This document shows, piece after piece, positions 1-64,000 of a stretch of 64,000 nucleotides of DNA. Position 1 is the stretch's first letter. Each line of letters opens with the position of its first letter. The stretch comes from Flammeovirga kamogawensis (lineage in GTDB: Bacteria; Bacteroidota; Bacteroidia; Cytophagales; Flammeovirgaceae). The notes under the pieces were generated by a model. It saw only the letters and a list, made by a program, of their open reading frames with translations. It was not told the origin of the DNA and made no database searches. The stretch covers positions 4,527,001 to 4,591,000 of the forward strand of contig NZ_CP076128.1 of the NCBI RefSeq assembly GCF_018736065.1, read 5' to 3'. Both the position numbers and the translations under genes were made by a program.

Positions 1-838
1 TTGGGATGCCATTAAAGTAAAATATGAATCTCAAATTAGTGAAGGAATGTCGGATGAAGCATTTTTTAATGTATTAGGAAGTATGCTTTCTGAATTAAAA
101 GATGATCATACTAATTTAATATCGCCTTTAAACGTTTCTAGATTTGGTGTGAAGAAATTAGGACAAGATAATTTTGACTTTAGAGTGATTGAAGATAATT
201 ATTTATCTGATAATTATTATATCTCAGGTCCTTTTATGCACGACTTTATAGCGAACAATGAAATTGGTTATATCAGGTTTGGAGAGTTTACAGGAACTGT
301 AGATGACAATAATTTAGATTTTATTCTAAAGAGATATAAAGATACTAAAGGATTAATTTTAGACTTAAGAGAAAATGGTGGAGGAGCCGTGAATGACATC
401 TTCAGTATTTTAAGTCGATTTGTTGAAAAGAAAACGTTAGTGTACTATTCTAGAATTAAAACTGGTGCAGCTCACGACGATTTTTCTGAATTAGAAGAAG
501 CTTTTGTAGAACCTTCTGATAAAATTAGATATAAGAAAAAAGTAATTGTTTTAATAGATAGAGGAACATATAGTGCAGGTTCTTTTACCGCACTTGCAAC
601 AAAAGCACTTCCTAATATTACTTTAATAGGTGATACAACTGGAGGTGGTTTGGGAATGCCTAATGGAGGCCAATTACCAAATGGTTGGACTTACAGATTT
701 TCAATTACTCAGGCATTAGATTTAAGTAAAGATCCATCACTAGAAAAAGGTGTACCAGCAGACATACCTGTTTCTTTTGATTGGACCAATATGAAAAAAG
801 ATGAGATTTTAGAAACAGCGATTAACGAATTAAAATAA
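1..838 (+). CDS. S41 family C-terminal processing-type peptidase, 5' end outside window
   Basis: The reading frame is open from the first bases of the window, so the N-terminus lies upstream; about 278 residues are visible. The tail-specific protease core is recognisable: a strand with LDLRENGGGA, then GTYSAGSFTA carrying the likely catalytic serine, then a glycine-rich TTGGGLG segment that helps form the oxyanion hole and substrate groove. The S41 family cleaves exposed C-termini of periplasmic or cell-surface proteins; Bacteroidota often encode several lipoprotein or secreted versions. Whether this one has a signal peptide, lipobox or PDZ domain cannot be seen here. A strong hairpin terminator follows directly after the stop codon, so it ends its transcription unit. 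Family assignment is secure; substrate is unknown. Confidence 0.85.
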   Translation, partial: WDAIKVKYESQISEGMSDEAFFNVLGSMLSELKDDHTNLISPLNVSRFGVKKLGQDNFDFRVIEDNYLSDNYYISGPFMHDFIANNEIGYIRFGEFTGTVDDNNLDFILKRYKDTKGLILDLRENGGGAVNDIFSILSRFVEKKTLVYYSRIKTGAAHDDFSELEEAFVEPSDKIRYKKKVIVLIDRGTYSAGSFTALATKALPNITLIGDTTGGGLGMPNGGQLPNGWTYRFSITQALDLSKDPSLEKGVPADIPVSFDWTNMKKDEILETAINELK

Positions 839-844
839 TTTGGA

Positions 845-878
845 AGCTATATGATCCTTGATCGTATAGCTTTTTTTT
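845..878 (+). terminator. Rho-independent terminator after S41 peptidase
   Basis: Twelve-base arms AGCTATATGATC and GATCGTATAGCT with one G-T pair and a three-base loop are followed by eight T residues, starting seven bases past the stop codon. Confidence 0.85.
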
Positions 879-971
879 GTTGAATTGTTAACTACGTTTA
901 ATACAATTGGCAACAGGTTCAACTTCTATGTCTTAGTAATGAAAATATCAACAACTAATATAAAAAAAAAC

Positions 972-1784
972 ATGAATTCAATCACAAAATATTCGTTATC
1001 GTTATTCTTAGGTGCAGCAGCTTTATTTTCTTCTTGTAGTAAAGATGAAGAGCCAAAAGTTGAATTAGCTCCAGAATTAAAAATAGAAAATAGTAAGCAA
1101 ATTTTAGAAGTATTACCGTTAGAGCAAATAACGTTTGATGTTTATTCTAAATCAATGGATAATACAAATTTAAGTAGTATATCTTTCTTAAGAGAATCTC
1201 CTGTTCCAGAAAAATTTTCTAAAGCACCAGACGATATTAAACAAAAGAGTTATACGTATAATTTCATTGGAAATGCACCATTAAAAAAAGGAGATTATGA
1301 ATATACTTTTACTACATATACAGAAGGTGGTCAAACAAAATCTGTAAAGCAAGTAGTGAGAGTAACACAAGAGCCTTTTACATTAGAAATAAATGATGAT
1401 TTTAAAAAAAGTGCTAATGTAGATGATGAATTTACTGTTACAGGTAAAGTAAGATCTATTAGAAAATTTAGTTCAGTAACATTAAGTACTTCGGCTGTAA
1501 TTCCTTCAGTTACTTTTTATGGTGGTAAAAAATATAATGATGTTTCTAAAATGGATCCGTCTTATTACCCACTTGTTAAGTCATCACATAGTACAGATAA
1601 AGATGGATTTGAAGTTTTAACATTTGAGGTGAAAGTTAAGGTTCAAAAAGGACATATAGACAATAAAGACAGTCAAAAATATTTTGATGTTACATTCTTT
1701 GCAAAAGATAATTCATTAGAAAATCCTATCTACAAAGAAGACTCGCAGTTTAAAACTTGGACAAAAAGAATTAATATTAAATAA
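972..1784 (+). CDS. Exported lipoprotein of unknown function
   Basis: The frame is open further upstream (from 885), but the ATG at 972 is chosen because it begins a typical lipoprotein signal: a basic and hydrophobic stretch ending in FSSC, with Cys22 as the lipidated residue. The residues after the cysteine are SKDEE, which matches the basic-plus-acidic lipoprotein export signal known in Bacteroidota and suggests surface display. The rest, about 250 residues, looks like two consecutive beta-sandwich modules (ELKIEN... and PFTLEIND...) of Ig or cadherin-like character, rich in alternating hydrophobic residues. I do not recognise a named family. It stands alone between two terminators, so context gives no function. 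Confidence 0.7.
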   Translation: MNSITKYSLSLFLGAAALFSSCSKDEEPKVELAPELKIENSKQILEVLPLEQITFDVYSKSMDNTNLSSISFLRESPVPEKFSKAPDDIKQKSYTYNFIGNAPLKKGDYEYTFTTYTEGGQTKSVKQVVRVTQEPFTLEINDDFKKSANVDDEFTVTGKVRSIRKFSSVTLSTSAVIPSVTFYGGKKYNDVSKMDPSYYPLVKSSHSTDKDGFEVLTFEVKVKVQKGHIDNKDSQKYFDVTFFAKDNSLENPIYKEDSQFKTWTKRINIK

Positions 1785-1846
1785 GTAAAAAGTAGACAGT
1801 TCATAATTGAGAAGTGAACATTATCGGATAATATAGAGTAAGTGTA

Positions 1847-1895
1847 AAATGGTTAAAAGGGCCTATGTATTTTAGGTCAGTTTAGCCATTTTTTA
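1847..1895 (+). terminator. Terminator after lipoprotein gene
   Basis: A long hairpin has outer arms AAATGGTTAAA and TTTAGCCATTT and inner arms GGCCTA and TAGGTC (G-T pairs allowed), and runs into a T tract. It begins about 60 bases after the stop codon. Confidence 0.7.
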
Positions 1896-1981
1896 TTAAA
1901 CTTTATTAAGGTTAATTTATTGTCATACAGTTGTTTATAGGTGTCTTATAATTGAAACAATAACACATTAAATAATTAAAT

Positions 1982-2392
1982 ATGAAAACGCTGAAATTAA
2001 TATTTGCAACATTACTAATAACATTAATAGGGTCTTCGGTTTTTGCTGATACACCTCCCAAAAGTGAATCAAATTTCTTTATTGGAAAATGGCATTTATA
2101 CGAAATTAGTTTTTTATCAACTGGAGAAACATTTGATGCTGACGAATATTTAAAAGGAGAAAATTATCAGCAATTTAAGGATGATGGTTCTTTTATTTCA
2201 ATAACTCCGACAGTAACATCTAACGGAGAATGGAAATACGATTCAAAGAAAAAAAATATAATTATAACTGGTGAATTTCAAGGGACACATGTAAAGGATG
2301 TCTTTAAGGTAGTTTCAACCAAAGGCGATAAATACATATTGGATTATAATACTGAAGGGCAAACGATAAGATTATATTACCAAAAACTATAA
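1982..2392 (+). CDS. Small secreted lipocalin-like protein
   Basis: The protein has 136 residues. A signal peptide (basic MKTLK, a hydrophobic core and cleavage near SVFADT) is followed by a mature part of about 113 residues. FIGKWHLYEI near the start, then alternating strands such as GSFISITP, NGEWKYD and KNIIITGEF, and the ending TIRLYYQKL fit the small lipocalin-like beta-barrel proteins common in Bacteroidota, where a G-x-W motif opens the first strand. Such proteins may bind small hydrophobic ligands in the periplasm, but no ligand can be inferred here. It is monocistronic, with a terminator 13 bases after the stop. Assignment rests on motif pattern only. Confidence 0.6.
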   Translation: MKTLKLIFATLLITLIGSSVFADTPPKSESNFFIGKWHLYEISFLSTGETFDADEYLKGENYQQFKDDGSFISITPTVTSNGEWKYDSKKKNIIITGEFQGTHVKDVFKVVSTKGDKYILDYNTEGQTIRLYYQKL

Positions 2393-2404
2393 TTATTTCT
2401 TATT

Positions 2405-2435
2405 AAGCTATTCCATTATTGGAATAGCTTTTTTT
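2405..2435 (+). terminator. Terminator after lipocalin-like gene
   Basis: Perfect ten-base arms AAGCTATTCC and GGAATAGCTT around ATTATT lead straight into a run of T. Confidence 0.9.
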
Positions 2436-2661
2436 GTATTACTACCAATTAAGAAAAAACTTACTTCTACTTAACAAACTAAAGATGAACTGAAGCTTGT
2501 ACTAACATAATAATATTATAGGATAATTTTTAGATTTATTGAATTTGCAAGCAATCTAAGAACTCACAACATAAAAATAGGGTTTTAGCATTGATTAGAA
2601 ATATGTATTAATAACCCATTTATCAGTTGGTAATCAAGCCACTATACTTACTACTTCTATT

Positions 2662-2847
2662 ATGAATATAAAATTTTTACTATCTTTAGTTACACTACTT
2701 TTTATATCTATTTTGTTTGTACATGCACAACCACCACCTCCCCCTGGAGAAGGAGTACCAATTGATGGTGGAGCTACATTGTTAATAGCTTCGGGTGTGG
2801 CTTATGGAATTAAAAAGTTTAGAGATTATACATCAAAAAATGATTAA
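2662..2847 (+). CDS. PID-CTERM-like small sorting-tail protein
   Basis: This 61-residue protein consists of an N-terminal signal peptide ending near FVHAQ, a short PPPPPGEG linker, the motif VPIDGG, a second hydrophobic helix (ATLLIASGVAYGI) and a basic KKFRDY end. This layout matches my recollection of the tiny PID-CTERM proteins of Bacteroidota: signal peptide, proline linker, P-I-D-G-G, membrane helix and basic tail. The layout resembles exosortase-type sorting tails with almost no passenger. It ends 52 bases upstream of the large LamG gene on the same strand with no terminator between them, so co-transcription is plausible. The family name is from memory; processing by a sorting enzyme is an inference, and no exosortase is visible in the window. 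Confidence 0.65.
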   Translation: MNIKFLLSLVTLLFISILFVHAQPPPPPGEGVPIDGGATLLIASGVAYGIKKFRDYTSKND

Positions 2848-2899
2848 TATAACTCCTCTATTTACCCAAACTCACTGAATTGCCTAACCCACAATTGAT

Positions 2900-5800
2900 A
2901 TGGAAAATATTTTTACTAAAATTCTATATAGTATAGGACTCTCTTTTTTCTGTTTATTATCTCCAAATGTAACAGCATCTATATTTACAAATAACAGTAT
3001 TGTTGCTAATGTAAACAGTGGTTATTATTCTGCTTCTTTAAGCTATAGTACAAATGTTTTAAACGAGACAACTACTAATAACGGATCATTTACAGAAACA
3101 ATAACTATAACCCAAACGGGAGGTACTTTTGCAGGTACATTAAACGAAGATTTTATAACGAGTAATAAAGTTACGATAACAAATTTACCTGTAGGATTAA
3201 CAGCGTCTGTTACTTATAACTCAACAACTGAGGTTGTTTTTGCACTTTCAGGCAATGCTACTAATCATGGTAACATAGAAGATATTTCAAACCTTACAAT
3301 TTCATTCGAAAATTCAGCATTTACTTCAGGAGATAATTCTTTAGTGACAAATAGCTTAAAGAGTGATATCAGTTTAAATTTTAATGATCCTAAACCTAAT
3401 AATGCAATTCATTTAGATGGTATTGATGATTATGCGAATTCTTCTCAATTTGCATTACCTCAAAATTTCACTGCGGAAGGGTGGTTTAGACCTGAAAATG
3501 TAACGGGTAATAATTTCCTTTTTCAATTTAAATCTAGTACAGAACAACTCAATTTAAGGCTTAATAATGGTATACTTATTTCTTGGAATGGGTTTGCAGG
3601 AAATAACACAACTGGTTCTACAACAATAAATACTAATCAATGGATTCATGTTGCTCTAGTGAGAGACGGAATCACTACAAGAATTATTTTGAACGGTACT
3701 CTAGAAGTTGAAAACACAAATAGTGGTGGGTTCACTGGAGAAACAATAAGTGTATTTTTAGGGGCAAAATCAAACACGACAACCCAGAGTAACTTTTTCA
3801 CTGGAAAGATTGATGAGTTTAGAGTTTGGAATCAAGTGTTAACCCCAGCGGAAATTACTGCTGCAATGAATGATCAATTGATAGGAGATGAAACGAACCT
3901 TCTGGCAAGTTATTCTATGAATGAGTTATCAGGGGCAACTATACCCGATAATAGCCCTAATGGATATGATGTATCGTTAGTTAATATGACCAATGATGAT
4001 TGGGTTGCTGGAGATTGGTTAAGCACAGCTTTAACGTATAGCACTTCATCATTAATAGAAGCAGTAGAAAATGATGGTTCAATAGCAGAAACAATTGATA
4101 TTACACTTTCAAATGGGGATTTCTTAGGTACAATTGGAGATGATTTTATTGCTGATAATAAACTTATTGTTTCAAATTTACCAGCTGGTTTAACTGCGGT
4201 AGGCACAAAAGTTTCTAATACATCTTTGCAGGTGAGTTTTACAGGTAATGCAGTTGCTCATGAAGTAAGTGACAATATTTCGAATTTAACTTTTACTTTT
4301 CAAGATGCTGCTTTTAGTAATAATAATGCTAGTGCTTTTACAGGTTATAATAGATCTAATTTAAGTATTATTTATTCTGATCCTCCTAAGAATTGTTTAG
4401 CTTTTGATGGGGTTAATGATTACGCAATATCTTCAAACCTTACTCTAGGAGATGATTTTAGTTTTGAGGTTTGGGTAAAACCAACATTATCATCTTCAGG
4501 TAATGTTTATACTGTTGGCCAGGCAAATTCAACAGCAGAAAATATATCACTTAAAGTCAATACAGATGGAACATTGTCTGTATTTTTTAAAGTCGAAGAT
4601 CAATCATCGGATACTTATCAATTGAATTCTATAAGCACAGTACAAGCTGGAGAATGGTCTCATATTGCTTATACTAATGAAGGTGGAGTAGATGCAAAAT
4701 TATATATCAATGGTGTTTTAGATGATAGTAACCCGTCAAGTCTTCCAAGAATTTTCACCTCAATAACAAATGATTTAACGATCGGTAAAAAGTTATATGA
4801 TAGTGAAGATACAGATCACTTTCCAGGTGAAATTGATGAGCTTAGAATTTGGGATAAAGTACTTTCACAAACAGAAATAGTGGAAAAAATGAACTTTGAA
4901 GCTATTGGAAATGAAACAGATTTAAATAGATATATAGATTTTAACTACCTCACAGGGACATTTTTTGCAAGTAGTGGCTCAAGTGTTTCTATTGGGGCAT
5001 TATATAATATGACCAATGATGATTGGGTGACAGCTACATGGCAAATTACTCAGTTAAATTATTTTTCATCATCGTTTACAGAAAATACAACTACTAACAA
5101 TGGTTCTATTGTAGAAACGATAAGTGTAGCTGTAACGGGAGATACTTTTACAGGAAGTGATAATGATAATTTTGTATCTGATAGTAAAGTAACCTTTACA
5201 AATTTACCGGCAGGGTTAGTGGGGTCAGTAATAAGAACATCAGAAACAACTGTTGATATTTCTTTAACAGGGAATGCAACAGCCCATGAAAATGCTAACG
5301 ATATTGCTAACCTTTCAGTAGTTTTTGCAAATTCAGCTTTTTCGGGTAATGATGCCACATTAATTGGCAATTATAATAAAGCAGATTTTTCTATTGATTT
5401 TATCGATGCTTACACCACTGCTCTTTCATACGATAAAACTATTTTTCTTGAGAGTACAGCTAATGATGGTAGTATTAATGAATCTGTTGTAATTACTTTA
5501 ACTGATGATACCTTTTCAGCAGATGTTGTTTCAGCAAATAGAATTTCATCTTCAAATGTGCCTTCTGGGTTAAGTACTACTTTTATTAGAGACTCTGATA
5601 CTCAAATTACAATGACACTGAGTGGAACGGTAACAGCACATGCAACTGCCAATAGTATAGATAATTTAACGGTAACTTTTGGCGATGGGGCTTTTACTAC
5701 TTATCTAAACACTGTTGTTGCTAATTATAATAAAACAGATTTGGGAATTTACTTCATGAATCAAGCACCCGGAAATGGTTTAGCATTAGATGGCATAGAT

Positions 5801-7969
5801 GAATATGTTGATTTTGGATTAGATACTCCTTTTTTTCCTGATAAAGATGCATGGACAGTCGAAATTTGGGTGAATGCTACAGATTGGACTCCATCATCAA
5901 CAGAAAAAATTATTAGTTCTACAGAGGCAAGTGGAATGGCGTTTATATTAAATGGCACTCAATTAATAGCAGAATATTACGATAATGGTTTAGGTAATTA
6001 CCAGAGTGCAAACTATATTTTACCAGGTGGGTTTTCAGGATGGCATCATGTTGCCATGACTTTTGATGGTAGGTATTTACTACTTTACATTGATGGTGAA
6101 CCAGTGGTTACAAACGATAGAGGAAGTACGGGTGGTACAATAAGAACAGGATTATCTAGTCTTTACTTAGGTGCAGAATATAGTTCATCTCCACTGTTAT
6201 TTTTTGATGGGAAATATGATGAATTAAGAATTTGGAGTAAAGTAAAAACCAATGATGAGCTTATAAACGAAATGTTCGCTACCCTAGATGGTACAGAAGG
6301 TAATCTTGAAGCTTACTTTAATATGAATTGCCATAAAGGAAGTACTTTATATGATAGAACATCTAACAATAACCATGGTGTTTTACAGAATATGGAGAAT
6401 ACTGATTGGGTAAACTCAGATATATATACACATTATAATGGTACGACTTGGTCGAATTCAGCTCCAACTTCTGCAGTAAATACTGTTATTGGAGAAGGAG
6501 TAAATTATGTTGTTGCTGCTCCTTTTAGCATAAATAATTTACTTATTTCTACAGGAGCATCTGTAAGTTTAGACGCTGGAGGATCAATAACACTTGCAGA
6601 TCGTTTAATTACCGAAGGAACATTAACTTTAGATAATGGGGAGTACATTACACAGACAGGTTCAAATGGAAATAGTGGAACTGGAAATGTAAATTATACT
6701 TTGTCTGGGGCAGGTATTGATAAGGTTTATCATTATTTTGCTAGCCCATATACATCACTTACGTTTAATTGGGGAGAGAATCCCTTTAGGTATAATCCAG
6801 AAGATGCAGTAGGAACAGATAGTACTGGATTAAGTAGAGGTTGGAATGCTTATACTGAAAATATGGTTCCGGGTAGAGGGTACATTTCTGAAAATGTAGG
6901 TACACAAGTAATTAGTGGTATTCCTAATAATGGGAATGTAGAATATACTGTCACAAATGGAACATTTACGGGATATAATTTAATAGGTAACCCTTATTTA
7001 GCTCCAATAAGTGCAACGTTATTCGTAGCTGAAAACGGAGAAAGTGGCACAAATAGAATAGCAAATACGCTTTATTTTTGGGATCATGATGAATCTAATG
7101 TAGATGTTTTTGATAATTCTGATTATGCTACATGGCATCCAACTTTAGGTGCAGTTGCTGGGGGTGATGGTACAACACCAAATGGAAATATTGCTGTAGG
7201 GCAGGGCTTCTTTGTGTCAGCAGCATCAACAGGTGATGTTACTTTTACGAATGCAATGCGGACAACAACCAATAATCAGTTTTTTAGAAAGAAAGCAGAA
7301 GATGTTCCCTTAGCAAGGTTTTGGTTAGATGCCGATGGCGATAATGGAGAATTTAATCAGATATTAATTGCTTTTAAAGAAGATGCAAGTGATTACTTAG
7401 ATGTACAATATGATAGTAAAAAATTTAAAGGTAACCCGAGCTTTTCTCTGTATTCTTTAATGTCTGATACAGATGAACATTATGTGATTCAAGCATTAGA
7501 TAATGTGGGTATATCTCGAAAAGTAGTACCAATTGGGTTGTCATTAGCTAATGCAAAAACAATTACTTTTTCTATTCCAAAAATGGATAATATGGATAGT
7601 TATGATATTATTCTAAGGGATAGAGTATCCAATAAAGTATATGATTTAAAAAATACTGATGCAACAATCAGTTTACCTGCAGGAGATAATATCAACAGGT
7701 TAGAAATGATATTCGATGCTTCATCTCCATTATCTTTATTTGATTTAGAAAGTGAATTAAAAGTTGGTATTGCAAAAGGAGTAATACAATTATTTGGACA
7801 TCGTGAATATCATTCTCTAGAAGTTTTTAACTTCTCAGGACAGTCTGTAATGCAGTCTAATGATTTTAATTTAACGGGTAAAATCGAACATTCTCTTAAA
7901 CCTGATTATTATATTGTTCGACTCTCCAATAATGAAAAAACCGAATTTGTTAAGGTAAAAGTAGAATAG
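2900..7969 (+). CDS. Giant secreted LamG-repeat protein with T9SS-type C-terminal region
   Basis: This 1,689-residue exported protein has a signal sequence in the first 27 residues. Three laminin-G / concanavalin A-like modules begin at about residues 168 (IHLDGIDDYA), 498 (LAFDGVNDYA) and 957 (LALDGIDEYV), each with the internal signature (I/Y)DE(F/L)R(V/I)W. They alternate with four copies of a roughly 105-residue beta module starting near 46, 378, 719 and 842, each opening like LSYST...NNGS and containing NLPAGL and ISNLT motifs. Residues 1170-1600 form further beta structure. The last 80 residues (from about 1611) resemble a T9SS sorting domain but lack the usual YPNP motif. LamG modules bind glycans or proteins, so an adhesin or matrix role is likely; there is no enzymatic domain. 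Confidence 0.85.
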   Translation: MENIFTKILYSIGLSFFCLLSPNVTASIFTNNSIVANVNSGYYSASLSYSTNVLNETTTNNGSFTETITITQTGGTFAGTLNEDFITSNKVTITNLPVGLTASVTYNSTTEVVFALSGNATNHGNIEDISNLTISFENSAFTSGDNSLVTNSLKSDISLNFNDPKPNNAIHLDGIDDYANSSQFALPQNFTAEGWFRPENVTGNNFLFQFKSSTEQLNLRLNNGILISWNGFAGNNTTGSTTINTNQWIHVALVRDGITTRIILNGTLEVENTNSGGFTGETISVFLGAKSNTTTQSNFFTGKIDEFRVWNQVLTPAEITAAMNDQLIGDETNLLASYSMNELSGATIPDNSPNGYDVSLVNMTNDDWVAGDWLSTALTYSTSSLIEAVENDGSIAETIDITLSNGDFLGTIGDDFIADNKLIVSNLPAGLTAVGTKVSNTSLQVSFTGNAVAHEVSDNISNLTFTFQDAAFSNNNASAFTGYNRSNLSIIYSDPPKNCLAFDGVNDYAISSNLTLGDDFSFEVWVKPTLSSSGNVYTVGQANSTAENISLKVNTDGTLSVFFKVEDQSSDTYQLNSISTVQAGEWSHIAYTNEGGVDAKLYINGVLDDSNPSSLPRIFTSITNDLTIGKKLYDSEDTDHFPGEIDELRIWDKVLSQTEIVEKMNFEAIGNETDLNRYIDFNYLTGTFFASSGSSVSIGALYNMTNDDWVTATWQITQLNYFSSSFTENTTTNNGSIVETISVAVTGDTFTGSDNDNFVSDSKVTFTNLPAGLVGSVIRTSETTVDISLTGNATAHENANDIANLSVVFANSAFSGNDATLIGNYNKADFSIDFIDAYTTALSYDKTIFLESTANDGSINESVVITLTDDTFSADVVSANRISSSNVPSGLSTTFIRDSDTQITMTLSGTVTAHATANSIDNLTVTFGDGAFTTYLNTVVANYNKTDLGIYFMNQAPGNGLALDGIDEYVDFGLDTPFFPDKDAWTVEIWVNATDWTPSSTEKIISSTEASGMAFILNGTQLIAEYYDNGLGNYQSANYILPGGFSGWHHVAMTFDGRYLLLYIDGEPVVTNDRGSTGGTIRTGLSSLYLGAEYSSSPLLFFDGKYDELRIWSKVKTNDELINEMFATLDGTEGNLEAYFNMNCHKGSTLYDRTSNNNHGVLQNMENTDWVNSDIYTHYNGTTWSNSAPTSAVNTVIGEGVNYVVAAPFSINNLLISTGASVSLDAGGSITLADRLITEGTLTLDNGEYITQTGSNGNSGTGNVNYTLSGAGIDKVYHYFASPYTSLTFNWGENPFRYNPEDAVGTDSTGLSRGWNAYTENMVPGRGYISENVGTQVISGIPNNGNVEYTVTNGTFTGYNLIGNPYLAPISATLFVAENGESGTNRIANTLYFWDHDESNVDVFDNSDYATWHPTLGAVAGGDGTTPNGNIAVGQGFFVSAASTGDVTFTNAMRTTTNNQFFRKKAEDVPLARFWLDADGDNGEFNQILIAFKEDASDYLDVQYDSKKFKGNPSFSLYSLMSDTDEHYVIQALDNVGISRKVVPIGLSLANAKTITFSIPKMDNMDSYDIILRDRVSNKVYDLKNTDATISLPAGDNINRLEMIFDASSPLSLFDLESELKVGIAKGVIQLFGHREYHSLEVFNFSGQSVMQSNDFNLTGKIEHSLKPDYYIVRLSNNEKTEFVKVKVE

Positions 7970-7992
7970 ATCATAAACCTTTTTAATAAATT

Positions 7993-8026
7993 AGCCCCTT
8001 TAGATACTTCTAAAGGGGCTATTTTT
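7993..8026 (+). terminator. Terminator between convergent genes
   Basis: Arms AGCCCCTTTA and TAAAGGGGCT are followed by ATTTTT on the plus strand. It lies between the giant LamG gene and the convergent GIN-domain gene; the T tract favours the plus-strand transcript, but the hairpin could act on both. Confidence 0.8.
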
Positions 8027-8049
8027 GTGTAAGAGAGAGTATGGAATGT

Positions 8050-8715
8050 TTAGTCTTTTGCGTTACCGTAATTTTTTATACTACCAATCCCACTAGATTC
8101 CATTTTGATAGAATTACTTGCATTTACTTTTACACTGCCAATCCCGTCACATTCAATTATCATATCTTTTACAAGGAAATCTCGAGCATCTACAGAACCA
8201 ATTCCACTATATTCTAAGTTGGTAGATTTTGCGTTTCCAACAAGTTCAACTTTACCAATACCATTGTATTCAAAATCTAAATGATTAAGATTAAAACGTA
8301 ATGTAGTGCCCCCGACACTGTTCATTTCTAATTTAAGATTATTGAAATTAAGTACACCTTCATTTGTAAGTGTACCAACCAAGTTAGATTCTATTTCTTT
8401 TAAGTCAACAATTTGAATATATAGTGTTAAATCATTTTTGCCATTTATGTTTTTATCAGACCCATTATTTTTCTTCTTTATATTGGTAAAACTAAGTCTG
8501 TCACCACTCTGAACCATTTTCATTTCTTCTAAATCTTTTGTTTTCCCTTCTGCGTAGGCACTGCAATATTCTCCTTTTACAAGAACAACATTAAACCCAC
8601 CATCTAATTCTAGTTTAGTGAAATCTTTACAAGGAAATGGTTTTGTATCTTTTTTCTGAGCAAAAGATAAAATTGAAAATAGAGAGAATAGGGAGGTTAA
8701 AATTATAGATTTCAT
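8050..8715 (-). CDS. DUF2807 / GIN-domain secreted protein
   Basis: This 221-residue protein has a clear signal peptide (MKSIILTSLF to SFAQ). The body is a right-handed repeat of short beta strands with the recurring motif GIG(S/K)V, seen four times toward the C-terminus (YNGIGKVEL, YSGIGSVDA, CDGIGSVKV, SSGIGSIKN). This pattern is the head GIN domain (DUF2807), formerly called putative autotransporter adhesin and common in Bacteroidota as small exported beta-helix proteins of unknown role. An opening F-x-K-L-x-x-x-G-G-F-N-V-x-L segment is also typical. The gene is alone on the minus strand, convergent with the LamG gene. Family call is firm; function is not established. Confidence 0.85.
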   Translation of the reverse strand: MKSIILTSLFSLFSILSFAQKKDTKPFPCKDFTKLELDGGFNVVLVKGEYCSAYAEGKTKDLEEMKMVQSGDRLSFTNIKKKNNGSDKNINGKNDLTLYIQIVDLKEIESNLVGTLTNEGVLNFNNLKLEMNSVGGTTLRFNLNHLDFEYNGIGKVELVGNAKSTNLEYSGIGSVDARDFLVKDMIIECDGIGSVKVNASNSIKMESSGIGSIKNYGNAKD

Positions 8716-9102
8716 TGTTTAAATTATTTATACTATGTTATTGTTCTTTTCGAAATTGAGTTCTTTATAATAGACAAAAGGGTAATTAAAAGGTTGCATA
8801 TATAGTTTTTTTATTAGAAACAACAAGTCTTTTTTTTTGTTTGTACAGTATTGTAAATCAGATGTTTATACACAAACTGTTGTTTTTGATTATATTATAG
8901 TATAATTAAAAATATATTTATTGTATTATTTAACTCATTATCAGTATAATAACCTTTATTAAGTATTGTATTTTTAAGCCTATGATATTCAATAATAAAG
9001 ATCTTATTAAAGTTTACATGTAATTATATATAGGAGATATTAATTAGAAAAGATTAAATTGAATGTTGTTCATTATTCTTATTTCATAATACATACTACA
9101 CA
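8716..9102. other. 387-base divergent intergenic region
   Basis: This very AT-rich region separates the divergent GIN-domain and hydrolase genes and must hold both promoters. I saw no convincing open frame, RNA gene or strong inverted repeat, and no clear TAnnTTTG element. Confidence 0.5.
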
Positions 9103-10233
9103 TTGAAAACTTTCTTTAAACGATTAGCTGTATTAATGGCTATAATTATAGCCGCATTTTTAATTTACGGTTTTGGCTTTTTATACCTTAGCCCTGAATT
9201 TGGGGGAGAGCACTCTGACGAAGATATTGCTCGTTATAAAGCATCTGGCCATTATAATGATGATGGCTTTTTTAACTTAGTGCCAACATCTTTAGATATG
9301 AGTTTATCTTCACTTTGGGAAACCATTCAAGCATATGCAAATGGTATAGAAAATTCACGACCATCAGAAGATATTGTTCCAAATAAAATTACACAAGAAA
9401 CGCTATTAGCTAATGATTCATTAACTAGAATAACATGGTTTGGGCATTCTGCATTTCTTTTAGAAATTGATACTAAGAAGATACTTGTAGATCCGATGTT
9501 GGGTCAAGTAGCGGCTCCTCATCCAATGTTAGGAGAAAACAGATACAGTAAAGAGCTTCCTATTGCAATAGATCAGTTACCAACAATTGATGCTATCATT
9601 ATATCACATGACCATTATGACCACCTCGATTATAAATCAATTGAAAAATTGAAACACAAGGTGGAGGAATATTATGTTCCTTTGGGTGTTGGTGCCCATT
9701 TTAGAGCTTGGGGAATTCCATCAGAAAAAATTCATGAAATGAACTGGTGGCAAGAAGCGATCTTCAAAGAATTAAATATTGTTCTTACCCCATCAAGGCA
9801 TTTTTCTGGAAGAGGAATTACTGATAGAAATAAAACGATGTGGGGTTCTTGGGTGATTGAAGGAAAGAAGCAAAAAGTTTTCTTTAGTGGTGATGGAGGT
9901 TACGCAGATCACTTTAAAGAAATTGGAAAGAAATATGGTCCTTTTGATATCGCATTGATGGAATGTGGGCAATACAATAAAAATTGGGCACAAATACACA
10001 TGATGCCTGAAGAATCTGCTCAAGCAGCCGTAGATGTAAATGCTAAAGTAATGATGCCTGTACATTGGGGTGCATTTACTTTATCTTTACATTCTTGGAT
10101 AGACCCCGTAGAAAGAGTAACAATCAAAGCAAAAGAATTAGATATGCCGCTAACTACACCAGAACTTGGAGAAGTTTTTATTGTAGGTGATGGTAGAGTA
10201 TATCCAACTTCTAAGTGGTGGGAAAATTATTAA
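9103..10233 (+). CDS. Membrane-anchored metallo-beta-lactamase-fold hydrolase, NAPE-PLD-like
   Basis: This 376-residue protein starts at a TTG codon. No in-frame ATG precedes the hydrophobic anchor (residues 9-28), and the TTG gives a basic KTFFKR start. The metal-binding motif is S-H-D-H-Y-D-H-L-D with His169, His171, Asp173, His174 and Asp176. Later motifs FSGDGGY and MPVHWGAF supply the remaining metal ligands, and ITWFGHSAFLLE opens the fold. This set matches the lipid-phosphodiesterase-like (NAPE-PLD / UlaG-type) branch of the superfamily; bacterial members often act on phosphodiesters but most are uncharacterised. The sigma factor gene begins nine bases after its stop, so the two are probably one operon. 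Substrate is unknown. Confidence 0.85.
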   Translation: MKTFFKRLAVLMAIIIAAFLIYGFGFLYLSPEFGGEHSDEDIARYKASGHYNDDGFFNLVPTSLDMSLSSLWETIQAYANGIENSRPSEDIVPNKITQETLLANDSLTRITWFGHSAFLLEIDTKKILVDPMLGQVAAPHPMLGENRYSKELPIAIDQLPTIDAIIISHDHYDHLDYKSIEKLKHKVEEYYVPLGVGAHFRAWGIPSEKIHEMNWWQEAIFKELNIVLTPSRHFSGRGITDRNKTMWGSWVIEGKKQKVFFSGDGGYADHFKEIGKKYGPFDIALMECGQYNKNWAQIHMMPEESAQAAVDVNAKVMMPVHWGAFTLSLHSWIDPVERVTIKAKELDMPLTTPELGEVFIVGDGRVYPTSKWWENY

Positions 10234-10242
10234 ATTTGAGAT

Positions 10243-10830
10243 ATGGAAAATAAGCAATGTAATAACATGAACGAGATTGTAGTTGATTATTATGACTACA
10301 TCCATTCTTTTATTAATAAGAAATTAAAGAATAAAGAAGATGTAGATGATTTAACCCAAGAAGTAATGGTTAAACTTACAGAAGCTTGTTCTAAACCTGC
10401 AGAAATTCAGAATTTAAAAGCATGGTTATTTCAAGTTGCTAGAAATGTAATCTACTCTTATTATCAATCACACAAATTAGATACAGAAAGTTTGTTGGAA
10501 GAGACATCTTTTGTAGATCATGAACAAGAAAGTATTGGTACGGCAGACTATATAATATCAATGATAAATCTTTTACCAAAGGAATATGGTGAGCCTTTAA
10601 AATGGGCTGATATTGACGGTTTATCTCAACAGCAAATTGCTGATAAATTAGGAATAGGTCTTTCTGGTGCTAAGATGAGGATACAAAGAGCTAGGAAGAA
10701 ATTATTAGAACTTTTTAATCAATGTTGTGATATAGAATATGATGCAAAGGGAAACTTTGTGAGTTGCTCTGTAAATGATAGTTGTGAGAGTAAAGATCAA
10801 ATAAAACTAAGCCTTGAGAATGGGGAATGA
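10243..10830 (+). CDS. sigZ: SigZ-like ECF RNA polymerase sigma factor
   Basis: This 195-residue protein carries sigma region 2 (about residues 14-80, with DVDDLTQEVMVKL and LKAWLFQVARNVIYSYY) and region 4 (about 110-160, with LSQQQIADKLGIGLSGAKM). It is an ECF-type factor lacking regions 1 and 3. The C-terminal extension after the helix-turn-helix holds QCCD and later SCSVNDSC, a cysteine-bearing tail typical of SigZ-type factors, which may sense redox or metals (inference). No anti-sigma gene is adjacent; it follows the hydrolase gene by nine bases and converges with the metal-handling cluster. A second possible start is the ATG at 10267. The symbol is given by similarity to SigZ and is less certain than the class. 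Confidence 0.8.
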   Translation: MENKQCNNMNEIVVDYYDYIHSFINKKLKNKEDVDDLTQEVMVKLTEACSKPAEIQNLKAWLFQVARNVIYSYYQSHKLDTESLLEETSFVDHEQESIGTADYIISMINLLPKEYGEPLKWADIDGLSQQQIADKLGIGLSGAKMRIQRARKKLLELFNQCCDIEYDAKGNFVSCSVNDSCESKDQIKLSLENGE

Positions 10831-10841
10831 TGAATCTTACA

Positions 10842-10888
10842 TAAAAAAATCTATACTTATCTCCACGTTAGTGAAAATAGGTATAGAT
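10842..10888 (-). terminator. Terminator of the metal-handling cluster
   Basis: Arms ATCTATACTTAT and ATAGGTATAGAT (one G-T pair) enclose 16 bases. On the minus strand the hairpin is followed by a seven-T run, so it should end the minus-strand transcript that finishes at 10903. Confidence 0.7.
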
Positions 10889-10902
10889 AATGAGTAGTTG
10901 AT

Positions 10903-11211
10903 TTATAGTACCTTATAAGGTGTTGTGTTGATAGCATTAATAATTTCTTGTTCAGATGATTTATTTTGATCATACCAAACAGTAATTTCAGATTTTTCTA
11001 AATTGGGTTTCATCATTATAAAACCATCTAATTCGTCTAAGGAATACTTTACTATTCCAACACAACAACTTGATTTGAATTTTTTTAATGTATATGTTTT
11101 CTGAGTTTGCTCAGTACTTACAGTAACTTCTGTTGTATTCTCTTTTGTATTTGTAGTACAAGAAGTTATGGTTCCTAGTAATAGGCTGCTTATAATTATT
11201 ATTTCTTTCAT
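10903..11211 (-). CDS. MerP-like heavy-metal-binding lipoprotein
   Basis: The ATG at 11211 is chosen over an upstream one at 11241 because it starts a proper lipoprotein signal (MKEIIII... TITSC, Cys18) and begins five bases after the stop of the upstream MerT-like gene. The mature part is about 83 residues with the size and strand-helix pattern of a ferredoxin-like heavy-metal-associated domain. The usual CxxC loop is replaced by adjacent cysteines, SSCCVG (Cys49, Cys50). MerP proteins bind Hg(II) in the periplasm and pass it to MerT; the variant loop may favour another thiophilic metal. It is last in a four-gene minus-strand cluster. Confidence in metal binding is moderate. Confidence 0.7.
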   Translation of the reverse strand: MKEIIIISSLLLGTITSCTTNTKENTTEVTVSTEQTQKTYTLKKFKSSCCVGIVKYSLDELDGFIMMKPNLEKSEITVWYDQNKSSEQEIINAINTTPYKVL

Positions 11212-11215
11212 TGCT

Positions 11216-11572
11216 TTAAAAATTGATATACGGTAATACAATTGTAATTATTGTAACGATGGTTACTCCCCATAAAAATCCCTTTGATTGGAAGAAGTGT
11301 ACTGTTTGTTTCTCTGATTGACTTAATTGTAAATAGTCATTATCTACAGTGCAACAGGCAGTTTCTTTTTTAGGAAAATAAGCCTGATATAAATTATAAA
11401 ATGTAAGTAACAGACTAATACTAATGAGGTAAGGTTTAACGCTGATTAGCCATGCTAATGATGCTGCAGAAACACCTAAAAGTCCAACAATTGAAAGTAA
11501 GGGGCCTAGACAACAAGTAGATGCCAGTAAGGCGGTAAATACCGCCGTTACTGAATTGAATAAAGTTCTCAT
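11216..11572 (-). CDS. MerT-like mercuric/metal transport membrane protein
   Basis: This 118-residue protein has three predicted membrane helices (about residues 8-34, 40-60 and 95-117). The first helix contains S-T-C-C-L-G with Cys20 and Cys21, the hallmark cysteine pair of MerT, followed by GPLLSIVGLLG. A second pair, TACC (Cys73, Cys74), lies in the loop before helix three, where MerT also has cysteines. MerT imports Hg(II) received from MerP toward cytosolic reduction; no mercuric reductase (merA) or MerR is present here, so true mercury resistance is doubtful. Its start shares one base (11572) with the stop codon of the permease gene, indicating translational coupling. The family call is good; the metal is uncertain. 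Confidence 0.8.
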   Translation of the reverse strand: MRTLFNSVTAVFTALLASTCCLGPLLSIVGLLGVSAASLAWLISVKPYLISISLLLTFYNLYQAYFPKKETACCTVDNDYLQLSQSEKQTVHFFQSKGFLWGVTIVTIITIVLPYINF

Positions 11573-12540
11573 TAGCTAAACATTATATTAAAGAAGTATC
11601 CTGCTAGTATCATTCCGAACCCAATTGTTCCGAAGAAAGCAAAGATTAATTGTTTTTTCATTACCTTTTTTAGAAGTAGTGCTTCTGGTAATGATAATCC
11701 AACAGCTCCCATCATAAATGCGATTGCAGTTCCCATTGGTACACCTTTAGCAATTAAAGTATCAATTACTGGTAAGATTCCCACAGCATCAATATATAAA
11801 GGTATTGCAGTTAGTACTGCTATTGGAACTGCAAAAGGGTTATCTACACTAATGTATTTATGGAAGAATTCAGCAGGTACATATCCATGGATAAAAGATC
11901 CAATAGCTAAACCAACAGTAATGTATGGAATTAACTTTTTTAATGTTTGTATAGTTTCTTTATTTATTTCAGGAAGACGTTCTCTTAAACTACGTTTATC
12001 TTCTTCTTCAATAGCATGAGTTTCTGCAAGGTTTTGAACCCAATCTGCAACATATTTTGCCATTCCTAATTTCTCTAGAACAATACCTCCTATAACACCT
12101 AACAGAATACCAAATAGTACATAAATTAATGTAAATTTTAAACCGTAGCTTACTAAGAATAAAGCAATAGCTACCTCGTTTACTAAAGGTGAAGTAATTA
12201 AGAAAGATAATGCTATACCAAGTGGAATTCTAGACTGCATCATTCCTACAAAAAGAGGAATTGAAGAACATGAACAGAAAGGTGTTACAGCACCAAGTAC
12301 TGATGCTAATATGTTTCCAAAACCAAATTTCTTGTTGTTTTCTAGGTAGCTTCGGATTTTATTTAATGGAAGATAACTTTGAATAATACCCATTAAATAG
12401 GTAATGATAATAACTAATAGGATAATATGAGTAGTACCAACAAGGAAGTAATGTAATGCACTACCGAGAGTTGTTCCTGCATCTATACCTAATAATTGAT
12501 AAACAAGGTAATCTGCAGCTTTTATTAATAAACTTTCCAT
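11572..12540 (-). CDS. Permease of the ArsP_1 / YraQ (DUF318) family
   Basis: The frame could extend to 12630, but the ATG at 12540 gives the normal family N-terminus (MESLLIKAADYLVYQLLGID) and a 322-residue protein; the upstream extension would run through a 13-base inverted repeat. Eight or more hydrophobic helices are present. The motif TPFCSCSSIPLF (Cys89, Cys91) lies in the first conserved block and is mirrored by VGLSLPEALLLKK in the second half. A loop of charged residues (EEEDKRSLRER) separates the halves. The family includes organoarsenical exporters and predicted metal permeases. Position between a thioredoxin-like CC protein and MerT/MerP homologues argues for export or import of a thiol-reactive metal or metalloid. 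Specificity is unproven. Confidence 0.8.
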   Translation of the reverse strand: MESLLIKAADYLVYQLLGIDAGTTLGSALHYFLVGTTHIILLVIIITYLMGIIQSYLPLNKIRSYLENNKKFGFGNILASVLGAVTPFCSCSSIPLFVGMMQSRIPLGIALSFLITSPLVNEVAIALFLVSYGLKFTLIYVLFGILLGVIGGIVLEKLGMAKYVADWVQNLAETHAIEEEDKRSLRERLPEINKETIQTLKKLIPYITVGLAIGSFIHGYVPAEFFHKYISVDNPFAVPIAVLTAIPLYIDAVGILPVIDTLIAKGVPMGTAIAFMMGAVGLSLPEALLLKKVMKKQLIFAFFGTIGFGMILAGYFFNIMFS

Positions 12541-12584
12541 TTTCTTTTTAATATGTGCTTTTTTAAAAGCGGTTGAATTAGTGC

Positions 12585-12618
12585 AATCGGAAAAAATAAA
12601 AAAATATTTTTTCCGATT
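12585..12618. repeat. Perfect 13-base inverted repeat upstream of permease start
   Basis: AATCGGAAAAAAT and its exact reverse complement flank an eight-base A-rich loop, 45 bases before the chosen permease start and inside the gap after the thioredoxin-like gene. It could be a repressor operator, a transcript-processing stem or a weak internal attenuator. Confidence 0.6.
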
Positions 12619-12637
12619 TAAATTGAGCAATACATAG

Positions 12638-12880
12638 TTATGCTATAAGCATTTCTTTCACAGCTTCGTCTGTATTGTTTTGTCTATAAGAGTGTACTTT
12701 TCCATCTATCACTATTGATGGGAAATCCATTGTACCATATTGCATAGTTTCCATTATATCTGTGATGTCTACTACATCAATTGCTACGTTATTTTCTTTA
12801 GCAATTTTTTCAAGTTGGTTTTTGATGTTAGGGTTAACTCCACAACAAGACTGGTGCAATACTTTTACTATTTTATTCAT
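12638..12880 (-). CDS. Small thioredoxin-like redox protein with Cys-Cys active site
   Basis: This 80-residue protein has the fold of the redox-active disulfide protein 2 family (thioredoxin/glutaredoxin-like, minimal beta-alpha-beta-alpha-beta-beta-alpha). The usual CxxC is replaced by QSCCGVNP (Cys12, Cys13) after the first strand (KIVKVLH). The cis-proline strand is MDFPSIVIDGK. Relatives often sit beside ArsP-type permeases, where they may bind or reduce the metal and hand it to the transporter. It is the first gene of the minus-strand cluster, with 97 bases before the permease. No ArsR or MerR regulator was found upstream. The class is well supported; the role as metallochaperone is an inference from context. 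Confidence 0.8.
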   Translation of the reverse strand: MNKIVKVLHQSCCGVNPNIKNQLEKIAKENNVAIDVVDITDIMETMQYGTMDFPSIVIDGKVHSYRQNNTDEAVKEMLIA

Positions 12881-13522
12881 GACGATATTTATTTTTAAGT
12901 TTTAAATTGTTTTCGTCTATGTAGTATGGAGTAGGTTAGAAAAAGACACAACTATTCTGATTTTTTTATTTTTTTTGAAAAAAAATATTTTAACCTGCTT
13001 CTATATAAAGATTAATTATAGATGGATTTTTGATTTTGAACTTATAGAGCCAGACGATTCTTTATTATATATGTTGATTGAAGTTTGATCAATTGATAAA
13101 GCTATTTGAGCTCTTTTTTGTATCTAAGTATTTATAAATCAAAAGAAAATTAGAACTAGAATTAAATATCAATTATTTGAAGAATTAGCAGCTTTTTTTC
13201 TCATTATTATACCATATATAAGAATACTGAAAACCATTTTATACTAAGCTTGTCTTTTTTAGGGTATTACAATCAACTTTAAAAAACTATCAATAATAGA
13301 TCGTAAAGCTAGTTTTATGATTTGTACACTAGTTATTTTATATACTTTTATAAGTAACTTTTATCCTTTTATACCAGCTTTTTGTAACCTTTTTTTGAGA
13401 GTTAATTTATTTTAAATAAGTAGATAAAAATACGGTTAATGAGTGTAAAATACGATAAATCAAAATAAGAAACATTGTTACTTAGATGTATTAAATTTAT
13501 AAAGACATTAAAAATTAAAAGA
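12881..13522. other. 642-base intergenic region, no gene seen
   Basis: This AT-rich stretch separates the divergent metal cluster and VOC gene. It includes A/T homopolymer runs near 12960-12995. Reading both strands I found no open frame with protein-like composition, no RNA gene and no metal-responsive repressor gene that might have been expected here. Confidence 0.5.
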
Positions 13523-13975
13523 ATGAAAAATTTATCATCTAACTTTTCGAGCAAAGAATATATTAGAGTATTTGTTAAAGTTGCCGAGGGCACAGCGTTT
13601 ATTAAAAATTACCTTAAGAACTTTGACGCAGAAGTTGAATATGTTTTTGATATGCCTAAGTTAGGGAATCTGAGAGTTGTCGCATTAACCTCTCCTCATG
13701 GTAATATTTCAGCAGTAATTACAGATTCTTTAGAAGGCTTTCCAGAATACTTAGAACGTACTAAAGTACTTTATTGGACAAAAGATATGGAATCGACTTT
13801 AAGAAATGCAGAAGCAGCAGGTATGAAAGTTCTTCAAGAAAAATCTGCAGTTCCCATGGGATTTCAAGGTAGGTATGAAACTCCAGGAGGATATGTTGTA
13901 GAATTGGCTGAGGTGTCTGAAGAAGGAAAACAATACTTTCATCAAGATCTTGAAAAATTAGGATATACACTGTAG
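13523..13975 (+). CDS. VOC-superfamily (glyoxalase/bleomycin-resistance fold) protein
   Basis: An open extension reaches 13475, but the ATG at 13523 gives a normal start, MKNLSSNFSS, and a 150-residue protein. The fold is one or two beta-alpha-beta-beta-beta units: VFVKVAEGTAFIKNYLKNF, LRVVALTSPHGNISAVI, TKDMESTLRNAEAAGMKV and YETPGGYVVELAEV. The ending P-G-G-Y-V-V-E-L-A resembles the conserved metal-ligand strand (GN-x-x-E) of VOC proteins, with glutamate present. VOC proteins include glyoxalases, dioxygenases and drug-binding resistance proteins; this one cannot be assigned further. It is monocistronic, ending at a good terminator. Confidence 0.65.
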   Translation: MKNLSSNFSSKEYIRVFVKVAEGTAFIKNYLKNFDAEVEYVFDMPKLGNLRVVALTSPHGNISAVITDSLEGFPEYLERTKVLYWTKDMESTLRNAEAAGMKVLQEKSAVPMGFQGRYETPGGYVVELAEVSEEGKQYFHQDLEKLGYTL

Positions 13976-13993
13976 TGTAACTATAAGATTTTT

Positions 13994-14027
13994 AAAAAGC
14001 ATTGGAAGTTATTTCAATGCTTTTTTT
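13994..14027 (+). terminator. Terminator after VOC gene
   Basis: Arms AAAAAGCATTG and CAATGCTTTTT enclose ten bases and continue as a T run, 19 bases after the stop codon. Confidence 0.9.
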
Positions 14028-14139
14028 ATGCATAATTTTTTATTGGATAAGGCACTTTGTGAAGTTTTTATTTTAGTTGTGATAAATGTATTTTAGATAA
14101 ATAAAAATAGATCAATGACTTTTCTTTATAACAATAGGT

Positions 14140-15099
14140 ATGAAAAAGATAGAATTTAAGGAAAGAGACGAAGAACGAATTATTGATTTTATTCATAAAA
14201 ACCTTGGAGGAGAAATTATTAATGATAATCAAATAGTATTTGATAATGATATCGTTAAAGGGCAGATGATGGTACATGAAGAGCCAGAATATAGGGTTAC
14301 TGCAATGGATTATACTGCAAAGAAAGCAACAGAATTTAAAATTCATCATGATATTAAATATGATCTATCTGTACATCTATTTTTAAATGGAGTAGAGCTA
14401 GATCAAGGAAAAAAGAAATTGGTACTTAATCTTCCTAATGGTTTTATCTTTTTAAAGAATGAAGAGCATTTTAACTTGAAGTACAAGGAAGGTGAAAGGA
14501 AATTTATTTTAACTTATGCTATAAACTATGAAAAATATAAAATAAATGAAGTGATGAAAAAACTTCTAAATCTAGGGAATTATATATTCCATACAGGAAA
14601 TGAACATATTATGATTTGGAAGAAATCGGTATCAGAAAAGATGCGAAGTGATATTGACCCAATAATTAAAAGAGCATGGATTCGTGTAAAATTAACAGAG
14701 TTGAAACTTTTAGTAGATAATATTCTACTTCACATTGACGATAAAAAAGATACACACCTTTTTTCTAATTATTAGCTAGAAACTGTTTACAGTATTAGAG
14801 ACTTTATGCATGACAACTTGCGTAATAAAATCTCTGTAGAATCTTTTGTTAAAGAATATGGTATTAATAAAATTAAGCTAAATAATATTTTTAAGGCTGT
14901 TTTAGGTAATACTATGTACAAGTATTATCAAGAGAAAAAAGTTGAAAGTTTAAAAGTAGAAATTATGACTACTTCAAAAACGATAACTGAATTGTCTTAT
15001 GAGTTTTCTTACACAGATGTTAATCATTTAACAAAAAGCTTTGTGTCTCATTATGGAATTTCACCATCTGAAATGAGAAAATCGAAACATAAATTATAA
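14140..15099 (+). pseudogene. AraC-family regulator interrupted by an in-frame stop codon
   Basis: One continuous reading frame encodes a 211-residue ligand-binding half, a TAG stop at 14773-14775, then ten codons (LETVYSIRDF) and the AraC DNA-binding domain from 14806. The second half has both helix-turn-helix motifs: SVESFVKEYGINKIKLNNIF and ITELSYEFSYTDVNHLTKSF, ending HYGISPSEMRKSK. Both parts are in the same frame without insertion or deletion, so a single substitution (for example CAG to TAG) explains the break. The N-terminal part matches the substrate-sensing segment common in Bacteroidota AraC proteins. Re-initiation at ATG 14806 could give a free DNA-binding domain. The next gene downstream is also broken, suggesting shared loss of function. 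Confidence 0.85.
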
Positions 15100-15205
15100 G
15101 CTTAATTTATAGGTTTATACATTTATACTAATTTCGTAAACAATTGTACTATCTGTTATTTTATCATTTGAATGATATTTGGGTTCTCTCAAAAATCAAA
15201 GAATA

Positions 15206-16201
15206 ATGAAAAAAGTAATAAGTGTATTTGTACTGTTTATTAGTAGTTTAAGTGTTTTTCCTCAAGAAATATCACACTTTAATTTAATTTATGATGTTAG
15301 ATTTGATAGCTATACATCTATTAATTCTGGAGAAACAGATAATAAATTTCAGTTTGATCACGTATTTTTAGGCGTGTATGGAGCTGTCTCAGATCAGGTG
15401 AATTATACCTTGTAAATAACACCTTTAAGTCTTTCTGATGGAGCTAATAATTTATCAGAAGATATTATGTTAGCGAATATTAGTTATACTACTTCCAATA
15501 AAAAATGGATGCTTACATTAGGTAAATCAATGGTGAACATTGGTACTTTTGAAGAGCATGTAAGCCCAAATGATGTCTATCAATACAGTGAGGTTAGGCA
15601 GTATTTAAATATGTTCTCGTCTGGGATGACAGTTCGTTATACAACAGATTCAAAACAACAATTCACTTATCAGTTAGTAAATTCAGTACCTGATAGTTTA
15701 AACAATGTAAACTTGCAGCAGAACCTCTATTGGTCGGGGCATATATCAGATCATATTAATACGTCAATGAGTTTAACGGTTGAGAAAAATAATCAAAATA
15801 CCATTGGTCATATGAGTAATCTTGGTGTAGAATTTTTATACTCTGATTGGGAATTAGATGTGGATTACGCTAGAGTTATTAATATTAATGGATTTCTTGA
15901 ATAGACGCAATATCAATCTATACCTGTTAAACTAACATACAAAGGAGAGAAATTTCGTCCATTTGTAGAGTATATCTATAATAAGTTAGATCCGATAAGC
16001 AGTGCAAAAGAATCAAGTTCATATACTTCTCAGTTATTACAAACACTAAGTTTACGTATTGAATATTACCCTATTAAAAATAAAAATTGGAGATTTCATA
16101 TGGTTGCTGTTCGTAATAAATATGACCAGACCAATACAGAAAATCTATTTACAGAATACCCACCTCTTCAATTGTTTTTTGGAGTAAAAATTGGTATTTA
16201 A
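15206..16201 (+). pseudogene. Outer-membrane porin-like gene with two in-frame stops
   Basis: One frame from ATG 15206 (signal peptide MKKVISVFVLFISSLSVFPQ) continues to TAA at 16199 but is interrupted by TAA at 15413-15415 and TAG at 15902-15904. Read through, it would give about 331 residues with alternating beta-strand pattern, aromatic girdles and a C-terminal F-G-V-K-I-G-I strand, as in phosphate-selective porin O/P-like or related outer-membrane barrels. Segments such as WMLTLGKSMVNIGTFEEHVS and ELDVDYARVININ support this. There is no frameshift, so decay is recent. It lies about 106 bases after the broken AraC gene on the same strand; the regulator probably once controlled it. Exact porin family is not certain. 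Confidence 0.8.
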
Positions 16202-16249
16202 ACACAAAAAAGCACTTCTTTTCATCATTTTAAATGATAAAAGAAGTGC
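16202..16249 (-). terminator. Terminator of the lipid kinase gene
   Basis: A long hairpin (16212-16249) has arms GCACTTCTTTT and AAAAGAAGTGC, with inner arms ATCATTT and AAATGAT. On the minus strand it leads into TTTTTTGTG, so it serves the gene ending at 16289; it may also stop plus-strand transcripts from the porin remnant. Confidence 0.85.
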
Positions 16250-16288
16250 AAGTATATTTTTACAAGTAAGAATAATACAAGTAGTTTA

Positions 16289-17185
16289 CTAAGAAACTAA
16301 AGTGTTTCTTTTTGTTGTTATATATTTAATAGCCGCCGGGAGAACTTCAATTTCTAAAGTATCAATATCACCAATTACTTCACCATCTAATTGAAGTAGT
16401 TGCGTTTTCTCAAAATGAATGGTTGCTTTCTCTGCAGAATACACGTTACCATTTGCATCTTCTAAAAAGCTTTCATCAAACTTAGAGAGGCCTACAATTA
16501 TTAGATCTTCAAAATTCATTTCTGGTATTGCTACCAATTCAAATTTACCATCAAAAGGATTACTAATACTATTTAATGGAACCCCAGTACCAAATTTTCT
16601 TGCATTACATATTGCAAGCATAATTCCAGATTCTTGATAAAATTCACCATCAATTTCAATTTTATAATCAATAATGTTTTTTACTTTTAATTGCTCTAAA
16701 AAGTATTTAAAATAGGTTGTCATCCCTCTGTTGGGGTCATTAGAATAACCATTTACTATTTGTGCATTCACACCAATATCACCAATGTGTAAACAATAAT
16801 GTTCTTTATTTACTTGTAAAAGATCTAGTCCTCTAGTCATATCAGACATAATAATATCTTTCAGTGCATTCATCGGGTCTGGGTCAACAAAAAGTTCTAC
16901 AGCCATACCGTTTGCAGAACCTAACGGAATAATTCCCATCGGTATACCTGTACCTAGCAAAGCAATTGATGTAAAAAGTGTTGTGCCATCTCCACCAATA
17001 GAAGCTACTTTATGAGGCTTTACTGTATTGATATAAGACCTTAGAATCTCTAAATCATTTTTACCAGTAGTTTTATAAACGGTAAATTCAATCTCATACA
17101 GATTCAGAAGATTTTCTGCATCATTTAAAAATGGTTCTTTATCTATATCTCCAGAAATTGGGTTAACTACAAGTAAGAGCTTCAT
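16289..17185 (-). CDS. Diacylglycerol/lipid kinase family protein (YegS/BmrU type)
   Basis: The protein is 298 residues, normal for the YegS/DgkB lipid kinase family. The N-terminal strand VVNPISGD and the nucleotide-binding motif GGDGT (residues 64-68, within SIGGDGTTLF) are diagnostic; IPLGSANGMA follows as the second conserved block. Soluble kinases of this type phosphorylate diacylglycerol or related lipids at the inner membrane using ATP, or bind lipids with unknown substrates. The C-terminal half is the beta-rich lipid-binding domain (DGKFELVAIPE, LQLDGEVIGD). It is preceded on the same strand by a phosphatase gene 72 bases upstream and ends at a strong terminator. Family secure, substrate unknown. 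Confidence 0.9.
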   Translation of the reverse strand: MKLLLVVNPISGDIDKEPFLNDAENLLNLYEIEFTVYKTTGKNDLEILRSYINTVKPHKVASIGGDGTTLFTSIALLGTGIPMGIIPLGSANGMAVELFVDPDPMNALKDIIMSDMTRGLDLLQVNKEHYCLHIGDIGVNAQIVNGYSNDPNRGMTTYFKYFLEQLKVKNIIDYKIEIDGEFYQESGIMLAICNARKFGTGVPLNSISNPFDGKFELVAIPEMNFEDLIIVGLSKFDESFLEDANGNVYSAEKATIHFEKTQLLQLDGEVIGDIDTLEIEVLPAAIKYITTKRNTLVS

Positions 17186-17257
17186 ATATTGATTTAGGTA
17201 AAATAAAACTTAAGTGAATATCGTAAAAAGACGACAAATAACAAGGTAATCAATTAC

Positions 17258-18046
17258 TTAATGATAAGCAGGCACAGTATTTAAAAACTGAGGCTCCTGA
17301 TCTTTATTTCTTACGGTAATAAGCGTTTGAGTATCTAAATTAAAACAAGACAAATAACCTAGTTGATTAACCTGCTCATGCGTAATTTTTTTAAAGAAAG
17401 CACAGCCGGAATCTATATTAATTAGCGGATAATGATCTGTAATGTTTTGTTTTATTTTTTCAATAGAAATAGGAGTATGTCCATGTATAACACGCCTTTT
17501 CTTTAACATTTTAGGTAAAATATCCGGAAGTGGTTTTCTAGTATTAAGCATTGCATCAAAATCCTTTTTTGGCTTTTCTGCATCATAATTAAAACCAGCA
17601 TGAACAATGTGATAATCCTCAATTTGTATTCTGTAAGGTAACGCTTTAAAAAACTCTTTATGTTTTAAGTACAGCTCTCCGTCTTTACTTAATATAGATT
17701 TTCCATATCGAGTATTCATCTTAGCAATAAAACGTGCAAAAGTAGGGCGATAAGTTCTTTGTCTATTGATTAGGTTTTCTTCGTGATTACCTCTAATTGG
17801 GAAGATATTGTATCCATCTTTTTGAAGATCAATTATATAGTCAATAACCTTTTCACTATTTGGTCCTTTGTGTATATAATCGCCCACTAAGAAAATAACA
17901 TCTTGAGTAGTGATTTTTAGTTCATCTTCTAAGAGAAATTTAAAAGTCTTGTAGCAGCCATGAATATCACCTACCGCAAATCTGCGAAGATATGTTTTTG
18001 TTTTAAGTTTTAATGCTTTCACAAAAGGGGAAATAAGATAAAACAA
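17258..18046 (-). CDS. PPP-family metallophosphoesterase (serine/threonine phosphatase-like)
   Basis: This 262-residue protein has all signature blocks of bacterial PPP phosphatases in order: GDIHG (residues 26-30), GDYIHKGP (55-62, normally GDxxDRG so the D-R pair reads H-K), RGNHE (85-89), HAGF and HGHTP, with a final NIDSGCAF. These supply the dimetal ligands. Bacterial relatives act as protein phosphatases or as Ap4A hydrolases. The altered GDYIHKG block keeps the metal-ligand aspartate but changes the following Asp-Arg, as occurs in a subgroup of bacterial enzymes. It lies upstream of the lipid kinase gene in the same direction and divergent from the SulP gene. Class is firm; target is unknown. 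Confidence 0.85.
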   Translation of the reverse strand: MFYLISPFVKALKLKTKTYLRRFAVGDIHGCYKTFKFLLEDELKITTQDVIFLVGDYIHKGPNSEKVIDYIIDLQKDGYNIFPIRGNHEENLINRQRTYRPTFARFIAKMNTRYGKSILSKDGELYLKHKEFFKALPYRIQIEDYHIVHAGFNYDAEKPKKDFDAMLNTRKPLPDILPKMLKKRRVIHGHTPISIEKIKQNITDHYPLINIDSGCAFFKKITHEQVNQLGYLSCFNLDTQTLITVRNKDQEPQFLNTVPAYH

Positions 18047-18256
18047 ATAATGAATTACTTTGTAATTGTAAAATTAACAGAGCTTACACATCAATAGTTC
18101 TATTAATTATTTTACAAAGTGAAAAAATATACTGTTAATACATAGTTTTTAAAAATCTAAATCAAATTAGGTAAAATATTTTAAGCGAAAACTAAAGAAA
18201 GTTTAACAGTGAATAATTAATTTCAAATTTACTGTATTCTTAAAGAAAGACAATAG

Positions 18257-18264
18257 TATATTTG
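18257..18264 (+). promoter_or_regulatory. Candidate Bacteroidota -7 promoter element
   Basis: TATATTTG fits TAnnTTTG exactly. No good TTTG-type -33 element is seen at the expected distance, so this is a weak promoter call, about 295 bases upstream of the SulP gene. Confidence 0.3.
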
Positions 18265-18332
18265 CATAATTCTATTTATGAGCTGTGATTTGTTTTAAAA
18301 ATCATTGCAAAGATTCAGTTTGTTCACATTGC

Positions 18333-18439
18333 AATGTTGATAACTGTATAATTATTCTAATACTATTTGTGTTTTTCTTGTTAAATATTATAGAATGTTG
18401 ATAACTTTCTGATAAATAACACTTTAAATGTTGATAACT
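18333..18439 (+). repeat. Three direct copies of AATGTTGATAACT
   Basis: Exact 13-base copies lie at 18333-18345, 18394-18406 and 18427-18439. Each contains TGTTGATAA, whose reverse complement TTATCAACA differs from the DnaA-box consensus TTATCCACA at one position. Confidence 0.75.
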
Positions 18440-18558
18440 TTACTTTGTGTTGAATTGTTTGTAAACAATTTAGATAATTTGAATGCTGTTTAAGAATTAT
18501 TTAGAATAATCTAGATAACTTAGAAGTGAAAATAAAAATATAATAATCCATTTTCTGT

Positions 18559-20292
18559 ATGGGGGCAATTCAAGAAAAATTACCATTTTTATCCTTAATC
18601 AAAAATTATAAGAAAGCATTTTTAACAGGAGATCTTTCTGCTGGTTTTGCGACTGGGGTATTACTTATACCTCAAGGTATGGCTTATGCAGTTATTGCGG
18701 GTGTTCCTGTAGAATATGGTTTATATGCCTCTTTAATGGCACCATTACTTTATTTCTTCTTTGGCTCATCAAACAAATTAGTTATTGGTCCTGCTGCATT
18801 AGATTCTATGTTATTAGCCTCTGGTATGGCAGGAATTGGTATTGCACTTACAGAGACTGCCTATGTTGAACATGTACTTATAATTGTTTTCTTAGCTGGA
18901 ATTTTTCAATTTATTGCAGGTAATATAAAATTAGGCTTTATAGCTAACTTCTTTTCAGAACCATTATTAAAAGGATTTACAACTGCGGCTGCATTATTAA
19001 TTGGGTTTAGTCAGTTTAAACACGTATTAGGAATAGACCACGAAAGCTCCAATTATTTTCATAAGAATATCATCAATATGATAAATAATTGGGATCAGTT
19101 TGATCTACTTACTTTTGGGCTTGGTACTTCTACAATTTTAATGATTTTACTTTTAAAACGATTTGATCTATCTAAAATATCAACGCCAATTGTTGTAGTG
19201 ATAGGTATAACTTTAAGTATAGTTTTTAATTTAGAAGAATTTGGAATCAGTGTTATTGGTACAATCCCTAAAGGATTACCGTCTTTTCAATTACTTGATT
19301 TTTCTTCAGTAAATTTATTAGAGATAATTCCTGTGGCTTTAGTTGTTGCCATTATTGGTTTTACAGTATCAAATAGTATTTCTAAATCTGTCGATGAACC
19401 TGGTAGTAAAACTAATCCGAATCAAGAATTTATAGCTCTAGGTATAGCCAATGCAGTGGGTGCTTTATTTGGAGGGTATCAAGCAAGTTCAAGTTTTTCT
19501 AGAACAGCAATAAATAGTGAATCTGGAGCAAATACAAGAGCATCGAATTTGGTATCTACTGTTATGATTGCCCTAGTTTTATTATTTATGACCCATGTAT
19601 TTTATTATTTGCCTAAAGCTGTTTTAGGAGGAATTATTATTGCAGCTACTCCGAGTTTATTTAGTTTTAATTACTTCAAAAATATCTATTTTTTAAAGAA
19701 AAGAGAATTTGTAGTTGTTATAATCACTTTCTTAACTACAATAGAATTTGGCGTAATAATAGGACTTACAGCTGGTTTATCAGCATCTGTTGCTGTGTTT
19801 ATGTATCATTCTCTTTACCCTCATATGGCTGTTTTAGGAAAGATTGAAGGGACTCATATTCACAGAAATATTTTACGTTTTGAATCGGCGAAGGAAAAAG
19901 ATGGAGTCTTAATTTTAAGGATTGATGCACCTCTTTATTTTAGTAACATAAAATTTGTTATTGATACAATAAAAGAACTTGTTGATGAACGTAACAACAT
20001 AACATCAATTATTATAAAATCTGAAAGTATTAATTATATAGATGTTACTGCCCTTACAGAGTTGAAGTTGTTTATTGGAAAAGCAAATAAAAAAGGAATA
20101 GAAGTATATATGGTAACCGTTGTTGGGCCTGTTAGAGATTTACTTTTTAAAACTAGTATAGTAGATACCTTAGGTGGAAAACAATTGTTCGTGCACCTTT
20201 ACGATGTCATGCAGTATATAGATGACAAAGAATCGTATAGATACACGAACAAAGATATTGCTAACCAAGGAAATATAGAGGAGAGAGATTAA
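18559..20292 (+). CDS. SulP-family anion permease with STAS domain
   Basis: The protein is 577 residues. The N-terminal transport domain has the SulP signature around residues 25-70 (GDLSAGFATGVLLIPQGMAY, then GLYASLMAPLLYFFFGSS), followed by many membrane helices to about residue 420. The cytoplasmic STAS domain covers roughly 440-545 (VLILRIDAPLYFSNIKFV, SIIIKSESINYIDVTALTEL). SulP proteins exchange or co-transport sulfate, bicarbonate, or other anions across the inner membrane. No sulfate-assimilation or carbonic-anhydrase gene is adjacent, so the anion cannot be named. It converges with the rhomboid gene, only 25 bases apart. The 512-base upstream region contains three direct repeats that may be regulatory. 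Confidence 0.93.
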   Translation: MGAIQEKLPFLSLIKNYKKAFLTGDLSAGFATGVLLIPQGMAYAVIAGVPVEYGLYASLMAPLLYFFFGSSNKLVIGPAALDSMLLASGMAGIGIALTETAYVEHVLIIVFLAGIFQFIAGNIKLGFIANFFSEPLLKGFTTAAALLIGFSQFKHVLGIDHESSNYFHKNIINMINNWDQFDLLTFGLGTSTILMILLLKRFDLSKISTPIVVVIGITLSIVFNLEEFGISVIGTIPKGLPSFQLLDFSSVNLLEIIPVALVVAIIGFTVSNSISKSVDEPGSKTNPNQEFIALGIANAVGALFGGYQASSSFSRTAINSESGANTRASNLVSTVMIALVLLFMTHVFYYLPKAVLGGIIIAATPSLFSFNYFKNIYFLKKREFVVVIITFLTTIEFGVIIGLTAGLSASVAVFMYHSLYPHMAVLGKIEGTHIHRNILRFESAKEKDGVLILRIDAPLYFSNIKFVIDTIKELVDERNNITSIIIKSESINYIDVTALTELKLFIGKANKKGIEVYMVTVVGPVRDLLFKTSIVDTLGGKQLFVHLYDVMQYIDDKESYRYTNKDIANQGNIEERD

Positions 20293-20317
20293 TCAGTTGC
20301 TAATAAAAAGAACTGTT

Positions 20318-20914
20318 CTAACTTTCAATCTTCTTAGAATTATGTTTATCAATACTAAAACCAAAAATTGCCCCACAAATACCACCAATAACATGGGCTA
20401 ATTGTGAAATATTGTCTTTGTCAAAAGCGGAAAGTAGTTCTTGTCCTAAAAACAGTATAACTATTAATACAAAAGTAAGTGGTATTCCACCTTTTTGTAC
20501 ATTTACAATTGAACTCAGAAGTATAAACATAAATACCACACCACTAGCACCAAGAAGTCCACTTGATAAGAATATTGCATTAATAATACCTGTAATAAAT
20601 GCTGTTACAAGAATCATATTTAATAATTGCTTACTTCCATATTTCTCTTCTAAAATAGGTCCTAATAGGAGAATATAAGTGAAATTACCCATAAAGTGTT
20701 CCCAACTTCCGTGGCCAATTACATGAGTAAAAAGGCGTATATATGTTACAGGATTTGTAATTGCCATTGAGCCATATCCCCCAACAGAAAAAATAGAAGT
20801 TAAGTCTATAAAAAGAAATTCTTTTAGTATAATAAATGCAGCACTGATAAAAGTATAGGTCAGTGTAACAGGAGCATTGTATTGTATGCGCATAGTTTTT
20901 ATGTTGATTCTCAT
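20318..20914 (-). CDS. Rhomboid family intramembrane serine protease
   Basis: This 198-residue protein has about six membrane helices. The catalytic serine lies in GASG (Ser124 of LLGASGVVFMF) and the histidine in AHVIGG (His174), forming the rhomboid dyad. HGSWEHFMGN (residues 68-77) matches the conserved H-x-x-x-H-x-x-x-N segment of helix two that stabilises the oxyanion. An alternative start at 20893 (MRIQYNAPVT) would remove seven residues. Rhomboids cleave helices of membrane proteins within the bilayer; substrates in Bacteroidota are unknown. It starts 27 bases after the anmK stop on the same strand, so they are probably co-transcribed. All key residues are intact. Confidence 0.92.
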   Translation of the reverse strand: MRINIKTMRIQYNAPVTLTYTFISAAFIILKEFLFIDLTSIFSVGGYGSMAITNPVTYIRLFTHVIGHGSWEHFMGNFTYILLLGPILEEKYGSKQLLNMILVTAFITGIINAIFLSSGLLGASGVVFMFILLSSIVNVQKGGIPLTFVLIVILFLGQELLSAFDKDNISQLAHVIGGICGAIFGFSIDKHNSKKIES

Positions 20915-20941
20915 TTAATATCGAATATTCTTCTTGTATTT

Positions 20942-22123
20942 TTATCCTCCACAACCAATTATTTTATTAAAAGAGGGCATTTCGTCTGTAATGTCTTCTG
21001 TGGGGTTAACTATTTCAGGAGACTTTGTGAAGATATGGTGAATTACTCCCCCGCAATTATCTATAGAGGCTCCAGTGACACTTTTTAAGCTGTTGTTCTC
21101 TTTTTTTATACGTAAACACCCTAAAAAAGCAAATAATAGTGCTTCTTTATAATTGATGATTTTATCTGATGGGATAACAATTTCTGTAGAGGTACAATGT
21201 GCTTTTATTCTATCAATAAGAAAAGTATTGAAAGCTCCACCACCTGTAATCAGTAATCTTGACTTACCAAAATTAAATTTTGATTTCTTGGCTGCATTGT
21301 CTATAATTCTAGCAGTTTGATAGGCTGTATGTTCAATACTAGTAGCTAATCTATCTTCAATTTTTTCTATCTGATTTAAAAGAGGGATATAATGTTCGAA
21401 TACCCATTCTTTACCTAAAGATTTTGTCTGGAAAGTTTCGTAAAAAGGTAAATCATTTAGCTTTTTATATACTTCTTGATTCACTTTACCGGTACTACTA
21501 AGTTTACCATCTTTATCAAATTCTTTGCCCAAAGTACGCATATAATAATTGAGCGGCATATTTGCAGGAGCGACATCAAACGCAATAGTTTCACTATTTA
21601 CATCATAAGAAATGTTAGCAATACCCCCTAAATTTAAACGGTAATGATAATCATGAAATAAAAGCCTATCACCAATAGGAACCAATGGAGCACCTTGACC
21701 CCCTAAAGCAACATCAGAAATTCTAAAGTCATTTATAACATTATGCTTACTTTCTGCTGCAATTTCTGGACCTCCTCCAATCTGAGAAGTAATACCTAAT
21801 TCTGTTTGATGAAAAATAGTATGTCCATGACTACAAACATAATCAACTTTAAGTTGATATTTGTCTATAAAACTTTTTGCATGTTGCCCTAGTTTCTTAC
21901 CTAATGCACGATCTAATTGTATATATTCGAATGCAGAAAGGTTTTCAGCTTGGTCTAATTTACTTCGCCATTCATCAGTGTAATCAACACTTTCGGTGTA
22001 TGGCATGTAATATTTCCATTGTCTATTATTGTCTTTCCAAAATTCAGCATAACATAAATCGATGCCATCTAGGCTTGTACCAGACATTATACCTATTAAT
22101 CGAAATTTATTTGGTCTACTCAT
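20942..22123 (-). CDS. anmK: Anhydro-N-acetylmuramic acid kinase
   Basis: The ATG at 22123 is preferred because it places the ATP-binding motif GIMSGTSLDGID at residues 11-22, as in the family; the frame is open to 22174. The 393-residue protein shows other AnmK blocks: SHGHTIFHQ, NDFRISDVALGGQGAPLVP, NLGGIANISY, and LLITGGGAFN. AnmK phosphorylates and opens 1,6-anhydro-N-acetylmuramic acid released in peptidoglycan turnover, giving N-acetylmuramate 6-phosphate for recycling. It acts in the cytoplasm. No murQ etherase is adjacent. The gene is divergent from cinA with a 58-base gap, so their promoters overlap. Confidence 0.95.
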   Translation of the reverse strand: MSRPNKFRLIGIMSGTSLDGIDLCYAEFWKDNNRQWKYYMPYTESVDYTDEWRSKLDQAENLSAFEYIQLDRALGKKLGQHAKSFIDKYQLKVDYVCSHGHTIFHQTELGITSQIGGGPEIAAESKHNVINDFRISDVALGGQGAPLVPIGDRLLFHDYHYRLNLGGIANISYDVNSETIAFDVAPANMPLNYYMRTLGKEFDKDGKLSSTGKVNQEVYKKLNDLPFYETFQTKSLGKEWVFEHYIPLLNQIEKIEDRLATSIEHTAYQTARIIDNAAKKSKFNFGKSRLLITGGGAFNTFLIDRIKAHCTSTEIVIPSDKIINYKEALLFAFLGCLRIKKENNSLKSVTGASIDNCGGVIHHIFTKSPEIVNPTEDITDEMPSFNKIIGCGG

Positions 22124-22181
22124 TTTTAAATGCATTATGAATCTATAATTTCGGAGATAAGAATTTAAAAACAAAACATAT

Positions 22182-23426
22182 ATGAAAAAGCATACTTACG
22201 TAGAAATTGTAACAATTGGAGATGAGATTCTCTATGGACAGATTACAGACACTAATTCTCAATGGATAGGGCAGGAATTAAATAAGCTAGGTTTTAAGGT
22301 AATTCGTAAAACATCTATTGGCGATACTAAAGAAGAAATCTTAACTATTTTAGATGAAGCACAAAAGCGAGCCGATATAATATTAATTACAGGAGGACTA
22401 GGACCAACAAAAGATGACATCACAAAAAAGACTATTGCAGAGTATTTTAATGTAGGGATGACGTTTAGGCAAGAAGTTTTTGATAACATTGCAGAATTAT
22501 TTAAAACTAGGAATAGAGCTTTAACTGATTTAAATAGGCTTCAAGCAGAAGTTCCAGAAAATGGTGAAGTTATAATGAATCCTGTTGGTACAGCTCCAGG
22601 TATGTGGTTTGAACAGGGAAACAAAACATTTGTATCTATGCCAGGCGTACCTTATGAAATGAAACGTTTAATGTCTGATTCAATTTTAGAGAAACTTCAG
22701 AAAAAATATGATACTCCTTTCATAGTTCATAAAATGCTTAGAACGATGGGTATTCCTGAATCTTTATTAGCAGATCAAATTGAAGAGTGGGAAAATGCGT
22801 TACCTGAATTTATTGGTTTAGCTTATTTACCAAGATTTGGACAAGTTAGGTTAAGATTAACAGCTGTTGGAGATAACAAAGAGATTTTAGATAATGCAAT
22901 TGATGAGCAAATAGAAAAATTACGCCCTTTATTAGGAGATAATTTATTTGCAGAAGAGGATGTGGAAATCGAGCAAATGATTATGAATAAGATGATTGAA
23001 AAGGAGTTGACTTTAGCAACTGCTGAATCTTGTACTGGCGGAGCGGTTGCAAAAAGGATTACAACTCTTTCTGGGTGTTCTGCCTTTTATAATGGAGGTA
23101 TAGTGTCTTATAGTAATGAAATAAAAATGACACAACTTGATGTTAAAGGAGAAACGCTATTAGAACATGGTGCTGTAAGTGAAGAAACAGCTTTGCAAAT
23201 GGCTAACAATGTTAGAGTGAAATATAATGCAGATTTTGGAATTGCAACTACAGGGATTGCAGGACCTGGAGGTGGAACAAAAGAGAAACCAGTTGGTACA
23301 GTTTGGATAGCATTATCTACTGCTGAAAAGACAGAAGCACAATTGTTACAATTAACAAAAACAAGAGAAGTGAATATTTCAGCTACCGGGAATAAAATTT
23401 TGAAGTGGCTTTATGATGAAATTTAA
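22182..23426 (+). CDS. cinA: CinA family protein (nicotinamide-nucleotide amidohydrolase with MoCF-like domain)
   Basis: This 414-residue protein has the standard two-domain layout. The N-terminal molybdopterin-binding-like domain starts with EIVTIGDEILYGQITDTNS and contains ITGGLGPTKDD. The C-terminal domain from about residue 275 carries LATAESCTGG, GGIVSYSNEIK and TTGIAGPGGG, the NMN deamidase (PncC) signature. CinA proteins hydrolyse NMN and ADP-ribose in pyridine nucleotide recycling and have a historical link to competence. Length is normal (about 415). It is transcribed alone and ends at a strong terminator 46 bases after the stop. Confidence 0.95.
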   Translation: MKKHTYVEIVTIGDEILYGQITDTNSQWIGQELNKLGFKVIRKTSIGDTKEEILTILDEAQKRADIILITGGLGPTKDDITKKTIAEYFNVGMTFRQEVFDNIAELFKTRNRALTDLNRLQAEVPENGEVIMNPVGTAPGMWFEQGNKTFVSMPGVPYEMKRLMSDSILEKLQKKYDTPFIVHKMLRTMGIPESLLADQIEEWENALPEFIGLAYLPRFGQVRLRLTAVGDNKEILDNAIDEQIEKLRPLLGDNLFAEEDVEIEQMIMNKMIEKELTLATAESCTGGAVAKRITTLSGCSAFYNGGIVSYSNEIKMTQLDVKGETLLEHGAVSEETALQMANNVRVKYNADFGIATTGIAGPGGGTKEKPVGTVWIALSTAEKTEAQLLQLTKTREVNISATGNKILKWLYDEI

Positions 23427-23472
23427 TCATATGGTAGAAAAAGATTACGTCATTTATTACTTCTATTAAGTT

Positions 23473-23510
23473 AAAGGCCGATTGATTATAACTAATCAAT
23501 TGGCCTTTTT
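23473..23510 (+). terminator. Terminator after cinA
   Basis: Arms AAAGGCCGATTGAT and ATCAATTGGCCTTT (one G-T pair) continue into a T run. Confidence 0.9.
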
Positions 23511-23909
23511 GTTTATTGTTAATAAAAGTTGTTGTAAAATAAAATAGTGAAAATTAGCTTTTAAAGTCCTGTTTATTAGTTGTTTAAAAATAGATGTAGT
23601 ATTAATGTTGTATTTAAAGTGTAAAAAAGTATCTTAATAATTTTCATGTTTTTTTACATTCTTCCTAATGTTGTATACGACGTCGAACTAATAATTGAAA
23701 TGGAACTTTAAATTTATCTACATGAGTTAACTAATAACTATTTACAATTTTCAGGCTATTTAATTTATTCACTTCTACTAAAAATTCTCAATCTATTCTA
23801 TGTATTCTGAATAAGTTATTCTAGGCACTTTTAACACATTTTTTTTAAAAGTGAAGTAATCCGAAATGGATATTATTATTACTATTATTAAATTTTTTCT
23901 ACTAAAAAC
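23511..23909 (+). other. Upstream region and long leader of susC
   Basis: This 399-base stretch holds regulatory copy A and, after it, a likely untranslated leader of more than 200 bases. CGACGTCG at 23678-23685 is a perfect short palindrome just after the element. No open frame looks real. Confidence 0.5.
23596..23674 (+). promoter_or_regulatory. Shared PUL regulatory element, copy A (upstream of susC)
   Basis: The element runs from GTAGTATTAATGTTGTA, through AAGTGTAAAAAAGT (23617-23630), to TAATGTTGT ending at 23674. Its first and last GTTGT-type blocks begin 74 bases apart, exactly as in copy B at 37038. TAATTTTC at 23638 is one mismatch from the TAnnTTTG -7 element and falls at the same place as similar sequences in the other copies. 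It ends about 235 bases before the susC start. Confidence 0.7.
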
Positions 23910-26900
23910 ATGCTCAAGCTACTAAACTTTAAAAGTATTTTAGGGGTATTCCTATTTGCTTTTATGTCGCTAACTAGTACACAATTATTAGCACAAGATA
24001 AAGTTCTAACAGGAACTATCTTAGGAGAGGATTCAGCTCCTCTTCCTGGTGTAAACGTACAAATCAAAGGAACAACTACTGGTACAGTAACTAATTTTGA
24101 TGGTAAATTTTCTTTAAATGTTGAAGAATCTGCTCAAACATTAGTGTTTAGCTTTATTGGTTATCTAGATAAAGAAATGGCAATTGGTACACGTACAACA
24201 TTTGATGTATCATTAGAAGTAGATGCTGAACAACTAGAAGAAGTAGTTGTAGTTGGTTATGGAGTTCAAAAGAAATCATTAGTAACTGGTGCAATTGCTA
24301 GTGTAGATGCTGATGATATTGTAAGTTCAGCAATTTCTGCAGAACAAGCATTACAAGGTAAAGCTGCAGGTGTTACAGTAACACCTCAATCAGGTTCTCC
24401 AGGTAACGGAATAAAAATTCGTATTCGTGGTGCAGGATCTAACGGTAATAGTGATCCTTTATATATTGTTGATGGTATGAAAACGGGTAACATTAGTTTC
24501 TTATCTCCATCAGATATTGCATCTATGGAAGTATTAAAAGATGCGGCATCTTCTGCTATTTATGGTTCTGAAGGAGCAAATGGTGTTGTAATCATTACTA
24601 CTAAAGGTGGTAAGAAAGGTGCTAAATCAAGTATTGACTACTCTTTCCAGTATGGCATCCAAACATTAGGTAACAATCCTCAAATGATGAATGCTCAGGA
24701 GTATGCACAGTTCATGCAAGAAGCACATCAAAAAGAATTAAATGATATTGAAGGTTTCTATGTGCCAAATCCAAATAACCAAGGTCAAGGAACAAACTTT
24801 TTAGACGCAGCAGCTCAAGAAGCACCAATGATGAGTCATAACTTATCATTCTCAGGAGGATCAGATAAAGGTTCTTATTTATTAAGCGCAGGTTATACTT
24901 CTCAAGATGGTGTAATCGGTGGTGATAAAGCAAGTTATGAAAGAATTAATGGTCGCTTAAATTTAACAAGAGATATTAAAGATTGGATAGATGTATCTGC
25001 TAACATTGCAATTACAAATTCTAAAAGAGCAACTATAACAGAAGATGATGCATATAATGGTCTTGTAAATGCAGCTTTATTAATGGATCCAACTGCAAAA
25101 GCTAGATATGCTCCAAATGAATTAACTCCTTACATGCAAGAAAAATTAAATGAAGGAAAGCTTTTAACACGTGATCAAGATGGTAATTATTATGGAGTTA
25201 CTAATAATGACTTCTTAAAAGGGGAGATATATAACCCTCTTACTAAATTAGAAAATGCTAGAGGAGTTTATACTGAAAATAAGATATTAACTACTGGTAT
25301 GATTAATCTTAAGCCTGTAAAAGGACTTAAAATTAGTTCTAGAATTGGTTTCGATATTGCTCAAGGAAGTTATAATAGCTGGAACCCTAGTTTCTGGGCG
25401 AACTCTCAAAAACATGAGAATGCACCTACAGTAACAGCAAATGAGCAATCATGGAGTACTTGGATGTGGGAAAACTTTGCTACATATAATACTAAGATTG
25501 GTAAAAGTACAATTACAGGTTTAATAGGTGTATCTGCTCAAGAAAATAACTACAGAAACCTAGATACTAAGGCTGGTAATATGGTTGTTGAAAATAATCA
25601 ATTCAGATATCCTAACTATGTAACTTCTAGAGATAATGACCGTGTTGGTGGAGGAAACGAAATGAAGACTCTAGCATCGTATTTTGCACGTGTATCTTAT
25701 GATTATGATAATAGATATATAATTGAAGCAACATTCCGTAGAGATGGTTCTTCTTTATTTGGATCAGAGAATAAGTGGGGTACATTCCCTTCAGTGTCTG
25801 TAGGTTGGAATGTTTCTAACGAGAGCTTCTGGAATATCAGTGCAATTGATTACTTAAAAGTTAGAGGTAGCTGGGGTCAAAACGGTAGCTTATCAAACTT
25901 ACAACCAGATCAATACAGATCATTAATTAGAACAACAGGTATTTCTTATCCTGGTTCTGATGATATTCTTATGACAGGTGCTGAGCCAGAAGTATTAGCT
26001 AATCCAAATTTAAAGTGGGAAACTTCTGAGCAAACAAACATTGGTATCGACTTAAGAGCTTTAGATAGTAAAATTTATTTTACAGCTGATTACTATAAGA
26101 AATTAACAAAAGATCTTTTAACAACAGCTTCTCCTGCACTTTCTCAAGGTAACTATGCTCCTTACACTAATGCAGGTACAGTTTCTAACGAAGGTCTTGA
26201 ACTAATTTTAGGATATAGAAATAGTGAAAACGAATTTACTTATGATGTAAGCTTAAATGGTTCATTTAATAAGAATGAAGTAGTGTCAGTGCCAGAAGAA
26301 CTTACAAGAATTAATGGTGCGTCTTTACCTGTTGCAGGTACTTTAACTTACTTTGAAGAAGGTTTCCCTGTTTGGTATTATAGAGGATTCCAAAACGAAG
26401 GTATCTTCAGAGATGAAGCACATATCGCACAATGGAAAGAAGAAAATAAAATTACAAACGGTGGTGATATTGCACCAGGTGATCCGATCGTAAAAGATAT
26501 TAACGGAGATGGTGAAATTAATGATCAAGATGTAACAAATATTGGATCTCCACACCCAACATTTATTTACGGAGCAAATATCTCAGCAGCATATAAAGGT
26601 TTCGACTTAAACATCTTCTTGCAAGGTGCAACAGGTCACCAAAATTATATTGCTTTCATGAGAGCTGATAATAAAGCAGTAAATAGATTGTCTAGTATTA
26701 CACAAGACCGTTGGAGAAGTAACGGTGATAACGCTTCTTATCCAAGAGCGGATTATTTAGATGCTAGATACTTTAAGAGTGATTTATTAGTACAAGATGC
26801 TAGCTACTTGAAAATTAGACAAATTCAATTAGGATATACGCTTCCTAGTAAAATTGCATCTAAAGCATTATTAAGCAGAGCAAGAGTGTATGTATCTCTT

Positions 26901-27038
26901 AATGACTTCTTTACTTTTACAAATTACGATGGTGTTGACCCAGAGATTGGTAGTAAAGAAAATAATGCACAGGGAGTTGATTTTGGTACATACCCTGTTT
27001 CTAGAAAACTGTTATTTGGTCTTGCAGTTACTTTCTAA
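23910..27038 (+). CDS. SusC/RagA-family TonB-dependent outer-membrane transporter
   Basis: The protein is 1,042 residues. Residues 1-29 form a signal peptide (to QLLAQ). A carboxypeptidase-regulatory-like beta domain follows (about 32-105; GTILGEDSAPLPGVNVQIKG). The TonB box region QLEEVVVVGYG lies near residue 107, then the plug domain (to about 240, with IRIRGAGS and DPLYIVDGM) and a 22-strand barrel ending in GLAVTF. SusC proteins import oligosaccharides across the outer membrane using TonB energy, with SusD as a hinged lid. It is the first gene of the polysaccharide locus, 28 bases before susD. A DxDG-type calcium loop (DINGDGEINDQD) near residue 870 is common in this family. Confidence 0.95.
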   Translation: MLKLLNFKSILGVFLFAFMSLTSTQLLAQDKVLTGTILGEDSAPLPGVNVQIKGTTTGTVTNFDGKFSLNVEESAQTLVFSFIGYLDKEMAIGTRTTFDVSLEVDAEQLEEVVVVGYGVQKKSLVTGAIASVDADDIVSSAISAEQALQGKAAGVTVTPQSGSPGNGIKIRIRGAGSNGNSDPLYIVDGMKTGNISFLSPSDIASMEVLKDAASSAIYGSEGANGVVIITTKGGKKGAKSSIDYSFQYGIQTLGNNPQMMNAQEYAQFMQEAHQKELNDIEGFYVPNPNNQGQGTNFLDAAAQEAPMMSHNLSFSGGSDKGSYLLSAGYTSQDGVIGGDKASYERINGRLNLTRDIKDWIDVSANIAITNSKRATITEDDAYNGLVNAALLMDPTAKARYAPNELTPYMQEKLNEGKLLTRDQDGNYYGVTNNDFLKGEIYNPLTKLENARGVYTENKILTTGMINLKPVKGLKISSRIGFDIAQGSYNSWNPSFWANSQKHENAPTVTANEQSWSTWMWENFATYNTKIGKSTITGLIGVSAQENNYRNLDTKAGNMVVENNQFRYPNYVTSRDNDRVGGGNEMKTLASYFARVSYDYDNRYIIEATFRRDGSSLFGSENKWGTFPSVSVGWNVSNESFWNISAIDYLKVRGSWGQNGSLSNLQPDQYRSLIRTTGISYPGSDDILMTGAEPEVLANPNLKWETSEQTNIGIDLRALDSKIYFTADYYKKLTKDLLTTASPALSQGNYAPYTNAGTVSNEGLELILGYRNSENEFTYDVSLNGSFNKNEVVSVPEELTRINGASLPVAGTLTYFEEGFPVWYYRGFQNEGIFRDEAHIAQWKEENKITNGGDIAPGDPIVKDINGDGEINDQDVTNIGSPHPTFIYGANISAAYKGFDLNIFLQGATGHQNYIAFMRADNKAVNRLSSITQDRWRSNGDNASYPRADYLDARYFKSDLLVQDASYLKIRQIQLGYTLPSKIASKALLSRARVYVSLNDFFTFTNYDGVDPEIGSKENNAQGVDFGTYPVSRKLLFGLAVTF

Positions 27039-27066
27039 ATCATACAATTAACAAAGAAATACTAAA

Positions 27067-28623
27067 ATGAAAATATATAAATTTAAGAAATTATTGACTG
27101 TGCTAGCGGCAACAGCAATGCTTTCATCTTGTTCATCAGAGTTTTTAGAAGTAGAGCCATATGGTAAATCAGAAGCATCTACATATTATCAAACAGAAGA
27201 GCAACTGCAATTAGGTTTGGTAGCAGCTTACGATCTTTTATCATCAGATCAAATGAATGGTTGGAATAGTCCATTCGTTATCAAAAATTTACCTTCTGAT
27301 GGTTTAAATTGTGGTGGTTCATCAGCAGGTGATCAACCTCAATTACAAGAGATTGATGATTTTAGATGGCATGCTGAGAATTTAGCTGTAAGATCAGTTT
27401 ATCAAACAAATTACTTTGGTATTTACAGAACAAATCAAATTATTACTAATGTTACAGATGCACAGAGTGATTTGATGAAGAGAATGGTAGGTGAAGCTAA
27501 ATTTTTAAGAGCTTACTACTATTTTGAATTAGTTACTGTATTTGGTGATGTACCTTTATGGTTAGTACCTCCAACTGGTTTAACAGATGGTATGCCTAGA
27601 AGTCCAAAAGCTGATGTTTATGCTCAAATTGAGAAAGATTTAAGCGAAGCAATTAGTGTATTACCGAATAAATCTTCATTTGAAGGTACTGCTGATGCTT
27701 TTAGAGCAAATAAGCAAGCTGCTCAAGGTTTATTAGGTAAAGTAAGAGTATATAAAGGAGATTATACAAATGCTATTGGTCCTTTAGAAAGTGTTATTCA
27801 AACAGAAGGTTCAGAGGTAGGCTTAGAGCCAAACTTTTCAACTTTATCTTTACAAAGTACTGAATTTGGCAAAGAATCATTGTTTGAGGCGTCATTCATT
27901 TCTAACGGTGATAACTGGGGAAATACAACTTGGAATAGAGATGCTCATGATAACAGACATGTTCAATTATCTGGACCAAGATCTTTAGATGTAATCGAAG
28001 ATGTTGTTCCTGAAGAAGATGCAAAACTAATTGCCGGTTGGGGATTTTTACCTCCTACACAATCTTTATTTGATGCTTTTGAAGCAACTGATGGACGTAG
28101 AAATGCAACTGTTTTAGATGCTGAAGGTTTAAAAAAACTGTACGGTCAAAAATTTAATGATGGTTGGGATACAGAAGGTTTAGTGAGAGCTAAGTATACA
28201 ACTTTTGAATCTGAAACTACAGGTGAAGGTGGTGCAACTCCTGAATTAAACTACACAGTAAACTGGAGATTATTACGTTATTCTGATGTTCTATTATTAG
28301 CAGCAGAAGCTTATTATAGAGAAGGTAGAGAAACTGATGCTAGAAATATGCTTAACAAATTAAGACAAAGAGCGGGTGGTTTAGCGGATTATGATGCTAC
28401 AGTATCTGGTGCAGCTTTATTTGATGCAATTGTTAACGAAAGACGTGTTGAGCTTGCTTTTGAAGGTACTCGTTATTGGGATTTAGTAAGATGGGGTTTA
28501 GCAGAGCAAGAACTTGGAGATCTTGGTTTCGTTTCTGGTAAGCACGAGTTATTTCCAATTCCATTAGATGAAATTAATGGTAACCCTGGAATTACTGAAG
28601 CAGATCAAAACCCTGGATACTAA
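27067..28623 (+). CDS. SusD/RagB-family glycan-binding outer-membrane lipoprotein
   Basis: This 518-residue protein starts with a lipoprotein signal ending LSSC (Cys22) and the family opening FLEVEPYGKSEASTYYQTEE. TPR-like helices (KFLRAYYYFELVTVFGDVPL, NKQAAQGLLGKVRVYKGDYT) are followed by the SusD C-terminal block VNWRLLRYSDVLLLAAEA and RRVELAFEGTRYWDLVRWG. SusD binds polysaccharide at the cell surface and caps the SusC barrel. It follows susC by 28 bases and is co-transcribed. A stem-loop lies shortly after its stop and a full terminator about 200 bases downstream. The bound glycan cannot be read from the sequence; neighbours suggest a beta-glucan. Confidence 0.95.
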   Translation: MKIYKFKKLLTVLAATAMLSSCSSEFLEVEPYGKSEASTYYQTEEQLQLGLVAAYDLLSSDQMNGWNSPFVIKNLPSDGLNCGGSSAGDQPQLQEIDDFRWHAENLAVRSVYQTNYFGIYRTNQIITNVTDAQSDLMKRMVGEAKFLRAYYYFELVTVFGDVPLWLVPPTGLTDGMPRSPKADVYAQIEKDLSEAISVLPNKSSFEGTADAFRANKQAAQGLLGKVRVYKGDYTNAIGPLESVIQTEGSEVGLEPNFSTLSLQSTEFGKESLFEASFISNGDNWGNTTWNRDAHDNRHVQLSGPRSLDVIEDVVPEEDAKLIAGWGFLPPTQSLFDAFEATDGRRNATVLDAEGLKKLYGQKFNDGWDTEGLVRAKYTTFESETTGEGGATPELNYTVNWRLLRYSDVLLLAAEAYYREGRETDARNMLNKLRQRAGGLADYDATVSGAALFDAIVNERRVELAFEGTRYWDLVRWGLAEQELGDLGFVSGKHELFPIPLDEINGNPGITEADQNPGY

Positions 28624-28636
28624 AACAGATATTTAT

Positions 28637-28663
28637 TTCAGGGAGTTTTAATTACTCCCTGAA
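28637..28663 (+). terminator. Stem-loop after susD without T tract
   Basis: Perfect ten-base arms TTCAGGGAGT and ACTCCCTGAA enclose seven bases, 13 bases after the stop. No T run follows directly, so it may stabilise the susCD transcript end rather than terminate by itself. Confidence 0.55.
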
Positions 28664-28819
28664 TATCAAAAAACTATTTTGCGATAGTTAAGCTTGAGGA
28701 CTTTGAACGAACAACTTAAATATTATTATTAATAATATGGTTCTCAACTTTATTTACTTCAAGAAGAAAAAGATCTCACAATAATGAGATACTTCAAAGT
28801 AGATTTAAATAAAAGTTTT

Positions 28820-28853
28820 ACTGGAAGTGCCATTGGTACTTTCAGTTTTTTTT
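28820..28853 (+). terminator. Terminator of the susCD unit
   Basis: Arms ACTGGAAGT and ACTTTCAGT (one G-T pair) are followed by eight T residues. It lies about 200 bases after the susD stop and separates susCD from the GH65-GH3 unit. Confidence 0.8.
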
Positions 28854-29255
28854 ATTTAAAAATCGCAAATATATGTTCTTGAACTATCCTCTGAGTTTTC
28901 TTTTTTAAGACTTGTTAGTTCTATTAAATGATTATGTTATTTTTTTAAGTGATAAGGGTTTTGAAATTAATGTAATTGTAATTCATTATTGTTTGTTATA
29001 TGTGTATTAGGATTGTATTTTTTGTTTTATGACACAGTATGATAGATTGTTACTATATACCTGTTTGTCAATAAATTACAATGTTTGTGTAGTATTATTG
29101 TCGTATTATATGTGTAATAATACTGATTCGTTTTTGATTTGGTTTTGTGTAAATATCATTATTGTTGTGATAATATTAAACAATTAGACATAAACAAATT
29201 AACAGATTATTTATAGTGCTTTTAACATTGTAAAAAGCACTTTAATAGCAATGAA
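28854..29255 (+). other. Upstream region of the GH65-GH3 unit
   Basis: This 402-base AT-rich stretch follows the susCD terminator and contains regulatory copy C. No open frame or RNA gene is evident. Confidence 0.5.
29089..29168 (+). promoter_or_regulatory. Shared PUL regulatory element, copy C (upstream of GH65 gene)
   Basis: It begins GTAGTATTATTGTCGTATTA, has GTGTAATAA at the same offset (+23) as in copies A and B, and ends TATTGTTGT with the last block 75 bases from the first. TTGATTTG near 29135 is a one-mismatch match to the TAnnTTTG -7 element. It ends about 90 bases before the GH65 start. Confidence 0.65.
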
Positions 29256-31301
29256 ATGAAACATCTTAAATTACTTTTAATACTATTAAATATAGTAAAT
29301 AGCACAAATGTATTTGCTCAATCAGAAGGCTGGATCATAGAAGCAAATTCTAGAGAGAACTATCATTCTTTATCTATGGCTAATGGTATGATTGGAATAG
29401 TACCCTCTGACCAACCTTTAAAAATTAATGAAGTTATACTTAATGGTGTTTGGGACATTTATGGTCGAGGTGGAGTTTCTAATATTGTACAAGGTATCAA
29501 CTTTGCCAATATGGATATTGGTATTGAAGGGAAGGGGCAAACAAAATGGGTGTCATCTGACAAAGAAATAACAAATTGGAAACAAACGCTAAACATGAGA
29601 GAAGCGACGTTTACAACAGCATTTAACTTTGATAAATCTATAGAAGTTGAACAAGAAATTATTGCATTAAGACACCTTGCATATACAGGGTTAGTAAGAA
29701 TAAAAGTAAAAGCATTAAAGAATGCATCTTTAATTTTTAGAAATGATTTAATTGTTCCTGAAATTAATAACCCTGGAAAACATAGATACAATCAAGTTGG
29801 TAAAGAAAATGAAATTTCATTATTATCTACATCAGCAACTTCTCCAACAGGTAAATATGAAATAGCTACAACAACTTCATTTGTTTTTGACAAAAATGAG
29901 GAATATCCTGTAATAAAAAATGAAGAGGTTAATGAAAGACATAATCGAGCTTTTTTTAAGAAAGAATTAAAAAAAGGAGAAACATATGAGTTTATAGTTG
30001 TTGGTTCTATCTGTAATACGGCTTTATCTGTAGACGCAATTAACGAAGCTGAAAGAAAAGCAATATATGCTCATTTAGAAGGATATGAAAGACTTATCAA
30101 AAGGCATAAAGATGCTTGGGCCAACCTTTGGGAAGGTGATGTGATTATAGATGGAGATCAAAAAGCTCAGTTAGATGTGAGACTTCAATTATTTAATCTT
30201 TATTCTTCTGTTAGGAAAGGAACAAGATTAAGTATATCACCAGTGGGGTTATCTGGTAATGGTTATAATGGTCATGTATTTTGGGATACTGAATTATGGA
30301 TGTTTCCAACATTCTTAGTTTTTCAACCTGAATTAGCTAAAAACATACTTGACTATAGATTAGATCGTTTAGATCAAGCTAAAAAGAATGCATTAGCAAA
30401 TGGATATGAGGGGGCAATGTTTCCTTGGGAATCTGCATTAACTGGAGAAGAAGATACACCAACATGGGCGTTATCGGGTCCTTTTGAACAACACATAACA
30501 TCTTGTATTGGATTAGCTTTTTGGAAATATTATCAAGTTACCCAAGATAAAGAATGGTTAAAAGAATCTGGATACGAGTTGTTACAAAATGTAGCTGACT
30601 TTTGGGTAAGTAGAGTAGAGAAAGATAAAAATGGTGTTTGTCATATTAATAATGTGGTGTGTGCAGATGAATATGCTGAGAATGTGAATGATAATGCATT
30701 TACGAATGCATCTGCAATTAAGGTTTTGAGGTCAGCAATTAAAGCTGCGGTAATAATAGGGAAAACACCAAACCCTGAATGGGAAAAGGTTGCAAACAAT
30801 ATTCCTGTAATTGTAGAAAATGGGATAACAATGGAGTACGATGGTTATGATGGAAGAGTAATTAAACAAGCAGATGTGAATTTACTTTCATTCCCCTTAC
30901 AGTACTATACAGATAAAAAGCAAATAAAGAGAAACCTTGAGTATTACGAACCAAAAATAGATTACCATGCGCCAGCAATGTCTCATTCTATTTTATCAGT
31001 AGTAGCCTCAAGAATTGGAGAAACAGAAAGAGCCTACGAGCTTTTTCAACAAGGATATGTAAATAATCAGAAACCACCTTTTAATGTATTTACAGAACAA
31101 CCAGACAACAACTTAGCATTTTTTGTTACTGGAGCAGGTGGAATGATGCAAGCTGTTATGTTTGGATTTGGTGGTCTTGAAATCTCGGACACAGGTATTA
31201 TACAACTAAAATCAACATTGCCAGCTAATTGGAAATCAATAACTTTTAAAGGTGTGGGTGTGGATAATAAGAGTTACAGTGTCACTAACAACTCTCAGTA
31301 A
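29256..31301 (+). CDS. GH65-family glycoside hydrolase (kojibiose hydrolase / PGGHG-like)
   Basis: The protein is 681 residues with a signal peptide (cleavage near FAQS), so it is exported. An N-terminal beta-sandwich (about 25-280) precedes the (alpha/alpha)6 barrel. Barrel motifs are FWDTELWMFPTFLVF, GYEGAMFPWESALTGEE, CADEYAENVNDNAFTN with Glu472 as the probable general acid, and VFTEQPDNN with Glu614 where hydrolases of this family keep a catalytic base, then FVTGAGGMMQAVMFGFGGL. The glutamate pair favours a hydrolase over a phosphorylase. GH65 hydrolases act on alpha-linked disaccharides such as kojibiose, trehalose or glucosyl-galactose. It is first in a two-gene unit with the GH3 gene, 24 bases apart. 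Exact linkage is unproven. Confidence 0.85.
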   Translation: MKHLKLLLILLNIVNSTNVFAQSEGWIIEANSRENYHSLSMANGMIGIVPSDQPLKINEVILNGVWDIYGRGGVSNIVQGINFANMDIGIEGKGQTKWVSSDKEITNWKQTLNMREATFTTAFNFDKSIEVEQEIIALRHLAYTGLVRIKVKALKNASLIFRNDLIVPEINNPGKHRYNQVGKENEISLLSTSATSPTGKYEIATTTSFVFDKNEEYPVIKNEEVNERHNRAFFKKELKKGETYEFIVVGSICNTALSVDAINEAERKAIYAHLEGYERLIKRHKDAWANLWEGDVIIDGDQKAQLDVRLQLFNLYSSVRKGTRLSISPVGLSGNGYNGHVFWDTELWMFPTFLVFQPELAKNILDYRLDRLDQAKKNALANGYEGAMFPWESALTGEEDTPTWALSGPFEQHITSCIGLAFWKYYQVTQDKEWLKESGYELLQNVADFWVSRVEKDKNGVCHINNVVCADEYAENVNDNAFTNASAIKVLRSAIKAAVIIGKTPNPEWEKVANNIPVIVENGITMEYDGYDGRVIKQADVNLLSFPLQYYTDKKQIKRNLEYYEPKIDYHAPAMSHSILSVVASRIGETERAYELFQQGYVNNQKPPFNVFTEQPDNNLAFFVTGAGGMMQAVMFGFGGLEISDTGIIQLKSTLPANWKSITFKGVGVDNKSYSVTNNSQ

Positions 31302-31325
31302 AAACAGACGAATTATTAAAACAAA

Positions 31326-33527
31326 ATGATGATGAAGAAGAGAATGTTTAAAGCAGCTATTTTTAGTATGCTACTTATGTTTGGTTACTTGTCTCAGAGT
31401 GTAGCTCAGACAACGAATACGGAACAAAAAATTGATGAAATAATTGCTCAACTTACATTAGAAGAAAAAGTTGCAATGTGTCATGCTCAATCTAAATTTA
31501 CATCTGCGGGTGTTCCTAGATTAGGTATTCCTGAAATTTGGATGTCTGATGGACCTCATGGAGTAAGAGCAGAAATTAATTGGGACAATTGGGGATATGC
31601 TGGGTGGACTAACGACTCAATAACTGCATTTCCGGCATTAACTTGTTTAGCGGCAACTTTTAATGAAGGTTTATCTAAAGAGTACGGTGTTGCAGTTGGA
31701 GAAGAAGCGAGATATCGTAAAAAAGATATATTATTAGGACCTGGTGTAAACATCTATAGAACTCCTTTAAATGGTCGTAATTTCGAATATATGGGAGAAG
31801 ATCCTTATTTAGCTTCTCAAATGGTGGTACCTTATATACATGGAGTACAATCTAATGGTGTTGCAGCTTGCGTAAAACATTTTGTAGCTAATAACCAAGA
31901 AAAATGGAGAGGACATATAAATGTAGAATTAAGTGATAGGGCTTTACATGAAATATATTTACCAGCATTTAAATCTGCAGTAGATGGTGGTGTTTGGTCT
32001 ATGATGTCAGCTTACAATCAAATAAGAGGTCAATATTGTTCTCATAATGAGTATTTAGTTAACGATATTTTGAAGGGTGATTGGGGTTTTGATGGAGTTT
32101 ATTTAACAGATTGGGGAGCAGCACATAATACAAAACAGTCTGCTTTATATGGTTTAGATATTGAAATGGGTACAGGTACAAATGGACTTACTTATTCAGA
32201 GAAAAATCATTACGAAAACTATTACTTAGCAGGTCCTTTTAAAGAAATTTTGAATTCGGGTGAAGTTTCAGAAGATGTTTTAGATGATAAAGTACGTCGT
32301 ATTTTGAGATTGATGTACAGAACAAACATGGCTGAAAACAAACCATTAGGAAGTATTAACACTACTGCACATCATGATGTAGCAAGAAGAGTAGCTCAAG
32401 AAGGAATAGTTCTTTTACAAAATGATGATGATTTCTTTCCTATCAGTGATAAAAAAATGAAGATCGCTGTAATTGGTGAAAATGCTACAAGAATGATGAC
32501 AATTGGTGGAGGTTCTTCAGAATTGAAAGTTGAATATGAAGTATCACCATTACAGGGTATTAAAGAACGTTTCAAAAATGCTGAAATAGTATACACTATG
32601 GGATACGCTTCAGGTCCTTCCCAATATGGCCAAGTAATCCCATCAACTTTAGATGCTGATTCATTAAAAAATGAAGCAATAAAAGCAGTAAAAGGAGCAG
32701 ATGTAGTATTATTTTTCGGAGGATTAAATAAAAGTCACCATCAAGATTGTGAAGATGGAGATAGGTTAACGTATGATCTTCCTTTTGGTCAGCCAGAATT
32801 AATAGAAACTCTAGCAGCTACAAATCCTAATATTGGTGTAGTATTGATTGGCGGTAATGCTGTTGCTACACCTTGGTCTGATAAAGTGAAAACTGTAATG
32901 CAAGGGTGGTATTTAGGTACAGAAACTGGTCATGCAATGGCTGATGTTATTTCTGGAGATGTTACTCCTTCAGGAAAACTCCCTTTCACTTTCCCAAAGA
33001 AACTAGAGGATAATGCTGCTCATCATTATGGCGAAATGTCTTACCCAGGTGATAATGTGAACGAAGAGTATAAGGAAGGAATTTTAGTTGGGTACCGTTG
33101 GCATGATACAAAGAAAATAACACCTGCATATGCATTTGGTCATGGATTAAGTTACACTAAATTTAAATTAGAAAACATTGCATCTGATAAAAAATCTTAT
33201 GATATAAACGATACTATTGAGGTTACATGTAGCTTGGATAATATTGGGGATGTTGAGGGGGCAGAAGTAGTGCAAGTTTATGTTGGAAAACATAAATCTG
33301 CTGTAGAAAGAGCAACTAAGGAATTAAAAGCATATCAAAAAGTGACTTTAAAAGCATCAAGCTCAGAAAAGTTAAATTTATCTATCCCTATTAGCTCTCT
33401 GAAATATTATAACGAAAATAAATCGGATTGGGAATTAGAGGAAGGAGAATATTATATTTATGTAGGTAATGCATCTGATAATATTTCTAAGAAAATTAAA
33501 GTATCTATTACTTCAAGAGTGAATTAA
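31326..33527 (+). CDS. GH3-family beta-glucosidase
   Basis: The protein is 733 residues, exported by a signal peptide (to SVAQ). The GH3 TIM-barrel holds the motif YLTDWGA with Asp262 as the nucleophile, preceded by VKHFVANNQE, the KHF-NN substrate-binding block. The alpha/beta sandwich domain follows (IAVIGENATRMMTIGGGSSEL, VVLFFGGLN), then a fibronectin-III-like C-terminal domain (about 640-730; AEVVQVYVGKH). GH3 enzymes release beta-linked glucose or related sugars from oligosaccharide ends, here probably finishing products of the GH5 enzymes in the periplasm. It is translated 24 bases after the GH65 gene and ends before a good terminator. Beta-glucosidase is the commonest activity but xylosidase activity is not excluded. 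Confidence 0.9.
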   Translation: MMMKKRMFKAAIFSMLLMFGYLSQSVAQTTNTEQKIDEIIAQLTLEEKVAMCHAQSKFTSAGVPRLGIPEIWMSDGPHGVRAEINWDNWGYAGWTNDSITAFPALTCLAATFNEGLSKEYGVAVGEEARYRKKDILLGPGVNIYRTPLNGRNFEYMGEDPYLASQMVVPYIHGVQSNGVAACVKHFVANNQEKWRGHINVELSDRALHEIYLPAFKSAVDGGVWSMMSAYNQIRGQYCSHNEYLVNDILKGDWGFDGVYLTDWGAAHNTKQSALYGLDIEMGTGTNGLTYSEKNHYENYYLAGPFKEILNSGEVSEDVLDDKVRRILRLMYRTNMAENKPLGSINTTAHHDVARRVAQEGIVLLQNDDDFFPISDKKMKIAVIGENATRMMTIGGGSSELKVEYEVSPLQGIKERFKNAEIVYTMGYASGPSQYGQVIPSTLDADSLKNEAIKAVKGADVVLFFGGLNKSHHQDCEDGDRLTYDLPFGQPELIETLAATNPNIGVVLIGGNAVATPWSDKVKTVMQGWYLGTETGHAMADVISGDVTPSGKLPFTFPKKLEDNAAHHYGEMSYPGDNVNEEYKEGILVGYRWHDTKKITPAYAFGHGLSYTKFKLENIASDKKSYDINDTIEVTCSLDNIGDVEGAEVVQVYVGKHKSAVERATKELKAYQKVTLKASSSEKLNLSIPISSLKYYNENKSDWELEEGEYYIYVGNASDNISKKIKVSITSRVN

Positions 33528-33546
33528 TACATATTTGTTAATATGC

Positions 33547-33602
33547 AAAAACACCTCAATTTCAACTTATATATTTAGTTCGTTGGTTTTGAGGTGTTTT
33601 TG
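33547..33602 (+). terminator. Terminator of the GH65-GH3 unit
   Basis: Arms AAAACACCTCAA and TTGAGGTGTTTT enclose a larger loop and lead into further T residues, about 20 bases after the GH3 stop. Confidence 0.8.
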
Positions 33603-33895
33603 TGTATTTTTTTAGAATGTTAGATGATGTAATGATGAAATAAAGTACGGGATTTTTTCATTTTTAAATTCAAATCTACGGGTACTTTATACATACTTAG
33701 GAAAACCATGCGCTTAAAATAAATATACTATGAACGGATTATTCTTCTTGATTATTCAAATGTTAATGATTAGATAAATAAAAAGAAGAATTTAATTATC
33801 TTTTCAGAAAAGCAACGGAGAATAATAATTTGAATGAAGACATTTTCTCGTTAATTTTATTTTTCTAACACCAAGAAATTTTAGAAAAACTTCTT
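33603..33895 (+). other. Upstream region of first propeller regulator
   Basis: This 293-base stretch contains an inverted repeat AAAGTAC (33642) ... GTACTTT (33682), with TACGGG repeated directly next to both arms, which could be an autoregulatory site. The shared element seen at copies A-C is absent. No open frame looks real. Confidence 0.4.
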
Positions 33896-36871
33896 ATGAT
33901 CAAGCAACTTTTAATATTACTAACACTCCTATTAATGTCTATTGGAACATATGGACAAAAAAAGGAGATGCAATTCCAACATTTGAGAGAGGAGGATGGA
34001 TTATCTCATGCTACTGTAACCTCTATTTTAGAAGATAATATGGGATTCATGTGGTTTGGTACTTACAAAGGACTAAACAGATATGATGGGTATGAAATGA
34101 AAACTTATGCCTATAGTAGAGGGGAAAATACAGGTTTAAATGATGACATGATTTCTTCTTTGATTCAAGATCATAATGGGTTTATTTGGATAGGCTATTT
34201 AAATAATGGATTAAGTATTTTTGATCCTAAAACTGAAACTTTTCAGCATTTTAAAGGAGGAGATGAAAATGAATTAATGGTTCCGAGTGAATCAGTCAAT
34301 AAAATATATGAAGATTCTGATAATAATGTTTGGGTGGTAACAAGTAACGGTATTTCAGTTATTTCACCGAATCGTAAAAGAAGGGAAAAATATTATTATT
34401 CTACAACAGGGTTTTCTCAAATTAATGGAGAGTCTGTTTATGATGTAATTGAAGATAAATGGAACAGAATATGGTTAGCAACTGATAACAGAAAATTATG
34501 TGTTTTTGATAAAAATTCGAAGAAATTTTCTGAGGTTGAATACACTAACCTCCCTTTAGGTAGTAAGGATGATAATGATAAGAAAAACCTTGAAATCTAT
34601 AACGATACTCTTTTATATATTAGTAGTAATAATGGTGGTCTTGCAGAATACAATTTACTTACTGGGAATTATAATACATATCTACATGGTGAAAAGGGTA
34701 AAGGACCTTCTAGTAATAATATTAAAGCATTACAACAAGTTAACAATGAACTTTGGATTGCTACCGATGGTGCAGGCTTAGATATATTCAATGTAAAGTC
34801 AAAAACGTTTGAAAATTATACAAACACACGTTTGGACCCAACTTCTTTATCTTCAGGTGTTGTTTGGTCGTTGTATCAAGATAGGCAAGATAATGTCTGG
34901 TTTGGTATTTATTTAGAAGGCGTTGATAAATATGATCCTCGTAAAAATTTCTTTAGGGACATTACAAATTCTCCTTGTAATGAAGAAACCCTACCCAATA
35001 AACCAGTTTTATCATTATATAATGACTCACAAAATAGAACATGGGTAGGAACAGATTGGGGAGGACTTCAATTACAAGAAAAAGATGAAAAACTATTTAA
35101 ACATTTTTCTATCGATGGTAAAGAAGTAGATTTACCAAGTGCTTATGTAGTAAAAAGTATTGCTGAGGATCGTTTCGGAAATTTATTAATTGGTACTTAT
35201 AGTGAAGGTTTACAAGTTTATGACCGCAAAACTAAAAAGAGAACAGAAATAAAAAGGGGAGTTACTACAACGGATTTACCTAGTAACCATGTGTGGGCCA
35301 TTTTTACAGATTCTGAAGGAATTACTTGGATTGGTACTTTAGGAGGTGGAATTGCTAAATATGATCCTGTAACTAAATCAATAAAAAAATTAAAAATAGG
35401 GTATAATATTGGAAGTCAGGAACACATCTATCATATTTTTGAAGATGCTCAAAATAACCTTTGGTTTAGTACTGATGGAGGTATTATGATTTATAATAGA
35501 AGAACAGATTCTTGGTCACCAAATCTACTAAATGATTTAATTGAGAAAGATCACAATTTTAACTACGTAAAAGGAGTCTATCAAGATAATCTTAGACATA
35601 TATGGATAGCTACAGCAGCAGGTTTAATTAAATATTTGCCTGAAAGAAATGAGTTCAAAATATATAATCAATCAGATGGTATACCAGAATTACCATTGCA
35701 GGCTATTACTGCAGATAATTTTGGGAACTTACTAGTGATATCAAAAAAGTATGTATCTCAATTTTCTTTAGCATCTGAAAAAATTGTAAGCTTTTACGTA
35801 CCTAATAATTCTTTTAATTATAATGCATTGATCAAAAAAGATAATGGTGAAATTATTGTTGGAGGAACAGATGGGATAACAGTTTTTAATCCTCAAAAGC
35901 TAAAGGAGAATGATACTAAACCACCCGTTTATATTACTGACTTTGATATTTTTAATAAACCTCAAATACCTTCAGATTCTAGTTCAGTAATAAAAGAGTC
36001 AATTTCTACAGTACGTGAGATAAATTTAGATTATGATCAGTCAGTTATCAATTTTAAATATTGTGCTATAAATTATACAGAAACGGAGCGAAATAAATAT
36101 GCTTATAAATTAGAAGGATTTGATGAACAGTGGAATTATGTGGGAGACCGTAGGATTGCTACATATACTAATCTTGATCCGGGAAGATATACTTTTAAAG
36201 TAAAAGCATCTAATAACCATGGAGTTTGGAATAATGAAGGAGCAACCGTTACACTATTTATTGATGCACCATATTGGCAAACTACTTGGTTTAGGGCATT
36301 ATTAATTGCGTTGCTTTTAGTGATATTCTATTTTGCACAGAAAGTAAGAATGCAAAATGTAAAGAGAAAATATGCATTAAATAGTATTCAAGCTGAAAGA
36401 GAAAAAGTAGAAATACAAAATCAAAACCTTGAAAAGGAATTAGATACTACTAAAAGTGAGTTAGCTAATATTACAATTAGCCATTTACATAAAAATCAAA
36501 GTTTGCAACAGATAAAACAAAAGCTAGAAGAAGTTTCTGTTGGTTTAGCAAATAATGATAAGCGTAAAATCAAAAGGATTGTAAAAGATATTAATAAGGA
36601 AAGTGAAGATCATGATTATTGGGATAAGTTTGAACATCAGTTTAATAAATCACATGATAACTTCTTAGATAGATTTAAAATAGAATATCCAGATTTAAGT
36701 AAAAGAGAACTCAGAATATGTGCTTATTTAAGAATGGATTTGGATAATCAAGAGATCGCAACACTAATGAATGTAAGTGTGAGAACCTTAGAAACATCAA
36801 GATATAGGATTAGAAAAAAGATTGGTTTAGAAAATCGGAAGTCATTAACCAAAATGATAACAAGATTTTAA
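33896..36871 (+). CDS. Membrane-spanning propeller sensor with cytoplasmic HTH (PUL regulator 1)
   Basis: The protein is 991 residues: signal peptide, then about 700 residues of repeated propeller blades (repeats such as GFMWFGTYKGLNRYDG, GFIWIGYLNNGLSIFDP, ITWIGTLGGGIAKYDP), a triple-tyrosine domain at about 715-790 (YAYKLEGFDEQWNYVGD), one membrane helix near 798-818, a coiled coil, and a LuxR-like helix-turn-helix at about 937-985 (ELRICAYLRMDLDNQEIATL). There is no histidine kinase or receiver domain, so it is a one-piece transmembrane regulator, not a hybrid two-component system. Such proteins bind oligosaccharide in the periplasm and control PUL genes. It is a close paralogue of the gene at 43359. 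Its targets are probably the promoters with the shared element. Confidence 0.88.
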   Translation: MIKQLLILLTLLLMSIGTYGQKKEMQFQHLREEDGLSHATVTSILEDNMGFMWFGTYKGLNRYDGYEMKTYAYSRGENTGLNDDMISSLIQDHNGFIWIGYLNNGLSIFDPKTETFQHFKGGDENELMVPSESVNKIYEDSDNNVWVVTSNGISVISPNRKRREKYYYSTTGFSQINGESVYDVIEDKWNRIWLATDNRKLCVFDKNSKKFSEVEYTNLPLGSKDDNDKKNLEIYNDTLLYISSNNGGLAEYNLLTGNYNTYLHGEKGKGPSSNNIKALQQVNNELWIATDGAGLDIFNVKSKTFENYTNTRLDPTSLSSGVVWSLYQDRQDNVWFGIYLEGVDKYDPRKNFFRDITNSPCNEETLPNKPVLSLYNDSQNRTWVGTDWGGLQLQEKDEKLFKHFSIDGKEVDLPSAYVVKSIAEDRFGNLLIGTYSEGLQVYDRKTKKRTEIKRGVTTTDLPSNHVWAIFTDSEGITWIGTLGGGIAKYDPVTKSIKKLKIGYNIGSQEHIYHIFEDAQNNLWFSTDGGIMIYNRRTDSWSPNLLNDLIEKDHNFNYVKGVYQDNLRHIWIATAAGLIKYLPERNEFKIYNQSDGIPELPLQAITADNFGNLLVISKKYVSQFSLASEKIVSFYVPNNSFNYNALIKKDNGEIIVGGTDGITVFNPQKLKENDTKPPVYITDFDIFNKPQIPSDSSSVIKESISTVREINLDYDQSVINFKYCAINYTETERNKYAYKLEGFDEQWNYVGDRRIATYTNLDPGRYTFKVKASNNHGVWNNEGATVTLFIDAPYWQTTWFRALLIALLLVIFYFAQKVRMQNVKRKYALNSIQAEREKVEIQNQNLEKELDTTKSELANITISHLHKNQSLQQIKQKLEEVSVGLANNDKRKIKRIVKDINKESEDHDYWDKFEHQFNKSHDNFLDRFKIEYPDLSKRELRICAYLRMDLDNQEIATLMNVSVRTLETSRYRIRKKIGLENRKSLTKMITRF

Positions 36872-36899
36872 GTGAATAAAAAATCTTTATAAAAAATAA

Positions 36900-36941
36900 G
36901 AGGGATAGTACACTATGCGTGATACTATCCCTTTTATTTTT
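36900..36941 (+). terminator. Terminator after PUL regulator 1
   Basis: Arms GGGATAGTA and TACTATCCC enclose 12 bases and are followed by a T-rich run. Confidence 0.85.
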
Positions 36942-37323
36942 TTATAGAAGTATAACGAACAATCAAAATTTATCATTAATAAAAAAACGCTAATACGTAT
37001 TGTTAACTCATTGTTAATCAATGTTTAAAATATTAATGTTGTAATAATGTCGTGTTGTAAGTGTAAAAAAGTTACTTCTAAATCTTTGTATTTTTTAGCA
37101 TTCTCAATAACGTTGTGACATGACAACAACAAATGAGAATTTAATGATTGTCTAACTTTTAGATTACTATTTAATTATACTAATACACTTAAAATTAACT
37201 AATTGAAATTTCGCTTGTACTCTCTCTAAAAAAATAAAACTAACTTTAGAAAGATTGCAATTTATATCTAAGCAGCAAGTAAACTTTAACTACTATTTGT
37301 TCACTACTAAAATTTAATAGACA
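36942..37323 (+). other. Upstream region of the small protein-GH5 unit
   Basis: This 382-base stretch contains regulatory copy B and then about 200 bases of probable untranslated leader. No other gene or RNA was recognised. Confidence 0.5.
37038..37116 (+). promoter_or_regulatory. Shared PUL regulatory element, copy B (upstream of GH5 unit)
   Basis: It begins GTTGTAATAATGTCGTG, has AAGTGTAAAAAAGT at 37059-37072 identical to copy A and at the same +21 offset, and ends AACGTTGT with the last block 74 bases from the first. AATCTTTG at about 37082 approximates the -7 element. It ends about 207 bases before the small-protein start. Confidence 0.7.
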
Positions 37324-37539
37324 ATGATTAATAAAATGCTACTATTCGTCGTTCTAGGAATTTGTTCTCAAATAAAAGGTTATGCCCAAGTGGAAAACTC
37401 TAATAGTAATACACTTATTATAGATAAAACTACTTTATGTTTTGATAGAAATAAATTAGTGTTTTTTTCATCAGATTTAATAAAGAAAAATGATGCTTTG
37501 GATACTGAGTTTTTTAGTACTGAAGAGGATAAAATATAA
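37324..37539 (+). CDS. Small secreted protein of unknown function in the PUL
   Basis: This 71-residue protein has a likely signal peptide (MINKMLLFVVLGICSQIKGYAQ), leaving about 49 residues with one cysteine (TTLCFDRN) and an acidic, charged C-terminus (FFSTEEDKI). I do not recognise a family. It is the first gene downstream of regulatory copy B and precedes the GH5 gene by 163 bases with no T-run terminator between, so it is probably co-transcribed with that gene. It may be an assembly or sensing accessory, a leader peptide, or a remnant of a longer gene; nothing in the sequence decides. Supporting evidence for a real gene is the export signal and position. Confidence 0.5.
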   Translation: MINKMLLFVVLGICSQIKGYAQVENSNSNTLIIDKTTLCFDRNKLVFFSSDLIKKNDALDTEFFSTEEDKI

Positions 37540-37610
37540 CATGCGATTGATTGGTAGTAAACTAACTAAAGCTAAAACCAGACTAACTATTTAATTAGAC
37601 AAAGCTGTCC

Positions 37611-37675
37611 AGAGCTGAAAAAAATCATTATTGGAACTGAAGGTTATTTAAACTTAGCTAAAAACTTTCAGCTCT
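37611..37675 (+). repeat. Long-range stem upstream of GH5 gene
   Basis: AGAGCTGAAA (37611-37620) and TTTCAGCTCT (37666-37675) can pair around a 45-base loop, extended by flanking CC/GG with a bulge. The stem ends 27 bases before the GH5 start, so it could affect translation or mRNA stability within the unit. Confidence 0.5.
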
Positions 37676-37702
37676 TGGGCGGCTTCTAAAACAACTTTAT
37701 TT

Positions 37703-39682
37703 ATGTACAAATCTATTACTATTTTATTTTTAAGTTTTCTATTGAGTCATGGGGTAATGGCTCAATTAACACCCTACGAAGCTGTAGAAGCAATTGGTAG
37801 AGGGATTAATTTAGGAAACACTTTAGATGCACCTAAAGCAGAAGGAGATTGGGCTCCAAAAGCAGAAGAATATTATTTTGATGCTTACAAAGAAGCAGGT
37901 TTTCAATCTGTAAGAATTCCAATTACTTGGGATAACCGAGTTTCAAAAACAGAACCTTATGAAGTAGATGCCGATTTTATGAATCGTGTTGAAGAAGTTG
38001 TAGACTGGGGTTTAGAGAGAAATCTTGTAATTATTATTAATGTTCATCATGATGACTGGTTAAAGGAAGATTATAATAAAGAGAATATTGCTCGATTTGA
38101 AGCAATATGGACTCAAATATCTGAGCGTTTTCATACAAAATCAGATAGTTTATTGTTTGAACCATTAAACGAACCACAAGGTATGACGATAGCAGAAGCT
38201 GCAGATGCAAATAAAAGAGCTTTAGCTATTATTCGTGAGAAAAACCCTACAAGAAATGTCATAATTTCAGGAAATGGATGGTCTGCGATTAAAGACTTAC
38301 TAACTATGCCAGTTCCTACTGGAGATAATCACCTTATTGGATATTTTCATACTTATGACCCTTGGGATTTCTCATCAGCAGAGAAATCACAAACTTGGGG
38401 TACAAAAAGTGATAAAGAATATATATCAAATGAATTCAAAAAGGCAAAAGATTGGAGTACTCAGAATAGAATACCCGTTATTATAAGTGAATTCGGAGCT
38501 GTTCATAAAACAGATTTTAATTCAAGAATGAGACATTATGCTCATTTTGTAGAAGAATCTTTATCAAGAGGTATCTCATTCATGGCTTGGGATGATGGTG
38601 GTTGGTATGAGATATATCAACGAAAAGCAAAAAAATGGCATGAAACAAAAGATATTTTGATCTATAACACGACTGAGACTGCTACTAATTTAGAATTAAG
38701 CATTCAGAATGATTCTACAGTTTTGGTTGAATGGGAAAATAGAAATGATGCAACTTCAATGTTAAAGATTGAAAGAAAAATAAATGAGGAGTTTGTAGTT
38801 CTTGATTCTGTTAATTCAACAGTTACATCATATTTAGATGAAACTACTGTTCAAGGAAATAAATATCAATATAGAATCTCTCAAATAGTGGGCGAAAAAT
38901 TAATTATTTCTTATCCACAAAAAATAAATGTTTTAAATACTGTAAGAGATTTTTATGCAGGGGTTCCAATTGCTATTCCAGGTACTTTGGAAGCAGAAAA
39001 CTATGATATAGGTGGAGAAGGGTTTACTTTTTCTGATTCTGAAGAATTAAATCAAGGAGGTGCTTACAGAACTGATGGTGTTGATATAGAAGAAATTACT
39101 GGCGGATATCAAGTTGGTTATGTAGAGAAAGGAGAATGGTTAGAATACTCAGTTGATGTTAAAGAAGCAGCTACCTATAAAATAACGGCTTTCATTGCTG
39201 CAATGGAAGGTGGTGGAGAAATGACTATTAAAAGTGATTTAAATAGTAGAGAAGAGGCTGAGTTTTCAATTCTATCAACAAATAGTTGGACTGAGCAGAC
39301 ATCAATAACATCTAATTTAAAATTAGAAGCAGGAGAGCAAATTTTACGTCTAACAATTAATGCTAAACCAGCTTTTAATATTGATAAGTTAACTTTAGAA
39401 GTAACTGAAGAAGTGCAACCACCTTTAGCACTAGAAGATGAAATTACTAACCTATTAGTATATCCAAATCCATCTTCGGGTAAATTTAATATTTCAAAAG
39501 GTGATAAAATGAATACTATTTTTGATCTCCAAGTATTAAATGCAATAGGCAATAATATAGCCTCTTTTAGCTTGTCAGCAAATCAAACATCAATTGATTT
39601 ATCTAAATATCCAAAAGGAATTTACTTCATAAAGTATTTTTATAATCAAGAAGTAAAATATAAGAAAATCGTTAAAGAATAA
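37703..39682 (+). CDS. Secreted GH5 endoglucanase with CBM6 and T9SS sorting domain
   Basis: The protein is 659 residues: signal peptide (to VMAQ), GH5 catalytic domain (about 22-325), a fibronectin-III-like linker domain (about 330-410), a CBM6-type module (about 420-565; LEAENYDIGGEG, VGYVEKGEWLEYSV) and a T9SS type A sorting domain (last 80 residues; LLVYPNPSSGKFN). Opening RGINLGNTLDAP is typical of GH5 cellulases. Glu157 in LNEP is the acid/base and Glu263 in ISEFGA the nucleophile; HHDDW supplies conserved histidines. It should be carried to the surface or medium by type IX secretion and cut a beta-glucan internally. It is in one unit with the preceding small protein. Cellulase is likely, but related mannan or xyloglucan activity cannot be excluded. 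Confidence 0.9.
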   Translation: MYKSITILFLSFLLSHGVMAQLTPYEAVEAIGRGINLGNTLDAPKAEGDWAPKAEEYYFDAYKEAGFQSVRIPITWDNRVSKTEPYEVDADFMNRVEEVVDWGLERNLVIIINVHHDDWLKEDYNKENIARFEAIWTQISERFHTKSDSLLFEPLNEPQGMTIAEAADANKRALAIIREKNPTRNVIISGNGWSAIKDLLTMPVPTGDNHLIGYFHTYDPWDFSSAEKSQTWGTKSDKEYISNEFKKAKDWSTQNRIPVIISEFGAVHKTDFNSRMRHYAHFVEESLSRGISFMAWDDGGWYEIYQRKAKKWHETKDILIYNTTETATNLELSIQNDSTVLVEWENRNDATSMLKIERKINEEFVVLDSVNSTVTSYLDETTVQGNKYQYRISQIVGEKLIISYPQKINVLNTVRDFYAGVPIAIPGTLEAENYDIGGEGFTFSDSEELNQGGAYRTDGVDIEEITGGYQVGYVEKGEWLEYSVDVKEAATYKITAFIAAMEGGGEMTIKSDLNSREEAEFSILSTNSWTEQTSITSNLKLEAGEQILRLTINAKPAFNIDKLTLEVTEEVQPPLALEDEITNLLVYPNPSSGKFNISKGDKMNTIFDLQVLNAIGNNIASFSLSANQTSIDLSKYPKGIYFIKYFYNQEVKYKKIVKE

Positions 39683-39688
39683 AATAAA

Positions 39689-39728
39689 CTTGGGAGATGA
39701 GTTTTTAAGTAAACTCCATTCTCCCAAG
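39689..39728 (+). terminator. Stem-loop after GH5 gene
   Basis: Outer arms CTTGGGAGA and TCTCCCAAG with inner arms GAGTTT and AAACTC form a strong stem six bases after the stop. No T run follows, so it may protect the transcript end or allow partial read-through into the tandem GH5 gene. Confidence 0.55.
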
Positions 39729-39901
39729 ACATTATAACTTTTCAATCTAATATTTAAACCAGAACTAAAATTAATTACAGAGACATTCTACTAGCAATTC
39801 TTTCATTTAAGAATGTCCTCTTACAATCTTTTAACCAGCTTTTTAAATATACATGGTACCCAAACCATGTAACAGTATGAAATTTTAAATCAAGAAATGA
39901 A

Positions 39902-42900
39902 ATGAAACTATTAAAACTATCTTTTTTATTGGGATGTATTTTTATGCTCTCTTTAGTGGGCACATCCTTAAAAACTAATGCACAAGTATCAAGTAATGGA
40001 TTACTACAAGTAAGTGGTAATAAAGTAGTAAATAGCAGTGGGCAATCTGTAAGTTTTGCAGGTCCAAGTTTATTCTGGTCAAATAATGGCTGGGGTGGTG
40101 AAAAATATTATAATGCAGGTGTTGTCAGTTGGGTAAAAAGTGACTGGAATGCAGGTATTATTCGTGCAGCTATGGGTGTAGAAGATGGCGGTGGCTATTT
40201 TGATGATCCAAGCGGAAATAAAGCACGTGTTGAAGCGGTTGTTAATGCAGCAATTGCTAATGATATGTATGTTATTATTGACTGGCACTCGCATCATGCA
40301 AATGAGCATGATTGGGCTGCAGCTTACAGCTTTTTCGAAGAAATGGCTCAAAAGTATGGTCATTTACCAAACGTAATGTATGAAGTATTCAATGAACCAT
40401 TACAGGTATCTTGGAGCCAAGGTATTAAGCCTTATGCTGAATCAATGATTTCTGCAATTCGTAAACATGATCCAGATAATATTGTTATTGTAGGTACTCC
40501 TACATGGTCTCAAGATGTAGATCAAGCAGCGAACGATCCAATCAATCAAGCAAATATTGCATATACTTTACATTTCTATGCAGGTTCTCATGGTCAAAGT
40601 TTAAGAGATAAAGCAAACTATGCATTAAGCAGAGGTCTTGCTCTTTTTGTAACAGAATGGGGTAGTGTAAACGCAAATGGTGACGGTGGTGTTAACTATG
40701 GCGAAACAAATGCTTGGGTAAGTTGGATGAAACAAAATGGTATTAGCCATTGTAACTGGTCTATAAACGATAAAGCTGAAGGAGCTTCTGCTCTGTTTCC
40801 TGGTGCTTCTAGTAATGGAGGATGGGGTAGCTTAACAGCATCTGGTTCTTTTGCTAAAGAAATAATGCAATCATATACAGGAAATGGAAATGGCGATTCT
40901 GGTGGAGATGATGAAATCATTACTGGAAATTGTCAAACAGTAGCTTTACCAGGAACAGTTCAAGCAGAATCATTTTGTAGAGCTCAAGGAGTCCAAACAG
41001 AAGCTACTTCTGATAATGGAGGTGGAGAAAATATTGGTTATATCGATGATGGTGACTGGTTAGAATATACAGTTAATGTTCCTTCTGCAGGTACTTATGA
41101 TGTAGAATTTAGAATTGCTAGTGAAGGAGGGAATAATCAATTCCGCTTAGATCAAAATGAAGGTAATGATATCTTAGTTACCGTAAATGTTCCTTCTACT
41201 GGAGGGTGGCAAAATTGGCAAACAGTAAATGCTACTTTAACTTTTAATAGTGCAGGTGAGCAAGCATTCGGTTTATATGCAATTACAGGCGGTTTTAACA
41301 TCAACTGGGTAAAATTTAGTTCTCAAGATGTTGGATGTACTTCTACTGGTCTTCAAACAATTACACTAACACCTGCTTCATCATCTGTTAGTGTAGGAGA
41401 AACAGTACAATTCTCTGCTACTGGTATAGACAACTGTGGTAACGATTTAGCAATTTCTCCTTCTTGGTCATCGAATGCTCCTAATGGTGTGTTTACTGCT
41501 AATAATGAAGGTACAGCAACAGTAACAGTTTCTTCAAATGGTGTGTCAGCGTCAGCAACAGTAACTGTAACAAATGGTGATGTAGTAACAGGTGATTACG
41601 CAGTATCTTCGAATGGTCGTTTACAGGTAAACGGTAACCGTATAAATAATAGAAATGGGCAATCAGTTAGTTTTGCAGGTAACAGTTTCTTCTGGTCAAA
41701 TAATGGCTGGGGTGGCGAAAAATATTACAATGCAGATGTTGTAAACTGGTTAAAATCAGATTGGAACTCAACGATTGTTCGTGCTGCAATGGGTGTTGAA
41801 GATCCAGGAGGATATTTAGACGATAGAGCAGGAAACAAAGCTAAAGTAGAAACAGTAGTGGACGCTGCAATTGCTGCAGATATGTATGTCATTATTGATT
41901 GGCATTCACATCATGCAGAAAATTATACAGGAGATGCTGTTCAGTTTTTTACAGAAATGGCTCAGAAGTATGGAAATAATGATAATGTTATTTATGAAAT
42001 ATATAATGAACCTCTAGGTGTTTCTTGGAGTGGTACTATTAAGCCTTACGCTGAACAAGTAATTAGTGCTATTAGAGCAGTAGACCCAGATAACCTAATC
42101 ATTGTAGGTACACCAACTTGGTCTCAAGATGTGGATCAAGCTGCAAATGATAGAATTAATGATAATAATGTTGCTTATACAATTCACTTTTATGCTGCAA
42201 CTCATAAGCAATATTTAAGAGATAAAGCTGCTTATGCATTATCACAAGGTGTTGCTCTTTTTGCAACAGAATGGGGTACTGTTGAAGCAAGTGGTGATGG
42301 AGCTGTTGATTCTAATGAAACTTGGGCATGGGTTGACTTTATGAAAGCAAACGGAATTAGTCACTGTAACTGGTCTATAAATGACAAAGCAGAAGGAGCA
42401 TCAGCATTAAATCCAGGAGCATCAGCTAATGGAGGTTGGTCTAGCTTAACAGCATCTGGTAACTTGACAAAAGAAATAATCAAGTCATATGGAACAATTG
42501 ATCCATGTACAGATTGTGATCCTTGTACTGACTGTGACCCTGTAGATCCGACAACAATTCGTTTAGAAGCTGAAAACTATACTTTCATGTCTGGTGTTCA
42601 AGTGGAGGATTGTTCTGAAGGTGGACAAAACGTAGGTTATTTAGATGCAGGTGATTGGTTAGCATTCCATAATGTTAATATTCCAACGGCTGGTAATTAC
42701 ACAATTTCTTACCGAGTTGCTTCAGCAGTAGGTGGAGGAAAAGTTCAGTTAGAAGGTAATGAAGGTCAAACTGTATTTGGTAGTGTAGATGTACCTAATA
42801 CAGGTGGATGGCAAAACTGGCAAACAGTATCTCATTCAGCATATTTGAATGCAGGTAGCCAAAACTTTGGTATTGGAATGCCTTCAGGTGGTTACAATAT

Positions 42901-43207
42901 TAATTACATAGAAATTTCTTCATCATCAAACGGTAGAGTATTAAGTTCTTCAACTTTATCTTTAGAAGAAGAAATTAATGTATTGACTTATCCAAATCCA
43001 GCTTCTAATATGATTAACCTTTCTGGTTTATCTGAGAAATTCTCATCATTGACTTTATATAGTATTGATGGAAAACAACATGGAGTTTATTCAATTGAAG
43101 GATCAAATGGATTTAAATTAAATGTTCAATCTCTTCAAAAAGGAGTTTATTTATTACACTTAAAAGGTAATGATTTATCTAAATCAGTTCGCTTTATTAA
43201 AGAGTAA
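39902..43207 (+). CDS. Tandem GH5-CBM6-Big2-GH5-CBM6 cellulase with T9SS sorting domain
   Basis: The protein is 1,101 residues. After the signal peptide (to TNAQ) come GH5 domain 1 (about 30-325), CBM6 (343-478), a bacterial Ig-like Big2 module (485-559), GH5 domain 2 (567-863), a DPCTDC repeat linker, a second CBM6 (884-1008) and a T9SS sorting domain (1023-1101; LTYPNPASNMINLSG). Both catalytic pairs are intact: Glu165 (FNEP) with Glu252 (TEWG), and Glu703 (YNEP) with Glu790 (TEWG). The domains are of the GH5_2 endo-glucanase type (SFAGPSLFWSNNGWGGEKYY). They arose by internal duplication; in one 37-residue stretch 31 positions are identical. It lacks its own copy of the shared upstream element, so may depend on read-through or another promoter. 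Confidence 0.93.
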   Translation: MKLLKLSFLLGCIFMLSLVGTSLKTNAQVSSNGLLQVSGNKVVNSSGQSVSFAGPSLFWSNNGWGGEKYYNAGVVSWVKSDWNAGIIRAAMGVEDGGGYFDDPSGNKARVEAVVNAAIANDMYVIIDWHSHHANEHDWAAAYSFFEEMAQKYGHLPNVMYEVFNEPLQVSWSQGIKPYAESMISAIRKHDPDNIVIVGTPTWSQDVDQAANDPINQANIAYTLHFYAGSHGQSLRDKANYALSRGLALFVTEWGSVNANGDGGVNYGETNAWVSWMKQNGISHCNWSINDKAEGASALFPGASSNGGWGSLTASGSFAKEIMQSYTGNGNGDSGGDDEIITGNCQTVALPGTVQAESFCRAQGVQTEATSDNGGGENIGYIDDGDWLEYTVNVPSAGTYDVEFRIASEGGNNQFRLDQNEGNDILVTVNVPSTGGWQNWQTVNATLTFNSAGEQAFGLYAITGGFNINWVKFSSQDVGCTSTGLQTITLTPASSSVSVGETVQFSATGIDNCGNDLAISPSWSSNAPNGVFTANNEGTATVTVSSNGVSASATVTVTNGDVVTGDYAVSSNGRLQVNGNRINNRNGQSVSFAGNSFFWSNNGWGGEKYYNADVVNWLKSDWNSTIVRAAMGVEDPGGYLDDRAGNKAKVETVVDAAIAADMYVIIDWHSHHAENYTGDAVQFFTEMAQKYGNNDNVIYEIYNEPLGVSWSGTIKPYAEQVISAIRAVDPDNLIIVGTPTWSQDVDQAANDRINDNNVAYTIHFYAATHKQYLRDKAAYALSQGVALFATEWGTVEASGDGAVDSNETWAWVDFMKANGISHCNWSINDKAEGASALNPGASANGGWSSLTASGNLTKEIIKSYGTIDPCTDCDPCTDCDPVDPTTIRLEAENYTFMSGVQVEDCSEGGQNVGYLDAGDWLAFHNVNIPTAGNYTISYRVASAVGGGKVQLEGNEGQTVFGSVDVPNTGGWQNWQTVSHSAYLNAGSQNFGIGMPSGGYNINYIEISSSSNGRVLSSSTLSLEEEINVLTYPNPASNMINLSGLSEKFSSLTLYSIDGKQHGVYSIEGSNGFKLNVQSLQKGVYLLHLKGNDLSKSVRFIKE

Positions 43208-43232
43208 TTAATAATAATATTCTATTCAATGA

Positions 43233-43264
43233 GGGTGATTCTACTACAGAATCACCCTTTTTTT
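43233..43264 (+). terminator. Terminator after tandem GH5 gene
   Basis: Perfect arms GGGTGATTCT and AGAATCACCC enclose five bases and run into seven T residues. Confidence 0.92.
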
Positions 43265-43358
43265 GTGTGTTTAGTTTGGTAATATCTTAGAATACTTATA
43301 TATTCATAAAAATCTACTATTTTTTTATTTATTATAACCAGCTACTTTTAACTATCGC

Positions 43359-46325
43359 ATGAAAATATTTTATGTACTACTGTGCTTATTACAATTATCT
43401 ATTTTTTCATTTTCACAAGAACTACAATTTGATCATTTAACAGAAGAGGACGGCCTAACTTATGCAACAGTTACCTCTATTCTTCAAGACGACAAAGGGT
43501 TTATGTGGTTTGCCTCATTTAAAGGGATATCTCGATATGATGGCTATGAAATGAAAACGTATTATTATGAAAAAGGGACCAATAGAGGTCCAAATGACAA
43601 TCGGATAGCCTCGTTATTACAAGATAAAAAAGGTGATATATGGATGGGGCTCCTAAATAATGGCTTGAGTATCTTTCATCCTGAAACTGACACATTCGAA
43701 CACTTTTTTGGTGGAGAAGGTGATGAGTTTATGGTATCAAGTTCTTCTGTGACCAAAATTTTTCAAGATAGTCAGAATGATATTTGGATAGGATCAAATT
43801 ATGGTCTCTCAATTGTTTCTGAAGATAGGAGTAATGTTCGGAAATATTACCCTGAAGAAGGAAATAAGAATACTGTAAATGGAAAGGTAATTTCTGATAT
43901 TGTTGAAGACAAATGGAATAGAGTTTGGCTCGCTACAACAAATAGGAAGTTATGTGTCTACAATAAGAATAATGCTACATTTTCTGAAGTTGAATATACA
44001 AATGAGGCATTAGCAAACTTTGAAGATAATGAACATAAAAAGCTATTGATTTATAATGATACCTTACTTTTTATAGGAAGTGATAATGGAGGTATTTCTG
44101 AGTATAATCTACTTACTGGAAAGTTTAATACTTATTTAAAAAGCGGTAATAGTAAAGGTCCAAGTTCAAATAGTATAAAAGATTTTATTCAAGTAGGGAA
44201 TGAGATTTGGATTGGTACAGATGGTGCAGGATTGGATGTATTTAATGTTGAAACAAAACAATTTAGAAATTACACCAACTCTTTATTAAATCAAACATCT
44301 ATTTCTTCAGATGTTATTTGGACATTATACAAAGATAAACAAGATAATATTTGGGTAGGAACATACCTTAATGGTGTGGATAAATACGATGCCAATAAAA
44401 ATGCATTTAGACAAATTAGTAGTAATCCATATAAAGCTAATAGTATTCCAAATAAACCTGTTCTTGCAATTTTTGAAGACAATAAAAAGAGAACATGGGT
44501 TGGATCTGATTGGGGAGGACTACACCTTAGAGAAAATAGTGAAAAAGAATATGTTCACTATTCAAGAAAAGGAAAAGTAGTACCCAATTTTGATAATGAT
44601 GTTGTAAAGTGTATCAGTCAAGATAGGACAGGTAATCTTTTAGTAGGCACCTATCTTAAAGGTTTAAGAATCTATGATTTTGAAAATGATAAGTACTACA
44701 ATATCAGAAAAACAGAAAATAATAGTCTAATACCAAATAATAATATTTGGTCTATGTTGACAGACAGTAAAGGTGTTACATGGCTTGGTCTGTTAGGTGG
44801 AGGTATTGCAATATATGATCCTGATACAAAAACATGTAAAGCTGTTTCAATAGATATTAAGAACCGAGGTCAATTTTATGTTTACCATTTGTATGAAGAT
44901 AGAAATAGTAATATTTGGGCTAGTACAGATGGCGGAATTTTAATGTATGATAGAAGTGCAGATAAATGGCAAACAGATTTATTCTCAGATTTAATAACAC
45001 AAGACCATAATTTCAATTATGTAAAATCAGTTTGCGAAGATAATTATAAACATATTTGGATAGCTACTGGAGCAGGGTTAGTAAAATATCAACCAGAAAG
45101 TAAAGAGTTTTTTGTGTTTAATTTAGAGAACGATATACCGGAGTTACCTATACTAAATTTAATTAAGGATAATCAAGGTGATTTAGTGATAACATCTAAA
45201 AAATACATATCAAAATTTGATGTAGAGACGAATAGTGTAATGAGTTTTCATACAGATGGTAACTCTTATAATCACAATACTATTTATAAGAATCAGAAAG
45301 GTGAAATTGAAGTAGGGGGTATAAAGGGAATCACAGTTTTTAATCCAAATGATTTAAAGAAAAATATTCAACCTCCTGCAATTTATATAACAGGACTAGA
45401 GATTTTTAATAAGTTACAATTACCGACTGATTCTACCTCTGTACTGCGTAAAGAAGTTTGGGCAAGCGATGCAATAGAATTAGACTATGACCAATCTGTA
45501 ATTAATTTTAATTTTAGTGCAATCAATTACACCGAAACTGATAGGAATAAATATGCTTACATGTTAGAAGGTTTTGATACAGACTGGGTTTATGAAGATA
45601 AACGTAGATCAGCTACGTATACTAATTTAGATCCCGGAAAGTATAAATTTCATGTAAAGGCATCTAATAATCATGGGGTTTGGAATAATGAAGGAGCTTC
45701 TGTAACGATAGTAGTTTCATCTCCATTTTGGGAAACAGTTTGGTTTAGGTTGCTCTTATTTACTGTGTTTATTATTGCACTTTATTTTCTCCAAAAAGTA
45801 AGAATTTCATTACTAAAAAGACGATATGCTTTAGAAGCAATAAAGTCTGAAAGAGAGAAGATGAAAATAAGAAACGAGAATCTAGTTAAAGAGCTAGACT
45901 CTACAAAAGATGAATTAGCATCAATTACGATGAACCATCTTCATAAAAACCAAAGTTTACAGCAAGTTAAACAGAAGCTTGAAGAGGTGTCTCAAGGTGT
46001 TGGAAGTAATGAACAACGAAAGATTAGAGGAATTATTAAAGACCTTAATAAAGAAAGTGATGATCATGATTATTGGGATAAATTCGAACATCAGTTTAAT
46101 AAATCACACAATAATTTTATTGAGAAATTAAAAGAAACCTATCCAGATTTAAGTAAAAGAGAACTTAGGTTGTGTGCTTATTTAAAAATGGATTTAGGAA
46201 ACCAAGAAATAGCAACTTTAATGAATGTTAGCTTAAGAACATTAGAAACGTCTCGCTACAGGATAAGAAAAAAAGTTGGACTAGAAAATCGAAAATCATT
46301 AACCAAAATGATTACTAGATTTTAA
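43359..46325 (+). CDS. Membrane-spanning propeller sensor with cytoplasmic HTH (PUL regulator 2)
   Basis: The protein is 988 residues and has the same layout as the regulator at 33896: signal peptide (to SFSQ), propeller blades (GFMWFASFKGISRYDG, NIWVGTYLNGVDKYD), triple-tyrosine domain (about 712-787), one membrane helix near 795-814, coiled coil, and a LuxR-like helix-turn-helix at about 934-982. The C-terminal 60 residues are nearly identical to regulator 1 (for example RTLETSRYRIRKK), so both probably recognise the same DNA element, while the sensor domains differ more. No kinase or receiver domain is present. The gene closes the hydrolase part of the locus. Paired paralogues may sense different oligosaccharides or form heterodimers; this is inference. 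Confidence 0.88.
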   Translation: MKIFYVLLCLLQLSIFSFSQELQFDHLTEEDGLTYATVTSILQDDKGFMWFASFKGISRYDGYEMKTYYYEKGTNRGPNDNRIASLLQDKKGDIWMGLLNNGLSIFHPETDTFEHFFGGEGDEFMVSSSSVTKIFQDSQNDIWIGSNYGLSIVSEDRSNVRKYYPEEGNKNTVNGKVISDIVEDKWNRVWLATTNRKLCVYNKNNATFSEVEYTNEALANFEDNEHKKLLIYNDTLLFIGSDNGGISEYNLLTGKFNTYLKSGNSKGPSSNSIKDFIQVGNEIWIGTDGAGLDVFNVETKQFRNYTNSLLNQTSISSDVIWTLYKDKQDNIWVGTYLNGVDKYDANKNAFRQISSNPYKANSIPNKPVLAIFEDNKKRTWVGSDWGGLHLRENSEKEYVHYSRKGKVVPNFDNDVVKCISQDRTGNLLVGTYLKGLRIYDFENDKYYNIRKTENNSLIPNNNIWSMLTDSKGVTWLGLLGGGIAIYDPDTKTCKAVSIDIKNRGQFYVYHLYEDRNSNIWASTDGGILMYDRSADKWQTDLFSDLITQDHNFNYVKSVCEDNYKHIWIATGAGLVKYQPESKEFFVFNLENDIPELPILNLIKDNQGDLVITSKKYISKFDVETNSVMSFHTDGNSYNHNTIYKNQKGEIEVGGIKGITVFNPNDLKKNIQPPAIYITGLEIFNKLQLPTDSTSVLRKEVWASDAIELDYDQSVINFNFSAINYTETDRNKYAYMLEGFDTDWVYEDKRRSATYTNLDPGKYKFHVKASNNHGVWNNEGASVTIVVSSPFWETVWFRLLLFTVFIIALYFLQKVRISLLKRRYALEAIKSEREKMKIRNENLVKELDSTKDELASITMNHLHKNQSLQQVKQKLEEVSQGVGSNEQRKIRGIIKDLNKESDDHDYWDKFEHQFNKSHNNFIEKLKETYPDLSKRELRLCAYLKMDLGNQEIATLMNVSLRTLETSRYRIRKKVGLENRKSLTKMITRF

Positions 46326-46354
46326 GATTTAAAACTATGAAATGATTGAATTGT

Positions 46355-46388
46355 AAAAAGATTACTCAGATTGGGTAATCTTTTTTTT
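46355..46388 (+). terminator. Terminator after PUL regulator 2
   Basis: Arms AAAAAGATTAC and GTAATCTTTTT with a nine-base loop end in an eight-T run at 46381-46388. Confidence 0.9.
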
Positions 46389-46392
46389 ATTC

Positions 46393-47595
46393 TTGGCTAC
46401 CTTTAGTGATTATAAACTAAAAATTAATCAATTGGATAAACAGACAATAAAAGGGTTAAAGAAAAACCCAATGTATATATTTTTACTAGTCTTATCTATA
46501 GCAACTGCACTTGGTTTTCAGGGGTGGAGAACATTATTTAATAATTTTGCTGTAGATGAAATAGGTTTAAATGGACTAGATATAGGGGCAATTCAGTCTT
46601 TTAGAGAGGTTCCAGGTTTTTTAGTAGTAACGGCTTTATTTTTCTTGATGTTTATCAAAGAAGATAAGTTTGCCTCAATATCTATAATTGTAATGGGTAT
46701 AGGTGTTGCTATAACAGGTCTATTTCCAACATTTTGGGGCTTAATGTTTACAACATTAATAATGTCAATAGGTTTTCATTATTTCGAAACGGCAAATCAA
46801 TCTTTAACTCTTCAAAGTTTTTCTAAGGTAGATAGTCCACATATCTTAGCAAGATTAAAAAGTACAATGGCTTTTACAAACATAGCTATTGGAGGAGTAA
46901 TATATGGCCTTACTTTTATAACAGATTATACAACAATTTATCTCTTAATAGGTGTAGTTGTTGTGATTGCAGGTATTTGGGCAGTAATTCAGCACCCGAT
47001 ACCTAAAGATGCAGTAGTACAGCATAAAAAAATGATCTTTAAAAGTAAGTACTGGTTATTCTATGTTTTAAATTTATTGAGTGGTGCAAGAAGACAAGTT
47101 TTTGTAGTTTTTGCTGTCTTATTATTAGTAGAGAAATACAATTTTACAATTCAAGAAATTACGGTATTATTTGTTGTAAATAATATCATCTCAATGTATT
47201 TTAATCCAATCATTGCACGTATGTTAAACCGCTTTGGAGAACGTAAAATGTTAAGTTTTGAATACATTAGCTTAGCAATTGTTTTTATTGCTTATGCTAC
47301 AATAGAAAACAGATGGGTAGTTGCAATATTGTATGTGATCGATCATATCTTCTTTAGCTTCTCAATAGGGATAAAAACATATTTTCAAAAACATGCTGAC
47401 CCAAAAGATATTGCACCTTCTATGGCGGTTGGATTTACTATAAATCATGTAGTAGCTGTATTTTTACCAATTTTAGGTGGGTGGATTTGGCTTAGAGATT
47501 GGACCTTACCCTTTTATGGAGGGGCCCTTCTTTGTATAATTTCATTGATATTTACACAGTTTATGTTGCCAACTCCAGAAGAAAAAACAGTATAG
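46393..47595 (+). CDS. Major facilitator superfamily transporter
   Basis: The protein is up to 400 residues with about 11-12 membrane helices from PMYIFLLVLSIATALGFQGW onward, and a central loop near residue 220. The longest start, TTG at 46393, lies only four bases after the T run of the preceding terminator, which leaves no room for a leader; a TTG at 46432 or the ATG at 46471 are alternatives. Conserved WRTLFNNFAVDEIG and SIGFHYFETANQSL are family-like, but no sugar-specific signature is clear. Directly after the hydrolase genes, it could import glucose or cellobiose released by the GH3 enzyme, but its own promoter region is uncertain. Transporter class is firm; substrate is inferred only from position. 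Confidence 0.85.
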   Translation: MATFSDYKLKINQLDKQTIKGLKKNPMYIFLLVLSIATALGFQGWRTLFNNFAVDEIGLNGLDIGAIQSFREVPGFLVVTALFFLMFIKEDKFASISIIVMGIGVAITGLFPTFWGLMFTTLIMSIGFHYFETANQSLTLQSFSKVDSPHILARLKSTMAFTNIAIGGVIYGLTFITDYTTIYLLIGVVVVIAGIWAVIQHPIPKDAVVQHKKMIFKSKYWLFYVLNLLSGARRQVFVVFAVLLLVEKYNFTIQEITVLFVVNNIISMYFNPIIARMLNRFGERKMLSFEYISLAIVFIAYATIENRWVVAILYVIDHIFFSFSIGIKTYFQKHADPKDIAPSMAVGFTINHVVAVFLPILGGWIWLRDWTLPFYGGALLCIISLIFTQFMLPTPEEKTV

Positions 47596-47818
47596 TAAAC
47601 AATTCGTGTAAACTATAAATTGTACTATATCAAGTATTCAATCATTTAGTTAAAAAAAAGAGTTTAATGATGTTGATATTAAAATTCTTTGTAGTAGATT
47701 AAATGATAGATAATGTCGAACATGAATTTCAGTAAAAGGCATTATAAAATCTTTTAAGAAAGTACAGATTTTGTTCTTTCATAATTTAAAGAACCTATTC
47801 ATTATTTATTTATAACTC

Positions 47819-48433
47819 ATGGCAGAAAACCAAAAAGTAGCTCAAGAATATATCGATAATGCTTTTATCTATGAAACATATAGAGAAGCCTTAGATGGAT
47901 TGTTAGCTGAAGACCCTACTATTGTTAATTATACAGATTCTCAATTGGTAGATTATACAAGGTTGAATGTAACAAGAATGCAGCGTATTGATAAAACAAA
48001 CCGTCTGCTAGATGACTTGAGGACTGCTGGAAGAGCATTGAATAAAAGTGTGTATTGGTTAGTGATAACAGAAGGTTGGTGTGGCGATGCTGCACAAAGT
48101 ACTCCTATTATTGCTGCTGCTGCACAAGTGTCACCAAAAATAGATTTACGCTTCATTTTAAGAGATAATAATGTAGATCTAATGGAAGAATTTCTAACAA
48201 ACGGATCGAGATCGATTCCTAAACTTGTTGTAATAGATCAGAAAACAAATGAGGTTTTAGCAACTTGGGGGCCAAGACCAAATGAGCTTACTGACTTAAT
48301 TCCTGAAATTAAAAAGGAAGTAGGAGATGATAAGCAACAGTTTTCGATGAAAATACAACGTTGGTACAACAAAAATAAAGGAAAAGCTATTATGAAAGAT
48401 CTTCAGAAAATTCTAGAAGATATTACTGAATAA
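47819..48433 (+). CDS. Thioredoxin-fold protein with single active-site cysteine
   Basis: This 204-residue cytoplasmic protein (no signal peptide) has an N-terminal helical region followed by a thioredoxin fold from about residue 75. The active-site position reads EGWCGDAAQS: Trp87-Cys88-Gly89-Asp90, so the second cysteine of CxxC is missing. The cis-proline strand is SIPKLVVID. This matches the Thioredoxin_9 group widespread in Bacteroidota. With one cysteine it could act as a monothiol reductant, a thiol-binding protein or a non-redox member. It stands alone, 223 bases after the transporter gene, and ends before a strong terminator. Function is unknown beyond the fold. Confidence 0.8.
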   Translation: MAENQKVAQEYIDNAFIYETYREALDGLLAEDPTIVNYTDSQLVDYTRLNVTRMQRIDKTNRLLDDLRTAGRALNKSVYWLVITEGWCGDAAQSTPIIAAAAQVSPKIDLRFILRDNNVDLMEEFLTNGSRSIPKLVVIDQKTNEVLATWGPRPNELTDLIPEIKKEVGDDKQQFSMKIQRWYNKNKGKAIMKDLQKILEDITE

Positions 48434-48455
48434 TGTTTTTAAAGAAACCATATTT

Positions 48456-48490
48456 AAAGAGATTACAATGCATTGTAGTCTCTTTTTTTT
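48456..48490 (+). terminator. Terminator after thioredoxin-like gene
   Basis: Arms AAAGAGATTACAATG and CATTGTAGTCTCTTT (one G-T pair) pair without an unpaired spacer and continue into T residues. Confidence 0.9.
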
Positions 48491-48543
48491 CATGTAAAAT
48501 TAAAGTTATATTCGATTTTAATTTGTGTAATTTTTGATTTACT

Positions 48544-49131
48544 ATGTCTTCACATCATATTGTTAGGGACGACCAAGAGCCTGCAGTTTTAGTTTTACAT
48601 ATTGATGAATCCAATATAGAATTCATTCAATCTTTATTAGAATGGAGCCCTATAGTTATTGCAGTAGAAGAAACCTTAGAAAAGTTACTATCTATGGATA
48701 TAAAAGTAGATTGGGTAATCGTAAGTGAATCTTATTTCGAGAAAGCGAAAGTACTAATGCAAAACCAAATACCTTATAAGCTTAAAACGTTAATTAATGA
48801 GGAATTAAATGATGCATTTGAATGGTTGCATGAGGCAGGGCATAAAGCTGTAAATGTAATTTTAAAAGAATTTACACATTCTCAGGAGGTTTTCTTTTTA
48901 GAACAAGAATTTCTAAAAAATGTAGTTACTTTCTTTGAAAGCAAAAGAGGGGTAATTGCTAAACAAGAAAAATATGAAAAATGGTTAAGACAAGGTGTTA
49001 AGTTGTCTTTTGTTGCAAATAGCACAAAAAATTTACATCATGTAAACGCAAATACTTGGGAAGTTAAGGAAGATGGAATGGTAACAATTATTGCTAAACC
49101 ACCGTACTTTGTTTTTGAAAATTTAGGCTAG
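48544..49131 (+). CDS. Degenerate thiamine-pyrophosphokinase-like protein
   Basis: The protein has 195 residues and no signal peptide. The start MSSHHIVRDDQEPAVLVL and the alternating strands and helices (ESNIEFIQSLLEWSPIVIAV, LLSMDIKVDWVIV) resemble, from memory, a Bacteroidota family annotated as thiamine pyrophosphokinase, which transfers pyrophosphate from ATP to thiamine. The acidic GDxDS-type catalytic loop expected after the D-W-V-I strand reads VSESYFEKA instead, so the usual metal-binding aspartates are not visible. It may be a non-catalytic relative or a different enzyme. It sits alone, upstream of bshC by 145 bases. The resemblance is moderate and should be treated as a suggestion. 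Confidence 0.4.
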   Translation: MSSHHIVRDDQEPAVLVLHIDESNIEFIQSLLEWSPIVIAVEETLEKLLSMDIKVDWVIVSESYFEKAKVLMQNQIPYKLKTLINEELNDAFEWLHEAGHKAVNVILKEFTHSQEVFFLEQEFLKNVVTFFESKRGVIAKQEKYEKWLRQGVKLSFVANSTKNLHHVNANTWEVKEDGMVTIIAKPPYFVFENLG

Positions 49132-49276
49132 AAGATAGAGCAATTATAGATATAATGTTAATTAATCATCATAATGATTATATGAATGTTGTTGAAACAA
49201 ATATATTTATCAAATCTTTCTTTTTATTTAAAAAACATCGCTTAAATTCGTAAATCAATACATCGAATATATCAGA

Positions 49277-50842
49277 ATGAATACATATAAAATACCTTTT
49301 GAGACAGCGGGTTTATACGGCAAAATGTTCCTAGACTACCTTAATGGAAATGATGCATTAAAATCGTTATATCAATTTGAACCTAATTTATCATCTTTTG
49401 ACAAAATAATTGACTTACGTAAATCTTTTCCTAAGCAGAAAAGAACTTTACTGGTAGATAGCTTAAAGAAACAATATAGTGAAATAGAAGATGCTCCAAT
49501 TGCACAAATTGAACTGTTAGAAAAAGAAAACACATTCACTGTTGTAACAGGGCATCAACTAAATATTTTTACAGGGCCATTATTTTTTATTTATAAAATA
49601 GCTGCTACAATACACTTAACACAACAATTAAAAGAAAAATATCCTGATTGTAATTTCATTCCGGTGTATTGGATGGCAACTGAAGATCATGATTTTGAGG
49701 AGATTGCTTCTTTTAAATTAAGTGGTAAAAAATACACATGGGAACACCCTGAAGCAACAGGCCCTGTCGGTAGATTATCATTGGAAGGAATTGATAAAAT
49801 TCTAGATCAAATAAAAGATATGCCACAGTTTTTTGTTGATGCTTATACTGATAATAAGACATTAACAGAAGCAACAAGAAGCTATGTCAATCATTTATTC
49901 TCAAGATATGGCTTAGTTTGTTTTGATGCTGATCATGTAGAACTAAAGTCATCATTTAAAGAAATTCTAATAAAAGAATTATTTGATAATACTGCAGTGG
50001 AAAAGGTAGAAAAAGCAAATACAATTATTGAATCTGCGGGATATAAAACACAAATACATGCTAGAGCAATTAATTTGTTTTACATGGAAGATAAAGTAAG
50101 GCTTAGGTTAGAAAAAACATCTAAAGGCTTTAAAACTGTTGATGGTGATTATAGTTGGACAGATAGTGAGATGAGGGATATTGTGGAAAATAATCCTGAA
50201 AGACTAAGTCCAAATGTAGTTTTAAGACCTGTTTTACAAGAGTTCCTTTTACCTAATCTAGCATATTTAGGCGGACCAGCAGAGGTTATTTATTGGCTAC
50301 AATTAAAAGGTGTTTTTGATGCTTACAATGTCTTTTATCCTATGGTTTTACCAAGAGGTTTTTCTTTGCTACTTGATGCTAAATATAGTGTAAAATGGAG
50401 AAAAATGGGATGGCCTTTAGAGGAATTACTACAACCTGTTGCAACTATTGAAAATAAATTATTAGACGAAAGAGAAGAACTAGAAACAAGCCTAGAAGCA
50501 GAAATTAAACAATTTGATTCACTTTACGCATCTATTTTAGAAAAAGGAAAAGCTATTACGCCAAATTTAGAAAAGCATGTTCTTGCTGAAAAATTAAGAG
50601 GAGAAAAAAGGTTAAAGCATACAGCAGATAAGTTGAGAAAAGAGGGGAAAAGGAAAATCAAAGAAGATATTGAAAGAGTTGTCTGTATTAGAGAGTGTTT
50701 GTTGCCTTCTAATGTACCTCAAGAAAGAGTAGAGAATTTATTGTCTTTTTGGTCTAAATCTAAAGGCGATTTACTATTAGATACATTTGTTAAAGAGCTT
50801 GATCCGCTAGCGTTTAAATTAAATATTATAGTTGAAGATTAG
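49277..50842 (+). CDS. bshC: Bacillithiol biosynthesis cysteine-adding enzyme BshC
   Basis: This 521-residue protein is of normal length for BshC. Diagnostic blocks are VVTGHQLNIFTGPLFFIYKI (about residues 93-112), PVYWMATEDHDFEEI, GPVGRLSLEGI, and YLGGPAEVIYWLQLKGVF, followed by a helical coiled-coil region (about 390-465) and a C-terminal domain. BshC adds cysteine to glucosaminyl-malate in the last step of bacillithiol synthesis, the low-molecular-weight thiol used by Firmicutes and Bacteroidota. The bshA and bshB genes are not in the window. It is transcribed alone, downstream of a palindromic ATAATGATTAT sequence near 49171 that faintly resembles a Fur site. Confidence 0.95.
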   Translation: MNTYKIPFETAGLYGKMFLDYLNGNDALKSLYQFEPNLSSFDKIIDLRKSFPKQKRTLLVDSLKKQYSEIEDAPIAQIELLEKENTFTVVTGHQLNIFTGPLFFIYKIAATIHLTQQLKEKYPDCNFIPVYWMATEDHDFEEIASFKLSGKKYTWEHPEATGPVGRLSLEGIDKILDQIKDMPQFFVDAYTDNKTLTEATRSYVNHLFSRYGLVCFDADHVELKSSFKEILIKELFDNTAVEKVEKANTIIESAGYKTQIHARAINLFYMEDKVRLRLEKTSKGFKTVDGDYSWTDSEMRDIVENNPERLSPNVVLRPVLQEFLLPNLAYLGGPAEVIYWLQLKGVFDAYNVFYPMVLPRGFSLLLDAKYSVKWRKMGWPLEELLQPVATIENKLLDEREELETSLEAEIKQFDSLYASILEKGKAITPNLEKHVLAEKLRGEKRLKHTADKLRKEGKRKIKEDIERVVCIRECLLPSNVPQERVENLLSFWSKSKGDLLLDTFVKELDPLAFKLNIIVED

Positions 50843-50992
50843 GCTTTAGTACTTTTAGTTAAACAAATGAATTTAAATTTAGGTTAAAAGTATATTGAAG
50901 TTTGTTTTCTACAATTTAAGCGTGATTTACTTTAGTGTAAAGCCATAAAAATATGTTAGCTTTACAGCAAGAATATTAATAATTACATACAT

Positions 50993-52354
50993 ATGACACC
51001 ATATATTGACCAAAACAAGGATAGATTCCTATCTGAGTTATTTGACTTATTAAAAATCCCATCTGTTAGTACAGATGTTGAATATCAGCCTGATATCAAA
51101 AAAGCTGCTGCTTTTATTGCTCATCAATTAAACGAAATTGGGGCCGATAAGGTAGAAATTTGTCAAACAGCGGGTAACCCTGTTGTATATGGTGAAAAAA
51201 TAATTGATCCAAAATTGCCTACGGTAATGGTTTATGGCCATTACGATGTGCAACCTGCAGACCCTATAGAATTATGGGATAGCCCCCCTTTTGAACCTAC
51301 TATTAAAAATGGAAATATCTATGCAAGAGGTGCTTCTGATGATAAAGGTCAGATGTATATGCATATTAAAGCATTTGAGTCAATGATGAAGAATAACACA
51401 TTAACTTGTAATGTGAAGTTCATGATTGAAGGTGAAGAAGAAATTGGTTCAGTAAATTTAGGTGACTTTATTAAAGAAAGAAAAGCAGATTTATCTGCTG
51501 ATGTGATTTTAATTTCTGATACAGGGATGATCTCTTTAGATACACCATCTATTACAGTTGGTTTGAGAGGATTATCTTATATGGAAGTAGAATTGACCGG
51601 TCCAAATAGAGATTTACACTCAGGTATGTATGGTGGTGCAGTTCAGAATCCTTTAAATGCATTAACAGAAGTAATTGCATCTTTAAAAGATAAAGACGGT
51701 CACATTACAATTCCTGGTTTTTATGATAAAGTAGAGATTATCTCCGATGCGGATAGAGCAAAAATGGCAAAAGCACCATTTGATCTAGAAGCATATAAAG
51801 CCGCACTTGATTTAGAAAAAGAATTTGGAGAGAAAGGATACTCAACAAATGAGCGTACAAGTATTCGTCCTACTTTAGATGTAAACGGCTTATGGGGTGG
51901 ATATACTGGCGAAGGAGCAAAAACAGTAATTCCATCTAAAGCATATGCTAAAATCTCTATGAGGTTAGTACCACATCAAACATGGGAAGAAATTTCTGAG
52001 TTATTTACAAAGCATATTGAATCTATCGTTCCAGATGGTATACGAGTAAAAGTAACAACTCATCATGGAGGAATGCCGGTAGTAATACCAACTAATTCTG
52101 TAGAATTTGAAGCAGCTAATGCCGCTTATGCAGAAGCTTTTGGCAAAGAACCAATTCCAGTAAGAAGTGGAGGGTCTATTCCTATTGTTGCTTTATTTAA
52201 AGAGGAGCTTGGTTTAGATTCTGTAATGATGGGCTTTGGGTTAGATTCTGATGCTATACATTCACCTAATGAGAAATTTGGTATTGCCAACTTCTTAAAA
52301 GGTATAGAAACAATAGAATTGTTTTATAAGCACTACGCATTACTGAAAAAGTAA
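50993..52354 (+). CDS. M20-family dipeptidase
   Basis: This 453-residue cytoplasmic protein matches the M20 dipeptidase (CNDP-like) branch. Metal-ligand motifs are VYGHYDVQPADP (His and Asp), ARGASDDKGQMYMHIKA (bridging Asp), MIEGEEEIGS (catalytic Glu pair) and SDTGM, with the last His in DAIHSPNEKF. The dimerisation domain with GPNRDLHSGMYGG lies in the middle. These enzymes hydrolyse dipeptides using two zinc or manganese ions. No signal peptide is present. It is alone between two intergenic regions and ends at a good terminator. The activity class is clear; exact dipeptide preference is unknown. Confidence 0.93.
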   Translation: MTPYIDQNKDRFLSELFDLLKIPSVSTDVEYQPDIKKAAAFIAHQLNEIGADKVEICQTAGNPVVYGEKIIDPKLPTVMVYGHYDVQPADPIELWDSPPFEPTIKNGNIYARGASDDKGQMYMHIKAFESMMKNNTLTCNVKFMIEGEEEIGSVNLGDFIKERKADLSADVILISDTGMISLDTPSITVGLRGLSYMEVELTGPNRDLHSGMYGGAVQNPLNALTEVIASLKDKDGHITIPGFYDKVEIISDADRAKMAKAPFDLEAYKAALDLEKEFGEKGYSTNERTSIRPTLDVNGLWGGYTGEGAKTVIPSKAYAKISMRLVPHQTWEEISELFTKHIESIVPDGIRVKVTTHHGGMPVVIPTNSVEFEAANAAYAEAFGKEPIPVRSGGSIPIVALFKEELGLDSVMMGFGLDSDAIHSPNEKFGIANFLKGIETIELFYKHYALLKK

Positions 52355-52376
52355 TTTTAGTATTATATACACAAAG

Positions 52377-52414
52377 AAAAAGCCTAATTCTCTTATTGAG
52401 ATTGGGCTTTTTTT
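52377..52414 (+). terminator. Terminator after M20 dipeptidase
   Basis: Arms AAAAAGCCTAAT and ATTGGGCTTTTT (one G-T pair) extend into a T run. Confidence 0.9.
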
Positions 52415-52570
52415 CTTTCTTATAATCTTAGTTATCCTATTACTTCCACATAAATAGAATAACAAGTTAAAAGAAGTAATAAAATGAACGGATTTTGAGT
52501 TTTGTTTAATTTATAGGGTTATCCCCCCGTGAGACAACCCTCATTTAAATTGAAAAAATTGTTAAATAAG

Positions 52571-52627
52571 GTATACAGTCATGAATTTCGATACCGCAGT
52601 AATGTATACAAGAGGCGATTGTATACA
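52571..52627 (+). repeat. Three GTATACA repeats upstream of sufB
   Basis: Copies start at 52571, 52604 and 52621. Each contains the palindrome GTATAC. They could be protein-binding sites for control of sufB, though they lie more than 350 bases before its start. Confidence 0.5.
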
Positions 52628-52857
52628 AAAGCAACTTTAACATTTGTAAATATAATTATTCTAGTGTGAAACGTACAGTTATTAACTATTTTTTTTAATT
52701 ATCAAACTATAATTATCTTTTTCAAAGAAAATTAGAACTTTTTATGTCCAAAATCATACTTTCTAAAAATAATCGTTTAATTTTGCTATTTAGAACTATA
52801 CTAAATAAAATGAAGGGTATTAACTTACTCTTTTAGAGAGGTGTAGTAGGTTTAAAG

Positions 52858-52865
52858 TATCTTTG
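52858..52865 (+). promoter_or_regulatory. Candidate -7 promoter element for sufB
   Basis: TATCTTTG matches TAnnTTTG exactly, 121 bases before the sufB start. A clear -33 TTTG element is not seen at the usual spacing. Confidence 0.4.
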
Positions 52866-52986
52866 TGCTTTTAAAAAGAAAGAAGTAAAACCTTTATTAA
52901 TTTTACTTTGTTTAGATAAAAGACAGAAAGCTAGTTTAATCTATTTTAAGAAGACTTTAAAATAACGTAGTAAACGTTTTGATATA

Positions 52987-54453
52987 ATGAGTGCAGATCA
53001 GGATAATAAAATATTAGAGGACTTTACGTCCAAAGAGTATGAGCACGGTTGGACTGTTGATATTGAAGCAGATCAAGCTCCAAAAGGTCTAAACGAGGAA
53101 ATTGTAAGATTTATCTCAGCTAAGAAAGAAGAGCCACAATGGTTATTGGATTGGCGTCTTGAGGCTTTCAAAGAATGGCAAAAAATGGAATGTCCTGAGT
53201 GGGCAAATGTTGTCTTTGAACAAGTAGATTACCAAGATATAATATATTATTCTGCTCCTAAACAAAAGATTTCATTAGATTCTTTAGAAGAAGTAGACCC
53301 TGAGTTATTAGCTACTTTTGAGAAATTAGGTATTTCTTTAGACGAGCAAAAGCGTTTAACAGGCGTAAAAGATTCAAACATTGCTGTTGATGCTGTATTT
53401 GATTCAGTTTCTGTAGCAACTACTTTTAAAGATACTCTTGCTGAAAAAGGTATTATTTTCTGTTCTTTCTCAGAAGCAGTAAAAGATCACCCAGAATTAG
53501 TGAGACAATACTTAGGATCAGTTGTTCCTGTAAAAGATAACTTTTTCTCTGCATTAAACTCAGCAGTATTCTCTGACGGATCTTTCTGTTATATTCCAAA
53601 AGGTGTTCGTTGCCCAATGGAATTATCTACTTACTTCCGTATTAATGCAGAAGGTACAGGTCAGTTCGAAAGAACTCTTATCGTAGCTGACGAAGATTCT
53701 TATGTATCTTACTTAGAAGGTTGTACTGCTCCTCAACGTGATGAAAATCAATTACACGCAGCTGTAGTTGAGATTTTTGTACATAAAGAAGCAGAAGTTA
53801 AATATTCAACTGTTCAAAACTGGTATCCTGGTGATGAGAATGGTAAAGGTGGAGTATTCAACTTTGTAACAAAGAGAGGTATTTGTGATGGTGATAATTC
53901 GAAATTATCATGGACTCAAGTTGAAACAGGATCTGCTGTAACTTGGAAATATCCATCTTGTATCTTAAAAGGAGATAACTCTGTTGGTGAATTTTATTCT
54001 GTAGCTGTTACAAATCAAATGCAACAAGCTGATACAGGTACAAAAATGATCCATATTGGTAAAAACACTAAATCAAGAATAGTTTCTAAAGGTGTTTCTG
54101 CTGGTAAATCTCAAAACTCATATAGAGGGTTAGTTAAAGTAAACAAGAGAGCAGAAAATTCTCGTAATTTCTCTCAATGTGATTCTTTATTAATGGGCGA
54201 CAAGTGTGGAGCACATACATTCCCTTATATAGAAGTTGACAACAATACTGCAAAAGTAGAGCACGAAGCAACAACATCTAAAATTGGTGAAGATCAGATT
54301 TTCTATTGTAACCAACGTGGTATCGATACAGAGCAAGCCGTAGCATTAATTGTAAACGGTTACTGTAAAGAAGTTCTTAACAAGTTACCAATGGAATTTG
54401 CTGTAGAAGCTCAAAAACTTCTCGCTTTATCATTAGAAGGTTCTGTAGGTTAA
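52987..54453 (+). CDS. sufB: Fe-S cluster assembly scaffold protein SufB
   Basis: This 488-residue protein is the usual SufB length. It begins like SufB ([19 protein letters not shown]) and has [57 protein letters not shown] and the ending [19 protein letters not shown], all typical blocks including the conserved cysteine in LEGCTAP. SufB forms the SufBC2D complex that builds Fe-S clusters. Unusually, sufC, sufD and sufS do not follow; a terminator comes 24 bases after the stop and the next gene is a histidine kinase. The partners must be elsewhere. Three GTATACA repeats and a TAnnTTTG element lie upstream. Confidence 0.96.
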
Positions 54454-54476
54454 TCACTACAAAGAATATAAATATT

Positions 54477-54515
54477 AAGGTATCAAAGAGTTTAACTTTT
54501 TTGATACCTTTTTTT
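54477..54515 (+). terminator. Terminator after sufB
   Basis: Arms AAGGTATCAAA and TTTGATACCTT flank a 15-base loop and are followed by T residues. Confidence 0.88.
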
Positions 54516-54655
54516 ATGAAAAATAAAATATGATCTGTTTTAGATTATTTTCTATGAAAATTAGGTTAAAATAGATATTTCTTGAATAACTGTTAATAAT
54601 AATTATTATCTTATATTGATCTTTATCAAATTAGAAAATGACTATTTAATTACCT

Positions 54656-56110
54656 ATGGATTATACGAAAGAATGGTACATATCAGTATTAAATTCTATC
54701 AATGACTTAATTTTAGTAAAAGGAGATAAATCTAAACTGTTATGGGCAAACAAAGCTTTTCGAGACCTTTATAATATGAGTAACGAAGAGCTAATTAATA
54801 TAGTTGATTCAGAATCGAGTGATCCTGATGATACAGTTCAGTATGTAAAAGATGACCACTATGTATTTACTAATGGAGTAACTTTAGATATTCCTTCAGA
54901 AGCAGTGAGTAATAATAATGGAGAAATCAGTTACTATCACACAATAAAAAACCCAATCAAAAATACTAAAGGAAATGTAATTAGAACTGTTGGTGTATCG
55001 AGGTTAATAAATGATGACGATTTACTTGAAAAATCAAAGAGAAAAAGACTTGAACAAAAAACAGATATACAAGATCTAAAAACTTTTGTACAGAGTATTC
55101 CAAGCCCTGTGATTATGTTAGATCTATCTAACCGAATTATTGCAAGTAGTGATGCTTGGGTTGATTATTTTGAACAGACAAAAGAGGATATAATCTGGGC
55201 AGATTTTTTCGAAAGGTATACTAATAAACTTCCTTTTAAAGATAAAGTAGAAGAATGTGTTACAACATCTAAAAAAGTAACCTTGGACTCTGTATCCATA
55301 GATTTAAAAAATCAAGTATCTCACTTTCAAGTAATATTTAATCCTTGGATTATGAGTTCTGGAGATGTTGGAGGTGTAATGTTAATGCTAAATGATATAA
55401 CTTCTCAGGTTGAAAAGGAAAAAACTCTCCAAAAATACAACGAAGAGTTAAAGCAATTTGCATATATAACAACGCACGATATAAAAAGTCCAATTACAAA
55501 TATTGAAAGTTTTTTGAGCTTGTTAAAAATGGATGATAAAATTCAAGACCAAAGGTCATTACAAGCAATACATTGGATTCAAAAATCTATCGAGCAAGCA
55601 AATGAAAAGATTACTGACCTTGTTCAGGTTATTCAGCAAAGGGAGCAAGCAATAGAAAATGAGGTTATAAATCTAAACTTATTTATTTCTACTGTTGTTG
55701 ATAAATACAGAGATGCTATTTATGAAATTGAAGGAGAAGTAAAATTGGAGTTAACAGGTGATATATTTTTATCAACTTCAAGAAAGCAGCTTCAAACAAT
55801 ATTAGATAATCTTTTAACAAATGCTATACGTTATAAGGACCGAAATAGAATGTTGATCATTAAAATCAATATTCAAAATACAGCTGTAGACCATTGTTTA
55901 ATTAGTGTAGAAGATAATGGTATTGGGATTGACCTTTCTAAACATAGAGAACGCATTTTTGATATGTTTAAAAGAGCGAATGATAGTACTGAAGGTAGTG
56001 GATTAGGGTTGTATTTATCTCAGCAAGCTGCAGAGCAATTAAATGCTACAATTGAAGTAGAAAGTGAGATTAGAAAAGGCACTAAGTTTATAATTAAATT
56101 ACCCAAATAA
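54656..56110 (+). CDS. Cytoplasmic PAS-PAS sensor histidine kinase
   Basis: This 484-residue protein has no membrane helix. Two PAS-like domains (about 8-120, with LILVKGDKSKLLWANKAFRD, and about 140-255, with SIPSPVIMLDLSNRIIASSD) precede a HisKA domain with His274 in TTHDIKSPI and an HATPase domain with N-box NLLTNAIRY, G1 DNGIGID and G2 GSGLGLYLS. All catalytic motifs are intact, so it should autophosphorylate on His274. Its stop codon overlaps the start of the receiver gene by one base (TAATG arrangement), so the two are coupled. It resembles kinases of phytochrome-like and light- or redox-sensing systems, but the signal is unknown. Confidence 0.92.
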   Translation: MDYTKEWYISVLNSINDLILVKGDKSKLLWANKAFRDLYNMSNEELINIVDSESSDPDDTVQYVKDDHYVFTNGVTLDIPSEAVSNNNGEISYYHTIKNPIKNTKGNVIRTVGVSRLINDDDLLEKSKRKRLEQKTDIQDLKTFVQSIPSPVIMLDLSNRIIASSDAWVDYFEQTKEDIIWADFFERYTNKLPFKDKVEECVTTSKKVTLDSVSIDLKNQVSHFQVIFNPWIMSSGDVGGVMLMLNDITSQVEKEKTLQKYNEELKQFAYITTHDIKSPITNIESFLSLLKMDDKIQDQRSLQAIHWIQKSIEQANEKITDLVQVIQQREQAIENEVINLNLFISTVVDKYRDAIYEIEGEVKLELTGDIFLSTSRKQLQTILDNLLTNAIRYKDRNRMLIIKINIQNTAVDHCLISVEDNGIGIDLSKHRERIFDMFKRANDSTEGSGLGLYLSQQAAEQLNATIEVESEIRKGTKFIIKLPK

Positions 56111-56508
56111 TGACGAATTATAATATTTTATTAGTTGATGATGATGAGGCTTCTAATATATATTCAGAGATAATAATCAAACAAACAGGACTTGTTAATA
56201 AATTTGCCATTTGTAAAAATGGTGAAAACGCACTAGAATACCTTTTGAAGATTGAAGGCTACTTAAATGATTCGTCAGTATTTACACCTGATTTAATTTT
56301 TTTAGATATAAATATGCCTATTATGAATGGTATGGAACTCTTGTTTGAAATAGATAAACATGCTATTCCTGTTAATGTGGTAATGTTAACAACATCAATA
56401 TTAGAAGAAGATGTTCAAAAAGCGCTAAAGTACCCATTTGTAAAAGGTTTTATGAACAAGCCAATAAAGCAAGAAGGTCTAAACGATGTGATAAATAATT
56501 TACATTAA
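56110..56508 (+). CDS. Stand-alone response regulator receiver
   Basis: This 132-residue protein consists only of a CheY-like receiver. Acidic residues Asp10-Asp12 (VDDDEAS), the phosphoacceptor Asp66 (FLDINMP), Thr94-Thr95 (MLTTS) and Lys117 (MNKPIK) are in place. There is no output domain, so it signals by protein contact, as in phosphorelay or Rcp1-type systems. It is coupled to the upstream kinase by a one-base overlap and its end overlaps the convergent membrane-protein gene by nine bases. Which protein it contacts is unknown. Confidence 0.92.
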   Translation: MTNYNILLVDDDEASNIYSEIIIKQTGLVNKFAICKNGENALEYLLKIEGYLNDSSVFTPDLIFLDINMPIMNGMELLFEIDKHAIPVNVVMLTTSILEEDVQKALKYPFVKGFMNKPIKQEGLNDVINNLH

Positions 56509-57150
56509 GTTTTCAATAAACATCATTCCTCCTAAGATAGCTCCAAAATACCCACTTATAAAACCTAAAATAGCTCCAACATATACTTGATATTGCGTGT
56601 GTGCTTTTAGATATAATCTAGCAGTCATTGATAATCCAAGAAGTACTAAACTGAAACCGAATGCATCAAAAAGAATAATATTAGCATTTGTTTCTTCGGT
56701 AATAAAATAGAGGAGAATACCTGTTAAACCAGCCATTCCTATGGCGTGTAAGCTTATTTTATCTATAAAATTAGCAATATTGGCTATAATCAAAGTAATG
56801 GTAACTGCTGTAAACGCGATATTCATTGCAGTGCTAACGTTTATCTTAACATAGAGTATATAGCATATCAAACCAAAAGCAACCACCATAACAGATAATG
56901 CAAAAGAGCGTTCGTCTCTTGTGTGCAGGTGTGGAGATTCTACAATGCCAAAACGTTGCATTAGCAGTAGGAAACTAATAGGCATTAACGTAGAAATTGT
57001 TCCAATTAAGCTAAATAAAGACCACCTTGCTTGAGTATCAAGCCAAGGAGCTTCATTTACCCCAAAAAGAAATAACCCCGCGATTAGGCAGGGTATAAAA
57101 ATGGGGTGTAAAAAAACAGATATTATATTAAATACTTTTTTAGTTTCCAT
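56500..57150 (-). CDS. PAP2-like integral membrane protein
   Basis: This 216-residue protein has about six membrane helices. Toward the C-terminus it has DKISLHAIGMAG (His135) and ARLYLKAHTQYQVYVGA (Arg178, His184, Gln188), a layout that recalls the PSGH and SRxxxxxHxxxD motifs of PAP2 phosphatases, with serine-glycine and the final aspartate changed. Earlier RDERSF may correspond to the first PAP2 motif. It may be a lipid phosphatase variant or a divergent membrane protein. It follows rpoN by seven bases on the minus strand, so they share a transcript; the link between the two is not obvious. Confidence is moderate. Confidence 0.6.
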   Translation of the reverse strand: METKKVFNIISVFLHPIFIPCLIAGLFLFGVNEAPWLDTQARWSLFSLIGTISTLMPISFLLLMQRFGIVESPHLHTRDERSFALSVMVVAFGLICYILYVKINVSTAMNIAFTAVTITLIIANIANFIDKISLHAIGMAGLTGILLYFITEETNANIILFDAFGFSLVLLGLSMTARLYLKAHTQYQVYVGAILGFISGYFGAILGGMMFIENLM

Positions 57151-57157
57151 AATACTA

Positions 57158-58636
57158 TTAGAGTTCTTTTCTCATTCTTGCAACAGGAATGTTCATTTGT
57201 TCTCTATATTTCGCTACAGTTCTTCGTGCAATATTATAACCTTTAACACGAAGGAGCTTTTCTAATTTATCATCAGAAAGTGGTTTGCGTTTATCTTCTT
57301 TTTCTATCATATTTCGCAGAACAGATTTAACTTGCTTGCTACTTACATCTTCTCCGCTTTCTGTAGAAATACTTTCAGAAAAGAAATATTTAAGAGGATA
57401 AATACCAAAATCAGTTTCTACCACTTTACTACTTGCTACCCTTGATACCGTTGAAATATCCATCTGAATGATTTCAGCAATATCTTTCAAGATCATTGGC
57501 TTTAATTGTCCTTCATCTCCACTTAAGAAAAAAGGCATTTGATAATCAATGATTGCTTGCATAGTACGTAAGAGAGTGTCCTGACGTTGTTTAATAGCAT
57601 CAATAAACCATTTCGCTGCATCAAGCTTTTGCTTAACAAAACGAACTTCCTCACGCATTTTCTTTGTTTTCTTTGGTGTCTTGTCGTATGCATCAAGCAT
57701 GTCACCATATTGGCGACTTACTCTTAAATCTGGTGCATTCTTACCATTTAATGATATGTTCAGTCTACCGTTTACTTCTCTAACAATAAAGTCTGGAGTA
57801 AGGAACTGGGCAGACGCAACCATAGTGTTGGCTCCACCAGGTTTAGGATTTAGATGAGTAATCATGTCGATAGCATCCTTCATTTGCTCATCGTCAATTC
57901 CTAAACGTTTTTGTATTTTAGTGTAGTGTTTCTTCTTAAACTCTTCAAAACACAGCACAATCATTTTTATCGCTATTTTTACAATAGGATCATTTGTGTC
58001 TTTTTTCTTTAATTGGATTTCTAAACATTCTTGTAAAGAACGAGCACCAATTCCAGGAGGGTCAAATTGTTGAATACGGCCAAGGATTTTTTCAACATGA
58101 GCAAGGTCCGTTTCAATATTTTGTAAGAAAGCAAGGTCGTTTACAATAGCTTCTAAAGGACGGCGTATATAACCATCACTTTCAATACTACCAATTAACT
58201 GCTCTCCAATATTTTGTTCTACTTCATTTAACTTCAAGAAACTTAATTGCATAAGCAATACATCACCTAAAGTTTCATGCATAGGTATAGGTAGGTCTTT
58301 ATCGTCAGCAACATCACCGTCACCATACATTTTATAACCAGCTACATCATCTCTGTCTACATAGTCAGAAAGATTTACCTCGTCAATAGGGTCAATGTCG
58401 GGGATATCATCAAATTCTTCCGCAGTATCTACTTCGTCAGAGCTTGAATCTTCATTACCAAATTCATTCTCTTTCTCATCAGACTCTTTTCCTTCTTCTA
58501 AGATAGGGTTTTCTTGTAGTTCTTCTTGAATACGTTTATCCAGCTCTATCGTAGGCACCTGCAACAATTTAATAAATTGAATTTGTTGCGGGGATAATGT
58601 TTGTGTCTGCTTGAGCTTCTGTGCCTGTTTTAACAT
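57158..58636 (-). CDS. rpoN: RNA polymerase sigma-54 factor
   Basis: This 492-residue protein has the Q-rich N-terminal activator-interaction region (KQTQTLSPQQIQFIKLLQVP), an acidic region II, the core-binding domain (GIGARSLQECLEIQL, FDPPG), and the DNA-binding domain with the RpoN box ARRTVAKYRE at about residues 470-479. Sigma-54 recognises -24/-12 promoters and needs AAA+ activators; none is encoded in the window. It is followed by the PAP2-like gene seven bases later, so both are transcribed together. Start at the ATG giving MLKQAQKLKQTQTLSPQQ is standard. Confidence 0.97.
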   Translation of the reverse strand: MLKQAQKLKQTQTLSPQQIQFIKLLQVPTIELDKRIQEELQENPILEEGKESDEKENEFGNEDSSSDEVDTAEEFDDIPDIDPIDEVNLSDYVDRDDVAGYKMYGDGDVADDKDLPIPMHETLGDVLLMQLSFLKLNEVEQNIGEQLIGSIESDGYIRRPLEAIVNDLAFLQNIETDLAHVEKILGRIQQFDPPGIGARSLQECLEIQLKKKDTNDPIVKIAIKMIVLCFEEFKKKHYTKIQKRLGIDDEQMKDAIDMITHLNPKPGGANTMVASAQFLTPDFIVREVNGRLNISLNGKNAPDLRVSRQYGDMLDAYDKTPKKTKKMREEVRFVKQKLDAAKWFIDAIKQRQDTLLRTMQAIIDYQMPFFLSGDEGQLKPMILKDIAEIIQMDISTVSRVASSKVVETDFGIYPLKYFFSESISTESGEDVSSKQVKSVLRNMIEKEDKRKPLSDDKLEKLLRVKGYNIARRTVAKYREQMNIPVARMRKEL

Positions 58637-58925
58637 GGTCCTTGAAGTTCGTAATTAAAAAATGACTTACTGAATTATAAATTATATAAAACAGTAAAAG
58701 ATAATTAAAGGCAATACAAAAGGTAAAAATCTTTATGTATTTTTTCAACCGTAGTATTTGAATAATTTCAGAACAATTCTATAACTTGTTCTTCCATTAA
58801 TACAAGTACATTACAATTGGTTGATTAACTATTGTACACGAAAAATAACTTATTTAGTTGTGAAAATAAAATTAAAATCGTGCCATTGTAATTATGTTGT
58901 TCAATTTCAGTTAATTATAATTTTA

Positions 58926-59330
58926 ATGAATTTAAATACACGATTTTTAGGCTTATTTACAGCCCTTTTGTTCGCCATTTTACAGAGTTGTTCACCTACT
59001 TCTTCTAATGATCCTCAAGTAACCATAACAGAATTTGAAGAAATAAGAGCAGCTCAGCCTGAAGCAATTATTATAGATGTAAGAACTCCTGCAGAATATA
59101 ATTCTGGAACTATAGAAGGTGCTAATAATATAAATGTACTTGATGATAGCTTTGTTCCTAAAGTAAGTACACTGGATAAAAACCAAACAGTAATGGTTTT
59201 TTGTAAATCTGGAGGGAGAAGTGCAAAAGCAAAAGCTCAGTTACAAGAATTAGGATTTACAAATGTAGTAGACCTTGAAGGTGGAATTAAGGGGTGGAAA
59301 GCAGCAGATAAGAAAGTAGTAAAGCCTTAA
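58926..59330 (+). CDS. Rhodanese-domain lipoprotein
   Basis: The ATG at 58926 is chosen over an upstream one at 58821, which would add a non-conserved N-terminus; it starts a lipoprotein signal ending LQSC (Cys22). The 134-residue protein is mainly one rhodanese domain: AIIIDVRTPAEYNSG and the active-site loop FCKSGGRS with Cys93, ending VVDLEGGIKGW. Such single-domain rhodaneses carry sulfane sulfur or bind anions at the envelope. It is divergent from rpoN. No sulfur-metabolism neighbour shows its role. Family call is firm. Confidence 0.9.
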   Translation: MNLNTRFLGLFTALLFAILQSCSPTSSNDPQVTITEFEEIRAAQPEAIIIDVRTPAEYNSGTIEGANNINVLDDSFVPKVSTLDKNQTVMVFCKSGGRSAKAKAQLQELGFTNVVDLEGGIKGWKAADKKVVKP

Positions 59331-59430
59331 TCAGTATTATTTATACAACTATAAATAGTATCAATTGGTATTCATTGAAGGTATCTTCTAAATTGCATCA
59401 TAAAATTAGATACAAAGAAAAAATACATAT

Positions 59431-60189
59431 ATGAAATTTGTTATTTCACCTGCAAAGAGTTTAGATTATGAAACATCATTTTCTACAACACTTTCAAGTA
59501 CTCCTCGCTTTCTAGACCAGTCTGAAAAGTTAGTAAACTCACTTAAAAAACTATCTGCAGCACAGATTGGTGATTTAATGTCAATTTCTCCAAAATTGGC
59601 TGATTTAAATAAAGAAAGGTTTGACGTTTGGGCAAAAGACTTTAATAAGGATGCTGCTAGACAAGCACTTTATGCATTTAAAGGAGATGTTTATATAGGT
59701 TTAGATGCTTACTCGTTAACACCAGACCAACAGGAATTTACACAAGAACATTTGCGTATTTTATCAGGTTTGTATGGTGTTTTAAAACCAATGGATTTAA
59801 TGCAGCCTTATCGTTTAGAGATGGGTACAAAATGGGGGATAGAAGGAAATGCGAATTTGTATTCTTTTTGGAAAGAAACCGTTACTGCATCTTTAAATGC
59901 TGAATTAGAAGACAATGAAGTTTTAATAAATTTAGCTTCTAATGAATATTTTAAAACAGTGGATAAGAAAGCATTAAAAGCAAGAATAATTACTCCTGTA
60001 TTTAAAGATTTTAAAAATGATAAATATAAGGTGATTAGTTTTTTTGCTAAAAAAGCAAGGGGTATGATGGTTAGATATATTATAGATCATAAACTTTCTC
60101 ACCCAGAAGATATCAAAGGTTTTAATACAGAAGGTTATTCTTTTAATGCAGAACTGTCTAACGGAGATGAATGGGTTTTTACTAGATAA
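59431..60189 (+). CDS. yaaA: YaaA family peroxide stress protein
   Basis: This 252-residue cytoplasmic protein matches YaaA throughout: start KFVISPAKSLDYETSF, ALYAFKGDVYIGLDA, LRILSGLYGVLKPMDLMQPY, RLEMGTKW, and ending YSFNAELSNGDEWVF. YaaA limits intracellular free iron under hydrogen peroxide stress in E. coli, and the fold binds DNA. It is transcribed alone, about 100 bases after the rhodanese gene and 58 bases before the membrane-protein cluster. Confidence in family is high. Confidence 0.95.
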   Translation: MKFVISPAKSLDYETSFSTTLSSTPRFLDQSEKLVNSLKKLSAAQIGDLMSISPKLADLNKERFDVWAKDFNKDAARQALYAFKGDVYIGLDAYSLTPDQQEFTQEHLRILSGLYGVLKPMDLMQPYRLEMGTKWGIEGNANLYSFWKETVTASLNAELEDNEVLINLASNEYFKTVDKKALKARIITPVFKDFKNDKYKVISFFAKKARGMMVRYIIDHKLSHPEDIKGFNTEGYSFNAELSNGDEWVFTR

Positions 60190-60247
60190 GAAAATGATGT
60201 AATTTTGAAGTATTCAATTCAAACTATCATTTTTAAACACATATAGA

Positions 60248-61303
60248 ATGTGGCTTTTTAATAAGAAACTAGATCTAACTTTTTTATTCTTACCAATTGG
60301 GTTAACATGGTTAATCTGTTTCTTATTTGATGCTCAATTTCAAGGAACTATTCCTATATGGATATGGGGGATTTTTGTCTTGGGTATTGATGTAACACAT
60401 GTTTGGAGTACTATTTTTAGAACTTACCTTGATAAAGAGGAAAGAAAAAGATATAAAAAGCAACTTTGGGTTCTTCCCTTAGTTGCTTTTCTTGTTGTAG
60501 ATGTTTTAAGTACTTATTCTGAACAACTATTTTGGCGAATAATAGCCTATTTTGCATTATTCCACTTTATACGCCAACAGTTTGGGTTTCTAATGCTTTA
60601 TAAATCAAAAATGAAGTTTCCTGAATTAAGATGGATTTCTGATAAAACTTTTATTTATATAGCTACACTTTACCCCGTTTTAGTATGGCATATTTTAGGA
60701 GATAGAGCATTTAGTTGGTTTGTTAAAGGAGATTTCTTGATTTATCCATTGGTTCCAGAGGTTATAGTTACTATTGGTAATTACATCTATTTTGCTTTAG
60801 TATTAATGTGGGTTATCGATCATGTTTTATTGGCAAATAAGAATACAAAACTCTTCCCTTTTGGTAAAGTACTTTGGGGGTTGTCTACTGTTGGAACATG
60901 GTGGTTAGGAATTGTTTATTTTAACTCAGATTTCTCTTTTACTTTAACTAATGTTGTTGCACACGGCATCCCCTATATGGCTTTGGTTTTTTATTATGTA
61001 GAAGAAAAAAAGAACATTCAGAAGCATCAACAATCGTCAAAAATTATAGCTATTAGTGTTATTTGGATGTTTTTAATCTGTTTATTTTTAGGTTTAGGAG
61101 AGGAATTTTTGTGGGATATTTTTATAAACTATGAGAAGCAGGAAGTATTTGGAAATTGGCAAATTTATATTGATTCAGCTTATTTAAGAGGACTTTTGAT
61201 AGCATTTCTATCTTTACCACAGGTAACACATTACTTATTAGATGGAGTAATTTGGAAAGGGAATACAAACCCTATGATTAAAAAAATATTTACACCAAGA
61301 TAA
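60248..61303 (+). CDS. Polytopic membrane protein of unknown function with conserved-looking histidines
   Basis: This 351-residue protein has about eight to nine membrane helices and is unknown to me. Six histidines sit in or near helices in distinctive contexts: DVTHVWS (51), FHFIRQQFG (106), VWHILGD (148), IDHVLL (192), AHGIPY (239) and THYLLDG (328). Such spacing suggests metal or heme ligands in a membrane enzyme, though this is only a pattern. The gene is followed four bases later by a secreted flavoprotein gene and then by a DUF350 gene, so the three form an operon. It could be the membrane partner of the flavoenzyme. No family name is given. Confidence 0.75.
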   Translation: MWLFNKKLDLTFLFLPIGLTWLICFLFDAQFQGTIPIWIWGIFVLGIDVTHVWSTIFRTYLDKEERKRYKKQLWVLPLVAFLVVDVLSTYSEQLFWRIIAYFALFHFIRQQFGFLMLYKSKMKFPELRWISDKTFIYIATLYPVLVWHILGDRAFSWFVKGDFLIYPLVPEVIVTIGNYIYFALVLMWVIDHVLLANKNTKLFPFGKVLWGLSTVGTWWLGIVYFNSDFSFTLTNVVAHGIPYMALVFYYVEEKKNIQKHQQSSKIIAISVIWMFLICLFLGLGEEFLWDIFINYEKQEVFGNWQIYIDSAYLRGLLIAFLSLPQVTHYLLDGVIWKGNTNPMIKKIFTPR

Positions 61304-61307
61304 ACCA

Positions 61308-62825
61308 ATGAAACGAAGAAACTTTATCAAACTGTCTTCAACGGCAATGTTTTCTTATTTGTATGGTTGTAAAAGTTCAAGCTCTCCTAAATTGCCTTTT
61401 GAGGTGACTTTCCGTTCAGATCAAAAAGTAGGTCATACCGTAATGGAAAGCATTTTATATCCCAAAGTTAAACAACCAGATGTTGATTATATAATTGTAG
61501 GTGGAGGAGTTGCAGGTTTAACATCAGCTTACAAATTAAAAGAACAAGATTATTTATTATTTGAATTATCCGATCGATTTGGAGGAAGTTCATCTGCAGA
61601 GAATTACAAAAACACGAGGTTTGCTCAAGGTGCTCATTATGATATGAGTTACCCAAGTAAATTTGGAATCGATGCGTTAAATCTATTATTAGAGCTTGAC
61701 ATAATTCAAAAGGAAGGTGATATATATGAATTTGTCGATAAAGAATATCTTATCAATAAAGAGGATTTATCGTGGTGTTCTTATAAAGGAAACTACTATG
61801 ATGATGTGTTTTTTGATTTAGAATCGGAGGAGAAATTTTATACATTAATAGAACAATTCTTTGATAAAATTACTTTACCCACTTCTTTAATTTCAGATGA
61901 GGTAATGTATTTAGATAAGATTACTTTTGCTGATTGGTTATCAACTCAAGATGTAACTTTATCAAACGAGTTTCTTCTTGGAGTAGATTATCATTTAAAA
62001 GATGATTTCGGGGCTGATGCAAAAGAGGTTTCTGCATTAGCTGGAATCTCTTATTATGCTGTCAGACCAAACGAATATAAATGGGCGAGTACTTTTTCAC
62101 CTCCACAAGGGAATGCATATTTTATTGATAAGCTATTAGAAAAATTACCTGCACATAAATGTAAATTGAAGCATATAGTACGTAGAATCACACATTTAAA
62201 TGATGGGACTTTTAATGTGGAAATTATTGATGTAGAAAAACATCAGCTAAAGTTAATCCACACTGAAAATATTATTTATGCAGGGCAAAAGCATGCTTTA
62301 AAGTATATCTGTAAACCATTATTTCAACCATTTAAAGAACAAAAAACAGCTCCATGGTTAGTGGTTAATATTTTCTTAAAAAAGAATACTTCTATTCCAC
62401 TTGGAGCATGGCAAAATGAAGTCTTAAGTAACGATTGGAAGTTTTTAGGGTTTGTAGATTCATCCACACAAAAAACAGAAGACTATAGAGTACTTACAGC
62501 ATATTATTGTTTTCCAGATTCCGATAGAGAAAAACTCTTAACCATTGAAAATCAACAAAATGATTTTGTAAATTATACCATTGAAAATATTGCTACTTTT
62601 CTTAAAGTAGATACTGATATTTTGAAAGAAGGTATTGAAAAGGTTTTCATGCACGCATTGGGTCATGGAATGCCAATACCAACAGTAAATTATTTAAAGC
62701 AAGATAAGAACAAGAAAAGGCCATATAAAAATTTGGTTTTTGCAGGAGTAGACAACGGTAGATTACCTTTTTTAATCGAGGCAATTGACTCTGGAATATC
62801 AGCAATAAATACACTTAAATCTTAA
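61308..62825 (+). CDS. Tat-exported lipoprotein flavoenzyme of the amine oxidase fold
   Basis: This 505-residue protein starts with a twin-arginine signal KRRNFIKLSS and a lipobox ending LYGC (Cys21), so it should be a folded, FAD-loaded lipoprotein at the envelope. The dinucleotide motif IIVGGGVAGLTSAYKL is at residues 62-77, Glu86 ends the second strand, and DRFGGSS follows, as in flavin amine oxidases and phytoene desaturase-like enzymes. A late segment FAGVDNGRLPFLIEAIDSG matches the C-terminal FAD-binding block. The substrate could be an amine, but no substrate is known. It lies between the histidine-bearing membrane protein and the DUF350 gene, with gaps of four and seven bases. Confidence 0.85.
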   Translation: MKRRNFIKLSSTAMFSYLYGCKSSSSPKLPFEVTFRSDQKVGHTVMESILYPKVKQPDVDYIIVGGGVAGLTSAYKLKEQDYLLFELSDRFGGSSSAENYKNTRFAQGAHYDMSYPSKFGIDALNLLLELDIIQKEGDIYEFVDKEYLINKEDLSWCSYKGNYYDDVFFDLESEEKFYTLIEQFFDKITLPTSLISDEVMYLDKITFADWLSTQDVTLSNEFLLGVDYHLKDDFGADAKEVSALAGISYYAVRPNEYKWASTFSPPQGNAYFIDKLLEKLPAHKCKLKHIVRRITHLNDGTFNVEIIDVEKHQLKLIHTENIIYAGQKHALKYICKPLFQPFKEQKTAPWLVVNIFLKKNTSIPLGAWQNEVLSNDWKFLGFVDSSTQKTEDYRVLTAYYCFPDSDREKLLTIENQQNDFVNYTIENIATFLKVDTDILKEGIEKVFMHALGHGMPIPTVNYLKQDKNKKRPYKNLVFAGVDNGRLPFLIEAIDSGISAINTLKS

Positions 62826-62832
62826 AACAACT

Positions 62833-63687
62833 ATGAAAGAATTAATTCATTTTGACTTAGAACTATGGGGAGTAAATTTAATTTATGTAATCCTGTTTAG
62901 TTTAGTACTCGTTTTTGCAAGAGTTTTTAAAGGCTTGGTAGTGAAAGATGATGTAAATAAAGAACTTACGGAAAAAGATAATGTTGCATATGGAGTATCT
63001 ATGGCTGGCTATTTTTTAGGTGTTGCAATAGTGTATATAGGAGCAATGATTGGTCCATCAAATGGTTTAATAAATGATGTAATTGCTGTTTTGAGTTACT
63101 CTGTCGGAGGAATTGTTGCCATGTTAATTTCAAGAGTTATCAACGATAAGTTAATCTTTAACCATATTGTAAATGTAAAAGAGATTGTTGATAACAGAAA
63201 TGTAGCTATAGGTTTAGTACAAACAGCATCTTATATAGCTTCTGGCTTAATGATAGCAAGTGCAATTTCTGGCGAAGGAGGAGGGCCTTTAAATGCTTTA
63301 GTCTTTTATTTAGTAGGACAAGCCTTTTTAGTACTCTATACAAAAGGATATATTAATGCATCTACCTATAATATACAGGAGGAATTGACAGCAGGGAATT
63401 TAGCAATAGCATTTAGTGTAACGGGTAAAATGTTGGCAATTGGTTTAATTGTTATGACAGCCATTGGTCAGGAATTTATGGGTTGGAAACAAACGTTTTT
63501 AGCCATGTTTGTTGATGGAGGAATAATGATTGTTTTATTATTTTTATCAAGTTATTTATTTGATAAAGTAATAATACCAAAATCAGCTTTAAGACACGAA
63601 CTTGTAGAAGATAAAAATGTAGGAGTTGGTGTTTTAGATTGTTGTGCCAATGTGATGTTTGCTTGTTTAATGGTTTTCTTACTCTGA
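62833..63687 (+). CDS. Double-length DUF350 membrane protein
   Basis: This 284-residue protein has about eight membrane helices. Four related units recur: ELTEKDNVAYGVSMAGYFLG, EIVDNRNVAIGLVQTASYIA, ELTAGNLAIAFSVTGKMLAI and ELVEDKNVGVGVLDCCANVM. The pattern E-(L/I)-x-x-x-(K/R)-N-(V/L)-A-x-(G/A) is that of DUF350 (UPF0719), which usually has about 130 residues with two units, so this is a tandem copy. DUF350 genes often occur with polyamine aminopropyltransferase genes, from what I recall; here the partner is an amine-oxidase-fold enzyme. It follows that gene by seven bases. Function is unknown. Confidence 0.85.
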   Translation: MKELIHFDLELWGVNLIYVILFSLVLVFARVFKGLVVKDDVNKELTEKDNVAYGVSMAGYFLGVAIVYIGAMIGPSNGLINDVIAVLSYSVGGIVAMLISRVINDKLIFNHIVNVKEIVDNRNVAIGLVQTASYIASGLMIASAISGEGGGPLNALVFYLVGQAFLVLYTKGYINASTYNIQEELTAGNLAIAFSVTGKMLAIGLIVMTAIGQEFMGWKQTFLAMFVDGGIMIVLLFLSSYLFDKVIIPKSALRHELVEDKNVGVGVLDCCANVMFACLMVFLL

Positions 63688-63830
63688 TTTATGTTTGATT
63701 GTTAACTTGTTAAAAACAGCTCAAAATCCATAAAGTATATTAATATTTTATGGATTTATTCTTAATAGGGGTAAATGGCGTAATCTATTTATTGAATACT
63801 CTCGTAGTTTTATATCAAACAATTAAAATA

Positions 63831-64000
63831 ATGCTGCGATATTTACTATATTTTTCAATTTTAATTATAATCACTACTTCAGCTTTTGCTCAAGATGAAA
63901 TTGATAGCAAAAAACAATCGACAACTAGTAATGATCGTTACATAATTGGAGATAATATTAAGATAGTAGATGGTAATGCACTTGATGCGTTAAAACTTAT
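63831..64000 (+). CDS. Start of a gene for an exported protein, 3' end outside window
   Basis: The ATG at 63831 opens a frame to the window end, giving 56 complete codons. The first 20 residues, MLRYLLYFSILIIITTSAFA, are a clear signal peptide with cleavage before QDEIDSKK, and the rest is polar (DNIKIVDGNALDAL). The family cannot be told from this much. It lies 143 bases after the DUF350 stop on the same strand and could belong to that operon. Confidence 0.7.
   Translation, partial: MLRYLLYFSILIIITTSAFAQDEIDSKKQSTTSNDRYIIGDNIKIVDGNALDALKL

Follow-up and report, generated by a model that had tools for sequence, protein, structure and literature searches.

An 80-bp promoter element with three 11-bp direct repeats in a Flammeovirga polysaccharide locus is a probable operator of its LuxR-type regulators

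Introduction

How might three gene groups of the marine bacterium Flammeovirga kamogawensis, which probably serve in the breakdown and import of a polysaccharide, be switched on together? The initial annotation of the locus had noticed an element of about 80 bases upstream of susCD, of GH65-GH3 and of a small protein-GH5 unit, had taken it for the operator of the two HTH regulators encoded within the locus, and had suggested that it could define a genome-wide regulon. The PUL operators described for Bacteroidota in the accessible part of PMC3878776 are those of AraC-type hybrid two-component systems (HTCS) and of SusR in gut Bacteroides. Here we follow the element through the window, a stretch of 64,000 nucleotides (contig NZ_CP076128.1, positions 4,527,001 to 4,591,000), through its genome and through related genomes.

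Results

The element proved to be real. Its copies (23596-23674, 29089-29168 and 37038-37116), their blocks and offsets were all reproduced: GTnGTAnTAnTGTyGT forms the 5' end of each copy, GTGTAA follows at +23 and a GTTGT block at +74, +75 and +74 in copies 1, 2 and 3, and AAGTGTAAAAAAGT is common to copies 1 and 3. With up to three mismatches, the pattern GTNGTANTANTGTYGTNTTNNANGTGTAA occurs in the window at these three places and no other (0 in 100 shuffles), and at the same three places alone in the 6,968,008-base genome (reversed control 0). The three copies are one element, built from three direct repeats of 11 bp around GTA cores, a -33-like T-tract or TTTG, and a -7-like TAnnnTTG (Table 1).

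Table 1. Features of the polysaccharide locus, in window coordinates. Transcription starts are predicted by placing the -7 box at -12 to -5 (PMC9723704).
Feature	Coordinates	Strand	Details
Putative operator, copy 1	23595..23630	+	Before susCD; three 11-bp direct repeats; GTA 23599, 23610, 23621
-33-like TTTTC, copy 1	23641..23645	+	T-tract at the conserved place, without TTTG
-7-like TAATGTTG, copy 1	23666..23673	+	Predicted start near 23678
SusC-like TonB-dependent transporter	23910..27038	+	Proposed target
SusD-like protein	27067..28623	+	Proposed target
Putative operator, copy 2	29088..29123	+	Before GH65-GH3; GTA 29092, 29103, 29114
-33-like TTTG, copy 2	29138..29141	+	Second TTTG at 29133
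-7-like TATTGTTG, copy 2	29160..29167	+	Predicted start near 29172
GH65	29256..31301	+	Proposed target; kojibiose hydrolase equivalog above cutoff
GH3	31326..33527	+	Proposed target
REG1	33896..36871	+	991 aa; Reg_prop propeller, Y_Y_Y, C-terminal GerE/LuxR HTH (934-987) (Pfam); proposed activator
Putative operator, copy 3	37037..37072	+	Before small protein-GH5 unit; GTA 37041, GTG 37052, GTA 37063
-33-like TTTG, copy 3	37085..37088	+
-7-like TAACGTTG, copy 3	37108..37115	+	Predicted start near 37120
71-aa protein	37324..37539	+	Signal-peptide-like start; first ORF of at least 40 aa after copy 3
GH5-CBM6	37703..39682	+	Proposed target; type IX secretion tail
Double GH5 with CBM35/CBM6	39902..43207	+	Type IX secretion tail; likely in the small protein-GH5 unit
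REG2	43359..46325	+	988 aa; Pfam architecture as REG1; second candidate for reading this operator

The element is conserved upstream of orthologous loci, a condition by which the initial annotation had proposed to be judged: a relaxed scan, covering both strands and allowing up to 9 mismatches, found 17 copies in seven species, all on the coding strand and upstream of susC, of GH65 or GH3, or of GH5. In total, 20 copies stand in ten loci across the nine genomes of the genus examined, mostly those of a few related species and thus not independent, and in 9/9 of these genomes the element lies beside a matching probable sugar sensor. Before the two regulator genes, where autoregulation would call for a copy, the relaxed scan found none. 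In two genomes, G003 and G008, the polysaccharide locus was not found; regulators of the REG clade are present (HTH 75-80% identical), and three other PULs carry one copy each, before a susC that is 38-43% identical to the SusC of the window. The element thus adjoins related regulators in other PULs as well, a point that had been missed before.

A second overlooked feature is the internal structure of the array, a three-word tandem repeat whose 11-bp period sets the words one DNA turn apart. The GTA cores fall at columns 3, 14 and 25, and 15 to 17 of 17 copies conserve each of their nine letters. Matching the 14 distinct arrays against themselves gives a peak at lag 11, a value reached by 4 of 2000 column shuffles, and another at lag 22 (1/2000), besides a rise at lags 8 and 14 (13/2000 and 36/2000).

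Could the copies be recent duplicates of one promoter fragment, alike by descent only? The identity of AAGTGTAAAAAAGT between two of them would fit, but over the 20 copies in nine genomes the stretch between the array and the -7-like box varies while the array and its distance to the box stay nearly fixed. Moreover, the promoter module is retained in three species despite the loss of GH65; in two of these, G005 and G007, the alignment with G002 is now confined to about 90 bp that span the module. We therefore regard mere descent as very improbable. We give still less credence to a leader RNA, riboswitch- or attenuator-like. In two of the window copies the fold is better than that of most shuffles (z -2.2, -0.8 and -2.7 for the three copies), but the conserved letters are directly repeated, the consensus fold of 18/20 copies contains 0 pairs and no Rfam match reached the gathering score in the window; the RNA candidate was rejected.

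Where does the core promoter lie? In the sigma-A promoter of Bacteroidetes the -33 element is TTTG, about 19 bp before the -7 element. The -7 element is TAnnTTTG (PMC9723704). TAnnnTTG stands at +70/+71 in 15/20 copies, including all three of the window (background 0.0018 per base); the five copies without it near +70 include all three of G001. TTTG occurs at columns 42-55 in 12/20 copies, compared with 8.9% of control windows, and the -33 place lacks it in 8/20; where both boxes are present they are 18-20 bp apart. The element thus resembles the sigma-A promoter in keeping TA and TTG, which a TTTG-like box precedes by 18-20 bp in part of the copies, and differs from it in the fifth base of the -7 box, where A or G mostly takes the place of T. 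A sigma-70 scan was uninformative here (69 found, shuffle mean 75).

This geometry shifts the parts named in the initial annotation. The blocks themselves stand; their assigned positions do not. What had been called the -7 falls on the -33-like region, and the final GTTGT is the more probable -7. The repeats, at about -83 to -48, would accordingly precede the core promoter, and the placing of the GT-rich blocks at and upstream of -35 is not borne out. The original arrangement would put the -7 at about +42 to +50, the repeats both over and upstream of -35, and the final GTTGT in the leader as a distal half-site, similar to the two-box SusR motifs predicted for Bacteroides. It draws on 5-of-6 matches to TAnnTTTG at columns 39-45 in 10/17 copies (hand count), on a TAnnnTTG at column 42 in copy G008a, and on the predicted SusR boxes, whose separation of 67 or 77 bp (PMC3878776) is close to the 74-75 bp from the first block of the element to the block that matches the -7 box. 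However, column 70 provides the better and more consistent -7, with 5-of-6 matches within one column in 14/17 copies as opposed to 9/17 near column 42; it keeps TA and TTG, and its box follows TTTG by 18-20 bp in copies with both. We thus consider the original arrangement unlikely.

Which proteins would read the array? REG1 and REG2 share their order of Pfam domains, with the sensor (Reg_prop, Y_Y_Y) first and the DNA-binding HTH last. The C-terminal GerE domains score 37.5 bits in REG1 and 31.3 bits in REG2 (curated cutoff 23.5), so that the HTH of both is of the GerE/LuxR and not of the AraC type; neither protein has a Pfam match to histidine kinase or receiver domains at E <= 0.001. Residues 3-797 of REG1 match 4a2l (E 3e-93), followed, in a by-eye reading, by a hydrophobic segment near residue 800. 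The HTH domains of REG1 and REG2 are 91% identical and their sensors 56%, because of which we predict a common operator; REG1 and the regulator of G001 have 100% identical HTH domains and 59% identical sensors. Both regulators probably read the element.

Is there a regulon beyond the locus? As GTNGTANTANTGTYGTNTTNNANGTGTAA was derived from the sites themselves, a model from other species is the less biased test. Our model R1, sequence only, was built on four other species with 9 copies between them; of the several thousand first-look candidates in each genome, 150 were scored in full, and the E-values are rough. In the 6.97-Mb genome of the window, the three sites take ranks 1, 2 and 3 (E 3.1e-5, 0.0045 and 0.057), the third, the GH65 copy, by a thin margin over an unrelated match (0.068). 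In G004, which lies outside the model, the three orthologous sites also rank 1, 2 and 3 (E 2.4e-8, 9.4e-4 and 0.027; next 0.13). In G008 the two locus matches (E 0.163 and 0.355) rank below unrelated ones (best 0.016) and were singled out because regulators lay nearby. Neither the pattern search nor R1 yielded a further convincing site in the window genome, so that the proposed genome-wide regulon is not supported. In the pattern search of nine genomes, 4 of 16 places are off-locus, the same number as in the reversed-pattern control (4). A partial R1 match on contig 135 of G002 (E 8.4e-4) outscores several true copies; it is limited to model positions 2-25, shares bases with the 3' end of an ORF on the opposite strand and is followed by no same-strand ORF of at least 120 aa for about 5 kb (coordinates read by hand), and was dropped as chance.

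Related half-sites recur more widely. In noncoding DNA near distant regulators across the class, 21 TGnnGTA pairs have a spacing of 11 and at most 5 any other spacing; this histogram, the strong evidence for a wider grammar, comprises new regions only and none that suggested the idea. In noncoding DNA of groups A-C, counted with group C (L245, L246) pooled in, 13 pairs are at spacing 11, 8 at 21 and 7 at 22, with 0 at 11 in coding DNA; the seven loci have 10 noncoding pairs at spacing 11. In the noncoding DNA of the three PULs in G003 and G008 there is no such pair, because their first repeat lacks the TG.

The exact array lies within 500 bp of susC in 8/26 cases near such regulators and in 0/24 elsewhere in 14 of the same genomes (one-sided Fisher 0.003), where the 11 regions from which the idea arose account for 4 of the 8 arrays and the control genomes also contain other regulators of the propeller-Y_Y_Y-LuxR family. 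The 40 new regions give 4/22 susC genes (one on the opposite strand; one-sided p about 0.045, hand arithmetic), and six near-regulator susC loci, five of which by coordinates belong to the 26, have no exact array. As 18/26 near-regulator susC genes lack it, the grammar covers part of the regulator family at most. Where a small residue (Ser/Ala) precedes RYRxRKK, an array is found anywhere in the region in 18/24 cases, as compared with 2/18 for Lys/Arg; this split was picked after seeing the data, follows clades and takes in the 11 hypothesis-forming regions. We lean towards TGnnGTA every 11 bp as a general operator grammar for a large part of the class's propeller-Y_Y_Y-LuxR one-component regulators, in which the recognition-helix residue would decide the users and the middle bases (TGTnGTA, TGAAGTA, TGATGTA, TGTAGTA, TGACGTA) would tune specificity.

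Discussion

What can be concluded about the function of the element? With a probability of roughly 0.8, each copy represents a regulated promoter in full, about 80 bp long, in which the array is the operator of REG1/REG2 that switches on the three units. The shared operator and promoter originally proposed for these units are thus supported, with the two HTH regulators as the most likely readers. As this link comes from sequence, the array might instead be read by some other factor (AraC-type, catabolite or global) whose action on the PUL is incidental. Such a factor is quite unlikely, however, given that the window genome holds no convincing site outside the locus, that in G003 and G008, where the locus was not found, the element nevertheless precedes susC of other PULs beside REG-clade regulators, and that half-sites of a related kind, likewise arranged every 11 bp, are found again near diverged regulators.

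The element is best read as the activator array of a PUL regulator of the one-component type, anchored in the membrane, with part of the regulator family sharing the grammar. The predicted promoter would begin with three tandem 11-bp direct repeats, their GTA cores near -79, -68 and -57, followed by the -33 TTTG-like box and the -7 TAnnnTTG box. A periplasmic propeller sensor would bind an oligosaccharide that the enzymes of the PUL itself produce, and the signal would pass through one membrane helix and then a coiled coil. The LuxR-type HTH domains, in a presumed oligomeric state, may bind in head-to-tail order along a single DNA face, one helical turn apart and adjoining RNA polymerase, so that susCD, GH65-GH3 and the GH5 unit would be switched on together.

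With their near-identical HTH domains, diverged sensors and probably shared operators, REG1 and REG2 would make a convenient example of two signals that converge on one regulon. The defined operator and the near-fixed promoter geometry make regulon prediction, reporter assays and the DNA-recognition code directly testable, and the general grammar, if true, would allow PUL regulons to be read from sequence in a regulator family that is large and little studied.

How does this arrangement compare with known systems? MalT boxes are direct-repeat sites of a LuxR-family activator, and the sensors of ComA and MalT are, to our knowledge, unrelated to those of REG1 and REG2. ComA likewise shows a LuxR-type HTH acting on direct repeats; the accessible part of its description (PMC4797271) makes no mention of a TGnnGTA layout at 11 bp. 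Counting against the array reading, the HTH superfamily that includes ComA is reported to bind inverted repeats as homodimers, with the direct repeat of ComA presented as distinct (PMC4797271). A title- and abstract-level search of the open literature returned no described operator for propeller-LuxR one-component regulators. SusR-like regulators are described as membrane proteins with a periplasmic sensor and a cytoplasmic DNA-binding domain that act on sus promoters, with a predicted direct-repeat motif (PMC3878776); REG1 and REG2 would share the motif type and may share the layout, and differ, compared by spacing, in having repeats 11 bp apart where predicted SusR boxes are 67/77 bp apart. 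The sensor is like that of the HTCS of Bacteroides, with which REG1 shares Reg_prop/Y_Y_Y, the match to 4a2l and PUL control. Their predicted direct-repeat operators also lie on one DNA face, with two sites on average 21 bp apart (PMC3878776), similar to the 22 bp between the outer cores here. In contrast to the HTCS, REG1 and REG2 showed no kinase or receiver domain, carry a LuxR/GerE instead of an AraC HTH, and adjoin arrays of three cores at 11 bp.

Conservation and specificity of the element

We consider the element a real, conserved, locus-specific operator-promoter module, its role as an operator being predicted. The three window copies match their initial description, and the window-type locus occurs in seven of nine Flammeovirga genomes (window genome counted). 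In these seven loci the element lies before susC (7/7), before GH65, or GH3 where GH65 has been lost (7/7), and in three also before GH5, and each of the resulting 17 copies lies on the coding strand. In G005, G006 and G007 (loci L131-L133 and L139) GH65 is absent, while the promoter module is retained and now precedes GH3. About 90 bp spanning array and promoter are what still aligns to G002 sequence in G005 and G007; G006 keeps this module together with remnants of both GH65 ends (DNA similarity over 218 and 120 bp), corresponding to codons 1-16 and 666-679 of 681 (weak protein matches, E 0.013 and 0.09).

A genome-wide regulon had been raised as a possibility; a site-derived pattern allowing up to three mismatches matches only the three window sites in the 6.97-Mb genome. 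For a less biased test, 150 first-look candidates per genome were scored with a model from nine copies of G001, G002, G005 and G006. The window sites are the top three matches in the window genome, as are the orthologous sites in G004. The margin of the window GH65 copy is thin (0.057 versus 0.068 for the next match), and one off-locus partial match in G002 (8.4e-4) outscores several true copies.

Repeats and predicted promoter boxes

Comparison of the 17 copies resolves the array into direct repeats, three units of 11 bp that read approximately GTAwwAATGTn, GTATTAAAAGT and GTAAAAAwGTn, with GTA cores at columns 3, 14 and 25 whose every letter is kept in 15 to 17 copies. When the 14 distinct arrays are matched against themselves, the signal is highest at lags 11 and 22, where 4 and 1 of 2000 column shuffles attain the observed values, and it is also raised at lags 8 and 14 (13/2000 and 36/2000). 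TAnnnTTG (background 0.0018 per base) follows 45 bp past the third GTA, at column 70 or 71 in 15/20 copies; the T-tract ahead of it contains TTTG in 12/20, against 8.9% of control windows, and 18-20 bp separate the boxes where both are present.

Bacteroidetes sigma-A promoters have a -33 box, and the TTTG/TAnnnTTG arrangement is close to their -33/-7 layout; thus the "-7" of the initial annotation most likely falls on the -33 region, and the final GTTGT of that annotation would be the -7. In sigma-A promoters of this type the -7 element, TAnnTTTG, spans -12 to -5 (PMC9723704). On this evidence, the annotation was right in its main point and wrong in geometry and regulon size. Separately, a TTGTnnnATGACGTC-like block lies at and just past the -7 of susC promoters in the window and in relatives' susC leaders; GACGT is found in 7/7 aligned species.

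Features of the window locus
Feature	Window position	Property
Element copy, susCD	23596 (start)	
TTGTnnnATGACGTC-like block	23671-23684	
Element copy, GH65-GH3	29089 (start)	
REG1	33896-36871	regulator
Element copy, small protein-GH5	37038 (start)	
71-aa protein	37324-37539	signal-peptide-like start
Double GH5 protein	39902-43207	1101 aa
REG2	43359-46325	regulator

Gene content of the locus

The locus encodes SusC, SusD, GH65, GH3, REG1, a 71-aa protein, two GH5 proteins, REG2 and an MFS transporter. Both GH5 proteins end in type IX secretion tails; among proteins of known structure, the first is similar to endoglucanases and the GH3 to beta-glucosidases. A substrate of beta-glucan type is our guess, but the GH65, above the cutoff for the kojibiose hydrolase equivalog, is no simple fit. 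The first ORF of at least 40 aa in the GH5 unit is the 71-aa protein in G000 (window genome) and G004, and GH5 itself in G001. In the place of the double GH5 protein, G005 and G007 show a 341-aa GH5 ORF between GH5a and the regulator.

Regulators and their link to the element

By Pfam, REG1 and REG2 comprise Reg_prop, Y_Y_Y and LuxR HTH, with kinase and receiver domains absent. The REG1 sensor is an HTCS-type propeller/Y_Y_Y, matching 4a2l at E 3e-93, and in both proteins a hydrophobic segment, judged by eye, separates sensor from HTH. They are probably one-component, membrane-anchored activators, whose HTH domains would sit near -79, -68 and -57, aligned on a single face of the DNA, and adjoin polymerase at -33/-7. 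Acting through a shared set of operators, the two sensors could combine two sugar signals. In the window genome REG1 matches 25 stretches with E values of 1e-20 or below, some within one shared open frame and several in frames of 1,100-1,400 residues; together they form a large, mixed collection of propeller sensors and regulators.

REG1 is 91% identical to REG2 in the HTH and 56% in the sensor, and 100% and 59% to a G001 regulator. A kept HTH with a drifting sensor is, at sequence level, as expected if REG-type regulators read one operator. A GH65 search found no window-type locus in G003 (zero matches at E 1e-150) or G008 (a 44% match). These genomes have three REG-clade regulators (HTHs 75-80% identical to REG1), each with a weak nine-copy-model match about 10 kb away; that in G003 is the best of its genome (E 0.0065), and those in G008 (E 0.163 and 0.355) are outscored by unrelated matches. 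The three loci are different polysaccharide utilization loci (PULs; SusC 38-43%, SusD 30-32%, GH3 67-70% identical), with one clear element copy each, 306-372 bp upstream of susC, at 4 to 7 mismatches over 35 pattern positions. Regulator and predicted operator thus both occur in 9/9 genomes, in ten loci with twenty copies.

A proposed wider TGnnGTA grammar

Near more distant regulators of the genus (HTH 42-47% identical), conserved upstream blocks carry TGAAGTA-n4-TGAAGTA, in some cases with a single letter of the word changed, for example to TGACGTA or TGAAGTG. Genus-wide, with near-identical species counted separately, 20 of 146 TGAAGTA pairs have spacing 11; other non-multiples of 3 reach at most 8, and multiples of 3, read as coding sequence, up to 17. 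Other genera of the order contribute 11 regions, in which noncoding TGnnGTA pairs peak at spacing 11 (6), followed by 22 and 33 (3 each), and precede susC in 4/11. For 40 new regions drawn from the whole class, the best 40 of 54 new places, noncoding DNA has 21 spacing-11 TGnnGTA pairs spread over 15 regions, with every other spacing from 8 to 35 at five or fewer; the coding DNA, though six times larger, has two. Of 30 same-letter words, the 29 others give at most three.

Speaking against the wider grammar, the exact array was not found at 18/26 susC genes near such regulators; it occurs at 0/24 control susC genes, a difference resting partly on regions that suggested the grammar. It is present in 18/24 regions whose regulator has Ser or Ala before RYRxRKK, and in 2/18 with Lys or Arg, a post hoc, clade-linked comparison; REG1 and REG2 both have Ser. 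Loci L233, L234 and L240-L244 share conserved CAATATC and TACnTCA blocks between MFS and regulator genes; with the repeats there pointing at the regulator gene, this group would be consistent with autoregulation.

The putative class-wide grammar is the part that should appeal to the specialist. PUL operators with direct repeats are already known in principle from HTCS and SusR (PMC3878776), and the window element is a variant of the same principle.
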